In this document: in pieces, positions 1-64,000 of the stretch
How the letters are laid out: each line of letters starts with the position of its first letter
Numbering within the stretch: position 1 is the stretch's first letter
Made by a program: the position numbers and the translations under genes
The notes under the pieces: model-generated
Seen by the model: only the letters and a program-made list of their open reading frames with translations
What the model was told of the DNA's origin: nothing
Databases searched by the model: none
Assembly (NCBI GenBank): GCA_022457155.1
Contig: JAJGOT010000466.1
Coordinates: forward strand, 310,001 to 374,000
Origin: Cladopsammia gracilis
Lineage: Eukaryota > Cnidaria > Anthozoa > Scleractinia > Dendrophylliidae
Length of the DNA stretch: 64,000 nt
Direction: 5' to 3'

Positions 1-111
1 GGTTGCTTTGGTCATTGGTAATTGGGCATTGGGAAGCTATTGTTTGGCGGTCACTCAAGCAAAGCATTGCATTGTGTTCCGTATGCCCAATTACCAATGA
101 CCAAAGCAACC
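1..111. repeat. Perfect foldback repeat (29-bp arms)
   Basis: Bases 1-29 are the exact reverse complement of bases 83-111, with a 53-bp loop. The left arm begins at the window edge, so the repeat may extend further upstream. This looks like a small MITE or foldback element; no target-site duplication can be judged because the left flank is missing. Confidence 0.85.
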
Positions 112-679
112 TTTATTGAATTAGGTATATATCCCGCGATGGTGGTAAATTTCGCATTTTGAAGGAAAGTAAAAGCGATCGCTGCATGCTATTTCGTATC
201 TTTGGGAGAAAAAATGCGTGCACTATTATGGATAAAAAAGAGAAAGAAATGAAAACAAAAGAAAAGAGAAAAATTATTGATCATACGATTGGACGAGAAA
301 GGCGCAAAATTATCGCGTTGTGTCTCAGTGAATAAAAGCTGTTTCAAAGTTTCAACCGCTCGACAAGGAGTGAACGAACAAAAAGAACGAAAAGCTTCTG
401 ATCTTTGTTTTAAGCGGATTGCAGCTAAAAGATCTCGCAATTACGGCTGTAGGAGCTAAAACGAGCAAGTTTGCAAACAACAGTCGATTCAGTTCGTACT
501 TCGATGTTTGAAAATTTGGCGCTGATGGAAAGAACTAAAAATGCACATCAACTACAGGTAACGTCGTTTTAATGGTTTATTGATTGTGTCCTTACGTTGT
601 AAATCTTTGTAAGACTTACTGTCCTCTTGCCAGTTCTTTCAGACTTTTCACCGCTCTGTTTAGGTAGCCGTGTGTTTGT
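112..679. other. Non-coding stretch, nothing recognised
   Basis: AT-rich sequence. Open frames here are short and uncharacteristic. It is the left flank of the CACTA-like element that starts at 683. Confidence 0.5.
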
Positions 680-992
680 TCACACTGGACGAAAAAACGG
701 ATTTTCCTGTATAGCAAATGTGCAGCAAACGTATGGCAAATTCCACATTTGCTCACATTTGCTCAAATTTACTTCAAGACAACGATCTGATTTTGCCCCA
801 ATTTTGCTATCATGGCAAAGCTGGTAAATTCCATATTTGCTTTAAATTTACTCCCATGCATAAAAATAGTGTAAAGTTTGTTTTTTTCTAGGCATTTGCC
901 AGGGTAGCAAATACGATATCAAAAGTGACATTTTGTATGTACTTTGCCTGAAGTGGAAAATTTGATCAAAGTATCATTTTTGAACATAATTT

Positions 993-1545
993 GCCCAGGG
1001 TGGTAAATGTGTTCAAAGAATCATTTTTTCCACGGATTTGCTCAGGGTGGTAAATGTGTTCAAAGAATTATTTTTCCACTTATTTGCTCAGGTGGTAAAT
1101 GTGTTCAAAGAATCATTTTTCCACGTGTTTGCTCAGGGTGGTAAATGTGATCAAAGAATCATTTTTCCACTTATTTGCTGAGGTGGTATATGTGTTCAAA
1201 GAATCATTTTTCCACGTATTTGCTCAGGGTGGTAAATGTGTTCAAAGAATCATTTTTCCACGTATTTGCTCAGGGTGGTTAATATGTTCAAAGAATCATT
1301 TTTCCACGTGTTTGCTCAGGGTGGTAAATGTGATCAAAGAATCATTTTTCCACGTATTTGCTCAGGGTGGTAAATGTGTTCAAAGAATCATTTTTCCACA
1401 CGTATTTGCTCAGGGTAGTAAATGTGTTCAAAGAATCATTCTTCAACGTATTTGCCCAGGGTGGTAAAAGTGATCAAAGACTTCGGCATTTTCCACGTAT
1501 TTGCTCAGGGTGGTAAATGTGATCAAAGAATCATTTTTCCACTTT
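993..1545. repeat. Subterminal minisatellite, ~46-bp unit, about 12 copies
   Basis: A unit containing GGTGGTAAATGTGTTCAAAG, then AATCATTTTTCCAC and GTATTTGCTCAG, is repeated head to tail with small length variation. It lies 300 bp inside the left terminus of the CACTA-like element, where such elements carry transposase-binding repeats. The repeat creates a spurious low-complexity reading frame that should not be taken as a gene. Confidence 0.85.
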
Positions 1546-3562
1546 TATGCTTTAGAAATGGGATGAAAAAAAATATTTTCCCTAGGACAGTAAATGTGAT
1601 CGGTGAATCAGTTTTCGACATATATATTTGTTCAATTAATGTCTACACCACACTGCAGTAAAAATAAATTCAAGTCATAAATGAAATTACTTTAATTAAT
1701 TCAATAACTATCTAACTAAACCAAATCACGTTGTCAACCGTATTTACAATGTCGAATCACGTTGAGAATAGATCAACTACGAAATAATACACTGTTACAA
1801 AATAATTCTTTTACACGATTTAACTGGGTGGTAAAATGCTACATGTTACATGAGCTCAATTCAATCAGGAATCATTTCAACAGGTGCATACAAAAAGCCC
1901 TAAATACAGGTTATTCTTCAATTTGAACACACAGTAAAAACTCTATTAGCCCCTGGGGCTTATGTAATTCGGGGGGCTTAAAAGAGAGGAGTTGGGAGGG
2001 GGAAGTTAAAAAAAACTGATCTGTGCACATATACTCAAAGGAGATTGCTTTCTTCCTGGCATGCACTGCAAACAAACTACATGCGACCCACAAGCAGCTC
2101 TTTTTACAGGTACTCAGCAGCTCTTTTTTACCAGGTCAGTTGCTTGTATTGGAAACATTTGCTGAAGAAATCCATGATATTCTCTAAATGTAGGCAGAGT
2201 TAATAAGGCTTAAGGCTTATTATTTTTCCAAACGGCAGATTGAATGTATGAAAGCCTTGTATTTCAGTTCAACCAGTGTTGTGTGGTACAATCACTTATT
2301 TTACAGCTTTAGTTTATGTTATTGTGACCAAAATAGCATTTCAAACCATCCACAAATGCAAATAAATCGTCTCACAAAAGACGTGCTGCATGTAGTCTGC
2401 AGATTCATTAACACTTCAATTCAATGCCGATAAATACAAATAGTTGCTGAAAAGCAGGTTTATTGATCCCAAGAATCTGAAGATATTTCACGCATCTACA
2501 CCACACAACACCAATCAAACTGAAATGTGAGGCTTATGATCGGTTTGCAAAGTTAACCAGACTTAAGAACAAATTGCAAATATAACTGAAATGGAAGATA
2601 TTATTTTTGATAATTGTGTTTGTTTGCGGTGCATGCATGCAAGATACCAAGTGCCTTGTTTATCGGCATACCTGTTTGATAATTATGTAATTGGAAGACT
2701 GCTACTTGGGAGCCAAAAATAATTGGGGGGGGGGGGGGGGGTGCATAAAGGGCCTATCTTGATGAAAATGTAATTTTGGGTGAATGTTTGTTTGGATTTG
2801 CCTCACTTTTTGCATGTGGCCTTGAGAAACAAATACCCATTTTTTTTTATCCCTGAGTTCTGTTGGCATTTAGAAGATAAGTTCCATAGGATTCTTTCAC
2901 TATAAAACCACATCTACTTATGACATCATATCTCATAACCTTGTCCAAACAAAAAGAAACCACAAAGCAGTATGGTGAAATGGGAATGTTTCTTGAGCAA
3001 AATGGAGTGCAAAAAACAAGGCTATTCCTAGTGAAACTGATATAGAACCTATGAAAGTGTACACTGGCCTTTTATGCACCAAATCCCATAATTGTCGAAG
3101 GAGCAGGTCATGGAAAATTCATGCAAATGGAAGCTTAATGTACGTGTAGTCTGTAAAGTCAAACTCTTGTTTGCTCTGTAGACAATTTAGTCATCATTAA
3201 TTTTACTGAGCTTTCTCAGGAACTCATTACCTGGAGCATGCGACTGCCATACTGCGCCTATGAAATGGCATTTTTGCAAGATGGTTTATTTTTAGACTAT
3301 AAGCCTTTCCCGCAAATTGGTTTTGGAATTGAAAGCCAATCACAAGAAATTGCATTGATAATAAACGTTTACCGTAAATGTAATACATAACTATGACAAC
3401 TCGTCCACATAAGAATCAGAAACAATTATTTTTGCGGGAAAGGGAAAAGCTTATCTCAAAATAAATCTACTGGTAAAAATGCCATTGCACAAATTTATGG
3501 CATTTGTATGCCCCTGGTAATGGGCTCCTGGCTTTCTAGAGTTTGAACACCAATAAACCAAA
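1546..3562. other. Non-coding interior of the CACTA-like element
   Basis: AT-rich, no convincing coding sequence. Contains a 17-base G tract at 2725-2741. Short open frames show no recognisable motif. Confidence 0.5.
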
Positions 3563-3929
3563 CCTGTCTTTGTGTAGGAGACTGTGCTTTTAAATGGCTG
3601 TGTCAGTTATGAATAATATTTAGCTGTTCAAAATACAATATCAATTAGCACTTTTTAAAGATTACAATAAAACAAAAACACTCAAAAACATGAATACTTT
3701 GTTGTTATGTGTTTGTTTTGTTGATTTAAAGTTTGCAACTGCGGTTTTAGAAACTTGAAGTTTGACAGAGTGAAAGTCAAACTTCAAAGTTTTAAACATT
3801 GTATTCATGTGTTTGAGTGTTTTTGTTTCATTATTTTAACCATTAAAAAAGCACTAAATGTTGCATTTAGAAATTGAATTCATAACCGACACAGCCATTT
3901 AAAAACACAGTCCCCCACACAAACACAGG
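3563..3929. mobile_element. Foldback MITE with ~170-bp arms
   Basis: The two halves are imperfect reverse complements over almost their whole length, meeting near 3770 around a GAAGTTTGAC/GTCAAACTTC core. The outer arms begin CCTGTCTTTGTGT and CCTGTGTTTGTGT (the latter reverse-complemented). I see no clear target-site duplication, so the superfamily is unassigned. Confidence 0.75.
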
Positions 3930-4009
3930 ATAGAGATGCTCCTGTGAAACAATGATTAAACTGGTTTGCATTCTATTTCATGACCCAGTTCCTTAACTGA
4001 GGAGTGCTG

Positions 4010-4369
4010 ACAATGCAAAGTCAGGGGCATCTTCTGGTTTCTCCCAGGTTGATGATGGCCCTTGACTCGTTTCAAAAACCATGTTTGCATGGTCCCCCTA
4101 TACTTCTTCGGCACTTAGTTATACGGTCAAGGCTCTTCATCAAATCATCAAGTTCTGTGCTCCTACAAGGGAGGGGTCTGACACACATGTTTATACTGTT
4201 TGTTTTCTACATCTAAACCCGATGTGCTGCCGTTGGTTTCACCCTCAGGCTCCGAAATGGACTCCCCAGATGACATATAGTCCATCGTCAGGCAGACGTT
4301 ATATTTTTCTTTATCTTCTTGTTGCATCGATGTCCATTCCTTTAATGCTTTTACCCGCTTAATTCATTT
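4010..4369 (-). pseudogene. Decayed 3'-terminal exon of a gene inside the CACTA-like element
   Basis: On the minus strand an acceptor-like tract ending TTTTACAG (4378-4370) precedes an open frame. It has a basic start (KRVKALKEW), then the acidic, serine-rich run MDYMSSGESISEPEGE. A frameshift follows, and a neighbouring frame continues with ELDDLMKSLDRITKCRRS before a stop. This looks like a real exon by composition and splice site but is broken by at least one frameshift. It probably belongs with the exons at 5313-5424 and 8161-8768, read from the right end of the transposon leftwards. I recognise the general style of uncharacterised cnidarian proteins but not a named family. Confidence 0.45.
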
Positions 4370-5090
4370 CTGTAAAAGATGAAAATCTAGAATTAACTAA
4401 GCACAAATAAGTAACTGAACAATGAAATTACAGTGTTACTGTGAAACCCACAACCCAAGACGATGAATGAATATATTGCACAACAATTTATGAGCCATTA
4501 CTCATAACGTTGTTTACAGACATTTTTTTTTTACTTCTAGATAAAATTTAATGTGTATAACAGGGTGCATATAAAAATCAGTTTTTACAACTACAAAGGT
4601 CTTTCTTGCTAGTCCAAATTAAATAAAAATTTTTGGGGAAGAGGGCAAGGGAGGCTGATCTACATGTGTATGTACAATGTAGTGATTAATAATTTTACCT
4701 TAGACTGTAAAGGGATGGTTGAAAATGATTACAAGGTTGTGATATTGATTTATCATTAAAATAATATATGTTTATTTTTTTTTTGTTGCATCGCAGCAGT
4801 CCATACTACTAAATCCTTGAATTTGATTGGTTAAGGACACACTCTCTAGAGGTCCTGATATTCCCATCTGGACCCCATATACAGACTGTTCCGAATTTTT
4901 AGAATGTACAGCTACAAAATTTTTGTACCTAAAATGTAAAACACTTAACAATGTAAAAAGAAATATTATTAAGCAATAATGACTTCGGTTTTACTGTTAG
5001 AGTTCACATTTCTGCCAGACATATGGCTTTTACAAGTATGTACAAATTAAACCAATATTCCCACAGAGAAAAAATTATTATGTTACTTGC

Positions 5091-5178
5091 TGGCCTACAG
5101 TGTAGGTCGGGCCATATTGGGAAAAAACTGCCCTTGGGTCCAGTTTTTCCCAGTACAGACCTCCCGGCCAGCAAATCG
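5091..5178. repeat. Small foldback repeat
   Basis: Sequence around TTGCTGGCC...GGGAAAAAACTG at the left is mirrored by CAGTTTTTCCCAGT...GGCCAGCAA at the right, giving an imperfect hairpin of under 100 bp. Probably a MITE remnant. Confidence 0.55.
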
Positions 5179-5312
5179 TATATGACACAGTAGGTAATAT
5201 TAATTTACCCATTTCAAAATAAAAATGTTTGAGGACAAACCGGCAATGTATAACTGGAGTGTTCACAGTAAAAACAATTGTTTACTGCAGGCATTAAACA
5301 TCTTTTGCTTAC

Positions 5313-5424
5313 CGTATTCTTTCTACTTCTCTTCCGCGGCTCCTGCAACACTAATACTTCTGCTTCTTTTTGTCAACATTTTTCTGCTGCCTCATTTTGG
5401 TACGCAAATGGACTTGCATCACAG
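5313..5424 (-). pseudogene. Decayed internal exon, minus strand
   Basis: Bounded on the minus strand by a pyrimidine-rich acceptor ending CAAACAG and a consensus donor GTAAGC. The main frame reads SPFAYQNEAAEK, then one in-frame stop, then QKEAEVLVLQEPRKRSRKNT up to the donor. The EAAEK motif and basic tail recall the exon at 8161-8768 of the same element. Good splice sites and amino-acid composition support a former exon; the stop marks decay. Confidence 0.45.
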
Positions 5425-5679
5425 CTGTTTGAAATGGAAAAGTGTTAGAACATGTTAGTTACATGCATTGTACACTGTAGTTCAATTTTCATTTTCCTGT
5501 GTTTTTATTTTCATTCATTACCATATATATTGTATATTAACAAAGAAATAATATTATTATTATGTATTGTATTATTATTAGAAATCCAGCAAGGAAGAGA
5601 TTTAAAATGCATGTCAAATTCAACTGTATGTACATGCATACACTGTATGTTATCACTGCACTATTGAAAAATCAAACCC

Positions 5680-7830
5680 TAAAACTGTTGGCACTACTCA
5701 ATTTTGGACATGGAAATTTCACTCTTAATTTATAACATATTGTTATAAGTTGATGCACATGATACAAGGTCTGACAAAAGTGCCATCACTCATGGAATGT
5801 TACCTCAAAGCATGTTCACCACATGATCAAGGACCACATACATGTACATTAGAGTCCTAAAGCAGTTGACACAGCTAAACTATGAACATGGCAATTTCAA
5901 GGCAAAATCACTCTTTATTTGGAACAATATGTGGTCCTTCATTACGGTACACAGTCATGCCTTGAGGTCTAACAAGGCTATTGTCGCTTTCAGAATCTAC
6001 TAGAAATAAAATCTCACAAAATCAAACCTAAAAACAGCCGACACAGAGCAATTATAATCATGGCAATTTCAGGGGGCAAACAACTCGATTTTTTAGGACA
6101 GTGTGGTCACTCGTCACAGTACACATGCTTCAAGATCTGACTAAACTGCCGTCACTCACAGAATGTACCAGAGCTAAGATCTCACAAATTCAAACCCAAA
6201 AACAGCCAACACAGTGCAATTATAATCATGGTAATTTCAAGGCCAAACAACACAATGCAATTATAGTCATGGCAATTTCAGGGGGCAAACAACTCTCAAA
6301 TTTTTAGGACAATGTGGTCACTCGTCATGGTACACATGCTTCAAGATCTGACTAAACTGCCGTCACTCACAGAATGTACCAGAGCTAAGATCTCACAAAA
6401 TCAAACCCAAAAACAGCCAACACAGTGCAATTATAATCATGGTAATTTCAAGGCCAAACAACATAGTGCAATTATAATTATGGCAATTTCAGGGGGCAAA
6501 CAACTCTCAATTTTTTAGGACAATGTGGTCACTCGTCATGGTACACATGCTTCAAGATCTGACTAAACTGCCGTCACTCACAGAATGTACCAGAGCTAAG
6601 ATCTCACAAATTCAAACCCAAAAACAGCCAACACAGTGCAATTATAATCATGGTAATTTCAAGGCCAAACAACACAATGCAATTATAATCATGGCAATTT
6701 CAGGGGGCAAACAACTCTCAATTTTTTAGGACAATGTGGTCACTCGTCATGGTACACATGCTTCAAGATCTGACTAAACTGCCGTCACTCACAGAATGTA
6801 CCAGAGCTAAGATCTCACAAAATCAAACCCAAAAACAGCCAACATAGTGCAATTATAATCATGGTAATTTCAAGGCCAAACAACACAGTGCAATTATAAT
6901 CATGGCAATTTCAGGGGGCAAACAACTCTCAAATTTTTTAGGACAATGTGGTCACTCGTCATGGTACACATGCTTCAAGATCTGACTAAACTGCTGTCAC
7001 TCACAGAATGTACCAGAGCTAAGACCTCACAAATTCAAACCCAAAAACAGCCAACACAGTGCAATTATAATCATGGTAATTTCAAGGCCAAACAACACAG
7101 TGCAATTATAATCATGGCAATTTCAGGGGGCAAACAACTCTCAATTTTTTAGGACAATGTGGTCACTCGTCATGGTACACATGCTTCAAGATCTGACTAA
7201 ACTGCCGTCACTCACAGAATGTACCAGTGCTAAGATCTCACAAAATCAAACCCAAAAACAGCCAACACAGTGCAATTATAATCATGGTAATTTCAAGGCC
7301 AAACAACTCTTAACTTTTTAGGACAATGTGGTCATTCGGTATGGTGCGCATGCTTCAAGATCTGACAAAATTATAACTGCCATCACTCACAGAATGTACC
7401 AGACCTACATGTAAGATCTTACAAAATCAAACCTTAAAACAGCCGACACAGTGCAATTATAATCATGGCAATTTCAAGGCCAAACAACTGTTAATCTTTT
7501 AGGACAATTGTGATCACTCGTCATGGTGCACATGCTTCAAGATTCGACAAAACTGCCATCACTCACATAATGTACCAGAATTAAGATATCACAAAATCAA
7601 ACACTTATTAAAACAGTTGACACAGCTCAACTATGAACATGGCAATTTCAAGACAAAATCACTTTTAATTTGGAACAATATGTGTTCTTCTAGCAAGACT
7701 TTTGTCACTTTCAGACTCTACCAGAACTAAGACCTCACAAAATCAAACCCAAAAACAGCTGACACAGTGCAATTATAATCATGGCAATTTCAAGGCCAAA
7801 CAACTCTCATTTTTTTAGAACAATTATGGT
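5680..7830. repeat. 211-bp satellite array, about ten units
   Basis: Head-to-tail units of 211 bp, very similar between about 6100 and 7330 and increasingly divergent on both sides. Each unit contains a 68-codon frame starting ATGTGGTCACTCGTC at 6101, 6312, 6523 and 6946. Since 211 is not a multiple of three and each frame ends in its own unit, these frames come from the repeat and not from one protein. Inside each unit the phrase CAATTATAATCATGG is itself duplicated. The array lies within the CACTA-like element. Confidence 0.9.
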
Positions 7831-7849
7831 CACTTCATCCATGATGGCT

Positions 7850-8160
7850 TTATTGACAATTTTGTTAGATGGATCAGAGAAGCTACAATGTGTAGAAAAT
7901 AATAATCATTACAATCTTGAAGGACTGGAGTTGAATCATTTTACTCTTTGGTCACTCAATTGAATTATCGTCCTATACTTGACAGTTGACTCCATTTTAA
8001 GAGAAGATTATTTTGGTTTAAAACTGTCTGAAATGTTTGGGTTTGAATTTTTCTTTAGTTTAAAAATTTTCAAAGCAAAAAAGAATGTTGAATCACATAC
8101 ATATACAATTAAATTAAATAACACTTGTTATTTGAAAACTATATCAGCAAGAAGGCTTAC
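7850..8160. other. Non-coding spacer, nothing recognised
   Basis: AT-rich sequence between the satellite and the exon remnant. Open frames lack motifs. Confidence 0.45.
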
Positions 8161-8768
8161 CGACAACACTTTTGGCAATCGCTTGCTTTTTCGTGGTCTT
8201 TCCCGCTCTTTTTCGGCCGCTTCTTTTTCTAGCCGTTCGGCCGTATTATACGTCTGCCTTTCTTAATAGAGGGTCGTGAAGGGGTAAAATGGGAGCTGGG
8301 ATTTGCCTTTTTTAGAGGCTGGGAAATGGGATTTTGTGCACTGGGACTGGGATTCATGAAACAAAAACAATAGAAAAATGGGAATGGGATTTCAATTTGA
8401 GCAACACAGGCTGGGACTGTGGGATTTGAGCTGGGATTTGAAAAAAACAATTTGCTGGGAAATGGGATTAGGACCCCCCCTTCACGACCCTCTTAATAGG
8501 CTTCTTGCTTGGACATACAGCTCAGATGTAAAATCATCACCACTAGCATCTTCTCGATTGATCGCTGAGGCCAGGTCGAGACCTTCTTTCAGTGTCTAGC
8601 GGAGAGCTTGGAATCAGGGGAATTAGGAATCAGGGAAGGCGAAGAAAACGGATAACAGTCTGCACTCGTACTGCCAGGAGAACATTCCGAATATCCAGAC
8701 CTACTAGCTGCCCTAGTTTCCCTTTCTGGCGTGGATTCTTCAACCGAACTTTGTGGCGCCAAAATCAT
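8161..8768 (-). pseudogene. Decayed first exon of the CACTA-element gene, split by a MITE
   Basis: Read on the minus strand from an ATG at 8768: a serine/proline-rich start (MILAPQSSVEESTPERE) runs about 60 codons, then a one-base shift leads into TLKEGLDLASAINREDASGD. The hAT-type MITE 8270-8491 interrupts the coding sequence just after SLL. After a further one-base shift the frame reads TAERLEKEAAEKERER and a basic tail ending LPKVLS at a consensus donor GTAAGC (8160 leftwards). Removing the MITE and one copy of its 8-bp duplication restores local continuity, which supports a formerly continuous exon. Function unknown; perhaps an accessory protein of the transposon. Confidence 0.5.
8270..8491. 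mobile_element. hAT-type MITE, 222 bp
   Basis: Termini AGGGTCGTGAAGGGG form an inverted repeat, and CTTAATAG is duplicated at 8262-8269 and 8492-8499. An 8-bp duplication is typical of hAT elements. The interior repeats CTGGGAAATGGGATT-like phrases. Relatives of the two ends occur at 51193 and around 52590-52666. Confidence 0.88.
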
Positions 8769-9179
8769 CGCGCGGTCGAATTTACCGAATAAAAACTCCC
8801 AGGGTTGCGTCCAGTCGAAGATTCGCTAGACAGATTTGTTGTCTTTGGGGCTCTTGTGCTCGCTAGGTTTTTTTTGGTGCTTGGCGTCCCAGAATGATCG
8901 AAGCGAATTTATTCAAACGTCGCAGAACGGAAAGAACGAAAATATCGACCGCGTGAATTCAAATCCACCAGGGAAGAATAGAAAGCTCTTTTGCTGTCAA
9001 CAGCTCAAACCTGAGCCAATACAAGGCTAAAATATTATTAGCATTCTTCCCAATTGGCTCCAACTGGAAAGGTGTCGATTGACATGAACCAAATGCGAGA
9101 GAGAGTCTGGGAGTCTTCGTTGAAAATGGTCAGCGTCGTTCTTTGTTACGTGGTGTATGGGGACATATAGTGTACCGCC

Positions 9180-9640
9180 TTGCAAAGTTACGTATTTGCT
9201 CCTTATCAAATGTGAGCAAAATTAAAGTAATCGTTTTAGTTTGACATCAATGCAAATTAATAGCAAATAAACAGCTTCGCTTATTTTGCAAATAAGAGTA
9301 AATTAAACGCAAATGTACTGATTTGTCCCGTAAGTAAATGTTAGGAAACAGATCAGTGTAAACAAATTGTTTTGCACCGCATTTGCCTGGATTTCCAACA
9401 CCAGTAAACGTGATATTTTTGCGCAGGAAGCAAATGTTTGGTAATTGTATGTGAAAGTTAGAAATTTGCCTCGGTAGCAAAAGTGAGGCAAATTTGATGC
9501 AAATATCAACATTTACGTCACATTTGCACGTGAATTCAACCGGAACAAATATTTATGTTCACGTTAAGTTTACACCAAGCGCAAATTCGGTTCAAATTTG
9601 GAGCCCCAAATTTGCTACATATTTGCTCAACTTGCAAACC
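9180..9640. repeat. Right subterminal repeat region of the CACTA-like element
   Basis: Many scattered copies of GCAAAT/ATTTGC-type words, for example GCAAATTTG, GCAAATATG and GCAAATTCGG, crowd the last 480 bp before the terminus at 9667. They mirror the GCAAAT/GTAAAT words of the left end. Confidence 0.65.
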
Positions 9641-9670
9641 TGAGTAAATCCATTTTTTCGTCCAGTGTCA

Positions 9671-9897
9671 ATTTGTTTTGATTCTGAATTGAACTTTTTT
9701 AAGACATGACTACTTTCCCATTCCTTGTAGAAAATTGCGGCGTTGTTAATTCGCACCAAGGAGTTGAACCATAGACTATTTTCAAGAAACTGCCTTTCAG
9801 ATATTAATTGCTCTTCAAACTTTGCTTCTGACCAAATTAGAATTGCCTTTAAAAAAATTGTCTATTGTATTAAAAATCTTATTTGTATCTTTTTTCA
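9671..9897. other. Short non-coding spacer
   Basis: Lies between the CACTA-like element and the TTAA-flanked element. No gene seen. Confidence 0.4.
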
Positions 9898-9901
9898 TTA
9901 A

Positions 9902-10613
9902 GGTTGCCGTGTACCTTCAGATCGAAATTTTTTTATTATTTTTGGCGTGAAAATAAAGTTTACATAATGAACTTTCATCCAAAAAAATATCGAAAAATAG
10001 TGAAAATTGACGGAGAAATGACGGTATAACTTTTGTGGGCGGAGTTTGTTCAGTTATGAAGCGATATGTTTTTCTAAGCGCTGTTTTCTCAAAGTTAATT
10101 TTTCGCTTGTACGGGACACTTTAAAGAGATACAACTCAAAGGAAATGTGTTCGATTTTCCTCAAATTTGGACAGAAGCTAGGCTAACATATAATCAACCA
10201 AAACATTTCGGCGAATTTCTTATCTCCGAAAACTTTTTGGTCAAGAGCCATTTCCGTGCGATCACTCCAATTTTTTTCTCCCTCTTTCGAAAATACTCTG
10301 TAACATTTCACTGCAATTGAATATGGGAAATCGCCGACACTTTTTTAGCGCTTCGTGTCTGAAAATCCGAGAACAAATCAAATCAGCAAAATACAATAAT
10401 CGCTTTGAGTTATAGCGTTTTAAAGCTGATTCGGACGTTCGAATTTAGACGTCGTAAAAAAATCGACAATTCATTTTACTACCAAATGGTTTCCATATTT
10501 AGATAGCCAGCTCTGTAAGCTTTAATTTGATATCTGGGTTTAGGTATATTAAGCGTAATATTAAGACGCTAGAGCTGTTATACTGGAGACACCCCCGAAG
10601 GTATACGGTAACC
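9902..10613. mobile_element. Non-autonomous element flanked by TTAA (piggyBac-type target site)
   Basis: The ends GGTTGCCGTGTACCTTC and, reverse-complemented, GGTTACCGTATACCTTC form terminal inverted repeats. TTAA lies directly outside both (9898-9901 and 10614-10617). TTAA duplication is the hallmark of piggyBac elements, although these termini do not begin with the usual CCY motif. The 712-bp interior is non-coding, so the element would depend on a transposase elsewhere. Confidence 0.7.
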
Positions 10614-10720
10614 TTAAGGTTGCCTGTAAAAAGGAGGCCATAGCCGAACTTCTCAAGTTGAATATCAAAAAACAATTTCCATTTGCCATGGTTGTCAGTA
10701 TCAAAATATTTTTTAATCCA

Positions 10721-11080
10721 TTATACCTTCAAGGCCTTGTTAAAAGAATGGATATCAATCATTTTGAGACCACCGTCTGGATAGTTATTTACCATTATGT
10801 CGCATTTTATTTTATCATTTTTTCCAATCCATAGAAACAGGTAAAATAGCTTACTTATCTCTTTGATTATGAACTCGTTTGTCCAGAGAGGCGCAGGAAT
10901 GTAGACAATTTGAGAAGCTATTAAGCTTTTTAGTACTATGATTTTCCCAGTAAAAGTTAGTCTGCGATATTTCCAGTTGTTAAGTATGATTCTATTTTTT
11001 TCCAATTTTTCCTTGTAATTTAAGAATGCAGTTGTGTCAGGGTCTATGGAAAGCTTCAAGGCTTCAAGGCGTGCAACCAA
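10721..11080 (-). pseudogene. LINE ORF2 fragment (region after the reverse transcriptase core)
   Basis: A 119-codon minus-strand frame reads NWKYRRLTFTGKIIVLKSL, then FLWIGKNDKIK and NYPDGGLKMIDI. The same arrangement (NLTLFGRCLITKSL, FIWKNKKDKI, DYDNGGLRAPSI) follows the reverse transcriptase of the LINE at 18.7-18.9 kb, so this is the equivalent segment of a related L1/Tx1-like element. The rest of that element is missing. It ends next to ACCTTCAAGGCCTTG at 10725 without a clear tail. Confidence 0.7.
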
Positions 11081-11423
11081 TTAGATCACGCATATGAACA
11101 ATGGAGCATTTCAAAACAAAAACACACGACAACAAAGTCGTTTGGGTGAAGGTGGGCCTTTAAATAAATTAAATAAATTAAACTATGTGTACTACGGTAG
11201 AAAATAAATAAATCTACAAAATAATAAGAATAATTAAATTAAATAAGAAAACACTGTCAGTTTATAAGTCTTGACAGTAGGCTAGCTAGGGCTAAAATAA
11301 TTTTAAAGCGAGAAGAAACTAAGTTTTTAGTTGAAAGCAGCTCTTAAATTTAAAGAGGCGCTTTCTCTCCAGCCTAGACACAATAGAATTTGGCTTGCTG
11401 ATCAATTAAATTTATAAGTTATC
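11081..11423. other. AT-rich spacer between LINE remnants
   Basis: Contains short AAATAAATTAAAT-type repeats near 11160-11190 and no gene. These may be a retrotransposon tail, but polarity does not clearly fit either neighbour. Confidence 0.4.
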
Positions 11424-11971
11424 TTAATCATCTTCAGTGGAAATTCTTACAGGGGAGCCATCGGGCGAGGTCTTAACATAAACCTTACCATCTAATGTCC
11501 AAACGATCGATCGGATTCTTCCATTTGTTTCTCCAAAGCCTTTTCCTAGCTCATTCCTCGTCGACTCTAGTGAAATCTTTAAGGTTTTGTTTTCGCCTTT
11601 AGCGGGTGTTTCTTGGTGTTGCGGAAGCCATTGTTGGTTAGCTTTTGTGTTGTGGTGTGGGTATTGTTCAGTGCCTTTTTGAATCTTTTGATTTAGGTCA
11701 TTTGGTGATCGCACCATCCGCAACGCCAAGAAACTACCTCTTTAGCCGTTTTCAGCGACTCTTTCAAATCTTTGATTCATGGCTTTCTCGTTGAAGTTAA
11801 CAGAGTCTCATGTCTTGGATTTCCTTCTTCAGCGTTATATTTTCCTTTAGGACTGACGCTATTTGGAACTGGATCTCTATCAGTAGCTACTTGATTTCAA
11901 GGAGACTTGATACTTCTTGCTCATTAATCGAACGAAAGGCATCTTCAATATTAGGACTTTCATTAGCCGCC
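11424..11971 (-). pseudogene. Retrotransposon ORF1-like remnant (coiled coil plus FP25K-like tail)
   Basis: From an ATG at 11971 the minus strand reads MAANESPNIEDAFRSINEQE, an in-frame stop, then a heptad-like helix (SVLKENITLKKEIQDMRL) and a second stop. A long open segment then ends WTLDGKVYVKTSPDGSPVRI before a stop at 11424. The C-terminal phrase resembles the end of baculovirus FP25K-like and LINE-associated ORF1 proteins that chaperone retrotransposon RNA. At least two stops or frameshifts make it a pseudogene. Assignment to a LINE clade is uncertain. Confidence 0.55.
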
Positions 11972-13690
11972 ATATTAGATTTCCTTGCCGCACTTGATTC
12001 TTCTTCGGTTGAGCCACGATCTTTAAGGATTAAGAGTTATTTTTTGTACAGTTTTTAAACAGTAAAAGATTTATCGATCGCGATGATAAGTCAGGCGCAT
12101 ACCTCCTTTAAGCAAATATGCACGGGTTACAAGCCGTTCGGACGGTATAATAACTTTTTTTTTAAAAAACGGTTGCATTAGAACAATTCACAAAGCTCGG
12201 CTGCTCGACTCAGCTGAAATCCAACTGTAGACTTAGATAAGACTTTTGAAAGGCGTATTTACAAGAGCATTACTCGAGCACAACTCACTCTACAGCAGGA
12301 GGCGGGGGGTAACGTCCGGTCGTTTAACATGTAAGATCCAGTACTTTCACACGAAATAACTATTTTTGAAGTGTCAATAAATGGGATGGTTTTGTATTTG
12401 TTTTTCAAAGATCAAAGTTGAGCCTTCTTTTGCTCACTTAACACTATGATTCCACTGTAATCTACCGAAAACGGACACCTGCAGAGTGATGATTATCAAA
12501 ATTGCCAATTCAAATATTTTTTTGACCTTCCCGAACTACTTCCAGTCCAGGGAACGCAGGAAATGGCGATTCAGAGAGTCCAATTTCAAAATTTACCCGG
12601 GGGGGGGGGAGCGCCCTAAATGTTCATGCCTTCGGCACTCATTTGTGCACCTACGGCGCTCAAGTCCCTGAATAACAATGATACACAACCATTAAGGCTT
12701 ACAATCATAAAATGCCTAGGAACGCCCCTGATAAGCATATTCTTTGTTAATTTATCTTAAATTTTATCGTCGATTCTTCTCAATACGTGTGTTTTTAAAA
12801 TCAGTCGTCACTGCTTGTTTTAAATTGTACAATGCAAAGAAAATTTTTCTATCGAAAGGATTTGAATGGTCAACCATATACGCGTTTGAAAATACGAGTT
12901 ATACTTATACAAATACAGTCCCTTAAAGGTCAATCAAATTTAACAAATCTCAGCTTTCATATTTATGTCACGCATCGTTTGAGAAAGGTATAAAATTTTC
13001 TTTATTCATCGCCGCGGAAGGCAGGCTCAAAAGAAGGAGTACAACTTAGGATATAAGATACTGTGCCGAGAGTAAGGAACCATTTAACCTAAAGTAGTTT
13101 GAATTTGAATTGAGAAGTTCTCCTTTTGTTTTATCACAGTGCATGCAATGGAGCGCCGTTTTTTTAGCAAGCGAACAAGCTCCTGGCATGGAGGGGCGCT
13201 ATTTAACGGCGCGAAGCGCCGGCAAAGGCGACTTTCAGAATATCGAATGTCTGCGTCCAAATTTTGGACGCAAAGTGCTAGTGAATGTTTCTTGGGCTAA
13301 AATAACCTTAAAGCAATATTTTTTTCATTTAATTTTATTTTCTATGTTTCGGATACAGGGGGAAAAAATGGGATATATTTTAGCATTTAGTGAAAACCAG
13401 CAACAGAACACCAGGAGGAAGATATAAATTCAAGTGCTTTCCGAAGAGAAGTTCAACCATAATCAGTTTTTAACGACACCAGCTAGAAAACTTCAATTTT
13501 TGACAAATGAACTGAATACAGTGTGACCTTCGAAAAATCACTCTGATAACATCTACCGCTAACAATTACTGTATTATTCCGAAAATAGCGTTGAAGGCTC
13601 GATTTCTTATCTTAGTTAGCTAGCCAACAGTAACACGTTGTATTGCGAAAAAACTCCAGCTACTAACTACTTTTCTTATTATATAGTTGG
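11972..13690. other. Non-coding stretch, nothing recognised
   Basis: AT-rich with a nine-base G tract near 12600 and a small hairpin GGCGCGAAGCGCC near 13209. Frames of 60-105 codons show no domain, splice context or composition typical of genes. Confidence 0.45.
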
Positions 13691-13763
13691 AGATGGAGTT
13701 CTTCTGATACTCTGGTTTTTAATTTGAACTGCGCAGTTTTAAAAGATCCTATATATAACTGGA

Positions 13764-13851
13764 GTGAAGCTGAATTTGCATGTCTTTGCTTCGTACGAAA
13801 GGTCTCTGCTGCTTTGGATCATTGTTTTCTTTGCCTTCTGTTTTGAACACG
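13764..13851 (+). pseudogene. Candidate leader exon, copy 1 (hydrophobic, phase 1 donor)
   Basis: The segment from GTG at 13764 to the donor G|GTAAGT at 13851/13852 is open and reads VKLNLHVFASYERSLLLWII followed by VFFAFCFEH, then one extra base. The duplicated copy has ATG where this has GTG. The phase-1 end fits the frame of the TPR-CHAT exon that opens at 22412 (the next codon becomes GAA, then AAGACTGTCATG). The hydrophobic run could be a signal peptide or membrane anchor. Upstream TATATATAACT at 13751 and CTGCGCAGTTTT are shared with copy 2 and look like promoter or 5'UTR. Linking it to the TPR-CHAT gene is inference; an alternative frame gives MSLLRTKGLCCFGS. Confidence 0.4.
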
Positions 13852-13853
13852 GT

Positions 13854-14880
13854 AAGTCCTTTCCTAAATGCAATTGCATGTTTTTTTTTTGCCATTAACT
13901 GTGGCAACTACTCAAGTAGATTAAGGCCTGGTTCTAAATCACTTGTGATTCTTAAGCACATTTTCCAAAAATCAAAGTTAAAAGCATCTAAGAGGAATAT
14001 CAAATGATAAAATTAACCAAAATAGAAAAACTAGAAAAAAGAATCTCAAATTACATCATCACGTGATCGACCACGCCCTCTATTGTTTGAAAATTGCAAC
14101 CAACGATTCCCACCACTTGCTACATGTGCAGCTTCAGTTTCTCTGTATCAAAAGAAGGAACCTAAAAAGTGTCTACGAAATCAGCTCGGAACGGGAGGAA
14201 ACGTTACAATTTGTTAGCGCAATTGGTGTTCATTGACTAGTGCCAGTCCTCCTCTAAACAAAATTTTGAACAGGAAAAAGACGTTAAATAGCCTAGTCTC
14301 ATTTCCGACCGGTTTTACAAGAACACTATTAGTGGTCATTGTTTGGATCTATAGATGGGACGATTTTTGCTCTCCAACTGGTGGGACTTTCGAGTCAAAG
14401 AAATTTTTGATAAAACAGGGCGTGACTGGTCACGTGATGCAGTTATAAACATTTTCCTACCGGAAATTTGAAGATCTCTTGGTTATAATTAGCCTTAAAC
14501 TATAAGTCCTAGGATACCTTGAAAACACTTTACAATAGACCACCCCCTTTAAAGAATTTGAAAATCTGTAAAAGAACCAGGCCTTAATCTACTTGAGTAG
14601 TAAATTCGGAAGATAAGATTCCTTTCCCTAAAATGTTCTGCTGCTGAAATATTCAGCTAAAAGAACCGAAAAGCTCAAACTGTATCAGCTTCCACATGAT
14701 TTCCTTTAAGGCACTAAAATGATAAAGAAACACAGTACAACGCCATTACAAGCGTTTTCGTTGAGTGCCCCTTGCTGTAAAGTGTAAAAGTTATTTAGCG
14801 AAAATAAGTGCCGAAAGAGTGTTGCATCAGAACTTTTTATAGAGGATAGAAAATGTCTAAATAACGTGTATTTCTGCTGA
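13854..14880. other. Spacer between the two leader-exon copies
   Basis: No gene seen. Near 13915-13937 and 14580-14606 there are mirrored phrases (CAAGTAGATTAAGGCCTGGTTC and its complement) that suggest a degraded foldback element of about 690 bp. Confidence 0.45.
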
Positions 14881-14936
14881 TGCTTTGGTTATAATTTTGA
14901 GCTGCGCAGTTTTCTACGATTCTAAATATAACAGCA

Positions 14937-15026
14937 ATGAAGCTGAATTTGCGTGTCTTTGTTCGTAGAAAGGATCTCTTTTATTTCCGCTTACTGAACG
15001 TTTTATTAGCTTCTATTTTGAACACG
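14937..15026 (+). pseudogene. Candidate leader exon, copy 2
   Basis: A diverged tandem copy of the 13.7-kb segment, sharing CTGCGCAGTTTT, the A/T box, GAAGCTGAATTTGC and the donor context TTTTGAACACGGT(A/G)AGTCC. It has the ATG that copy 1 lacks: MKLNLRVFVRRKDLFYFRLL followed by NVLLASILNT. Small deletions relative to copy 1 shift the frame, so it ends in phase 0 and would not join correctly to the exon at 22412. It is probably a non-functional duplicate, or serves another gene now disrupted by the LINE. Confidence 0.35.
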
Positions 15027-15254
15027 GTGAGTCCTTTCCTAAATCCAATTGCATTGTTATTTGTCAATAATTGTGGCAACTTACTACTTTTATTTTGCAC
15101 ACCGTTTGTGTCGATTCGTTTGAAAAGGGACTAAGATTCTCTAAATTTCAGCTACATTAACCTATGCGTCTTTAAACGAATTGAAAGGCTCATTTAAATT
15201 ATCATAGTTGTTATTTTTAGAGCTTTTATAACCCGATAGCCACCTTCTCCCAAA

Positions 15255-15980
15255 TTGTTTTCATTAGTGCACGGTCAGATTGGTGTTAACAAGCTAGATG
15301 GGATCGAAGTGAAACTACAAGAAGTAAATGCAACGGTCTCCAAACTGGAGAGTAATGTGAGTACTCTGAATAGTGAGATCATACAACTTAAAGCGAAACA
15401 CGATGAGACCGATAAACTCGCTCACAAGCTAGAGAGGAGTGTAGAATTTTTGAACGGCTCTGTTGAACAGGCGGACGAGGATATAAATAATTTTAAAACT
15501 CAATACAAGCTTGAGACAAGCTTATTAAATCAAAAATTGTTGTATTTAGAAGCCTACAGTAGAAGAGAAAACCTCAAATTTGTGAATATCCCTGTGGAGT
15601 TAAACGAGGACGTTGATGGCGAAGGTGCGGAAGACACACGTGAGGTTCTGTGGAAGTTTCTGGAGAAAAAATTACACATTGAGGACGCGAGGGAAATCGA
15701 GTTTCAAAGGGTGCACAGAAATGGAAGAAAGATCAGCAATAATCCCCGCCCGATTTTGGCCAGATTTCTTCGATTTACTGATCGTGAAAGGGTGCGTAAA
15801 AAAGCGAAGGAACTGAAAGGAACAAATTTCGTAATCTATGAGGACCTGCCAAAGGAGCTCATCGACAGACGACGTTTAATGCTACCAAAATTAAAAGCTG
15901 CTAAGGAGCAAGGAAGCAGGGCCTACTTTAGCACATCGGAGCCAGATAAACTGTATGTAAATGGAATCCTGGTTTTGTAA
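15255..15980 (+). CDS. LINE ORF1-like RNA-binding protein (5'-truncated)
   Basis: The frame opens with TTG and no ATG precedes the conserved region, so the true start is missing. Residues ~10-110 form a coiled coil with leucine/valine heptads (KLQEVNATVSKLESNVSTL). Then YSRRENLKFVNIP begins the RRM-like fold known from L1 ORF1p/Transposase_22 proteins, followed by a C-terminal domain with KAKELKGTNFVIYEDLP. In L1-type elements this protein trimerises and coats the element RNA as a nucleic-acid chaperone. It stops 334 bp before ORF2 opens. The length of 241 codons is shorter than typical ORF1p, consistent with loss of the start. Confidence 0.82.
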   Translation: MFSLVHGQIGVNKLDGIEVKLQEVNATVSKLESNVSTLNSEIIQLKAKHDETDKLAHKLERSVEFLNGSVEQADEDINNFKTQYKLETSLLNQKLLYLEAYSRRENLKFVNIPVELNEDVDGEGAEDTREVLWKFLEKKLHIEDAREIEFQRVHRNGRKISNNPRPILARFLRFTDRERVRKKAKELKGTNFVIYEDLPKELIDRRRLMLPKLKAAKEQGSRAYFSTSEPDKLYVNGILVL

Positions 15981-16314
15981 AAGAGTTTAGTTTTACATTC
16001 GACCTTATTTTGTAGCTTTCACCTACTTATATATTGCCATAAAAATAGTTTTGTTTTTTTTTTCTAGAAATTTCGTTTTTCAGGGAGGTTTGGATCAATA
16101 CTAACTCATTGAATTAGTACCATCGCACTAGAAATGCCGCGACCACATAGTATATGTACCATGTTTTTGTTTTTAAGTGTGTGTTGTTTTGTATCCACTG
16201 GGGAAAATTTAATTTTTATTCAATCAAACCAAATGAGTACCATTTTTCGCTGCATTTTTCCTAGCTTAAAGCTCTATATTTGCCACTATAGTCTACCAGG
16301 GTAATTTAAGTGTC

Positions 16315-19300
16315 ATGTCATTAAATGTCAGAGGGTTAAGAAATCAGGTTAAAAGAAGAAGTATTTTTAGGTTTTTAAAAGACCAGAATTGCTTATTTTA
16401 TTTTTTGCAAGAAATTTATTCAAAACCAGGTGATGAAACAGTTTGGAGGAGTGAATGGGGAGGTGACATTTTCTTTTCACACGGCTCAATTCATAGTAGA
16501 GGTGTTTGTATCTTAATTAACCCCTTATATGGTCAGGTGGTTAACAACTTTAACAAAGACCAAAATGGGAGAATTATCTCAGTGGACATAGCTTCTGAAG
16601 CAGGCAATTTATCTGTATGTAATATTTATGCTCCAAATAACTTACAACAGCAAAATGAATTTTTGCATTCTTTACATGAATATTTAATGTCTAACACCGA
16701 TATTGGGAACCTAGTTATAGGAGGTGACTGGAATGTTGCTCTTTATGCCATTGACAAAATAGGTGGGGCGGCGTGGAAGCCACATACTTACCGAAACAAT
16801 ATTATATCAATGATGAGAGAACTTGAGCTTGTTGACATCTATAGAAAACAAAATCCGAGCAAACTGAGTTTCACCTATGAGTCCAAAGCACTCAATCTCA
16901 GCTCGCGAATCGATTTCTTTCTTATTGCTCAATATTTAATTAAATGTGTGTCTTACATAGGAACAAAAGTCTCTATTGCTCCTGATCACAAAGCAATAAA
17001 ACTCATTTTGACTGTTACGAAAGAAAGACGCGGGCCGGGGCTATGGAAATTCAACAATTCTCTTGTAGAAGACGAAGAATATATAAAACTTATAAAAGAA
17101 AATTATCCTACCATAATAAATAAATACTCGGATGTGGAAGACAAAAGACTAAAATGGGAACTTATCAAAATGGAAATAAGAGCGCTTACAATCCCTTATT
17201 CCAAAAACAAACAAAAAAAGCTTCGTATAAAGGAACAAGATCTAGCAGACCGATTAGAGAAACTTGACAACCTCCTTTCCCAAAGGATCGATGTAGATGA
17301 TACAAGCGGAACTCAGCAACAGGAATATACTCGATTAAAACAGGAACTTCATCTCTTATATGAAAACAAGGGGAAAGGTTCAATTCTTCGTTCTAAAGCT
17401 AGATGGACTGAGCAAGGTGAAAAACCAACAAAATATTTCTTTAATCTAGAAAAGCGGAACTATAACCGAAAAGTAATTAAAGAACTGAAACGGCCGGATG
17501 GAGATAATATTTTCAAAGAAGAAGACATATTATTGGAAATTGAAAATTTCTATAGAGACTTATATACGTCAAACCTTGTAGAGGATAAAAGCAGTTTATT
17601 TGAAAATTTTGTCAGAAATCTTGAAATACCGAAACTCCAAAATACGGAACAAGACGAATTGGGTGATATCACTCTTAAGGAATGTAGTGATGTTTTGCAG
17701 ACGTTCGCAAGCGGAAAATCTCCAGGAGATGACGGATTTACCTGGGAGTTCTATAACTGTTTCTTTGATTTGTTGGGACAAGACCTAGTTGATTGTTTTA
17801 ACGCAGCGTTTAAAGAGGGCGAAATGTCAATCTCTCAAAAGCGTGGTGTAGTTACTCTAGTCCCAAAGGAAGACTCTGACCTAGCTGATCTCGCAAACTG
17901 GCGACCGATAACTTTACTTAATATGGATTACAAAATTGCGTCCAAAATTGTAGCCAGGATAATAGAAAAAGTTTTGACGCGCTTTATAAATCCAGATCAA
18001 ACAGGTTTCATAAAAGGGAGGTATATAGGTCAAAATGTCAGGCTGATAAATGATATTCTTGAGCAAACAAAACTTCAAAACATTCCGGGATTACTTCTGC
18101 AACTTGATTTTCGTAAAGCGTTTGACACTATTGAATGGGATTTCATCCAAAAGACAATTACAGTATTTAATTTTGGTGACAATATCAAACGATGGATCAC
18201 CACTCTTTACACCAATTCAGAAAGTGCAGTTTTAAACAACGGCTTTTGTACCAACTACTTTAAGCTATCAAGAGGAGTGAGGCAAGGCTGCCCGATGTCC
18301 CCCTATTTATTCATTCTTGCGGTTGAGCTGCTAGCTTGTAAGATTAGACAAGACAAGGAAATACATGGTATAACTATCTTTCGGAAAGAATTTAAAATAG
18401 GCCAATTCGCTGATGACACCACTCTCTTTTGCAAGGACACGGACACTGTGCAAAGAGCTATTGTACGATTGAATGATTTCGGTGATCTATCAGGTTTGCG
18501 ACTTAATCCATCAAAAACAAAAGCAATGTGGCTGGGGCCCTGGAGGCATTGTAAAGAAAAACCTTTCGGATTCAAATGGCCAAATGAGCCGATAAGAGCC
18601 TTAGGGATATTCATATCCTATGATGAAAAAAAAATGACCAATACAACTTTGAAGAAAAAGTTCAAAAAATAGATACTATTCACGGCATCTGGCAGTCTCG
18701 AAACCTTACACTATTTGGAAGATGTCTTATAACTAAAAGCCTTGGCATCTCGCAGCTAGTACATTCCACTTCGATTCTTGATATCCCTAAAAAATGCATT
18801 CAAGATGTTAATTCTATGATATTTAAATTTATATGGAAAAACAAGAAAGACAAAATCAATCGCAAAGTCATGTTTCAAGACTACGACAATGGAGGTCTAC
18901 GTGCGCCTAGCATAGAAACTATGTCCAAATCACTCAAATTGGCATGGATCTCGAGATTTTTAATAAACGACCAAATGGGCAGTGAATCCTGGAAGGTTAT
19001 CCCAAACCATTATTTCGATAAATATGGTGGCTTAAAATTCCTATTGCACTGTAACTATGATGAAAAGTTTCTCGAGCAGGCAAAATTTCCGCACTTCTAC
19101 AAGCAGATGTTACTATATTTCTCTGAACTTAAAGCATTATATAATCCAAAATCTGATCAGGAATTGATCCTATTTAATAATAAAGAAATTCGAATAAACA
19201 GTCAAACCATTTTTTATCGGGGTTGGTTCAGTAGGAATATTATTTTTATCCACGATCTGTTGAAGGCGGATGGAAAAATTCTCCCTTACGCAGAGTTCAT

Positions 19301-20027
19301 CCGAAAATACGAACTGAGCTGTAATTTCCTAACATACATGCAAGTTGTATCTGCAATACCTCAGACCCTCATCATTAAGGCAAGGATAAAATGTCCAGAT
19401 AAAACTATTCTTCTTTCAGAATATGAGTTTCAGCTGTCTAGGGATAATACCATAAATTTACTTAAATTAAAAAACAGGGATTACTACTGGCTTTTGATAA
19501 ATAAGGACAAGCAAGTATTGAAGGCAAGCGTAAAGTGGGAGAGAGATTTACAGTCAGACATGGTGCGGATTGACTCTTTTTTTAGTCGTGTAAAATATAT
19601 TTCTAGAGAAAACAAGCTGAGAGAATTTTACTTCAAACTTTTGCACAGAATAGTTGTTACAAAGAGAGAACTGCATTTATTTGGTACTAAAAATGATATG
19701 CTTTGCATTTACTGTCGAGAAAATGATTCCATTATTCACACTTTTTCTAATTGTCAGTGGTCTAAAGAGTTTTTCTTGGAAGTTATTAAGTGGTTTAACA
19801 AAGAAAATGGCACCTCTTTCTCCTTATCCCCAATGGAAATTCTCTTCGGCACGAACTCCTCCAAGACTGATATGATTACCAATAATTTAAACTGTACCCT
19901 CCTCTTTGCTAAATATTACCTCTATACCCAAAAGCTAGCACAGAAAAATCTATCTTTAGAAGAATTTGTAGTTAAATTAAACTGTCGATCTCATTTAGAA
20001 AAATTCCCTCTGCAATCTAAAACATAA
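16315..20027 (+). CDS. LINE ORF2: AP-like endonuclease and reverse transcriptase (one frameshift)
   Basis: N-terminal endonuclease (EEP) domain: SLNVRGLRN, QEIYSK, GGDWNVAL, SRIDFF and APDHKAI are its catalytic signatures. Reverse transcriptase: NWRPITLLNMDYKI, LLQLDFRKAFDTI, SRGVRQGCPMSP and the catalytic QFADDTTLF. The frame ends at 18672, but the neighbouring frame carries on with IDTIHGIWQSRNLTLFGRCL and a long C-terminal region to 20027, including a zinc-binding CIYCRENDSIIHTFSNC. The break falls in a run of nine A (18626-18634); one more A would join the frames at about 1,240 residues. It nicks target DNA and copies element RNA there. Apart from the frameshift it looks intact, so it may be a young copy or a sequencing error. 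Confidence 0.9.
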
Positions 20028-20251
20028 GTATTATATAAATTAAAACATACTGTTAACTATTGAAGTTATCAAATGATTAGTGCAGCTTCAGACTATAAAC
20101 AAAAATTGAAATTGCCAACGCCAACCCAGTCTCGGAATGTCTAGTGTAGTGTATTGCTGTAACATCTTGTCATGTATTCCTTTGTATTGTAACCTTTCAA
20201 ATTGCTTGTTAAGTAAATGTTTTGCATAAATAAATAAATAAATAAAAAAAA

Positions 20252-22411
20252 TGCCATGTTTGCATATATCTTAGTGCGTATTCACATATTCTAAAATGTA
20301 TAGAAAAATGCTATTTTGCGTAGTGTTCAGTCGTCTACAAAGCGTTTAAAATTCTTTGAAGTTCAGCTGTATTAAGCAATACGTTACAAACCGAAATGGC
20401 CGGTTTATGATTCAAGAATTTTCCATGGCATGGGGGATAATGAGACAGATAGTTGCACTGCGTATTCCGTATTCGTTATTACGGACACACTGAGGATAAC
20501 ACCCAGGTTTCTGGTGCACAGGTACATGAAGAAGAGGGTACTAAAAACCGAAATCACCCTCAATTGGCAAAGCGGGCACATACGTGGCATACTTACGACT
20601 ATCCTTGCAACCCAACGTGTGGCGGATTTATCCGAGTGAAGACATGATTCAGTGTCGTTTCCATACATGTGTGAACCTGCAGTCAGCCAGTACAGTATGA
20701 TACAACCGCAAGCAGTGTCCTACATGTGTATGTACATGCACCCCCAACAACAGAGCCAATGTTGTGGAACCTAAGCCTAGTTACACCTTACATGTATCCA
20801 AGAGGAGTGTCGTACCAGACGTGTTAAACATTTTCTAGTTTATTCCATTACTGTGGAAGACTTGTTGTAATCTGTTTGTTTAAAAAACAGCAACAACAAC
20901 AGTCATGTTTCGTGTATTTCAAGCATTCAATAGTTTGCATGACTCCACAACTATCCTAAGATAGGCAGCGTAAGACACATTATTGAACATTAGGTATGGA
21001 CAGATAAGAGCTATTCAGTGGCCTGATCGCCACATTATGGTATTTCAAACTTGAATCGGTAAAAGGAAAGCACTTTTAAAAAAATTTCTGTGTTACGTTT
21101 CCCCTGTCACGGATACCATTTCTTTTAAGACTGGGGGAGGCGTAAGGCAGAGGTTGTATCCAATTTAATCATTGTAAAGTAGAGATATTCGCATTTCAGT
21201 GAATTTGCTGTGAGGGCCAATCAGTCAGACGTTCATGGCTGTGAGGGCCTGTATTGTATGTGACCTCACTAAAAACCATGTGCTCGAGAAAGCAATCGGA
21301 AAATGGATATTATAAACAGATTTACCGTATGAAAACTTCGACTAATACATGAGCTTCCTCTTCATCTATACCATTAACACTGGTTGAATTACTTTTTCGT
21401 GCCTTATAGCACCGGAGATAACAAGTGTCGTGCATATCATGACGTATTAACGTCTGAAAAGAACCACGGAGCCTTTTCGAATCATGAAACAACTTGAGGT
21501 CCTAATTCCTGCAGAAGTACTAAATGAAGTTGATATTGGTAATGAAAAGTTTAAAATCAAGGCAAAATTGTAAAAGATCCGGGAGTGTTTCTATTATTTA
21601 GACTACCTTGTCTATATATACATCCACATGTACTCGGTGTAAAAACATAATTTTAAAATAAGTTTTCAATGGAACTAACAGTGGTATCTGAAGTTAACGA
21701 GAGCAGCGACAGATTGGTAACAATTTAAAAGCCCTGTGAGTTTTTTCGGCTAAAACGTCTCTGCATTATGCATATCTCAAAAGTAATTTGAAGCCTTTCC
21801 GATTGCGCGTAACGCAATAATTTCATAAAAACTTTCGGTAAAAGTCTCATTTATATCTCTCTTTACCAGCAATATACAGAGGTATAAACCTTAACGATAG
21901 AGTACGTTTTATGGTTCTTTTCACCCGAGAAACATACACACGCATAAGCACATAGGACTACTAAATTCGATCAAATTTTGATTAAATTAACATTAAGTCG
22001 ACAATCGAGCGATGGAGGGCACCAAAACGGCTCGTTCATTACGCACGCTTGTTTTGTTTCTCAAATTGCATAATTTACATTAGTGTTGTTGATTGTTACA
22101 CGCCTTTTTGCTTTTATACGTAATTCTAGATCTGTATGAATAATGAATAATACATTTGAAACTGCATTTGTACTTTAATTATCGTGTTAAATTTATTTAA
22201 CTTTTGTTACACTTATGCCAGGAGAGAATGCGCATTCTGCTTGGCTTTTAAACTTATAACTGTTTGTTATACTTTGAATCGAGTAATGTAATATTGTTGT
22301 GTTTAAATAATGTCAATTTTAAAAATCTGTGCCACTTTCGCACCACGTGCACTTAAATTCTAGACTGCTTGTTTTTTCTCACTTCTGTTCATTTTCGTTT
22401 TTTCTGTTCTA
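20252..22411. other. Non-coding stretch upstream of the TPR-CHAT body
   Basis: AT-rich; if the leader exon at 13.7 kb belongs to the TPR-CHAT gene this is intron. Open frames near 20405-20668 exist on both strands but show no motif. A pyrimidine-rich tract TTTTCGTTTTTTCTGTTCTAG at its end (to 22411) is a strong splice acceptor. Confidence 0.5.
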
Positions 22412-25400
22412 GAAAAGACTGTCATGGACAACATATACAAGGTTGTACAAGGCATCACTATTGGAATACTGACTGCCAATTTCCTTCTCAGCACCAATTG
22501 TGTTCTAAACGCCATCCAGTTAACAAAAGAATGCTTGAGTCTCCTTAACGCTAAGCCTCTGAAACAAACAACTGAATTAGTCAGATTAATTACCAAATTG
22601 CTATATTCCCTGTTGTTCAAAGGGTACCGTCTTGTTTACGATCATACGAATGCGATAAAATGCGGTAGAAAGCTTCTGGCCTTATTGTGCGACAGTGGCG
22701 AAAAAGCCGAAGAAGGACAAATAACCTTGCAACTAGCGGGATTGTATGAATATCCTGCTAAATATAACGAAGCAAAAGAACTTTATTCGAATGCATCATG
22801 ATAACAACTGGAAAAAGGAAAGGAGAAGCATCCTGTTATGAAAACCTAGGAATGGTGTTTCAGTTTCTCGGTGAATATGCCAAGGCTAAAGAACATCTCG
22901 AAAAATCACTTGCGATCAGAAAAGAAATTGGCGACATCAATGGAGAAGCCTCGTGTTATGCAAACCTGGGAACATTGTTTCAGTCTCTCGGTGAATATGC
23001 CAAGGCTAAAGAACATCTCGAAGAAGCACTTGCGACCAGAAAAGAAATTGGCGACATAAATGGAGAAGCCTCGTGTTATGCAAAGCTAGGAACGGTGTTT
23101 GATTCTCTCGGTGAATATGCCAACGCTAAAGAACACCTCGAAAAAGCACTTGTGATCTTAAAAGAAACTGGCGACATAAATGGAGAGGCCTCATGTTATG
23201 CAAACCTAGGAACGGTGTTTCAGTCTCTCGGTGAATATGCCAATGCTAAAGAACATCTCGAAAAAGCACTTGCGATCTTAAAAGAAGTAGGCGACATCAA
23301 TGGAGAAGCCTTGTGTTATGCAAAACTAGGACCAGTATTTCAGTATCTCGGTGTATATGTGAAGGCTAAAGAACATATCGAAAAAGCACTTGCGATCTTT
23401 AAAGAAATTGGCAACACAAATGGAGAAGCCTCGTGTTATGCAAACGTAGGAAAGGTGTTTGAGTCTTTCGGTGAATATGCGAAGGCTATAGAACATCTCG
23501 AAAAATCACTTGCCATCAGAAAAGAAATTGGCGACATATATGGAGAAGACTGGTGTTATGCAAACCTAGGAACGGTTTTTGAGTCTCTCGGTGAATATGC
23601 CAAGGCTAAAGAACATCTCGAAAAATCACTTGCCATCAGAAAAGAAATTAAAAACATTAATGGAGAAGCCTCATCTAATGCAAACCTAGGAACGGTGTTT
23701 CAGTCTCTCGGTGAATATGCCAAGGCTAAAGAACATCTTGAAAAAGCACTTGCGATGAGAAAAGAAGTTGGCGACATAAATGAAGAAGCCTGCTTGTTTG
23801 CAAACCTAGGAACAGTGTCTCAGTCTCTCGGTGAATATGCCAAGGCTAAAGAACATCTCGAAAAAGCACTTGCGATCTTTAAAGAAATTGGCGACATAAA
23901 TGGAGAAGCCTCGTGTTATGCAAACCTAGGAACGGTGTTTGAGTCTCTCAGTGAATATGCCAAGGCTAAAGAACATCTCGAAAAATCACTAGCGATCGGA
24001 AAAGAAATTTGCGACATAAATGGAGAAGCCTCGTGTTATGCAAACCTAGGAACAGTGTTTCAGTCTCTCGGTGAATATGCCAAGGCTAAAGAACATCTCG
24101 AAAAAGCACATGCGATCTTTAAAGAAATTGGCAACACAAATGAAGAATCCTCGTGTTATGCAAACCTAGGAACAGTGTTTCAGTCTCTCGGTGAATATGC
24201 CAAGGCTAAAGAACATTATGAAAAATCACTTGCGATGAGAAAAGAAATTGGCAACATAAATGGAGAAGCCTCGTGTTATGCAAGCCTAGGAACAGTGTTT
24301 CAGTCTCTCGGTGAATATGCCAAGGCCAAAGAACATATCGAAAAAGCCCTCCCGATCTTTAAAGAAATTGGCAACATAAATGGAGAAGCCTCGTGTTATG
24401 CAAGCCTAGGAACAGTGTTTCAGTCTCTCGGTGAATATGCCAACGCTAAAGAACATCTCGAAAAATCACTTGCGATCAGAAAAGAAATTGGCGACACAAA
24501 TGGAGAATCCTGGTGTTATGCAAACCTAGGAACGGTGTTTGATTCTCTCGGTGAATATGCCAAGGGTAAAGAACATCTCGAAAAAGCACTTGCGATCTTT
24601 AAAGAAATTGGCAACACAAATGGAGAAGCCGCGTGTTATCTAAACCTAGGAACGGCGTTTGATTCTCTCGGTGAATATGCCAAGGGTAAAGAACATCTCG
24701 AAATGCACTCTTATTGAATAAAGAGATTGGAAACATTAAAGCTGAAGTAAGAAACCACGCTAACCTTGGATTTGCCATGCTGTTGCATGGAAACATACAT
24801 GGAGCGAAATACCATCTCTTTAACGGCATTCATAAAAGTGAGGAGATGCGCTATTTCCTGGGAAATAATGACCAGTTCAAGATATCGTTGTTTGATTGCT
24901 ACCGGTTGCTAAGTGCATTGTTCTTTTCAACTGGGAAGCCTAATGAAGCTCTCTACACTGTAGAGCTTGGACGAGCCAGAGCCCTGGCAGACTTAATGTT
25001 AGCTCAGTATTCTTTGGAAAAAGAAATATCAGTCAATCCACAGACATGGGTTGGTATTGAAAGGATCATGGATACAGAAAGTAACTGTTCTTGCCTATAC
25101 ATTTCATATGATAAAAGTGCTGTATTTTGTGGATTGTTAAAGCGGACAAACCGATACTTTTTCGGCAAATAGATGTTAATGACTGTTTTGTTAACAAGGG
25201 AAAGGATTTGCAGGTAGAGGAAGTTTTTGGCAACGAAATCTGGAGAAAGTTTCATTTTTTACCTCGAGAGCAATGCGAAGATCGATCATGGTTTTCTTCA
25301 AATGTTACCCACCTATCGTGTAAATCATCTCAGAAAGATAACGGCGAAGCTTTACGCCTGGTGGAAGAAGTGGAAGACGATGACCAGCCACCCGACCCTA

Positions 25401-26281
25401 CTCTTGCTGAGTGTTACAAAATGATCGTCGCTCCTGTGGCTGACTCACTTGATGAAGAAGAAATCATTATTGTTTCTGATCGTTCTTTTTTTCAAAGTCC
25501 CATTCGCAGCGTTAGAGGATGAAAGTGGAAAATTTTTATCAGAGAATTTCAGGATCCGCATTGTTCCTTCTTTGACGGCTCTCAAGCTCTTACAGGAGAG
25601 TCCAACAGACTATCACAGCCAGACTGGCGCACTGATAGTTGGAGACCCTTATGTTGGTGATGTGATTTACAAGGGACGCTGTGAGAGACCAATACCATTG
25701 CCTTGTGCAAAAGAGGAAGCAGAGATGATTGGAGGACTGCTCGGAGTTCAGCCTTTGCTAGGAAAGCAAGCAACTAAACAGGGGGTTCTTCAAAGTATTC
25801 ATTCAGTGAGCCTGATACATTTCGCTGCTCATGGTGATGCCGAAAGAGGAGAAATTGTTCTTTCCCCTCAAAGATCCAACGAAAGCAGGTTTCCACAAGA
25901 AGAAGACTACTTGTTGACAATGACAGACATTTCATAAGTTCGACTGCAAGCCCAACTGGTAGTTCTTAGCTGTTGTCACAGTGCACATGGACATATAAGA
26001 GCCGAGGGAGTTGTTGGAATCGCCCGGGCGTTCTTAGGATCCGGTGCACGCTCAGTGTTGGTGGCCCTGTGGGCCATCGAAGACCTTGCAACAAAGCATT
26101 TTATGATTTGTTTTTACGAGCACCTTGTTCGAGGGGAAAGTGCTAGTGAATCTCTTCACCAGACCATGAAGTGGATGAAAGATAACGGCTTTTCTAAAGT
26201 GCGACAATGGGCGCCATTTATGCTGATTGGAGATAACGTGAAATTTGATTTCCATAAGTTAAGGTTAGTAGAAATTGTTTA
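22412..26281 (+). pseudogene. TPR-CHAT protein gene, interrupted by four frameshifts and one stop
   Basis: The exon follows the acceptor at 22411. The N-terminal segment (KTVMDNIYKVVQGITIGI, helical repeats) runs to 22801. The TPR array occupies 22798-24717, a linker 24714-25172, an acidic linker 25127-25522 and the CHAT domain 25449-26281. CHAT is a caspase-like peptidase fold with a His-Cys dyad: HFAAHG (His codon 25830) and VVLSCCHSA (Cys codons 25971/25974) are present. The joins at ~22800, ~24705, ~25125 and ~25495 each need one base; TAA at 25935-25937 replaces an expected sense codon between His and Cys. TPR-CHAT families are expanded in corals and thought to act in protease-dependent immune or death signalling; that role is inference. 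The final segment runs open to TAA at 26281. Confidence 0.88.
22819..24700 (+). repeat. TPR-coding tandem array, 120-bp unit, about 15.7 copies
   Basis: Every unit is exactly 120 bp (40 residues) with the pattern GEASCYANLGTVFQSLGEYA then KAKEHLEKALAIRKEIGD. There are no indels across nearly 1.9 kb and synonymous positions are largely shared. This argues for recent homogenisation by unequal exchange or gene conversion. Variable positions cluster at a few sites (Q/D/E before SLG, A/S after EK, R/F/L/G after AI), which would lie on the TPR superhelix and may set ligand specificity. Confidence 0.92.
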
Positions 26282-26659
26282 ATACTACCCGGTGTATAAA
26301 TACGGAGAGTAGTGTTTAGTAATAATATTAATAATAATAATTGTGGCGCGTGGTCATCTGGCTGTCCAATCACAGCTATCCAATTACAACCTTTTGTAGT
26401 TGGTTAGCGTTAATTGGACACCTATGTTGCGCGCGCGTCAATCAGGTGCACTTAAATAGAAAATATCCTTGACGTTTTGAGTGCAAAAAGGTCCACATAA
26501 ACTTTCTAATCTCGAATTTTGTTGTTAATGCGATTAATTAGTATATGAATTTCGTGTCGTGCAATTTAGGAGTAATCGTGGTCGTAATTTCAACGCGTCC
26601 TCGCGCAATTTGAAATTACTCCTTTAATTATACTCCACTCAGTCCAATTACTATTACCT

Positions 26660-26713
<54 letters not shown>

Positions 26714-27617
26714 ATAATAATAAAAATTATAATAATAATAATAGTCGTCCGAGCTCAATATGTTAACCAACGGTTATTCTCTTTTTAAAGAGGGAGTAAA
26801 CAATAGTAAGACGTTGACTGAGATTTATATCTTCTTCTCTCTAGAAATGTATCGTAGAAATGCTCTAAAAGACCGTGGCTAAGTGAGCGTTAGACAATTA
26901 ACGCGAGTGTTCTATGAGATATTGCGTCCCGAGTTAGGAATGACCGTATAAGTCGTCCTTGTTGTGGAAGCAGATGATAAATGTAGTATTTTTTTTTAAT
27001 ACGTATATGATTTTTACATGTTATTAAACCCACCCCCACCAACAAAAACGTCTTTTGTTATTAAGTTGCAGGTAGTCACCGAGTCTAGTGTGTGGTTGGC
27101 AAAAACGAACTTTTCTTTGCAGAAGGCATCTGCTCATACATTGAACCGTTGACCATGTGATACAGAGTTGCAAGACTTGTTTGTTCCACTGATTTTGTGT
27201 TCGTGCGCTCTCACTGGTCCTGTTCATGTACATTGTGTATTAGAGAGAGTGTAATACGATATGAGTGCGCAAATCTTTCCATTGCTTGGAAAAAAATATT
27301 TAAACGTTGTGAATACGTTTCGGATTCCCTAATTTCTCGGTCGAACTGCAGGTACGAGTACTGACGCGCATTTATTGTTGGCCCGTACCAAGATAAACTA
27401 TTAACTCAAGTAGGCGCCAAATACACTGATCCTTTGTTCAAAGGGTTTCTTTTTCTAATTAAATCGTGCTGACTAGAAACGTAAGGAATCAGTTTTATAA
27501 AGTATCAGTTTTGTATGAAACAAGCATGACAGTGCCCTTTTAAACGTTTCATAATTTTGTACCTTAAAGGTATATTTTTGTACTTTGAATCACCTTATTT
27601 TAGATGAGATATTTAGT
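26282..27617. other. 3' flank of the TPR-CHAT gene; mostly non-coding
   Basis: Contains ATAATAATTAT-rich sequence at 26320-26340, the (CTA)n microsatellite and no recognised gene. A minus-strand frame at 27024-27233 lacks motifs. Confidence 0.5.
26660..26711. repeat. (CTA)n microsatellite
   Basis: About 17 consecutive CTA/TAC trinucleotides followed by ATAATAATAA-type sequence. Confidence 0.92.
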
Positions 27618-27720
27618 AAACACGCCGGGCCAGCAGGCACCACAAGATGGCAATTAGGCGCCCGCTCGTATCACACCTGATTTCAGCGGGTTCCTCACAA
27701 AAAAGGTAAATGTTTACAAA

Positions 27721-28341
27721 ATGGCGGCCGAAGGTGAAATTGGCGCTGCTGTTCGAGCTCTTCGCCCATTGCGTGGTAAGGTAGAAAACTTTGTACAATT
27801 TGAAGAAGAAGTCAAAGAGACCCTTGCCTCGATTTTTGAGAGACACCGTGCTGGACAGAATGTGTTTGGAAGGGTCAGCCGTGCACGAATAGAGGTTGGA
27901 TCTATGATTGAGGTGGAAATTACAATGTGGCTTAAAACTGTGTACCGACGCCTAAAAGCTCGCATGAGAGCTCGAGACCCTTGGACGGTAAGCTTTACAA
28001 GACAAATGCCTGAAGAAAGTTTTCGTTCTATGATGGAAGCTGTTAAAAAGGCTCCCTCTGCGTTTGGAGTATCACATTCAGAAACACATGTAGCGTATAC
28101 CATTTCCTACTCTAAGGAGACCAGACTGTTGCGGGATTTTTCAAAGTTGTGTAAAACATCACGAGAATCTGTCATGTCCTACCTCTGTAAGCAAACCAAA
28201 GCGCCCAGGAAAGGAGATGCCAAGATTGTGGTCAGCACGGTTAAACCTTTTCTTCTGACATATATGAAGAGGAAGCAACATGTGGTGGTCAAGTGTCATT
28301 ATATATTCACCAATGAACACGGATATTCATTTCAAGCTTAA
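27721..28341 (+). CDS. 206-residue protein of unknown function, accessory gene of the CAC-terminated transposon
   Basis: Begins ATGGCGGCCGAAGG 100 bp inside the left terminus and runs uninterrupted to TAA. I do not recognise a domain. The protein is basic, helix-rich at first (MAAEGEIGAAVRALRPLRGK), with RHRAGQNVFGRVSRARIEVG, a central AVKKAPSAFGVSHSETH and a C-terminus with KPFLLTYMKRKQHVVVKCHY. The 5' part recurs at 38945-39142 inside the deletion derivative, next to the same terminus, showing that it belongs to the element. It converges on the transposase gene. A DNA-binding or transposition-helper role is plausible but unproven. An AATAAA occurs downstream near 28909. Confidence 0.6.
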   Translation: MAAEGEIGAAVRALRPLRGKVENFVQFEEEVKETLASIFERHRAGQNVFGRVSRARIEVGSMIEVEITMWLKTVYRRLKARMRARDPWTVSFTRQMPEESFRSMMEAVKKAPSAFGVSHSETHVAYTISYSKETRLLRDFSKLCKTSRESVMSYLCKQTKAPRKGDAKIVVSTVKPFLLTYMKRKQHVVVKCHYIFTNEHGYSFQA

Positions 28342-29250
28342 CGGTGCAATATGCTGTGTAGCTTAATATACTCACTGAAACTGAGTAAAGCTGAAGGTCT
28401 TACTGTTTAGTTTTTCTTTGTGACAAAAATGTTAGGCCCTAATGAATGGTTCAGTTCTTGCTATTGCCAGTCCCAGGATTTTATTTTCACTTTGAGAGAT
28501 TATTTATGTTCAGTAATTCATGAACAAATTCGACAGATTTTGCCACCAAAGTACTCCAAATGACTTGACATTTCTCCACCCCACATTTTTTTACATAAAT
28601 AGGTATTTCGACTCGCCCCATTACCTTGGGACGAGACTGCTCGAAAAATCCCCGGGGCAGCAAAGGCCAATTTTCCCCCGTGTCTTTCCCAGAGGGGTGG
28701 GATGGTAACAGCAAGAATTGAACCATACATAAGAGTTGGGTTCAAACATTTAGGCGGTGTTGTTGTTTTTGCTGCATAAAGAAAATACTGACTAGACAGT
28801 ATTATTACTGAAACAGTTGCTTTTAAGGTTTATGTTTGTTACAGTGATATCAACATGGTAGTAACAATGGTTAAAGATGCATTAACAAGAAGTGTTTTAA
28901 TAAAATGCAAACCATAACTTGGTGACAACTCATTTTTAAAGGAAATGTTCCTCTTACTAAAAGATAACATGGGCCATTTATTTAACCAGTCCAACTTACA
29001 GAATGTGGTTTATGTGAATTTCATGGCACTTTGACACTGTATTTGGGAGAATTGTCAAAGATCAAGAGAACAGGCACGGATCCAGGAAAAACCTTGACCG
29101 TTTTCCTAGACTCTAAGCACTAATATATATTTAAGATTTTCACTCTCTAAAATTGCTGTCCCTCGATTTTGGGTCATTTTTTAACAATCTGACCGATTTA
29201 TGTAAAACAGTGAAACCAGTCTGGATCCATGCCTGGAGACGTTCTCTCCA
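28342..29250. other. Non-coding, 3' of the 206-residue gene
   Basis: No gene recognised. Overlapping minus-strand frames at 28487-28745 look like chance frames. A phrase GGCACGGATCCAGGAAA near 29075 resembles an hAT-like terminus found at 35149 but has no partner nearby. Confidence 0.45.
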
Positions 29251-29252
29251 TA

Positions 29253-29405
29253 GCCCGTTTCACAGATACGGCAGCCATATTGATTTTGCCTCCGCAGGAC
29301 ATCCCATAATGAACATTGAAAACAAAGAAATATATTAATTTAAATGGTCATTATGGGATGCCCTGGGGGCAAAATCAGTATGGCTGCCATATCTGCAAAA
29401 CGAGC
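29253..29405. mobile_element. Tc1/mariner-type MITE, 153 bp
   Basis: Ends GCCCGTTTCACAGATACGGC and (reverse-complemented) GCTCGTTTTGCAGATATGGC form inverted arms of roughly 60 bp. TA lies outside both ends (29251-29252, 29406-29407), the duplication expected of Tc1/mariner elements. Confidence 0.72.
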
Positions 29406-29500
29406 TATGTTAACGTCGGAGAGGCCCTATACACTGATAAGCCTTTCTTAACACAATAATAATTGGATGCACTACCCATGTAAAATGCATATGCAGTAAA

Positions 29501-29968
29501 TCAACATGTGAGTTGTGACAGAACTGTCCCTTGGTCAATACTTTTTTGAATCATATCCATCAAGGGTTCACCACAAAAAGTACACTTGCTTTCCCTAGGA
29601 TCTGCTTTTTCAAGATTACAGTAACAGTACCTGTCATCATGAAAAACCCTACATGGGATGTAAACAGCATTATGTTTGTATGTATTTGGCTCAAATCCCT
29701 GTTCTGAAAGCCAAATCAACATGACAAATTCATGTTTAAAAATTTCAGGCCACCGTCGCTGAAAAGTTGTATTCTCACTGAACTTCTTTAATGCTATGTG
29801 TTTTGCTTCCCTCCCTTCCATGGTCACAGTTTTGTTAATTTCACTTACAAGATTATTGTAAGTAATCAACTTTGGAATGGGGCATTTAGGCATGACACAA
29901 ATACTAGAGGCCCTTGGAAGATGAAATAAAAGCTGATGAGAGCAAGGCCTAAAAACCTTTCCAAGCAA
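29501..29968 (-). pseudogene. Internally deleted copy of the transposase-like gene
   Basis: The minus-strand frame joins the N-terminal motif MPKCPIPKLITYNNLVSEIN directly to VTMEGREAKHIALKKFSEN and the whole C-terminal segment, ending in the zinc-binding-like YCYCNLEKADPRESKCTFCG. In the gene at 31006-33201 these two parts are separated by roughly 430 residues including the presumed catalytic core, so this copy has lost it. The frame is otherwise open. It lies inside a terminus of the same family at 30263, as expected for a non-autonomous derivative. Whether the small fused protein is made, for example as a repressor, is unknown. Confidence 0.75.
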
Positions 29969-30169
29969 TTAAACATCAGAAAATTGAACGCCGTTTGATG
30001 GCTCACAACAATCCTTCGCAACTACCTTCTACACCAGAAAAACGGCCGATAAACTAAGGCATGTTTGGTACCAACAGAAAGCTCAAGGCTTCAGCCATGC
30101 AAAGAAACATGCCATCTGGCCTCTTGGGTATCCCAGCATGCAAGAGGAGTCTTTTTTATAGTAAAGAAA

Positions 30170-30263
30170 GCTAGGTTCCAGTCTCCTCCCGGCAATTTCG
30201 GTTTTGGGCGCCATATTTGAAGACAATTCGATGCCGATTTCTGGCGCCCGCTGACCCGGCGTG
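30170..30263. mobile_element. Right terminus of a diverged relative of the CAC-terminated family
   Basis: Reverse-complemented from 30263 it reads CACGCCGGGTCAGCGGGCGC, then about 70 bp recognisably similar to the end at 40861 (shared GCGCCA, TTCAAA, GAGACTGG). AAA follows at 30264-30266. It is the upstream end for the deleted gene at 29501-29968. The matching left end is either 27621 or lost. Confidence 0.68.
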
Positions 30264-30364
30264 AAACATCGCACAATTTGTGACTATTTTCAGAGTCTCA
30301 CGCAAGCAGATGGATCACTGCCTAGCTAATGTAAACATCAACAGAATGAGCCGCAGCATTACAT

Positions 30365-30604
30365 TGTTTATAATAATTTATGTAAGCATAATACAATACA
30401 ATAATTTATGTAATTTATGTAATAAATTATGTAACTTATGTACAATACAATAATTTATGTAAGGCAACTTAATGGCAACCCTAGTAAATAAATAAATGTA
30501 TGTTTACAATAATTTATGTAAGCATAATACAATACAATAATTTATGTAATAAATTATGTAATTTATGTACAATACAATACAATAATTTATGTAAGGCAAC
30601 TTAA
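30365..30604. repeat. AT-rich tandem duplication, ~130-bp unit
   Basis: Two copies of a segment rich in AATAATTTATGTAAG and AATACAATA words, each ending in GTAAGGCAACTTAATG (near 30460-30476 and 30589-30606), with internal TTTATGTAA iterations. Confidence 0.8.
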
Positions 30605-30606
30605 TG

Positions 30607-31005
30607 TGTTATCTGTTACAAATTTTGGTACATTTCATTAAAATAATTATGAAAGTGAACATTATGGGTCATCATGAATAAATAAATGTATGTCTATTAG
30701 AGCAGTTTTCAACCAAGTGCCAAAAAGCAAACAACAACTTTCATGGTACTAAAAATCCCTGATACATCCCTAATGCCTGCAACAATCAATAACTTTGGTT
30801 TTGATTTCTCCATGGTTTAAGATTGACTGAGTAGTTTAATGGCTAAGTGATTAGATAGGTTTTGGTTTTACAACACTAAATTGAAAACCACTCTAAATAA
30901 ACAAATAAATAAGTGTTTCCCACAACACATTTGAGCCACATATGGCCTACTGCTTTGCAAGCCTACTTATAGTTAAAAAATGAGAAATACTTTTCACATG
31001 CAGGA
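30607..31005. other. Non-coding, 3' side of the transposase-like gene
   Basis: Contains ATAAATAAATG tracts and mirrored phrases AGAGCAGTTTTCAA (~30700) and TTGAAAACCACTCT (~30880), perhaps an old MITE of about 200 bp. No gene seen. Confidence 0.45.
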
Positions 31006-33340
31006 CTATGTGCTGGTTTCGCCTAACAGCTGTGGCAAAACTCTTCCTTGCTCAACACTCTGTTGGATAAATTGCATAATTAGATTACCACAGAATGTAC
31101 ATTTTTCATCAGTGGGACTAGCTTTTTCTAGATTGCAGTAGCAAAACCTTGGGTCAGAAAACACCCTGTCTGGGATGTATACAGCAGTATGCTTGTATGT
31201 ACTAAGGTTGAACCCTTGTTCAGGAAGCCACACTAACATTACAAACTCGTGTTTGAAAATCTCATACCAGCGCCTTTTATAGAATGTGTTTTCGCTTAGT
31301 TTTTTCAAAGCAATGTGTTTAGCCTCCCTCCCTTCCATTGTTACGATACCGAGCCCTTGCCCATATTTCTCATGTAGCTCTTTAGTGTGGGCAGGAATGA
31401 TGTGTCCAATTGTCCACACAGTAGGATTTACAGAGGTAGGGAGAAACAATGCATTCACCCGATAATAGTCACGAGCACTGATGCTCAGTTCTGTAAGCTG
31501 GTCAACAGTAGTATCAAACCTACTGAAGAGTGAGACACAATCCCTTAGTCTCAGTCCTAGGTATGAAAAAATCAGAACTGTTTGCCTTTGTTGGGGAGAA
31601 TCATTTTCACTACTAAGCCATTTAATCAATCTCATAAAATTATGGCAAAGTAGCCTGGAATCTTTTCCAGTAAATCTATACTGGAGATCCTGACCCTTAC
31701 CCTGGGTTTCGTCGTACCACTTCTTTACCTTTCTTGCCAAACATTTGGCCTTTACCTCAAACTGTAGTGCAGTTACAACTCTAGAGAGAATGCTATAATT
31801 GGGAATGTCTGCAAACTTTTTGCAGCTGTCTGGAAGATTTGAATTTCCCACTGCCTCTTTCAGAACCCCCTTAAAAAATACTGCCAGGCATTATTCTTAA
31901 TATGTAAAGGCTCTACATGGGCAAGATCAATCAATTCCCCAATTAAAGGCTCAAATTCTTGGCGACTCTTTTTATGTGCAATAAATTCTGTGACTTTACT
32001 CCGAACTGTTTTCTCCTTAAGTTTTTTCTCAGACAAGGATTTTTTAAATTTGTCAACCTCATTTGCAATTTTGATCCTCTCTTCATACTTCCAAGGCTTC
32101 CACATGGTCTGTGGTGGCCGGATAGTACTTCTCTGTGACAAACTTAAAAATGTCCCCTTTAAGTCAGTGCAGTTGTCTGTTGAAACATCTGCAAAAGTTG
32201 AGAAATATCTTGCACTATTGGTCAGTTCAACCCCCAGCATAGCCAACATCTTCATGTCATTTGGCAATTCGGCACATTTGAAAGTTACATGAAAGCCCTC
32301 AATTTCAAAGACTTTTTTCTCAATCTCACTAATTTCTTTGCACAAGAATTGACAGTACTTGCGCACAACTGGCGAAGTTTCCTCACAATTACCCCCAAAA
32401 ATAATAAAGTTGTCATTGCTTGATGCAACCCTCTTACCAACATTAAGAAAACTTAAGAGAAAGGAACAAGCACTCTCATTCTTCCCAAATGGACAGCCAT
32501 CCCCACCCACTGCAAACAAAAAAGTATCCTCTGTTTTGCCAAACCACTGAAGGGTTTCCTTTTTGCCTTTTCGGAGGTAAAATTTTGCTAAGCGGGGCAA
32601 ATACTCAATTAACTTTCGAAAGCAACCTTGTGTTGTTTCATCTTCCATAACACCTTGAAACTGTTCTTCTAATTTGTAAACATTTCCAATGCTGACTTGG
32701 TTGATTTCTTTGACAAGCTTGCTATAAGGCAACAATTTTGGAATAGGGCACTTTGGCATCAAAGTAATAGCTGACCTCCTGTTTCCCATTGCTTTATTTT
32801 TTTTCATAGATAATGCAAGTCTTACAGACTTATATTTTCGCTTGCCCATTACACCACTACTATAGAAAACTGCAATGCTTCTCTTTGCATTTTCTGGTGA
32901 GCTTTCAAATGCTTTTGAATTTTTCTTAAATTCAGCTGAGACTACCTTCTTTGTTAGGATTTTATGACTTAAAACATAATCTTTCATTTTGTCTACTTTA
33001 CATCTTTTTGCTAAGGTGTCAAACATTCCATCAAAGGCTGGTGTTAGGGTTATTCTCAGAACCTCCATGGATTGTGGAAGCAGTTTTCATTGTTTCTTGC
33101 CGTCTTTTTGATGCTGTTCTTGGTGGCATATTTGATTTGCCATCCACCAAACTAGTTGGGGATCTTGTTCGTGAACTAATATCAGTGTGAACTGGTTGTA
33201 ACTGCAAAGAAAAATACTTCATTACCTTCTTCTGCAGTATGGCACTAAAAAAAATCATCTCATAGTAAGGACATTATACCAACCTGAACATTTTGAGTTT
33301 CACGGGTCAAGTCTCTCAATACTTCCCCTGAATCACTGAC
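31006..33340 (-). CDS. Probable DDE-type transposase of an unrecognised family, exons 2 and 3 (two frameshifts)
   Basis: Exon 2 is 33340-33284 (VSDSGEVLRDLTRETQNVQ) and exon 3 is 33201-31006; with exon 1 at 40381-40226 every junction is phase 0 with AG/GT borders. Motifs in order: MPKCPIPKLLPYSKLVKEIN; FLFAVGGDGCPFGK (candidate first catalytic Asp); FIIFGGNCEETS; LPNDMKMLAMLGVELTNSAR then YFSTFADVS; HVEPLHIKNNAWQYF; SVNPTVWTIGHIIPAH; VTMEGREAKHIALKKLSEN (candidate catalytic Glu); FCYCNLEKASPTDEKCTFCG, a likely zinc site. The Asp...Glu arrangement and E-G-x-E-x4 pattern resemble RAG1/Transib-type RNase H folds, but this is resemblance by eye. Single-base shifts occur near 33030-33060 and in a C5 run at 31866-31870. 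I recall similar uncharacterised proteins as abundant in cnidarian genomes. Not certain to be a transposase. Confidence 0.65.
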
Positions 33341-33631
33341 CTTTAGGTAACAAAAAATGAAATTAATCATTCACTTCCAAAATGTTCATTCCACAAATAA
33401 AACAAAAGCTAACAGCAATTAATTAATAAAATATCATAACTGGCTATTTATAGGTGTAGCATTTTCCAGAAATGATGAACAAATCAGATCAAGTATCTCA
33501 ATACATACATGTAGAAAGAAAAATAAACTGACAGAGTAGCTTGTTTAATGCTAATATCTTCAAGTTAACTACTGTAAAAACTAATTAACTTAAGCTTATT
33601 ATATAACACAAGCAAAATAACTAGCTACCTC
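33341..33631. other. Remaining original intron 1, 3' part
   Basis: AT-rich intronic sequence of the CAC-terminated element between exon 2 and the insertion at 33632. No gene. Confidence 0.5.
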
Positions 33632-34002
33632 CCGACGTAGTCAATCGAACGTTCGGTAATCGAACCCAATTGATCGATTGGGTTCGGTAATCGAACTTAA
33701 TCGAATTCACCGAAAAATTTTGCCAATCGAACGCAATCGAACGTTCGGTAATCAAACGCTTCAACAATCGAACATAAAATTAATCGAAGTCAATCAATCG
33801 AACATAATCGAACACTTCAACAATAATTATTGGAAATAAACTACAGTTCACGCCGGGCTAGCGCACGCCACAAAGCTGCATTGCAATGTTTTCAAAAATG
33901 ACGGGCCCATTCTCGTCCCCAGAGCCGCTTGGCCCTCTTAACCGCCGGAACCTGAGTACGAGAGCCAAGGGGCTCTGGGGACGCAGGATTTGATTGGCTA
34001 GT

Positions 34003-35148
34003 TTCAAAACAATAAAATCTAAAACGGAAGTAAAAAATTTGGATAAGTTGCCGGGAATCGAGTTGCAGAATTCGGCCAAGAAATGTAACTTGCCTTTATA
34101 AACTGTCAGAAGGTGTTGGCTTGGGACGCTTATACTTGGGAATCACTATGATGATTTTCAACGACAAAGACTGCGTGTTTCAAATGCCAGATTTTGTTAG
34201 TTAGAGCAAGATTCCTTTGGCTGAGCGTAGCCAACATGGCCTGGTCAACAAAACTTCACCGTCCCTCCAGGAATTATCAATTACAGCCAGTGTCCGGAGA
34301 AAATATTTTGTGGATCAGAACATATCAGTGAATCGCCTGAGCTGATCACGCAGCAGTTCACGACGAGTAACAAGCAGCTGCATCGCGTTATTCGCGGGTC
34401 TGGTTTACTAACTGTGGCATGTGCATTTATAAATATAAAAGGTACTGGATTATTTCTACCAAAATCCACATTTCGTGATAAAATATGTCACCCTTTTTGA
34501 ATTCCAGTATATTACGTGTAGCTGTTCATTTATGGGTATTATATCTGGCTTCACAATTTCATTACATTCCTTTATAAACGATTGTGTACTGCACTGCATT
34601 TTAGATAACATTCCTTAACCATCATGATCAGGGATGGACCTGTCTTGTGACCCTTTAATTCCACTGTATTATTACGAAAGTGAAATAAACGTTATGATGG
34701 TTCACTTCACTTTTCTAATTAATTTGTTGTTTTTATAACAAAGTGATCCATATATGTGCAATTTTTTATTGTTTATTTTTTATGAAAAATATAATTTGGG
34801 CAGTTATCATATTCAATGGTTTCACATTAGGGCTTCCAAGTATATCCTAAGTGCCCTTGAAACCAAGTTTGAATGTGAAAGAGTAAAATGCACATGCTTG
34901 AACCCTACTTTGTGATCATGGAAATGTGTCTGGTTATGTCTGGTAGTATGCAAAGGAAATCCATTGCAAGTACTCTTCTAGTTTCCTTGCCTTTCCTTTC
35001 ACATCAATCCCAGTAACTGACTGTTTGTAACAGGCTAACAGAATGCTGATCAGGACATGTGGTGCCGCTATCTGCCAAGTTGTTTTCTGCTACAGAAACT
35101 GGCTATGTGGGCCATACATGTATGTGTTTTGGGGGAAATAGTTTAAAA
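34003..35148. other. Non-coding interior of the Mutator-like element
   Basis: No recognised gene; frames of 60-73 codons only. It could be captured genomic sequence, since Mutator-like elements often carry it, but I cannot identify a source. Confidence 0.4.
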
Positions 35149-35849
35149 CAGGGGCGGATCCAGGAATTTCTGAAAGGGGGGTTTGGGTGCATGCCCCCCG
35201 GAAAACTTTTCCGATTTTACCCTCTAAAACGCCACTTCCAGCATTCCTGTGACTTGAAGTGAAACAACTAGATATAAAACAATTTTATTCTATTATTTTT
35301 AAGAACCATATGGGAGACACAGGTCTGGTAGGGGAGGGGGGTCCAGACTCCCCCGACCCTCCCCCTGGATCTGCCACTGTAAAATACCCTTGTTTGGTAA
35401 TGAGGACAAATAGTTGTTGGTGTACCAACTACTCTTGCTTGTTTTCTTAGAATAAAAAAAGCCCAGCCTTTTTTAATGGTGCTTTATGCATCCAGCATAC
35501 TAAGTATTTCCACATTGACAAATTGTCTGTGAAACTGCTAACACAGTTGTACATGGATACCCTCCATGCCTGGCCCAAATTCAGATGACGAGGCTTACTA
35601 ATCTCATACTGGCACCAATAAAAGACATGCTTTACTCGGATGTCATCTGAATTTAAATATGCAAGTTCAGTCTGAAACATTTGCCTCTTTAATATTTGTT
35701 TTAAAATCCAGGGACAAATACAGAGGGGAGATTTCTTTAGACTGTCAGTTTTAACAGTTTTCTTTTTAATTGCAACAATGAAAAATTTTGTTGACTTAGG
35801 CAAATACCCATAGCCTGCCCCAATAAAAATAATCCTGGATCCGCCTCTG
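35149..35849. mobile_element. hAT-like element with CAGGGGCGGATCC ends, 701 bp
   Basis: Left end CAGGGGCGGATCCAGGAATT and right end (reverse-complemented) CAGAGGCGGATCCAGGATTA are inverted repeats of the type seen on many animal hAT elements. The 8 bp on either side (GTTTAAAA and AAATCATT) do not match, so no TSD supports it. A 118-codon minus-strand frame (35447-35803, with KHVFYWCQYEISKPRHLNL) is inside; I recognise no domain. A related terminus occurs at about 52089. Confidence 0.5.
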
Positions 35850-37497
35850 AAATCATTATGACAGTGCTACCTCATGTAGCACAAGAACAGATAGATGATT
35901 TCCAGTTCCTGGTAGGTTGCCTGGGGGAGGGGAGTACTTCCCTTCCGCCGGATGGGGTCGTATTTTCACAACTGGATTGACTATAATGGGGTTACATTTT
36001 CAACAGAGTATGGCGTCGCACATTTTCTGGATTTTTGGAGTAAGAAAATTCTGGCAATTTTCTTTTTTTTTTTTCAGGGGGGGATAGTTTTATTCTAGTA
36101 TGGATTTGGGGGATTAAAAACATAAAGTGACTAAGTTTGGATCACAAAGTTTACATTTTCACAAAAGTGACAAATATGGGTCTATAATTGGCCACATAAT
36201 AGACTATTTAATAATTGGATTTAGCTCGAGATTTCTATCTTGTGATACTTGATGAGTTGTTATCGAATAGCAACGACCACTGACAACCGCACATACTCAC
36301 TTTCTACAACAGGTTAGATAGTAAGTAGCGTAGCCAAAAATTATAAGAGAACAGCATTCCTGATAGAACGCTAGTAGATTTATACTAAAATGGAGTAGGC
36401 GCTCTGAGAGGCCAGCAGCACATACCCTGGCAGTGGAAGTTGATCCATGCCCCCTCCCCCCCGGGTATGTTGGCATTAGTTCATATACAAACTTTTACTG
36501 ACAGGAGTTTTGAGGATTAAATATTAACAAGGTTCTTTAAAAATATCTGAAGATGATGTTGGATCTTGTTATCTATCTTGAAAGCCTGTCATCTCTGCAG
36601 AGGCTCAAATGGAGTTTGTGGAAAGGGAGAATCTGTTGAGCGAAGCAAGTGCATGCGCAAAGGAACCAAGAAGACAGATGCTGGAGCTTAATCAGTCTTC
36701 ATGTCTTTTGCATCTGTACACATCTTGTTTATCTAAATCACCCTAATCCCTCTGAGCTGATGAGGAGATGTTCTTAAGCCCCCCCCCCCCCCCCCCCCCA
36801 AAAAAAAATATATGTTTACAGAAACAGAGAACAGTGGCCTTCAGCAGGCAAATTTAATACAGTGATAAGAAGTGACATATTTCAGTAGCAGTAAAATATA
36901 TCACTGATTGATTCACCTGCAAGCTTCTTTGACTTTTGGGATACTTGAAGATCTCCCTTGACCATTGCAATAACAGTGGAAATGCTCTGCCTGAGCAAAG
37001 AAGTCCTAGGTAGATGCTAAGAGTGATTTTATTTGAAGAGTTGCGCAGAATGCCACAACACATTTTTCAACATTTCATAATATATAATTTTAACTCTCTT
37101 TATTTTTTTCCCTGTTCTGTCTTAGATGAATTCAAAATGTCTGGCTAAGCTTGTATAAAAGGGAAATATTGTACAAGTTTGAAATGTCCAAAAGATGCCA
37201 TTAGTGAAGTCAAAGATTTGTGTATTAAAACACCATTGATATGTGGCCGTAACTAGTAACATTAAATAATTTACATATCATTGTCAGCACCTGCACATAT
37301 ATAAATCTGATTGAAATCCACCTTCACATTTCAAATAGACTCCTACGACAGCCCAGAAATTTCGAAATGTAGTCTTAAATTATTATCTATACCTTGACTT
37401 CTGGATGCAAAAATCTCGGAATCGGCCAGACTAGCCATAAATTGATGACAAGATTAAAAATAAGCTGATCCAGTGGATAAGCCAAAAATCCTCCAAC
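35850..37497. other. Non-coding interior of the Mutator-like element
   Basis: Contains a C20 tract followed by A8 at about 36780-36807 and G/C-rich patches near 36455. No gene recognised. Confidence 0.45.
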
Positions 37498-37499
37498 TA

Positions 37500-38297
37500 C
37501 AGTCGGACCTCTATTAAGCGGCCACCTATTAAGCGGCCACCCTCCATTAAGCGGCCACTTTCCAAAGTCCCGAATTATTTGTCAGTAAAGTGCTGTATTC
37601 GATACCTCTATTTAACGGCCACCTCTATTAAGCGGCCGCGGCCACCTTTTTGAGGTTGCAAGTTTAGTATTTCTTGTATTTTTACCTCTATTAAGCGGCC
37701 AGCAAATCATCTTTTCAAGCGAAATGGTGACAGATAATACGAAGGTGATAACTGATAACAATAAAAACTGCAATTTAGTCTCCACTTGCCCAGTTTCACG
37801 GTTACCAGGACCTTGCCCTATCTATCGGAAAGGCAAATGACTTGATCTTCTCGTTACAACCGGCAAACAGCAGTGACGGATTATTTTAAATAAATCGTCC
37901 GTGAAATATTTTGAGCTAAAATTTTTACAGACTGTTGGTGCAAAAAAGGCCTAAGAAATTTGATGTTTTGTTACATAGATTTGCATATCTTTCTGTACCT
38001 ACTCAACACCAAAAAATACTGTACTTATCGACTACATGCTCTCTGTGTTAGAGCTAGAACTTTGCACGGACTTGAAATGCGCAAATACAGGGCACTTAAT
38101 TTTTTGTTTCAATGACTTTTGCATTTATCTTCACATATGTTCACTTTTCAACAAGCCTTTTGCTATATAGAGGCAATAAATTTACCTTGACTGCCATTTC
38201 TATCCAATTTATATTGTACCTCTATTAAACGGCCAACCTCTATTAAGCGGTCAGTTTTCAAAGTCCCGAGGGTGGCCGCTTAATAGAGGTCCGACTG
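37500..38297. mobile_element. pogo/Tigger-like MITE, 798 bp
   Basis: Perfect 27-bp terminal inverted repeats starting CAGTCGGACCTCTATTAAGC, with TA on both sides (37498-37499, 38298-38299). CAGT starts and TA duplication fit the pogo branch of Tc1/mariner. The motif CTATTAAGCGGCCA is repeated several times inside each end. No transposase is encoded. Confidence 0.85.
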
Positions 38298-38618
38298 TAT
38301 CAGATCACGATGATTGTTACCATATTCACGACTCGGAAACTGCCGAAAGTTTACCGATAGCATCTAACTACACCTCGCGAAAGATAGACGTCCAACTTCT
38401 GAAATGAAACAGCCAGAATCCTGCCTTTTCTTGCACCGTGTTCTTTATATTGAAGGCACGTCCGCCATTTTGAAAAAACTTTGAGCATGAGCAGAACCAA
38501 CCGGAAGTCCAGATTCTAGCCAATCAAATCCTGCGTCCCAAGAGCCCCTTGGCTCTCGTACTCAGGTTCCGGCGGTTAAGAGGGCCAAGCGGCTCTGGGG
38601 ACGAGAATGTGACGGGCC

Positions 38619-38944
38619 GAATTCGGAATTTCCGAGAGAAGACTGGGGACGAGTAAGGTTTGGTATAAATAACGGGTCCTCACGCCTTCTGGGAAATCTG
38701 TTCTGCTTCATTCACAACAAAAAATGGTAGCTTGTTCTTTTAGCTTTCAGAAGATACCAAACACATGCCATCGCAGAGAGTCCGTCCTTCGATAGCAAAA
38801 CCAGTGACTTCTTCGGTCTAATGGCGTAGGTTTTCTCGACATTACAAAGGTAAGTTTTTGGCTCCGAAAGAATTTAACAGTTTTCCAAACAACAGCATTT
38901 GAAATAATTTTTTTAAATCTTTAAAGCATAGAGAAGAATCGTAT
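38619..38944 (+). promoter_or_regulatory. Retained promoter and 5' leader of the transposase gene in the deletion derivative
   Basis: Inverted copy of 40477-40802. It keeps the TATA box (GGTATAAATAACGGG), the 5'UTR exon and its donor AAAGGTAAGTTTTT, and ends at the deletion junction 38944/38945 with the shared word GAATCGTAT. Transcription from it would run into antisense of the truncated accessory gene. Confidence 0.7.
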
Positions 38945-39142
38945 ATCCACCTCAATCATAGATCCAACCTCTATTCGTGCACGGCTGACCCTTCCAAACA
39001 CATTCTGTCCAGCACGGTGTCTCTCAAAAATCGAGGCAAGGGTCTCTTTGACTTCTTCTTCAAATTGTACAAAGTTTTCTACCTTACCACGCAATGGGCG
39101 AAGAGCTCGAACAGCAGCCCCAATTTCACCTTCGGCCGCCAT
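38945..39142 (-). pseudogene. 5' fragment of the 206-residue accessory gene
   Basis: The first about 65 codons (MAAEGEIGAAVRALRPLRGK to ARIEVGSMIEV) repeat those of the gene at 27721, then switch at the deletion junction. The frame runs on 8 codons (DIRFFSML) into the other half before stopping. Confidence 0.85.
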
Positions 39143-39245
39143 TTTGTAAACATTTACCTTTTTTGTGAGGAACCCGCTAAAATCAGGTGTGATACGAGCG
39201 GGCGCCTAATTGCCATCTTGTGGTGCCTGCTGGCCCGGCGTGGTT

Positions 39246-39589
39246 TCATTTGGTCTGAAAAAAAGCATTGTGGTCAAATAAGTTATTAATTGAACTGGTG
39301 ACTGTGCTCAGTATGGTGGCTGATGGAAAAAGTTGTTAGTCTCATTCACGCTAACATGAAGCACTCGCTGATATGTACAAAGGTCTGATAAAATTTCCTT
39401 GTTTATGGTCTAAGGTTTGTGACTGATAGCCCCAAAGATGATCCGAGAGGAAGATGGAGGCCTGGTGGCAGAACTAATGTTCCAGTGAGCAAGGGTAGAA
39501 ACGAAGCCGCTTTCAAAAACTCAAGCCAATTTAAGGTCGACACTACTTGAATCGCAATAAAGATTTTAGTTAATTGAAATGTGTTAATA
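39246..39589. other. Non-coding interior of the 8-bp-TSD element
   Basis: No gene seen. Confidence 0.4.
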
Positions 39590-39762
39590 GAGCGTATGCA
39601 CATGACGTCACGGCGGCCATATTGGTGTACCAAAACAATAGAACGGCGGCCATGTTGGTGTACCAAAACAATCCTGTGGGATTTGAACGCTTTTCTTATG
39701 TTAACACTTTCTTTTGTTCCAATAAATTTGCATAGCTGCTTGCCACGTGAGTGCATACGCTC
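39590..39762. mobile_element. TA-flanked MITE, 173 bp
   Basis: Ends GAGCGTATGCAC are inverted at both sides, with TA outside (39588-39589, 39763-39764). The interior duplicates GGCGGCCATRTTGGTGTACC. Similar GGCGGCCAT phrases occur inverted at 41648-41720. Confidence 0.7.
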
Positions 39763-40225
39763 TATATCTCTCACAATTGCTCCTCTAGTAAAAAATCGGT
39801 TAAAGAGTGTAATTCTACTGAGACTGAATGCTTATCAATTTTTGATTACCGTTTTTTTCCCTGACCGAACAAAATCGAACCAATCGCATCGATTGAGTTT
39901 GATTGTGTTCAGTAATCGAAATTAATCCAATTCACCGAAAAGTTCAAATTCGATTTTGTTTGAGTGCTGAACCAATCAAACTCCAATCGAACGATTGAGT
40001 TCGATTGGGTTCGATTGGTTTTTGGTTTGGATTCGTTCAATTGACTACATTGGGCTACCTCAATAACTAACTACATGTAAATCTATCAATTTAAGCCACA
40101 ACACAACACAGCACAGAATATCTTGTTGCTTATTACCAGCATGTATCAGTATTTTATCAGTTAACTATATAAGTTAATATAACTCAATAATTACATGAAA
40201 GTCCTCACTGACTGGCCTAACTAAC

Positions 40226-40381
40226 CTTTGATTTTAGTCTATTAATTTTCCTCGTGTTTGAGCTAAGCTCTGCCTTCAAACTTCTACACTGTTCTGACTG
40301 TTCCACTGCTGTCTGCCTCGCTTCCTTTCGGGCCTTCATAAAGGCATTAACATCGAAGCGACTGTTCTTAGTGTGTGGCAT
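40226..40381 (-). CDS. First coding exon of the transposase-like gene
   Basis: ATG at 40381; 52 codons, MPHTKNSRFDVNAFMKARKE... ending NTRKINRLKSK at donor G|GTTAGT (40226/40225). Charged and probably coiled coil. Preceded by an acceptor TATTGCACTAG at about 40400, and by a 5'UTR exon ending at 40572 with donor AAAG|GTAAGT. Phase 0 matches exon 2 at 33340. Intron 1 is about 6.9 kb, nearly all of it the insertion 33632-40053; the original intron would have been roughly 450 bp. Confidence 0.62.
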
Positions 40382-40750
40382 AATGCTACAAGTTCACCTA
40401 GTGCAATACACAAGACACTGTTATGCGTTTAACCCGGGTATTCACATATAAGCTAAAATTCAGCAAAACAAAAACGATACGATTCTTCTCTATGCTTTAA
40501 AGATTTAAAAAAATTCTTTCAAATGCTGTTGTTTGGAAAACTGTTAAATTCTTTCGGAGCCAAAAACTTACCTTTGTAATGTCGAGAAAACCTACGCCAT
40601 TAGACCGAAGAAGTCACTGGTTTTGCTATCGAAGGACGGACTCTCTGCGATGGCATGTGTTTGGTATCTTCTGAAAGCTAAAAGAACAAGCTACCATTTT
40701 TTGTTGTGAATGAAGCAGAACAGATTTCCCAGAAGGCGTGAGGACCCGTT

Positions 40751-40757
40751 ATTTATA
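40751..40757 (-). promoter_or_regulatory. TATA box of the transposase-like gene
   Basis: On the minus strand GGTATAAATAACGGG lies about 105 bp inside the right terminus at 40861 and upstream of a 5'UTR exon with a consensus donor at 40572. The same promoter is kept in the deletion derivative (near 38663). Confidence 0.55.
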
Positions 40758-40864
40758 CCAAACCTTACTTGTCCCCAGTCTTCTCTCGGAAATTCCGAAT
40801 TCGGCCCGTCATTTTTGAAAACATTGCAATGCAGCTTTGTGGCGCGCGCTAGCCCGGCGTGAAA

Positions 40865-42068
40865 TCGTTTATTAACGCTGGTTGTGTCTCCTTCTAAAAG
40901 TGAGACTACAAAATAATATATGACACAAAAGCGAATATTGGAAATCGTTATTCAGTTACAATGTATTTCGAAAGTCTTTTACACATATCAAAGTTGTTAT
41001 ATCAAGCGCTCTCATGCAAAAAAAGTTACCTTACTGTGTATTACACTGTTTTTAATCAAAAAACGCTGAGGCACATATTAAATTTTTCTATCTATTAATC
41101 TGTTAATGTTGTGTTTAATAAATTACGAATAAAGTTTACATCTTTAAACAGGCAACGCGATGTTGTTGAGGGGTGTGGTGCCTATTACGCAATTAGTTTA
41201 AGGCCTTGGTCAAGGTCTTTAACCAGGAAAAATGGTTGTTTCATGATAACTTTAACGAAGAAATTGAAACAAAAGACCCACGACACCCGGGTTTCATGGC
41301 TCGTACAGTGTGGAGGTAAACGGCTCAAAGAGACCTCAACATCATGGCAAGTAACACCTTAAAGGCGGAAAATCTAAATGAAAGTTTAATTGATTAAATT
41401 GGGGAGGGGGGGGAACCTTCACAAGCCTAATGGCTGACAAATGACAGGGCTTAACCCGGTTTCTGCAGTATGAAGCGACTGAGGGTGTTATTCCACCCCC
41501 TCCCCCCACCCAAATACAGCTGAGGAAGAAAAATTTTCGATCACAAGTTAGTTTTAGCATTTTGGTTCGTGAAAAAGATCAATAATTACAATGGATGGTT
41601 TTCACTCACGTGAACTTCAGTCCTGTGGAACTTAAATGACAAAGGCCATGGCGGCCATGTTGGCGTACATAACAAAAGAAGTTCATTACAATTATTTTGT
41701 AGTTGTACACCAATATGGCCGCCGTGAAGTAACGCGAAAACCATCTATAGTTTCATGCTACATAGATGGCTTGTGTTCAGACTTTTTACCTTGCAACTTA
41801 GACATAAAAAATTCACACCTAACTAAATACAAGACAAAAAACATTAGCTTTCGAACTGACTGAAACTGCTCCCGAAGGAGTCTTCGATGGATCGATTCCA
41901 TGATTTCATGGACCTAAATTTAAGCTTATGGAACATTCCGAGACTCAGTTTTGTTTGAGAGCGACTGTGCGTAAGTCTAAAACACCAGTTATTGATCGGG
42001 CTGGCTTGTTGCCAAGCCTGCCCAGTATATAAAATGAACGCCGTTTCGTAGTCATTTAATGACATGCG
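40865..42068. other. Non-coding; probable MITE remnant near 41.65 kb
   Basis: Right flank of the nested region. Around 41648-41720 CATGGCGGCCATGTTGGCGTAC is mirrored by GTACACCAATATGGCCGCCG, related to the MITE at 39590. Otherwise no gene. Confidence 0.45.
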
Positions 42069-42075
42069 CGGGGGA

Positions 42076-42100
42076 GGGGGGGGGGGGGGGGGGGGGGGGG
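42076..42100. repeat. 25-base G tract
   Basis: Uninterrupted run of about 25 G preceded by GGGGGA. Such tracts are hard to size by sequencing. Confidence 0.9.
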
Positions 42101-42582
42101 TCCGCTTTTAGAATGTCGTTAGAGGGGCATTGTTGAAAAGAAGTTTTATCGTTAAGAGCTTCTAATTGTAAATTTTATGTGGAAGTCTCCCTCCCCCCGA
42201 TTTTGGAGATTTCAGAGTAGATGAGTTAATATGTGGTGTAGGTGAAGTAAATGGGGATGTGGGTAGGCTAATAAATTGATTAAAAGGTTGTTTGTGTAAA
42301 GAGTATTTGTTTACAGCGGTGGGGGGGAAGGATGAAGGGTGAATCGTCTTGACTTTTACGGCGTGCATTCAACGAGACAAAGCGAGACACCGAATTTGTC
42401 TCGCTTTACGCCTAAAACGAGCCATTCTTCTCGGTCTTGTCTCGGTGATAATCTGGCTTAATCTCGTACCCAGATCTCATTCGTGCTTGCACTGAGCTGA
42501 AAAGTGAGATCTGGTAAACTTTGATATAATGCCATTTTTCATTGGTTAACTGAAAAACGAATGCCCCATTTTAATATGCTCT

Positions 42583-42828
42583 GTGATTGGCTCTTTCCTT
42601 CACTCTTCTTGTGATGCGGTTTTTCGCATTACAGAGTATAAAAAGATGCAAACATGGACACTCCAAGAAAATTATCGTGCAACGTTTCAACAACAACAAT
42701 GTATATGCCGCTTGTGTGGTAACAATACTAAGAAAATTGTATTTACTTCAATCCAGCTAAAGAGGATTATCTTAAAGATACGGAGTTTCCGTGAAATAAA
42801 CCGACGAACGCCCAAAGTTGTGTTATAG
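42583..42828 (+). pseudogene. Possible 5' end of a decayed zinc-finger-type gene
   Basis: CCAAT-type boxes (ATTGGTT at 42541, GATTGGCT at 42585) and a TATAAAA box near 42638 precede ATGGACACTCCAAGAAAATT at 42655, reading MDTPRKLSC. The neighbouring frame contains CICRLCGNNTKKIVFTSIQL, a CxxC knuckle. The two need a one-base shift, so if it was a gene it is broken. Low confidence, supported by promoter spacing and the knuckle only. Confidence 0.3.
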
Positions 42829-45300
42829 ACTGAAGTTTCGACAGGCTAATGCGTGTAAACAAAAACATCGAAGCATTTTATCGACATTTAGAAATAGACA
42901 GAAGGCACTCATTAGAAACACAACTTTTTATGATAGTTGTTTGGTATTCCTTTGTTGCTGTTGCTGTCATATTAAAAATCTTTAATACTTCTGTGGAATA
43001 CCGAGGGAAGAGTTGTTAGTTTGCTGTATTCTTCCCTGAAGTTGCGCCCCCTAAACAATAAATATATTCAATTTGTATGCACACTGAAATGCTGTTATTC
43101 TGACCCCTAGAATGAACCAATTTGTCTACTGTAATGTTGATAATGAGATGGCTGGATTTAAGGGCATCTCAAATAACTGAGCTCTTAAGTCTTTTTAATA
43201 GGATGCCGGGGGAGGAGAAAGCATATATAAAGCTCCAATAACTGCTTACAAGGTGGCCATATAGCAATTGTCCCCTTTAACCAGTAAGCCACCATGCAAT
43301 TTCTTCTTACTGGTCTCTACATGTACATTTTTCATAGTAGCAGTACAGACTGGTTCCTGAAATTTCAAGATTTTTCATCATTGTTGATTGTTTCCATATT
43401 TCTCATGACCTGTCTGCTTGATCATATCATGCATTGATGTTTTGAGGATAAATTTGATACTGATCACTATTGGGGATTAAAGACTCAAGGTTCACTGGTC
43501 TGTTATGTTTTGTTGCACATGTTTGTAAAGTCCCTGCATTTGCAGGAAAGAAAGAGTATGTGGCTTCTTTAGTCTTAAATTTTATAAAGTTTATGACTTG
43601 AAATGGGTCCAAATATTAAATAGTGAAAATTATTTTTTTTAATAATTGTACCTCTGACAGTGACATTCTATAATGTTGCAGTCTTCTTTTTATAATGGAG
43701 CTTAAAAGGGCCCTTTCTGAAAAAAAAAACATCGGGAAAGCTAGAGGCAACCATTTTTTCTCAAGGTCAGGTTATTGGCTTCCCCCTAACTAAGATTGAC
43801 ACAGTTTCTGAACGTAACTTTAAAACATTGCAATGTTGTTTTAAAAAGAGCAGTTTTTAGGACTTTTAGACAATGTTTCAGCATTGAGCTCATGTTATTT
43901 AGGCAAAGTTTGGTAATTTTGTTTTGTGGTCATGGAAAGGTCATAGTCATGGAATACTTCTAAAGGAAAGCTTTTAATCAGTAGTAATTGAAGGGCTTAC
44001 TGTGAAAGGGGCATATATCACCCATGGGAGGAGAGGGGACTCCCATATAAATGTGATGGGGTGATCATCATACCAGAGATAAGAAGTTTAACATTTTAAT
44101 TATATTGCACTATAAAATGGTGGCTGGCAAAAACTTCTAATCGGACGTAGATTTATCCATTAAAGTGCTTGTTGCAAAAGAGGCTTATATCCCGGTTTTG
44201 GCCAAACGGTACGAGGAGAACGCTCCAGATTTGCCCAATTTTGCGTGCACTGGGGATGTTGTGTTAAACGTTGATTTGTTTTTATCTTTTTGCATAAATG
44301 CTAAGTTCTAAGCTTTTAGTCGAACTAATAGCAACTGTTTAAGTACTGGCTGTTTGCTGTGGCTAATTAAATACTGAGAAATAAAGTATTCAGGCAAAAA
44401 ATGAACGCAGATCTGCGTTTAACACACAAAATTCGCAGCGCATGCAAATAAGGTCACGTCTGGAGCTTTTTCTTATCTTTTTAAACAAAACCGTGATACA
44501 TGCCTCCTTGGCGGCAAGCCATTCAGTCTTAAAAATACTGATTTAGTGAAGGCACAACGTTATACAAATTATAAAGTTCCTTTTTTTTACATCAGTCACT
44601 ATTTTGTTTCCAAAAGACAGTAAATCTTACGATCTTAAAAAGAGTGGGAACGTTGAGCGATGTTATGTAAATTATTTAATTTGATTTATCGTATGGGTTT
44701 ATTTTTTATGTATATTTTATCAAAAAGCGGCGAAGCAAATTGATATTGATTGATTAATTTATTAATTTACTAAAACTTGGCAACAAACGCAATAACGATT
44801 TTTTAGTCTAGAAATGGTCGTGATCGCTCAAAGTTTCTACCATTTCCACACAACGTTTGGTAACCATAGTTACATCTTTAGTTGATGACGCAAGGAGGTG
44901 ATTCTTTTAAAGTGGCTCTGTAAGATTTCAATAACCTTTTCGAAAAGCGCAAAGTGCAAATTGCTGTGTATTTTTTGTTCAGTCAGGGATGATAGTAAAA
45001 AACGACAGTGACATGAACCTGGGAAATGACTTATCAGCATTTTTAACAACAAACAAACAATAAACTGACCTAAAATGCAAATTTGAAAGTTTGACAATTT
45101 GACAATTCTTGGTTTTCATTCTTTACAAAATCCAAACACGAAGGCTTAAAAAAAATGGTAAAACGAATCCAGCTCTGGAGAGCAAGGTTATAGAGAAAAT
45201 GAATTTCACAAAATTACAAATCTCAGTATGCATCGGCCCCTCTTTCAGACTATTAGAATGACACATTTATAATTCTATAATTTCTTAACATTGAAAAGAA
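42829..45300. other. Non-coding stretch, nothing recognised
   Basis: AT-rich with short chance frames (60-75 codons). No repeats or motifs identified with confidence. Confidence 0.45.
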
Positions 45301-45479
45301 ACGCAAAAATATTGCTGTTTTGTGGCATTTGAGAATCCGGCAGGTGGGGAACGTCACAAATTTGATGAAACTTTAAAATGCTTTACTTTAGATAAGGATA
45401 GTTTCGACCGTAAAAATTGTGTTGCTTTGGTATGGCCGAATGGTGTAAAGCGCCGACTGTTAAAATCAATATTCGCTGC

Positions 45480-45718
45480 GGGGCAAGGACAGCTTAGTGG
45501 TTCCTAGATTCCAAACTAGGTACATGAAGGATTCTCTTGCGCACAGAGGCGCTGTTCTGTGGAACCTGGTCACCTTCAAGGATCACGACTTTCCGTACAT
45601 GGGCAGAAAAGACTTATACCACAGAATCAAAACGAGGGACTACATAAAATATTTTAAATTTGACACTATCTCAGCCTCGAGCGTTCGCCGCAGAGACGGT
45701 GATTTTATTTATAATTAA
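45480..45718 (+). pseudogene. LINE ORF2 C-terminal fragment
   Basis: Reads SLVVPRFQTRYMKDSLAHRG then AVLWN and RRRDGDFIYN before a stop. The VPR...G...LWN pattern is the usual C-terminal tail of CR1/L2/jockey-type LINE reverse transcriptases. The preceding frame at 45322-45507 does not continue recognisable LINE sequence, so the fragment is 5'-truncated. Confidence 0.72.
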
Positions 45719-45726
45719 TTCTTAAA

Positions 45727-45727
<1 letters not shown>

Positions 45728-45778
<51 letters not shown>
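45728..45778. repeat. (TA)n microsatellite
   Basis: About 25 uninterrupted TA dinucleotides just 3' of the LINE fragment. Confidence 0.95.
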
Positions 45779-45781
<3 letters not shown>

Positions 45782-45904
45782 AATAGTCTCTTTTTATTTT
45801 TACTCTTTTATTGTATTTTAGATATTTTATTATACACACGACCCCACAAGCTAGTGAAGCTTTAAACTTTTATCGTGTCTAAATAAAGGTTTTTGTTTGT
45901 TGGT

Positions 45905-46010
45905 TTGTTTGTTAGCCGAAAGTTCCCAGGTTCGAGTCTCGCTTATGCCGTCCTTTTTTTTCCTTTCTTTTTCAGACTGAACGTTATGAAAGTGATTTTT
46001 ATAAATTTCG
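45905..46010 (+). mobile_element. SINE-like copy 1 (tRNA-type B box)
   Basis: CAGGTTCGAGTCTCGC matches the pol III B box, followed by GCCGTCCTTTTTTTTCCTTTC and ACTGAACGTTATGAAAGTGA. The same order occurs at 49468-49600. The upstream half with the A box is poorly preserved here. Confidence 0.55.
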
Positions 46011-46490
46011 TAAAAAGTTGAAACTGGATTCAGTAGTGGGGACAAAAGCTCGGTTTTGATTTGATTTGGGCTGTAATTACTATTTAAGTGTTCATAGACT
46101 TTTTTCTGCTAACACATGATGTAGCACAAGCTGGAAGCAAACAAAAAGAAAATTAATTTTTTATTTAATCTAACAGTTGAAACATTGCTGTTAAAGAGGC
46201 TATGTCGCGAGGTGTCACGCAAGCTACAATCGTCTGGTGGCTGTTTTTCAAGTTTACGCCAACATCGTCGAATCCATTCAATCCTGTAGTGCTGTGTTCA
46301 CCAAATGGTCATAGATTTTTCACATATGTAAATAATCTATTTGTCTTGATTTTGGCCCGGTTATTTTTCCGATTCTCAATTCGTACGGCTTTAGAAATAT
46401 CTCAATATGTACGAGCAGCGATAGAAATCAGTTGACCATGGAATGTCATGGACGAAGGTTCTTCTTCTCTGTTGGCTAAATATAGTACAT
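46011..46490. other. Non-coding, nothing recognised
   Basis: AT-rich; chance frames only. Confidence 0.4.
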
Positions 46491-46499
46491 TTCAGCATA

Positions 46500-46650
46500 T
46501 TAACATGGTACCAGAGTCTTCGCTTCGTAGCGGAGCACTTGCCAGGCCGAAGGCCTGGCTGCGCAGCTCCATACTCATAGAACCTACGCCGTGATTTTTC
46601 ATGGTCATGGCTAGCGGAATGTTTCGCGGGCGCGTGTCCGTCCGTCCGCC
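46500..46650. repeat. Dispersed repeat segment A, inverted relative to copy at 61935
   Basis: GC-rich for this window. CACTTGCCAGGCCGAAGGCC and CCATGGTCATGGCTAGCGGA-type phrases recur inverted at 61935-62045. Contains a strong hairpin (CCAGGCCGAAGGCCTGG) and CGTCCGTCCGCCCGCCGGCC. Confidence 0.75.
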
Positions 46651-46839
46651 CGCCGGCCGCCCGCCGTGTTGGAACAACATCCGGGATCTTGAAAGCAAGG
46701 CTTTGTTTTTCGCGCGGCCACACAGCCGTGAGCTCGGTAAACACTTTAGTTGTTTTCTTGTGCCTAGCGGAGAATTAAACTCGTTATTTTCCTGCATTTT
46801 TTCGCGGTTTGCTACTCAAGACAGGGATACTAATTAAGG

Positions 46840-48716
46840 TATACTCAGAAGCCGCTTTAGTGGAAAAAGACGAGCTTTCAGGGATAAAATCTTGCTTCGA
46901 GGAACTTCATGTATTACATTTTTATCAATGCGGGAAGATGATTTCAGAACCAGAATCGGAGATTTGAATTTCCAAGCAAGCGAGGAACTTAAAGGTAAAA
47001 CAGATTACAGTTTTCGATGAGAATTTAAGTTGATATCAATCTGTGAGTGACTTGTTATTAGTTGTATTGTTAGTTTTGGCGAATTGATTTTAAAACGTGC
47101 CTATCTCTTGAATTTCATCGAAGAAAGCTTGAACTCGATGAGCTATAATTACATGGTACGCGTTTTGCTTTTAAACGTAAACTAATGGAGATTTGAATAA
47201 TTTTTTTTGAAAGAAGATTGTGTTGTCCATTTTTATGTGTTTGTTCATTCATTAGATAGATTGAAAAGCGATTTTATGCAAACAAAACAAGACTTGATTT
47301 TATAGTACAGTTCTATCTTCACTCGCATCGCCTTATGCAAATATGTTTGTGTATTTTTGCAATTTTTGATTTTCAAATCAGTTTCTCGGGCAGTTTTTGA
47401 CAAACATAAACTGTATTTTATTCGGAAACTAGTGGTACTATTTATTCTAGACAGAGAAAGTTGTTTTTGTGAACTTTTGTACGGTCTATTTAAATGTACT
47501 GTACAGACGGTCGCGTAATACTGTTTTTGAGAATTGCTAAAATTGAAAATAGCCCCTTCGTCAATCTTAATTCTTGTGCTTCCAACCTTTCACCTTAGTT
47601 AAGTTTCACCTTAGTTAAGCTTGTTCAAAGTGCGACGCTGTTAGGCTTCGGCTATCTATATATATTACGTCTTTACCGCCACAGACAAACCTAACATTTT
47701 TCTGATTTTGTTTCGCTTGAGAAAAGAGCGATGAAATTGTTGGACTTAAATCAAAACAAGCAATAGCTCTTGTGTACGTGACCACTGGTTCCGTTTCGAG
47801 TCCTGTTTCGTATCAGTGAACAAAAGAATTTTGACAGATAAAAGTGTAAATTAAAGTTACTAAAATTAGGCGAAACCTCGCGACATAGCTCCTTTAAACT
47901 CGGCAAAAACATATATAGTCACTATCATGATAAAAAATTAAAATTTAAGTTTTTAAGCAACTCGTTTGTGAAACGAAAATTGACGATATCTATTTGCGCT
48001 ACAAACGAGAATTGTTTTGGCTGAAGAAGGTTTAGTTAGAGGCAATATGGCAAGGTATAAAGATTGAATTGGAATGAAATAAAAAACGTTCCAAAAGCGA
48101 ATCGCTAGTAATCATTTATATAAATCGTTTTAATTCCGCGATAAAAAAATTGTTCACAGTGATTCATAACTTGCCATGTTGCTTTTAACGTTTTTTCGAA
48201 TACTATATATATACCGACTCGTGCAAGAAATTGAAAATACTACAAGGTTATCGGATCGGTTATTTTTCAATCAAAATTTAGTTTGAACATGACATCGGGC
48301 ATTTTACTATACTTGGCTTAAAGAGACACTGTCGCCTATTTTTAGTATCACTTTGAAAAGCCAAAAACATATTTGTTTCAATGGAAACCTTAAAATAATG
48401 GTCCAGTTTTGTTAACAAATACTCTACCAGTGCAGAGAAACTAGTATTTGTTATCTTTGGCTGCGGATGGCTGCGGATGGAAATGGATTGCAACTTGAAA
48501 AAAATTGGCCAAGTTTTTCAGTTCCTCCCAAGTGTCGTAGAAAAATCGCAGAAAAACTTATTATGGTTTGTTCTTCCATGAAGAAATCACTTGATATTAT
48601 CTTCTTGGTGTTCTACAAGCAATTTTATGATTGAGAAAAGGTACTTTGTCATATATTTAGTGTGTTTTGACCAAAACACAGCAAACTCTGAGTGGCAATG
48701 CCCGTTTAGTTTCGAT
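46840..48716. other. Non-coding, probably interior of the dispersed repeat
   Basis: AT-rich. A short tandem duplicate (GGCTGCGGAT twice) occurs at 48461-48480. No gene seen. Confidence 0.4.
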
Positions 48717-49443
48717 TTTTTTACTCGTGGCGAAGCACACGAGTTATAAATCCGGCGTTGACTTTTGTTTTTTTTCGTGTCACATTAGCGCATGCAAATT
48801 TATGCACGCATATTTAAGTCTATATCGACGACTATATGGCTTTCGGCCATGAACCGTAAAATCTTTCCGTGTGTTGACTCGAGAAGCAAGATAAAGAACT
48901 ATTGCGTACAACTGTACACTTTCAAGACAATTCAAGGCGTTCATGGATGGCTAGGACCGTTTGATATTGTGTTCGCCGCTTATTCCTGTGGGATTTTTGC
49001 TTTGGCAAGTTCTGTGTTTTATAGACTTAGCGCTCGAGCTCCGGGTCGAGCTTAAGTGTCAGCTACTGAATCTAGTGAATGCAGTGTAGTCTTACTTTTA
49101 AACCCGTGTATACGTGAAAGCATGATGAACAGGTTATCGGCAAGGGTGTTTAAATAAAATTCACTCTCTCACTCACTCACTCATTCACTCACTCACTCGC
49201 TCCTTCCATCAGCTGTAAACTTAGTGAGCATCGATGAGCAAATGCTCTGTTACGAACACGTTTCGTAACAGGAATTCAACGTGAATCCAACGATAACAAT
49301 AATTAATTTGATGTAAACGAATATATAGACAGCAATAAGCTTACAGATGTTTCGCATTTGGAGTTTTTAGTGCAACATTAAAATCGATCTAAAAGGATTT
49401 TGCAACCTAAACACGCGTTCTGATGCGTATCTAGCTTAAAATA
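48717..49443. repeat. Dispersed repeat segment B, copy 1 (~730 bp)
   Basis: Begins TTTACTCGTGGCGAAGCACA and is repeated in the same orientation at 62083-62815 with few differences. Includes CGAGCTCCGGGTCGAGCTTA and an ACTC tandem tract (49163-49200). Likely a non-autonomous mobile element; class unknown. Confidence 0.82.
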
Positions 49444-49467
49444 ATAAAATTTAGTTCGTAGGTAGTA

Positions 49468-49600
49468 TGTGCTCTTGGACAGCGCATTGATTGAGTTTGT
49501 CGCTTAGTACCGGACGGCCCGAGTTCGAATCTCCATAAAGTCCTTTTCTTTTTTCCTTTTTTTCTTTCTTTTTTCGAACTGGACATTATGAAAGCGATGT
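49468..49600 (+). mobile_element. SINE-like copy 2 (tRNA-type)
   Basis: GTGCTCTTGGACAGCGCATT resembles a D-arm/A-box region and CGAGTTCGAATCTCC 45 bp later is a B box. The tail TCCTTTTCTTTTTTCC...ACTGGACATTATGAAAGCGA parallels copy 1. Not a functional tRNA: no proper acceptor stem can be formed by eye. Confidence 0.58.
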
Positions 49601-50199
49601 ACTTTTTTTTCGTTCGTCAAAAATCCTTGCATTTATTTAAAAAAATATATTATATATATCGAACTGTGTCAGTGTGAAAACGTAAGCTTACATCAATATT
49701 GCGTTACGTGTTACGCGTTACCACCGGAAAATTTGGACCATTTACAGACTTCATAAAATATCTATAAATCTTGAATTTACAGACTTGGTACTTTCACCTG
49801 TTAAAAACAAAATCTCTGTAAATTCTTTTGACAGACATTTTGTATAGTTTTATTGTCTTGTTCTTTATAAAATGTTTGTCAAATGTTTATAAATCCTAGG
49901 AGCTGTAATGAGAGGAAAGACTTACAATTTACAGACTTTACAAAATCTGCCAACAATGTTTGTAAATCTGCTGTTTACAAAGATTTCATAATGCCTAGAC
50001 TTCTAACATAAAATGTCTGTAAATGGCACTGCGTAATTTTAATGTTAATTCAGTTACCAAATCTCTGTAAATTAATGTGGTCCCCAACCGGAACATCTAA
50101 TGACAAACTGGGAATTATAAAATCTCTGTAAATTGACACAAACAAACTAATCTTTCTCCGAATCGTCTATTTTTAAAGCTACATCGAGTGTTCACTCAC

Positions 50200-50350
50200 A
50201 TAATCTAAGAAATTCAAAATACAACCTTTTCGTTCCTAGACCGAGTACTGAAGCAGGCAAACGAAGTTTTCAATATCACGGTTCTGTTCTCTGGAACAGC
50301 TTGCCTTTAAGCGCTAAGATGTAGCCCACTCTTAGCTCTTTTAAATCATG
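50200..50350 (+). pseudogene. LINE ORF2 C-terminal fragment
   Basis: Reads RNSKYNLFVPRPSTEAGKRS then FQYHGSVLWNSLPLSAK, a stop, and TLSSFKSCIK. Same LINE tail signature as at 45480 but a different lineage. Followed by (ATT)n at about 50400. Confidence 0.72.
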
Positions 50351-50584
50351 CATTAAAGCGCCACGAAACATGTGTGATATGTGCGCCATATAAGTTTCTG
50401 TATTATTATTATTATTCATAAAGGATACTTTTTATAGTTTTTAGTATAATCCCGTATAGATAATGAATTTAGTTAGATAACTTGATTTTGTTAAGTAATT
50501 AATCTATTGTCGTTTAAGGCTCGACGGAAGAACATGTATTATGTATTGACAACGCGTAATATAAATAAAGTTTACCAACCTAAC

Positions 50585-50863
50585 GGGGCATTATAAAATC
50601 TCTGTAAATTGACGCAAACGGAGCATTATAAAATTTCTGTAAATTGACGCAAATGGGGCATTATAAAATCTCTGTAAATTGACGCAAATGGGGTATCATA
50701 AAATCTCTGTAAATTGACGCAAATGGGGCATCATAAAATCTCTGTAAATTGACGCAAACGGGGCATCATAAAATCTCTGAAAATTGATGCAAACAGGGCA
50801 CTATAAAATCTCTGTAAATTGACGCAAGCGGGGCATTATAAAATCTCTGTAAATTGACGCAAA
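50585..50863. repeat. 35-bp minisatellite, 8 units
   Basis: Units contain GGGGCATTATAAAATCTCTG and TAAATTGACGCAAA with single-base variants. Each holds the TCTGTAAATT word typical of this element's ends. Confidence 0.92.
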
Positions 50864-50879
50864 GAATAAAACTGACTAA

Positions 50880-51190
50880 TTTTGTTTAGCAGAGTAGGCA
50901 TTTTACTCGATATTTTGAGTTAGTTTACTTAAAATTTAACTTAAATATTTAATTCAACATAGTGGGTTGAAACAACTCTTTAATTTGAGAAAATCAAGTG
51001 AAAGTCACTTTTACTCAAACATACGATTAAAAACTTACTCACTGCAGTGAGTCAGTGCTTCTCACTCAAATTAAAAATATGAGTTAATTCTTAACCCAAT
51101 AAAGTGAGTTGATACAACTTTTTATTTTGAGTGAACAGGGGGTGCAACAGTCCGACATCTACTCAAACGTGAAAGCACACACATAAGAGA
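50880..51190. other. Non-coding, nothing recognised
   Basis: Contains loose repeats of ACTCACT/GTGAGT words and no gene. Confidence 0.4.
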
Positions 51191-51192
51191 TG

Positions 51193-52666
51193 GCGAGGGT
51201 CCTAAAGGGGTAAAATGGGAACTGAAATTGGCCTGTTTTTGCCCTGGGAAATGGGATTTGAGTCACTGGGACTGGGATTTGCTCACTGGGAATGGAAAAA
51301 AACGTCGTAATTGGAATGGGACAGTTGTCATTAATCATGTCCAGGCAATGCTTAACTGGTCTTAACTAGTCTAACTAATTCCCTTAGTGAAACAAAAGAA
51401 ACGGAAAACTGATCCTTGCGGCAGAAAAAACAACAGAATCAGAAGCAAATAAAATAAAATAAAATAAAAGTGGAATATAATAGTGCCCAATATTTCGCTT
51501 TGCAAAACAGAGCTTCTTCAAGGGCTAGCACTTTAAATGATTACAACTGTAAAACCGTTATACAAGTGGTTTTGAAAAACCTAAAGGATAACAAAAACAA
51601 TGAATATGATTGGTGAAGGGTTTGACGGGTGATAAACTAAACTGACTAGTGATGAAAAAGTTAATGAACTTCGTCGCGTCTGTTGATTCCAAGTGGTTCT
51701 AAACTACTACAAACTAAACTAAGGAAACCAACCAGCGAGAGAGATCAGATCGGTGCCTCCAGCAGGAGCTTACAGATGCAACCACCCACGCTGTTTGACC
51801 TGTCAGTTTATTCAACAAGGCCAAAAGAAATACACTTTTTTTACTACTAAAGAGGAACGTTATATTAATAATCACATAACATGTAATTCTAAAAACCTGA
51901 TCTATATGATCCAATGTAAAAATTGTTTTAAACGTAATATACCGTGTCAATACATCGGAGAAACAAAACGCAAACTAATATAAATGAACGCTTTGGTGAA
52001 GATCGCCGCTCTGTAGAGAATCGACATCACCTCAGCTGCCCTACTCCTATATCAGAACACTTTAATCTACCAGGCCACTCTACTAAGACAGGGGCGGATA
52101 CAGGGGGGTGGATTGGGTGGCTAGCCACACCCCCCCTTTAGACCGTTGCTTCAGTGAGTGTTCTGTTTTTCTACCGTGAGGATCAGTTTGCCGTTTCTTT
52201 TGTTTCACTTCAAGTATTAATACTGATCTAGGTCTGGAAACCCAAATCCGGCCATTCTCAACAGTTTGTTGCAGTGATCGTACATTCTGTTTCTTTTTAA
52301 TTCCCTTAGTTTGGCAAACATCAGAAAACTGTTAAAAGTGCCTATTTTACGGCCAATTCTACGATAGGAGTATGAGAATATTTTATTTTTTCACTTGTCT
52401 TGCGGTCAACGATATTTGTGTACAGCGGTGCAATCTAGCCAAAAACGTTGAGCATGCGTATTTTCATGTTAAAAACAACATGGCGGAATGTCTGCAGGCG
52501 ACAGGAATGTGAAGTGGCATGAGCATATCACCTGATATGCGGATGTGAATAGAAAAGAGTTGGTATGAAAAACACTGGTATTTTTCCAGAATTCTGAGAA
52601 TGGGAATTTGGACGCTGGGAAATGGGATTGGTATTCCCCCCCCCCCCCCCCCCACCTTTCAGGACC
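51193..52666. mobile_element. Larger relative of the AGGGTC hAT-type MITE
   Basis: Left end AGGGTCCTAAAGGGGTAAAA and right end (reverse-complemented) AGGGTCCTGAAAGGTGGGG resemble the MITE at 8270. Inside are inverted copies of AAACAAAAGAAACGG near 51390 and 52205. The 8 bp on either side do not match clearly, so the boundaries are provisional. A Penelope-like fragment and an hAT-like terminus (about 52089) lie inside. Confidence 0.5.
51740..52085 (+). pseudogene. Penelope-like GIY-YIG endonuclease remnant
   Basis: PPAGAYRCNHPRCLTCQFI and CNSKNLIYMIQCKNC then CQYIGETKRKL contain the Cys-rich knuckle and the GIY-YIG signature (IYMIQC...YIGET). After a one-base shift near 51975 the frame resumes with NERFGEDRRSVEN and SEHFNLPGHSTK. 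This is the C-terminal endonuclease of Penelope-like retroelements. The reverse transcriptase is absent; the fragment ends where GACAGGGGCGGATACAGG begins. Confidence 0.8.
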
Positions 52667-52668
52667 CT

Positions 52669-54244
52669 CGATTGCCGCTTCGCGAGCGAGAGCGGGAAAA
52701 AACGTATCTTTCAAAGAAAAGATAATATTTCAAAATACAAGACACAGATCAGAGTTCAACGGCGGTATTACTGTTGTATGAGATATGTGTCTTATATACT
52801 ATCTTTACTTCACATGTCAATAGCTGACCATAGTTAATCGATTAACTATGAGCTGACGCAGCATTATAATATTTTAGCCTTGCCTAAACAGCTCTTGAAA
52901 GAGGTGTTTTTAAAGCCTGGATTTACCTGGAACGGAAATAGGAATGATTTCCGAAGAACGAGAGATTAAAAAAAATGCATTGAAAAAGCTCGAAAAATAA
53001 TAATGGTGAATACAATGTAAAATACAATACAGTAAATCAAAGGCAATCGAAGGCAATCTTCCGCTTGGTCGCTCGGCCGAGAGGATTTGGGTGCGAATTG
53101 ATCATGCGCAAGAGAGTCATTCCCGGCGGGCAGTTCGTGTTGGCGCTTCTTTTAACGAACTCCCATGTTGGTTTATTACTGTCTTGCTGCTCGCTTTCAG
53201 CGCTCAAAACTTCACTTGCTTTGAAAAGACAACTTGTGAGTTGAGCCTTTTTCTCGTTTCACGTTTTCTGAATAAGCTACATGCAATGTTTTTACAAAAT
53301 ATCAACGATCGCTATGCATTCGATTGCTTCCGACCTACATCCATCGTCAAGTCAAGTTGGCTAGTTCTCAATAAATGCTACACCAATTCAAGCGCTTCAT
53401 TCTTGCTGCCCTTGTGATCCCAAAGGTAAGTAAGCTTACGTTAAAATGTAAACCAGTTTAAATATTATTTTTGGCTACCTGTACTGAAGATTTTCTACGA
53501 ATTTCAGGGTTCTGTCTTGGTCACTGTACGGGCTCACTTCGCAAGGGATTTCACTTTGTAATCTTTTGTTTTAGTCCGTGTGTATTGGTACACCAGAACA
53601 GAACCAATTTCAGCCTGCTCATTTGAATAAATAAGCTTTTAAGAAACTAAAACTTGAATTTTAATATTTCTTTCAATCTTGCAATTCTGTTCAAGTGATG
53701 TTGATTTTTAACATGAAGTACCTGTACAGTATTATTTTCTTCTTATTTGCTGGGGCCTTTGGTCTTCATGCTTAGCTAGGAAACCATACTTTACTGTAGG
53801 CTATAGGACCACTGACTTGTTATGTACACATGCTAAATTGTTGGAGGTAAAACCTTTGGAAAAGGCGAACATTGCCGAGTTAATGAGTATCAAAAATGAC
53901 AATAGTCAGTTCAAGGACGTACAGTATACAAAACATGGACCCAGGTACATGGACCACCTTTAATTTTCGTCAGTTTTAATATATTATATTTTTTCTGAAT
54001 TATTCTGTCATTATTATAAAGGACGGACTGGGGACATGGTATAAAACACAGTCTTCAGTTTAAATAAATATGACATTCAACTTCAAGCAGCCACGTCAAG
54101 ACACAAGAACTGTAGAACAAGAAGGACTGGACCCAAGGTACTAAAATTATGGGATGCAGACAATCCCATGTGCTTTTCTTTTGGATTTGTTGTGCATGTG
54201 CTGTCAAGAAAATGCTGATAGGCCTGGTGGAGTAAAAACAAACA

Positions 54245-54246
<2 letters not shown>
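52669..54246. other. Mostly non-coding
   Basis: A 108-codon plus frame at 53091-53417 ends close to a donor-like AAAG|GTAAGT at 53424-53430. I see no recognisable domain, so I do not call it a gene. A polyC tract lies at about 52637-52654. Confidence 0.4.

Positions 54247-54247
<1 letters not shown>

Positions 54248-54280
<33 letters not shown>
54248..54280. repeat. (ATT)n microsatellite
   Basis: About 11 ATT trinucleotides, followed by a segment (54282-54420) that is paralogous to 56478-56610. Confidence 0.92.
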
Positions 54281-54281
<1 letters not shown>

Positions 54282-54420
54282 CTGATGAAAAGACAGCGTC
54301 AGATCAAGATAAAGATTGGTTTGTTTGTTATTATTTCTAGATGCTTTGTGGATACTTGTGAAGAGCAGTGTTTAAGCTTCGAACTTAGCCTCACCTTCCC
54401 CTTCCCTCACCGAGAACTCA
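54282..54420. repeat. Diverged direct repeat of 56478-56610
   Basis: Both begin ACTGATGAA and contain CAAGATAAA, TTGGTTTTGT/TTGGTTTGTT, ATGCTTTGTGG, GCAGTGTTTAAG and TCTCACCTTCCCC-type phrases in the same order. Both lie just after a microsatellite, (ATT)n and (AAAC)n respectively. Confidence 0.7.
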
Positions 54421-56322
54421 AAATGAAAACACTGGTCTTCGCTAGTATTCACGAAGCACCTACATGTAGAAACAATGAAAACAATTACATGTAGTATGGT
54501 GGCTTTGGCATGTGTTTGTTTATACTCCACTAGACTTTTGTCTTAACCGAATCCAAAAGAAAAGCACATGGGATTGTCTGCATGTCATAATACATGTAAT
54601 AGCACACTGTACAGTGTAGCTTGGGACTTGGCCCAGTCCTTCTTGTTCTACATGCATCAAAGGAAATCTGTGGGGAGAGCAGTAAAACTTCACATCATTG
54701 CTCCTGCCCCAACAGTACCGGCCAAGAATCGGACTGCATACATTGTATAAAATGCAATGTTGGCAAAAGGGTAAAATAGTAGGGAGTTAAATACCAATTG
54801 ATGTTGAATGTCATATTTATTGAAACTTAAGACTGTGTTTTATACCCTGTCCCCAGTCCACAGTCCATCCTTAAATTGACAAAAATTAGGGGTAGTCCAT
54901 CAGATTGTCCATGGACCCGGGTCCATGTTTTGTAAACGTCCTCAGTTCAGTGTATTTTTTAGTATGATTATAATACATGTACAGCTGTAGTTCACAAATG
55001 TCATATCAGATGGCTCTTTGTAAAGAGAAAGGCCCACCAGAAAAGAAGGCAATTTTAATTTGTCGCTGTACATGTTTGTTGATTGATCATGTAGCTGTTG
55101 CATCTTCACTTATTTTTTTTCTTTAGTCTGTGTGAGATACATGGAATGTTTGCTAATGAGGATAAAACAAAAATAGAATCAAGGATAGTTTTAAGCACAA
55201 CATAGGCTGTGCTCCAAATCTACATTATTGGTGCCAGCTTATAAGTTTTGTGAAAAGCTACATGTTTGTACACTTTCTGATCACCCAAGGTCAAAAGTGA
55301 TATGCTATGGGCCACTGTGTGTTGCCAGAGCACAGCCCAACAATGCAAATTTTGCCTTTGGGCAACCAGGAAATCTTTGTTTTTGCACCAAACTTATACT
55401 GTATGCTGAGCACCCCAGATTTCAAGTCCTTGGAGATTTTGGGCTCCCAACTATTTTTCTTTGAGCACAGCCTTGGTTGTCTAATACTTGTACAGGTATA
55501 CATGTATGTAGTCAAAGTTTATAGTTTTTGATCTAAATGGTGACTATTTCCTTTTTTTCTTAGAAAACTGAGTGACAAAACTACAGTACTAAAACACGCA
55601 GTAATGAAAAAGATGTACAGTGTACATGTAAAATTGTAGAATGGTCTGAGCCAGAGGTATGTGTATACTATCTTTCATCTTGCAGCAATGGAACTTGTTG
55701 ATTAATTTTATTTTGTCTAACCCCCAGCCCGATACATGTACACTGTACTGCAAGTTACAATGCATTGCATCGCCATTGGAATTCCTCTTGATTTCTAACA
55801 TTCCCATGCATGTAAGAGTGCATGTGGGCATCATAGACATCAATATTACTGTACATGTAACTTCTGCTTATGGACTCCACCTGTCTCTTTGAGGATAGAT
55901 TCTGTAGTCATGGTCTCAATAACACAAACTAGAGTAGACTTTAAACTATGCAGGAGTTGCGTGAATCTGTGTTGTGTTTATACATGTACAGGAGCATAAT
56001 TTGCACTGTTCTTGCATGTATAATTATGATAGACACATGAACATAAAGCAGTTGGTTTCAAATGAAACTGTGATAATCAATTGGTGGGGGAGTGAAACAA
56101 AATGTTAGTGTTATCAGCCTTGTTGATAAAGTGAATTGCCCAATATATGTATAAAAGGATTAAAAAGGTAATGTTTTTTAGTGCTAGTCCTCAAAACATC
56201 AGCCTTAATTTACTGTACATTGTGCGTATCAACAATTCAGTTGATCAAACTAATTTACACGTAAACAATAAAACAACTGACATTATTCTTCTAACATTTT
56301 TTTTTTTCTAATTACATAACAG
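54421..56322. other. Interior of the second CACTA-like element, no gene assigned
   Basis: Short splice-like boundaries occur (for example TTTTTTTCTTTAG near 55125 and TTTTTTTCTTAG at 55563) before frames of 20-25 codons. They are too short to call. Confidence 0.35.
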
Positions 56323-57174
56323 AATAACAGGGTACACTGTAGAAGAAGATACATGTACATTGTAGTGATGATTGCAGTGACACTGTGCATGACAACACGC
56401 AAGTAAGTATGTTGTTATGAATTAAGCCCTGAATAAAGAAATAAACAAACAAACAAACAAACACATGCACAAGCAACCATACTGATGAATAGTGTCAGAA
56501 CAAGATAAAAAATTGGTTTTGTTTTTTATCATTTCTATCCATGCTTTGTGGTTACTCGCGAAGTGCAGTGTTTAAGGTTCGAACGTAGTCTCACCTTCCC
56601 CCCTCCCTCCGCCTTCCTTTACTCACTACATTGTACATATTACCAGCAGGAACACTGGGAAACTAACACACTTTAAGAAAAGTGAAACAGGAAAACTCAT
56701 TTATAAATTTTCCAGAGCTTGAGCATTTGCACTGACTTGCTGATACATGTATTTGAAGTCCTGGGTCAATCCGTTTTTACTTCCCAAGTAGTTCAAGTGT
56801 TTACTTTACCCTTGCAGTGCCTCGTTGCACATTAGGAGTAAATGAGTACTGCCACATTACCAGACAACATGCAGAGTCTTATTTGTGATAACGGCATTCC
56901 AACCAGAGGAGTAACAGCGTATTTAGAGTTTGCAGAATTCCTCTGGCTTTTGTTTCAATTCATTATTTTTGTGATATGATGCTCTGTTTTCTTAACTTAT
57001 GATAACCAATATGTTATGACTCCCTGTACACAGATTAATTCCTTGTGAAAACACTTACCCTACATGTATACTGTCAGTCAAAAATGTTATTTTTCTGGTT
57101 CATAATTTATAGATTGAGGACAGAACCAAGGATAACAAACAACCTGATGCTGTTGAAACAGAATCTAGTATAAA
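56323..57174 (+). other. Two candidate short exons (56323-56402 and 57113-57174)
   Basis: Each is flanked by AG and GTAAGT. The first reads NNRVHCRRRYMYIVVMIAVT; the second, in its best frame, IEDRTKDNKQPDAVETESSI. Their phases do not join in those frames, so they may be unrelated or non-coding. The second is duplicated in the inverted arm at about 61264-61326. Confidence 0.25.
56443..56464. repeat. (AAAC)n microsatellite
   Basis: AAACAAACAAAC tract of about five units. Confidence 0.85.
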
Positions 57175-58158
57175 GTAAGTTGACACATTTATAATGGGAT
57201 TGATATTTGTGGTGGTTAGATACAGGAAATTCAACATCACTTTGATGAGTTTGTTGAATAAGCTGATTTATTTTATTGCAAGGTTACCCGTTACTAGGCA
57301 GGGTTGACAACATTGATTAGGAGAAAGGGCAGGTTGTGAAGCAAGAGGCTCTTCAAGGCTGTGGTCTGAGAAAGATTGCAGGAAACTGAAAGCTCTGAAC
57401 CTGTAAAAAACTAGGGTGCCCAGCATTATGAGTTTTATGCAAAAACTTAGATTTACTAGTTGACTCAGGGCAAAAGTTAAGTTACCAGGAAACACCAGGC
57501 ACTGCTAGAGTAAAGCCTTGTTCTTGTATATCACAAAACCTTAAGTTTTCGACCTACCGTGTGTACAGAAACTAGTTGGTTTGATGGAGTTCTCAAACTC
57601 ATTGTTTAAAATAATTATATTAAAAAAATACATCCTGACTTGCATTATTTTGTTTCTTTTCAGATTTCAGCATCCTATGTATCAGTTACTGCATTGTTTT
57701 TCTGAAGGCCAAGAAACTTAGTGATGTAAAGTAATAAATTTCAAAAAGGAGCTGACCAAATTTGGGCATGACGTTTCCAAAAAAGTCAAACATAATTATT
57801 CCAAAGAAGCTTTAGTCATAAAGTATAAAAGATTACATTGAAAATTTATATGTCAAATACAATCTACATATGGAAACATTATTGAAAGGAAGTTTATAAT
57901 ATATGTTAGGCCAAGGCAAACATTAATGTTACAGTTTATTACATGTGATTATTTATTTATAATACAACCCAGATAAGTAAATATTAAGTGATATATTAAA
58001 AAATGCTTTACAGTATTGTAGTGCTATTTTCATGAAAGTACAATTGATGAATTTAATGTCTTATTAATTTTTTTTATGAAGTATTTCCCATGTATCAGAC
58101 CATTATGTGTGTTGTATATTAGGTTTTATTTGACAGCATTTAGGTTTTATTTATCAGA
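56526..58158. repeat. Left arm of a 1.63-kb inverted repeat
   Basis: Matches 60280-61913 in reverse complement over its whole length. I noticed one clear substitution (at about 57328 versus 61110) and one likely A/T-run length difference. Arms this similar indicate a very recent duplication or an assembly fold-back. Confidence 0.9.
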
Positions 58159-58762
58159 ATTTTTATACATTTTAATTAAATTATAGAGATCTACATGACT
58201 GTGGAGAACAAAATAATTATTATTATAGAGAATTATTAGATTTACCTTCTAAAACAATCATTATTTGGAGTTGTAGATAAGATTTGTATGCAGTTTTTCT
58301 CCCTGAGATTGTCTATGATTGGTTTCTTTGGGCATACCACTTTTAGAGGAAATATATAGCTTATATCAAGATTTAACAGATTGAAATATATGTTATGAAC
58401 ACCTTCATGTAACTTTGTTGAAATTTGATTGTGCTGTATAATGAGACTTGAGCTACATGTATGTCACACACTGGGCACCTGTTAGATACCATTTTGAAAC
58501 ATAAGCATAGCAGGGAATTATGGGTATGTAAAGCAGTGGATTGAGGGTCAAGTGCTTCTAAGCAACGAAATATGCTTTTGCACAGAGAGCCAGTGCTCAC
58601 TTAAGTGCCCGATAATTAATTCTCAGACACCAAGTGTGAACTGAGCCTTACTGAAGACCTTTTAATTTCACTCAATACAATGTACCACTCTGGTGTTTAA
58701 AATCATACATTTTAAAACAGTTGCATTCCGCTGCCATTAGTTTTATTTGAACTTCAGAGTTA

Positions 58763-58933
58763 GGGCCTGGTCGCACTACAGTCAAAAACAAAAATCCGCC
58801 CGTGCAAAATGACATACAATGTAAAAACAGAAACATTTCACAAAAAAGCATGTCCCACAGGAGCGGTTTCTTTTGTTTTCCTCTATTTTTGCGTAGGCGG
58901 ATTTTCGTTTTTGACTGTAGTGCAACCAGGCCC
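58763..58933. mobile_element. PIF/Harbinger-type MITE, 171 bp
   Basis: Inverted ends GGGCCTGGTCGCACTACAGT and (reverse-complemented) GGGCCTGGTTGCACTACAGT. TTA lies outside both (58760-58762, 58934-58936). TTA duplication and a GGG start are typical of PIF/Harbinger elements. Confidence 0.85.
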
Positions 58934-59053
58934 TTATTAGAGTGATTTTACTTCATCTGTGAAATAGTTAGTAGAATAGTACGCACTATTAGACTATAAT
59001 TCCATTGTTTCCTTTTGTTAACTTGGACTATCACACACTAATTGTTAGATAGT

Positions 59054-59436
59054 GGCCGTGTTTTCACGAGCGATTTTTCAAGTCGCTAAGCGAGTGACAG
59101 TCGGAAATCTCTTGAAAACAGTTGCTTGTCCAACTCGCTTAAAGTTAAGCAGGTCGGCGAACTACAATAGAATTCTCATTAAATTTAAGCCACCAAACCA
59201 GGTCGCTTAAGCTTGTCGGCAATTAAACAACAAAGAAGGGCATTGTATTGTCGTTCTTTTGTGTTCTAATTTTCTATTGCTTTAACAAAAGAAAATATAT
59301 CGCGCATGGTATAAGAAAAATGAATAAAGTTCTGTCCGTGAAAACACATAAATTTTTTAAGCTGCTTAACGCGGTCAGTAAACAAATCACCTACAGGAAT
59401 GTTAAGCGAGAAAAACCGCCTCGTGAAAACACAGCC
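59054..59436. mobile_element. MITE with GGCYGTGTTTTCACGAG ends, 383 bp
   Basis: Inverted ends GGCCGTGTTTTCACGAG and GGCTGTGTTTTCACGAG. AGT lies on both sides (59051-59053 and 59437-59439), a 3-bp duplication. A 69-codon frame inside is a chance frame. Confidence 0.78.
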
Positions 59437-59569
59437 AGTGTTTCACAGATGGAGTAAAATCACTCTAAACAAAAGGCAGTAAAGTTGTTCAATCCTTTTG
59501 TTTAACTGTAGCAACATTTTTCTCCCTACAGCTAGATTTTATTGAGTAATGTAGACATTTTGCAAGAAT

Positions 59570-60221
59570 TTATATTTACAATAAAATTTTAGAAATTTAC
59601 AGACATTATATGAACTTCTCTGAGACATTTGTGTGGTTTATTTGTGGACATTTAACTAACATTTTATGCAATGTTTCGTTTACTTTTTACAGATATTTTA
59701 GTGAGATTTTATGCTATGCGTGTTTCACGCGTTCCTTTTATACATGCTGATTTTACAGAGAAAATGTGGACATTTTGCATAGATTTAGTGCAATAAAATA
59801 CATACATTTTACAAGCATTGTATGTACTTTTCTGTGACATTTTGTGTAGTTTTTTTGTGTACATTTTGCAAACATTTCATTAAGTTTTTTTTACTCACTT
59901 TTTACAGAGATAATAAGGAGATTTTATACTTACTGGTTTACAGAGATTTTTTTCTCGTGCCATTTGTACAGAGAAAGTAGAAAGATTATACAGAGATTTG
60001 TTGTTTGTAACATAAAATCTCTGTAAATTTTACACAAAATTTACAAGAAAAACATCAAGATTTCATACATATTTTATGCGATCTAAGCGCAGAAAATGTG
60101 CTGTAATTTACAGACTTTTTACGAAGTTACAAAATCTCTGGGAATGTGCACGTTTACAGAGTTCGTAATTTACAAAGGAAATGTAGACATTTTACTGAGA
60201 TTTAACTAACTTTAGTGAAGT
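59570..60221. repeat. Right subterminal repeats of the second CACTA-like element
   Basis: Dense, irregular TTTACAGA/TCTGTAAA and ATTTTGCA words, the counterpart of the left zone at 49735-50865. Confidence 0.65.
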
Positions 60222-60273
60222 CTGTAAGTGGTTCAAGTTTTCCAGTGCACTGGAAAACTTGAACCACTTACAG
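60222..60273. repeat. Perfect 52-bp palindrome at the element's right end
   Basis: Arms of 26 bp with no spacer, centred at 60247/60248. The left arm is the element terminus ending CAGTG; the right arm starts CACTGGAAAACTTGAACCAC, so two termini stand head to head. Confidence 0.95.
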
Positions 60274-60279
60274 AACCAC

Positions 60280-61913
60280 TCTGATAAATAAAACCTAAAT
60301 GCTGTCAAATAAAACCTAATATACAACACACATAATGGTCTGATACATGGGAAATACTTCATAAAAAAAAATTAATAAGACATTAAATTCATCAATTGTA
60401 CTTTCATGAAAATAGCACTACAATACTGTAAAGCATTTTTTAATATATCACTTAATATTTACTTATCTGGGTTGTATTATAAATAAATAATCACATGTAA
60501 TAAACTGTAACATTAATGTTTGCCTTGGCCTAACATATATTATAAACTTCCTTTCAATAATGTTTCCATATGTAGATTGTATTTGACATATAAATTTTCA
60601 ATGTAATCTTTTATACTTTATGACTAAAGCTTCTTTGGAATAATTATGTTTGACTTTTTTGGAAACGTCATGCCCAAATTTGGTCAGCTCCTTTTTGAAA
60701 TTTATTACTTTACATCACTAAGTTTCTTGGCCTTCAGAAAAACAATGCAGTAACTGATACATAGGATGCTGAAATCTGAAAAGAAACAAAATAATGCAAG
60801 TCAGGATGTATTTTTTTTATATAATTATTTTAAACAATGAGTTTGAGAACTCCATCAAACCAACTAGTTTCTGTACACACGGTAGGTCGAAAACTTAAGG
60901 TTTTGTGATATACAAGAACAAGGCTTTACTCTAGCAGTGCCTGGTGTTTCCTGGTAACTTAACTTTTGCCCTGAGTCAACTAGTAAATCTAAGTTTTTGC
61001 ATAAAACTCATAATGCTGGGCACCCTAGTTTTTTACAGGTTCAGAGCTTTCAGTTTCCTGCAATCTTTCTCAGACCACAGCCTTGAAGAGCCTCTTGCTT
61101 CACAACCTGCCTTTTCTCCTAATCAATGTTGTCAACCCTGCCTAGTAACGGGTAACCTTGCAATAAAATAAATCAGCTTATTCAACAAACTCATCAAAGT
61201 GATGTTGAATTTCCTGTATCTAACCACCACAAATATCAATCCCATTATAAATGTGTCAACTTACTTTATACTAGATTCTGTTTCAACAGCATCAGGTTGT
61301 TTGTTATCCTTGGTTCTGTCCTCAATCTATAAATTATGAACCAGAAAAATAACATTTTTGACTGACAGTATACATGTAGGGTAAGTGTTTTCACAAGGAA
61401 TTAATCTGTGTACAGGGAGTCATAACATATTGGTTATCATAAGTTAAGAAAACAGAGCATCATATCACAAAAATAATGAATTGAAACAAAAGCCAGAGGA
61501 ATTCTGCAAACTCTAAATACGCTGTTACTCCTCTGGTTGGAATGCCGTTATCACAAATAAGACTCTGCATGTTGTCTGGTAATGTGGCAGTACTCATTTA
61601 CTCCTAATGTGCAACGAGGCACTGCAAGGGTAAAGTAAACACTTGAACTACTTGGGAAGTAAAAACGGATTGACCCAGGACTTCAAATACATGTATCAGC
61701 AAGTCAGTGCAAATGCTCAAGCTCTGGAAAATTTATAAATGAGTTTTCCTGTTTCACTTTTCTTAAAGTGTGTTAGTTTCCCAGTGTTCCTGCTGGTAAT
61801 ATGTACAATGTAGTGAGTAAAGGAAGGCGGAGGGAGGGGGGAAGGTGAGACTACGTTCGAACCTTAAACACTGCACTTCGCGAGTAACCACAAAGCATGG
61901 ATAGAAATGATAA
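60280..61913. repeat. Right arm of the 1.63-kb inverted repeat
   Basis: Inverted copy of 56526-58158. It starts 6 bp after the terminal palindrome and runs into an inverted copy of dispersed segment A. Confidence 0.9.
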
Positions 61914-61934
61914 CGGCGGAGGGCGGCGTCGGGC

Positions 61935-62045
61935 ACACGCGCGCCCGCGAAACATTCCGCTAGCCATGACCATGAAAAATGAAGAGCATCGGTTCTATGA
62001 GTATGGAGCTGCGCAGCCAGGCCTTCGGCCTGGCAAGTGCTCCGC
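61935..62045. repeat. Dispersed repeat segment A, copy 2
   Basis: Inverted relative to 46500-46650: ATTCCGCTAGCCATGACCAT and CCAGGCCTTCGGCCTGG are shared. Directly precedes segment B copy 2. Confidence 0.75.
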
Positions 62046-62082
62046 TATAATTTTAACTTTTTACGCTTTTAAATCATACTTG

Positions 62083-62815
62083 TTACTCGTGGCGAAGCAC
62101 ACGAGTTATAAATCCGGCGTTGACTTTTCTTGTTTTTTTTCGTGTCACATTAGCGCATGCAAATTTATGCACGCATATTTAAGTCTATATAGACGACTAT
62201 ATGGCTTTCGGCCATGAAATACATACCGTAAAATCTCTCCATTGTGTACTCGAGAAGCAAGATAAAGAACTACTGCGTACAACTGCACACTTTCAAGACA
62301 ATTCAAGGCGTTCATGGATAAATAGGACCGTTTGATATTGTGTTCGCTTTTTATTCCTGTGGGATTTTTGCTCTGGCAAGTTGTGTGTTTTATATATTAA
62401 ACTTGCCATTTGCTTAGCGATCGAGCTCCGGGTCGAGCTTAAGTGTCAGCTACTGAATCTAGTGAATGCAGTGTAGTCTTACTTTTAAACCCGTGTATAC
62501 GTGAAAGCATGATGAACAGGTTATCGGCAAGGGTGTTTAAATAAAATTCATTCTCTCACTCACTCACTCACTCACTCACTCGCTCCTTCCATCAGCTGTA
62601 AACTTAGTGAGCAAATGCTTTGTTACGAACACGTTTCGTAACAGGAATTCAACGTGAATCCAACGATAACAATAATTAATTTGATGTAAACGAATATAGA
62701 CAACAATAAGCTTACAGATGTTTCGCATTTGGAGTTTTTAGTGCAACATTTAAATCGATCTAAAAGGATTTTGCAACCTAAACACGCGTTCTGATGCGTA
62801 TCTAGCTTAAAACAA
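62083..62815. repeat. Dispersed repeat segment B, copy 2
   Basis: Direct repeat of 48717-49443 with small indels, for example an extra stretch at 62397-62415, and its own ACTC tract at 62553-62583. Confidence 0.85.
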
Positions 62816-64000
62816 GAGGCTAAACATAGCCTATACTCATGCGCATGAGACTCTAAGACGAGTTTATTGAAGCTACCAATTTTTCTGTAGTCGCTTTGAA
62901 TATTTAATTTATTGATTCCTGATCAAACCCACACTAGTGTAATACTTCCCAAACGTTAACCGTGAATTATTTCTATTACATTGGGTTATTCCAGAAAGAA
63001 TCCATCCCCCCCCCACCGACGGATGGCAAGATTGTTTGACCCCTTCCCCCCTCCCCTCCCCCCCTCCCGCCTGGATTTCCAAGCCAAGAGACCCCTTCTC
63101 CTGCCCGGATTTCCAATAATTTTTGTGGAAGCCCTAAATTTACAGGTAATGATGGTGATGAGTGCTATAAATTGGTGAAACATTTTAATAAAAATAAATA
63201 TTGCGTGAAACATCATGAATCATGACACTCCCCCCCCCCCCCGTTTGATTTCAAGACCAAATCGAAATGAAATTTTTCTATAAAGCTAGTCCTTTAAATA
63301 ACTGCTTTGATTTTGCCATGTACTAGTTTTTTCCAAGCTTCACAGTTTTTCAAAGTGTTGTCGCAAATACACTTCTTTCATATATGCAAATTTCGTGTGG
63401 AATGTAATTCGATCGCGTGCTGCTTTCACATGATCATGAATCCAAAATATTTGTTCTAAAGGTCCAAACTTTTTAATGAAACTCATATTTCCTTGAATGA
63501 AAATGTTTTTTCCTTGAACAAAAGAGTTAAACGCTTATCAGAATTCAGTGATTTTCTGCTTCCGGAAGGCTTGGCGATTTATTTATCCTGAATGCAGTGC
63601 GCAGCGCTGGCGTCTGCGAATTATACTATAAACATCACAAAATAATATTTAAATTCAGCAACCTGCTATATTATATCTAGTGTTTTCTAAAATTTCCGAC
63701 TTTGCTTGTGTATATAGAATGCCATTCTTATCCGTAAAGATGATTCGCATAATGTTTTCGCGAATCAAAAAATCTTGAAAGCAAACTTTATTTCAGAAAG
63801 CGCTATTTAATTAACTTAATTATATTTAAATACTAGCGTTCCTTTACCGTGATTATTGACTTCACGAAGAAAACATTCGAACAAGTTTGCGTCTAATGTT
63901 TCCCAAACCGTGACTGCATTCTGTTACATTTGAAAAGACTACTTTTAAAAGCAATAAAATCAGTAAACGACCGGGTTATTTTTCAATTTTAGTAATTCTC
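62816..64000. other. Non-coding, C-rich tracts
   Basis: Pyrimidine-rich sequence at 63005-63070 and a 14-base C tract at 63228-63241. TGGGTTATTCCAGAAAG at 62982 resembles a MITE end, but no partner was found. No gene recognised. Confidence 0.45.

What the first reader, a model, noticed from the sequence alone, without database searches (positions are those of the whole stretch)
27621..40861. Convergent two-gene transposon with CAC ends and an unfamiliar probable DDE transposase
Seen: one end type leads to a 206-codon gene, the other to a TATA box, a spliced 5' leader and a three-exon gene with all-phase-0 junctions. A deletion derivative in the same window (33849-39242) keeps just these two end types. 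Family knowledge: CAC termini and short TSDs occur in CACTA/Mirage/Chapaev, Transib/RAG-like and Academ elements. Inference: the large protein has an Asp motif (VGGDG) and a late EGREAKHIALKKL motif in an order like RAG1/Transib, plus a C-terminal Cys4 site; gene convergence also parallels RAG-like transposons. It could be a distinct or poorly described superfamily.
Basis: partly seen in the sequence, partly recalled or inferred. Interest (0 to 1): 0.85.

Follow-up and report, generated by a model that had tools for sequence, protein, structure and literature searches.

The report
Coral jumping gene with RAG1-like transposase
This is a two-gene DNA transposon, with relatives in corals and sea anemones, whose transposase is predicted to have the same fold as the core of RAG1, the enzyme that assembles antibody genes, but with a different partner gene and without a zinc-binding cysteine pair of RAG1.

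The parts
27621..40861 (.). whole composite element (about 7.8 kb plus a nested 5.4-kb insertion in intron 1)
   Evidence: terminal repeats and flanking AAA; copy on another contig with a different flank at the ORF1-side end
27618..27620 (+). target site duplication AAA, left
   Evidence: 3-bp TSDs in 7 of 7 copies of a related subfamily
40862..40864 (+). target site duplication AAA, right
27621..27645 (+). terminal inverted repeat, accessory-gene end
40837..40861 (-). terminal inverted repeat, transposase end
27721..28341 (+). accessory gene (ORF1), 206 codons; homologues carry the label PF26709 in the protein database
   Evidence: 47 homologues; homologues at the same place in two further lineages
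40748..40759 (-). TATA box of the transposase gene (GGTATAAATAAC)
40226..40381 (-). transposase exon 1, coiled-coil-like N-terminus (by eye), 52 codons
33284..33340 (-). transposase exon 2, 19 codons
   Evidence: GT-AG, phase 0; support is weaker than for exon 1 (absent from the Desmophyllum model)
31006..33201 (-). transposase exon 3, RAG1-fold core; two frameshifts in this copy
33849..39242 (.). internal deletion derivative (about 683 bp) inserted in intron 1, TSD GTT, itself interrupted by another transposon
33908..38609 (.). unrelated nested transposon, 94-bp inverted repeats, 9-bp TSD TGACGGGCC; absent from the C1197 copy
29501..29968 (-). degenerate C-terminal fragment of a second transposase subfamily (70% to the window's own gene at DNA level)

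Best explanation
A cut-and-paste DNA transposon of an anthozoan genome. Gene 2 encodes a DDE transposase with the predicted fold of the RAG1/Transib core: DNA-binding N-terminal part, RNase H fold with D241 and D322 (P0001 numbering), a long all-helical insertion, then E638 and a C-terminal Cys4 site. It would bind the CACG ends, cut 5' of the CAC and join to staggered target positions 3 bp apart, giving 3-bp TSDs. Gene 1, convergent from the other end, encodes a conserved accessory protein that probably acts with the transposase on the ends, a role like that of RAG2 but by a protein without RAG2 domains. Shown: ends, TSDs, many copies, recent spread, conserved acidic residues, conserved gene pair. 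Predicted: fold. Inferred: residue-level match of the active site to RAG1, cleavage chemistry, role of gene 1, anthozoan host.
Against: No sequence-level link to RAG1: hhalign of 140 members against mouse RAG1 594-980 scored 21.2, within 20 shuffles (11.7-28.7); PF12940 finds 7 places in this genome, none among the 63 listed matches of this family. The window copy is frame-shifted. In the compact lineage d only 2 of 5 copies have 3-bp TSDs; 3 of 5 fit only 2 bp. The ORF1 structure model failed (pLDDT 39.8), so its function is unknown. The 12-kb lineage carries a second, internal ORF1-like gene, which a simple two-gene scheme does not explain. In the C1197 copy the transposase-side end was not found where expected.
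Confidence: 0.85

Rival explanations
1. It is a divergent member of an already named CMC lineage (Chapaev/Chapaev3 or EnSpm/CACTA) that has lost the C(2)C motif, and may already sit in Repbase under such a name.
For: CAC...GTG ends and 3-4-bp TSDs are Chapaev hallmarks, as are C(2)C, LH and H(4)H (PMC4079192, passages); LH is kept in 40 of 41 rows and H(4)H in 29 of 42. No CMC transposase is among the PDB rows shown, so a RAG1-like fold may be common to all of them.
Against: [quoted passage not shown] No member of A1 matches the Pfam models of Chapaev, Mirage or CACTA at E <= 0.1 (whether this Pfam copy holds all three models was not checked). Chapaev3 makes TWA TSDs (PMC4079192); of the seven TSDs here (TTA, GGA, TTC, GTA, TGA, TTC, ATC) 1 of 7 fits.
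Confidence: 0.35
2. It is a RAGL/Transib element proper, i.e. a RAG1-RAG2 type transposon.
For: Predicted fold, convergent genes, CAC ends; RAGL pairs are reported from cnidarians (PMC7204232, passages).
Against: 3-bp, not 5-bp, TSDs; no PF12940 match; zinc cysteines absent; ORF1 has no kelch or PHD match in Pfam, five proteins scanned. The same genome has separate PF12940 matches.
Confidence: 0.06
3. It is an Academ element (AcademX type, 3-4-bp TSDs).
For: TSD length (PMC10045372, passage).
Against: No XPG nuclease or helicase match in the ORFs that were scanned; not all ORFs of the 12-kb lineage were scanned. Academ sequences and folds could not be compared here.
Confidence: 0.06
4. The large protein is a conserved host gene and not a transposase.
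For: A long conserved protein with homologues in several anthozoans.
Against: 63 matches in one genome, near-identical copies with TSDs at different sites.
Confidence: 0.01

Closest known systems
RAG1-RAG2 / RAGL (ProtoRAG) transposons
   Same: predicted RAG1-core fold, two convergent genes, CAC at the ends, order D-D-LH-E (matched by eye)
   Different: 3-bp instead of 5-bp TSDs, positions matched to C727/C730 are Ser and Ala/Gly, partner gene without RAG2 domains in Pfam, no detectable sequence similarity
Transib (HzTransib)
   Different: 5-bp TSDs in Transib; Transib is a one-gene element (recalled); no PF12940 match
Chapaev / Chapaev3 (CMC)
   Same: CAC...GTG ends, 3-4-bp TSDs, LH and often H(4)H
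   Different: no C(2)C, no PF06918 match, 1 of 7 TSDs fits TWA; no conserved N-terminal Cys/His cluster such as the Chapa domain would need (before residue 230 only H52 and C158 pass 75%)
EnSpm/CACTA, Plavaka, ESTA, Lanisha (CMCT clade)
   Same: CA...TG ends in most cases, 2-5-bp TSDs (PMC12730594 passages); CACTA elements can have a second gene (recalled)
   Different: all are reported to share C(2)C, absent here; no PF02992 match

Membership tests
RAGL / Transib | RAG1-core fold | tested here: met
   predicted model only
RAGL / Transib | 5-bp TSD | tested here: not met
   3 bp in 7 of 7; definition from PMC7204232 passages
RAGL / Transib | C(2)C zinc pair (C727, C730) | tested here: not met
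   0 of 42 and 0 of 162; positions matched by spacing are Ser 41 of 41 and Ala/Gly 41 of 41
RAGL / Transib | match to the RAG1 profile PF12940 | tested here: not met
   0 of 42; 7 genome places, none among the family's listed matches
RAGL | RAG2-like partner (kelch, PHD) | tested here: inconclusive
   no Pfam match for five ORF1 proteins, but no usable fold
Chapaev / CMC | CAC...GTG ends and 3-4-bp TSD | tested here: met
   lineage d is mixed, 2 of 5 with 3 bp
Chapaev / CMC | C(2)C motif between D2 and E | tested here: not met
   tested from D2 to LH, the stretch that holds it in RAG1: 0 of 42 and 0 of 162
Chapaev / CMC | LH motif | tested here: met
   40 of 41
Chapaev / CMC | H(4)H motif | tested here: inconclusive
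   29 of 42, 106 of 159
Chapaev / CMC | Pfam PF06918, PF06869 or PF02992 | tested here: inconclusive
   none in 42 members at E <= 0.1, but presence of the three models in this Pfam copy was not checked and the genome searches with two of them did not complete; meaning of the models from PMC3985635 passage
Chapaev / CMC | position in a tree with Repbase CMC proteins | not testable with these tools
   Repbase is not held
Academ | helicase or XPG-type nuclease domain | tested here: inconclusive
   no Pfam match in scanned ORFs; definition from one passage of PMC10045372 and recall

The most novel reading that the evidence does not exclude
A superfamily-level sister of Transib/RAG and CMC: a RAG1-fold transposase that does without the C(2)C zinc pair and carries a C-terminal Cys4 site, paired since before the split of its lineages with its own convergent accessory gene. 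It would be a second, independent case of the RAG1 plus convergent partner layout, recently or still jumping in corals.
Probability: 0.45. Interest if true: 0.78.

Novelty: new variant of a known kind. Interest (0 to 1): 0.62.

Why it matters
How RAG1 came to depend on a partner protein, and how the RAG1 fold spread among transposons, is argued from few lineages. A recently active two-gene element (4.65 kb in its compact form) with the same predicted core fold but a different partner and no C(2)C gives an outgroup for asking which parts of RAG1 are needed for transposition, and whether a convergent partner gene evolved more than once. It also marks a family in anthozoan genomes whose transposases carried no Pfam label in the lists seen.

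Tried and rejected
Host gene and chance TIRs were rejected by copy number and TSDs. Sequence-level proof of RAG1 homology was sought with hmmsearch of PDB sequences (0 matches), hhalign with A1 (not significant) and hhalign with 140 rows against 20 shuffles (not above shuffles). Relatives in other collections: none in viral contigs (patterns from P0001) or genome contigs (59 pattern matches, none confirmed). ORF1 structure: failed. Motif, locus and accession words in 5.39 million papers: 0 papers; a further search for anthozoan, EnSpm- or RAG1-related new superfamilies listed 7 papers, none of which is this by title and start of abstract. Searches were broader literature searches, seen as listings only apart from the papers whose passages I cite. 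In the VIA-align list no CMC or Academ structure appears, which shows nothing about them.

Genome searches for Chapaev (PF06918) and CACTA (PF02992) profiles, for ORF1 and for the terminal 100-120 bp did not complete, so the number of ORF1 copies and their distance to transposase copies genome-wide is not known.
Full report
What is in the window. The element runs from 27621 to 40861. Both ends begin CACGCCGGGC and are imperfect inverted repeats for about 25 bp, flanked by AAA on each side. From the left end, 100 bp in, starts an uninterrupted 206-codon gene on the + strand. From the right end, on the - strand, come a TATA box 102 bp in and three exons with GT-AG borders and phase-0 joints. The third exon of this copy changes frame twice, so this copy should not make the full protein. 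Intron 1 carries a deletion derivative of the same element (33849-39242, TSD GTT). That derivative is about 683 bp long and is itself split by an unrelated transposon with 94-bp inverted repeats and a 9-bp TSD. A second copy on contig C1197, matching the window at 98.2-98.6% in its two main blocks, has the derivative at the same intron site without that split. Its accessory-gene end has a different flank from the window, so the two copies are separate insertions; its other end was not found where expected.

Relatives. A read-through of the broken protein found 245 proteins among the 7,995 candidates that were scored; the 120 listed go from 94% to 40% identity, none with a Pfam label. The closest, P0001, is open over 743 residues. 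A second search with eight divergent members gave 229, 120 listed. All organism names shown in these lists are anthozoans: Nematostella, Desmophyllum, Dendronephthya, Exaiptasia, Acropora, Porites, Actinia; for the small gene, Pocillopora. Nothing related was confirmed in the viral or prokaryotic collections. The 42 members of alignment A1 show 20 Pfam matches at E <= 0.1, each in one member only; the strongest, HECT and CUE, presumably come from the long Dendronephthya gene model P0089.

Residues. By eye, the order matches: GGDG to CDG, PNDMK to GYDEK, PLH..NNA to ALH..GNA, H612/H617 to H937/H942, EGRE to EGNE. From D322 the match needs no gap to put S341 and A344 on C727 and C730. In A1 these are Ser in 41 of 41 and Ala or Gly in 41 of 41 rows with letters. 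No C-x2-C lies between D2 and LH in 42 of 42 or in 162 of 162 (of 180 proteins over 400 residues, the other 18 lacked an anchor motif). H(4)H is kept in 29 of 42 and 106 of 159. A Cys4 pattern after the core is found in 147 of 159. The residue match is inference; sequence methods give no support, since hhalign with 140 members scored 21.2 against RAG1 while 20 shuffles scored 11.7-28.7.

Mobility. In the window's genome (877.8 Mb, 1,469 contigs) P0001 finds 63 matches, a lower bound in which one copy can fill several rows. Seven copies of a 46%-identical subfamily were compared end to end. They are 11,963-11,975 bp long; the other six are 99.7-99.9% identical to the first, their alignments stop at the ends, and they begin CACGGTGGGCAC and end GTGCCCACCGTG. 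All 7 have exact 3-bp TSDs: TTA, GGA, TTC, GTA, TGA, TTC, ATC. A compact third lineage of 4,653 bp (818-codon transposase frame without introns) has 3-bp TSDs in 2 of 5 copies (CTA, TCA) and fits only 2 bp in the other 3 (TT, TA, TA); for a sixth copy the right end was not in the stretch fetched.

The partner gene. In both further lineages a small gene (217 or 257 codons stop to stop) starts just inside the end opposite the transposase and points towards it. A profile of 12 window-type proteins, run against only these and the window's own ORF1 (four proteins), gives E 3.7e-19 and 4e-14; a further ORF1-like gene inside the 12-kb element gives 8.8e-14. With transposases only 42-46% identical to P0001, the pair looks old. 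No Pfam model in the library fits; the protein database labels the homologues PF26709, which the local Pfam scan did not report and whose name I could not see. The structure model failed.

Mechanism. Shown are the ends, the TSDs, the recent spread and the conserved acidic residues. Predicted is the fold. Inferred is a cut at the CAC border by the RNase H site and insertion with a 3-bp stagger. The partner most likely helps the transposase at the ends; RAG2 is the nearest parallel in layout, but nothing here shows the same function.

Place among known kinds. Transib/RAGL is not met on TSD length (5 bp; PMC7204232, passages), zinc cysteines and profile. PF12940 rings at 7 places in this genome, none of them among the 63 matches, a control that RAG1-type sequences are present and distinct; 5 of the 7 contain stops. 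Chapaev is met on ends, TSD and LH, not on C(2)C (PMC4079192 and PMC12730594, passages). [quoted passage not shown] Hence I call it a new variant of a known kind: a CMC/Transib-like transposon lineage with a RAG1 fold and without that motif. It may prove a separate superfamily, or may be in Repbase under some name; I could not search Repbase.

Noticed in passing
33908-38609: Nested transposon with 94-bp inverted repeats (98.9% alike) and a 9-bp TSD TGACGGGCC, of unidentified family; the longest listed ORF inside is 139 codons (stop to stop).
   Followed up: partly
37498-38299: Inside it, a short element with 29-bp exact inverted ends built on GACCTCTATTAAGCGGCC repeats, resembling pogo/Tigger-type MITEs (recalled).
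   Followed up: no
29501-30266: Degenerate remnant of another subfamily: C-terminal transposase fragment with an apparent internal deletion, and a terminus-like stretch near 30264 similar to the transposase-side end (76.7%).
   Followed up: partly
29249-29409: 161-bp imperfect palindrome (79.8%), MITE-like.
   Followed up: no
15240-20027: LINE-type ORFs with endonuclease and reverse transcriptase look (recalled motifs), in overlapping frames.
   Followed up: no
22364-25937: Run of overlapping ORFs, one with many tetratricopeptide repeats (Pfam TPR_12 E 1.8e-121); the downstream part looks CHAT-like (recalled).
   Followed up: partly
33640-33830 and 39850-40050: Clusters of AATCGAAC-type repeats on both sides of the deletion derivative in intron 1.
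   Followed up: no
12-kb relative (copy c9, from L021-L022), element position 2867-3550: A second, internal ORF1-like gene besides the terminal one.
   Followed up: partly
G000 C964, C409, C1305, C1421, C263: Seven matches to the RAG1 profile PF12940 in the same genome, 5 of 7 with stops inside: separate RAG1/Transib-type sequences.
   Followed up: no
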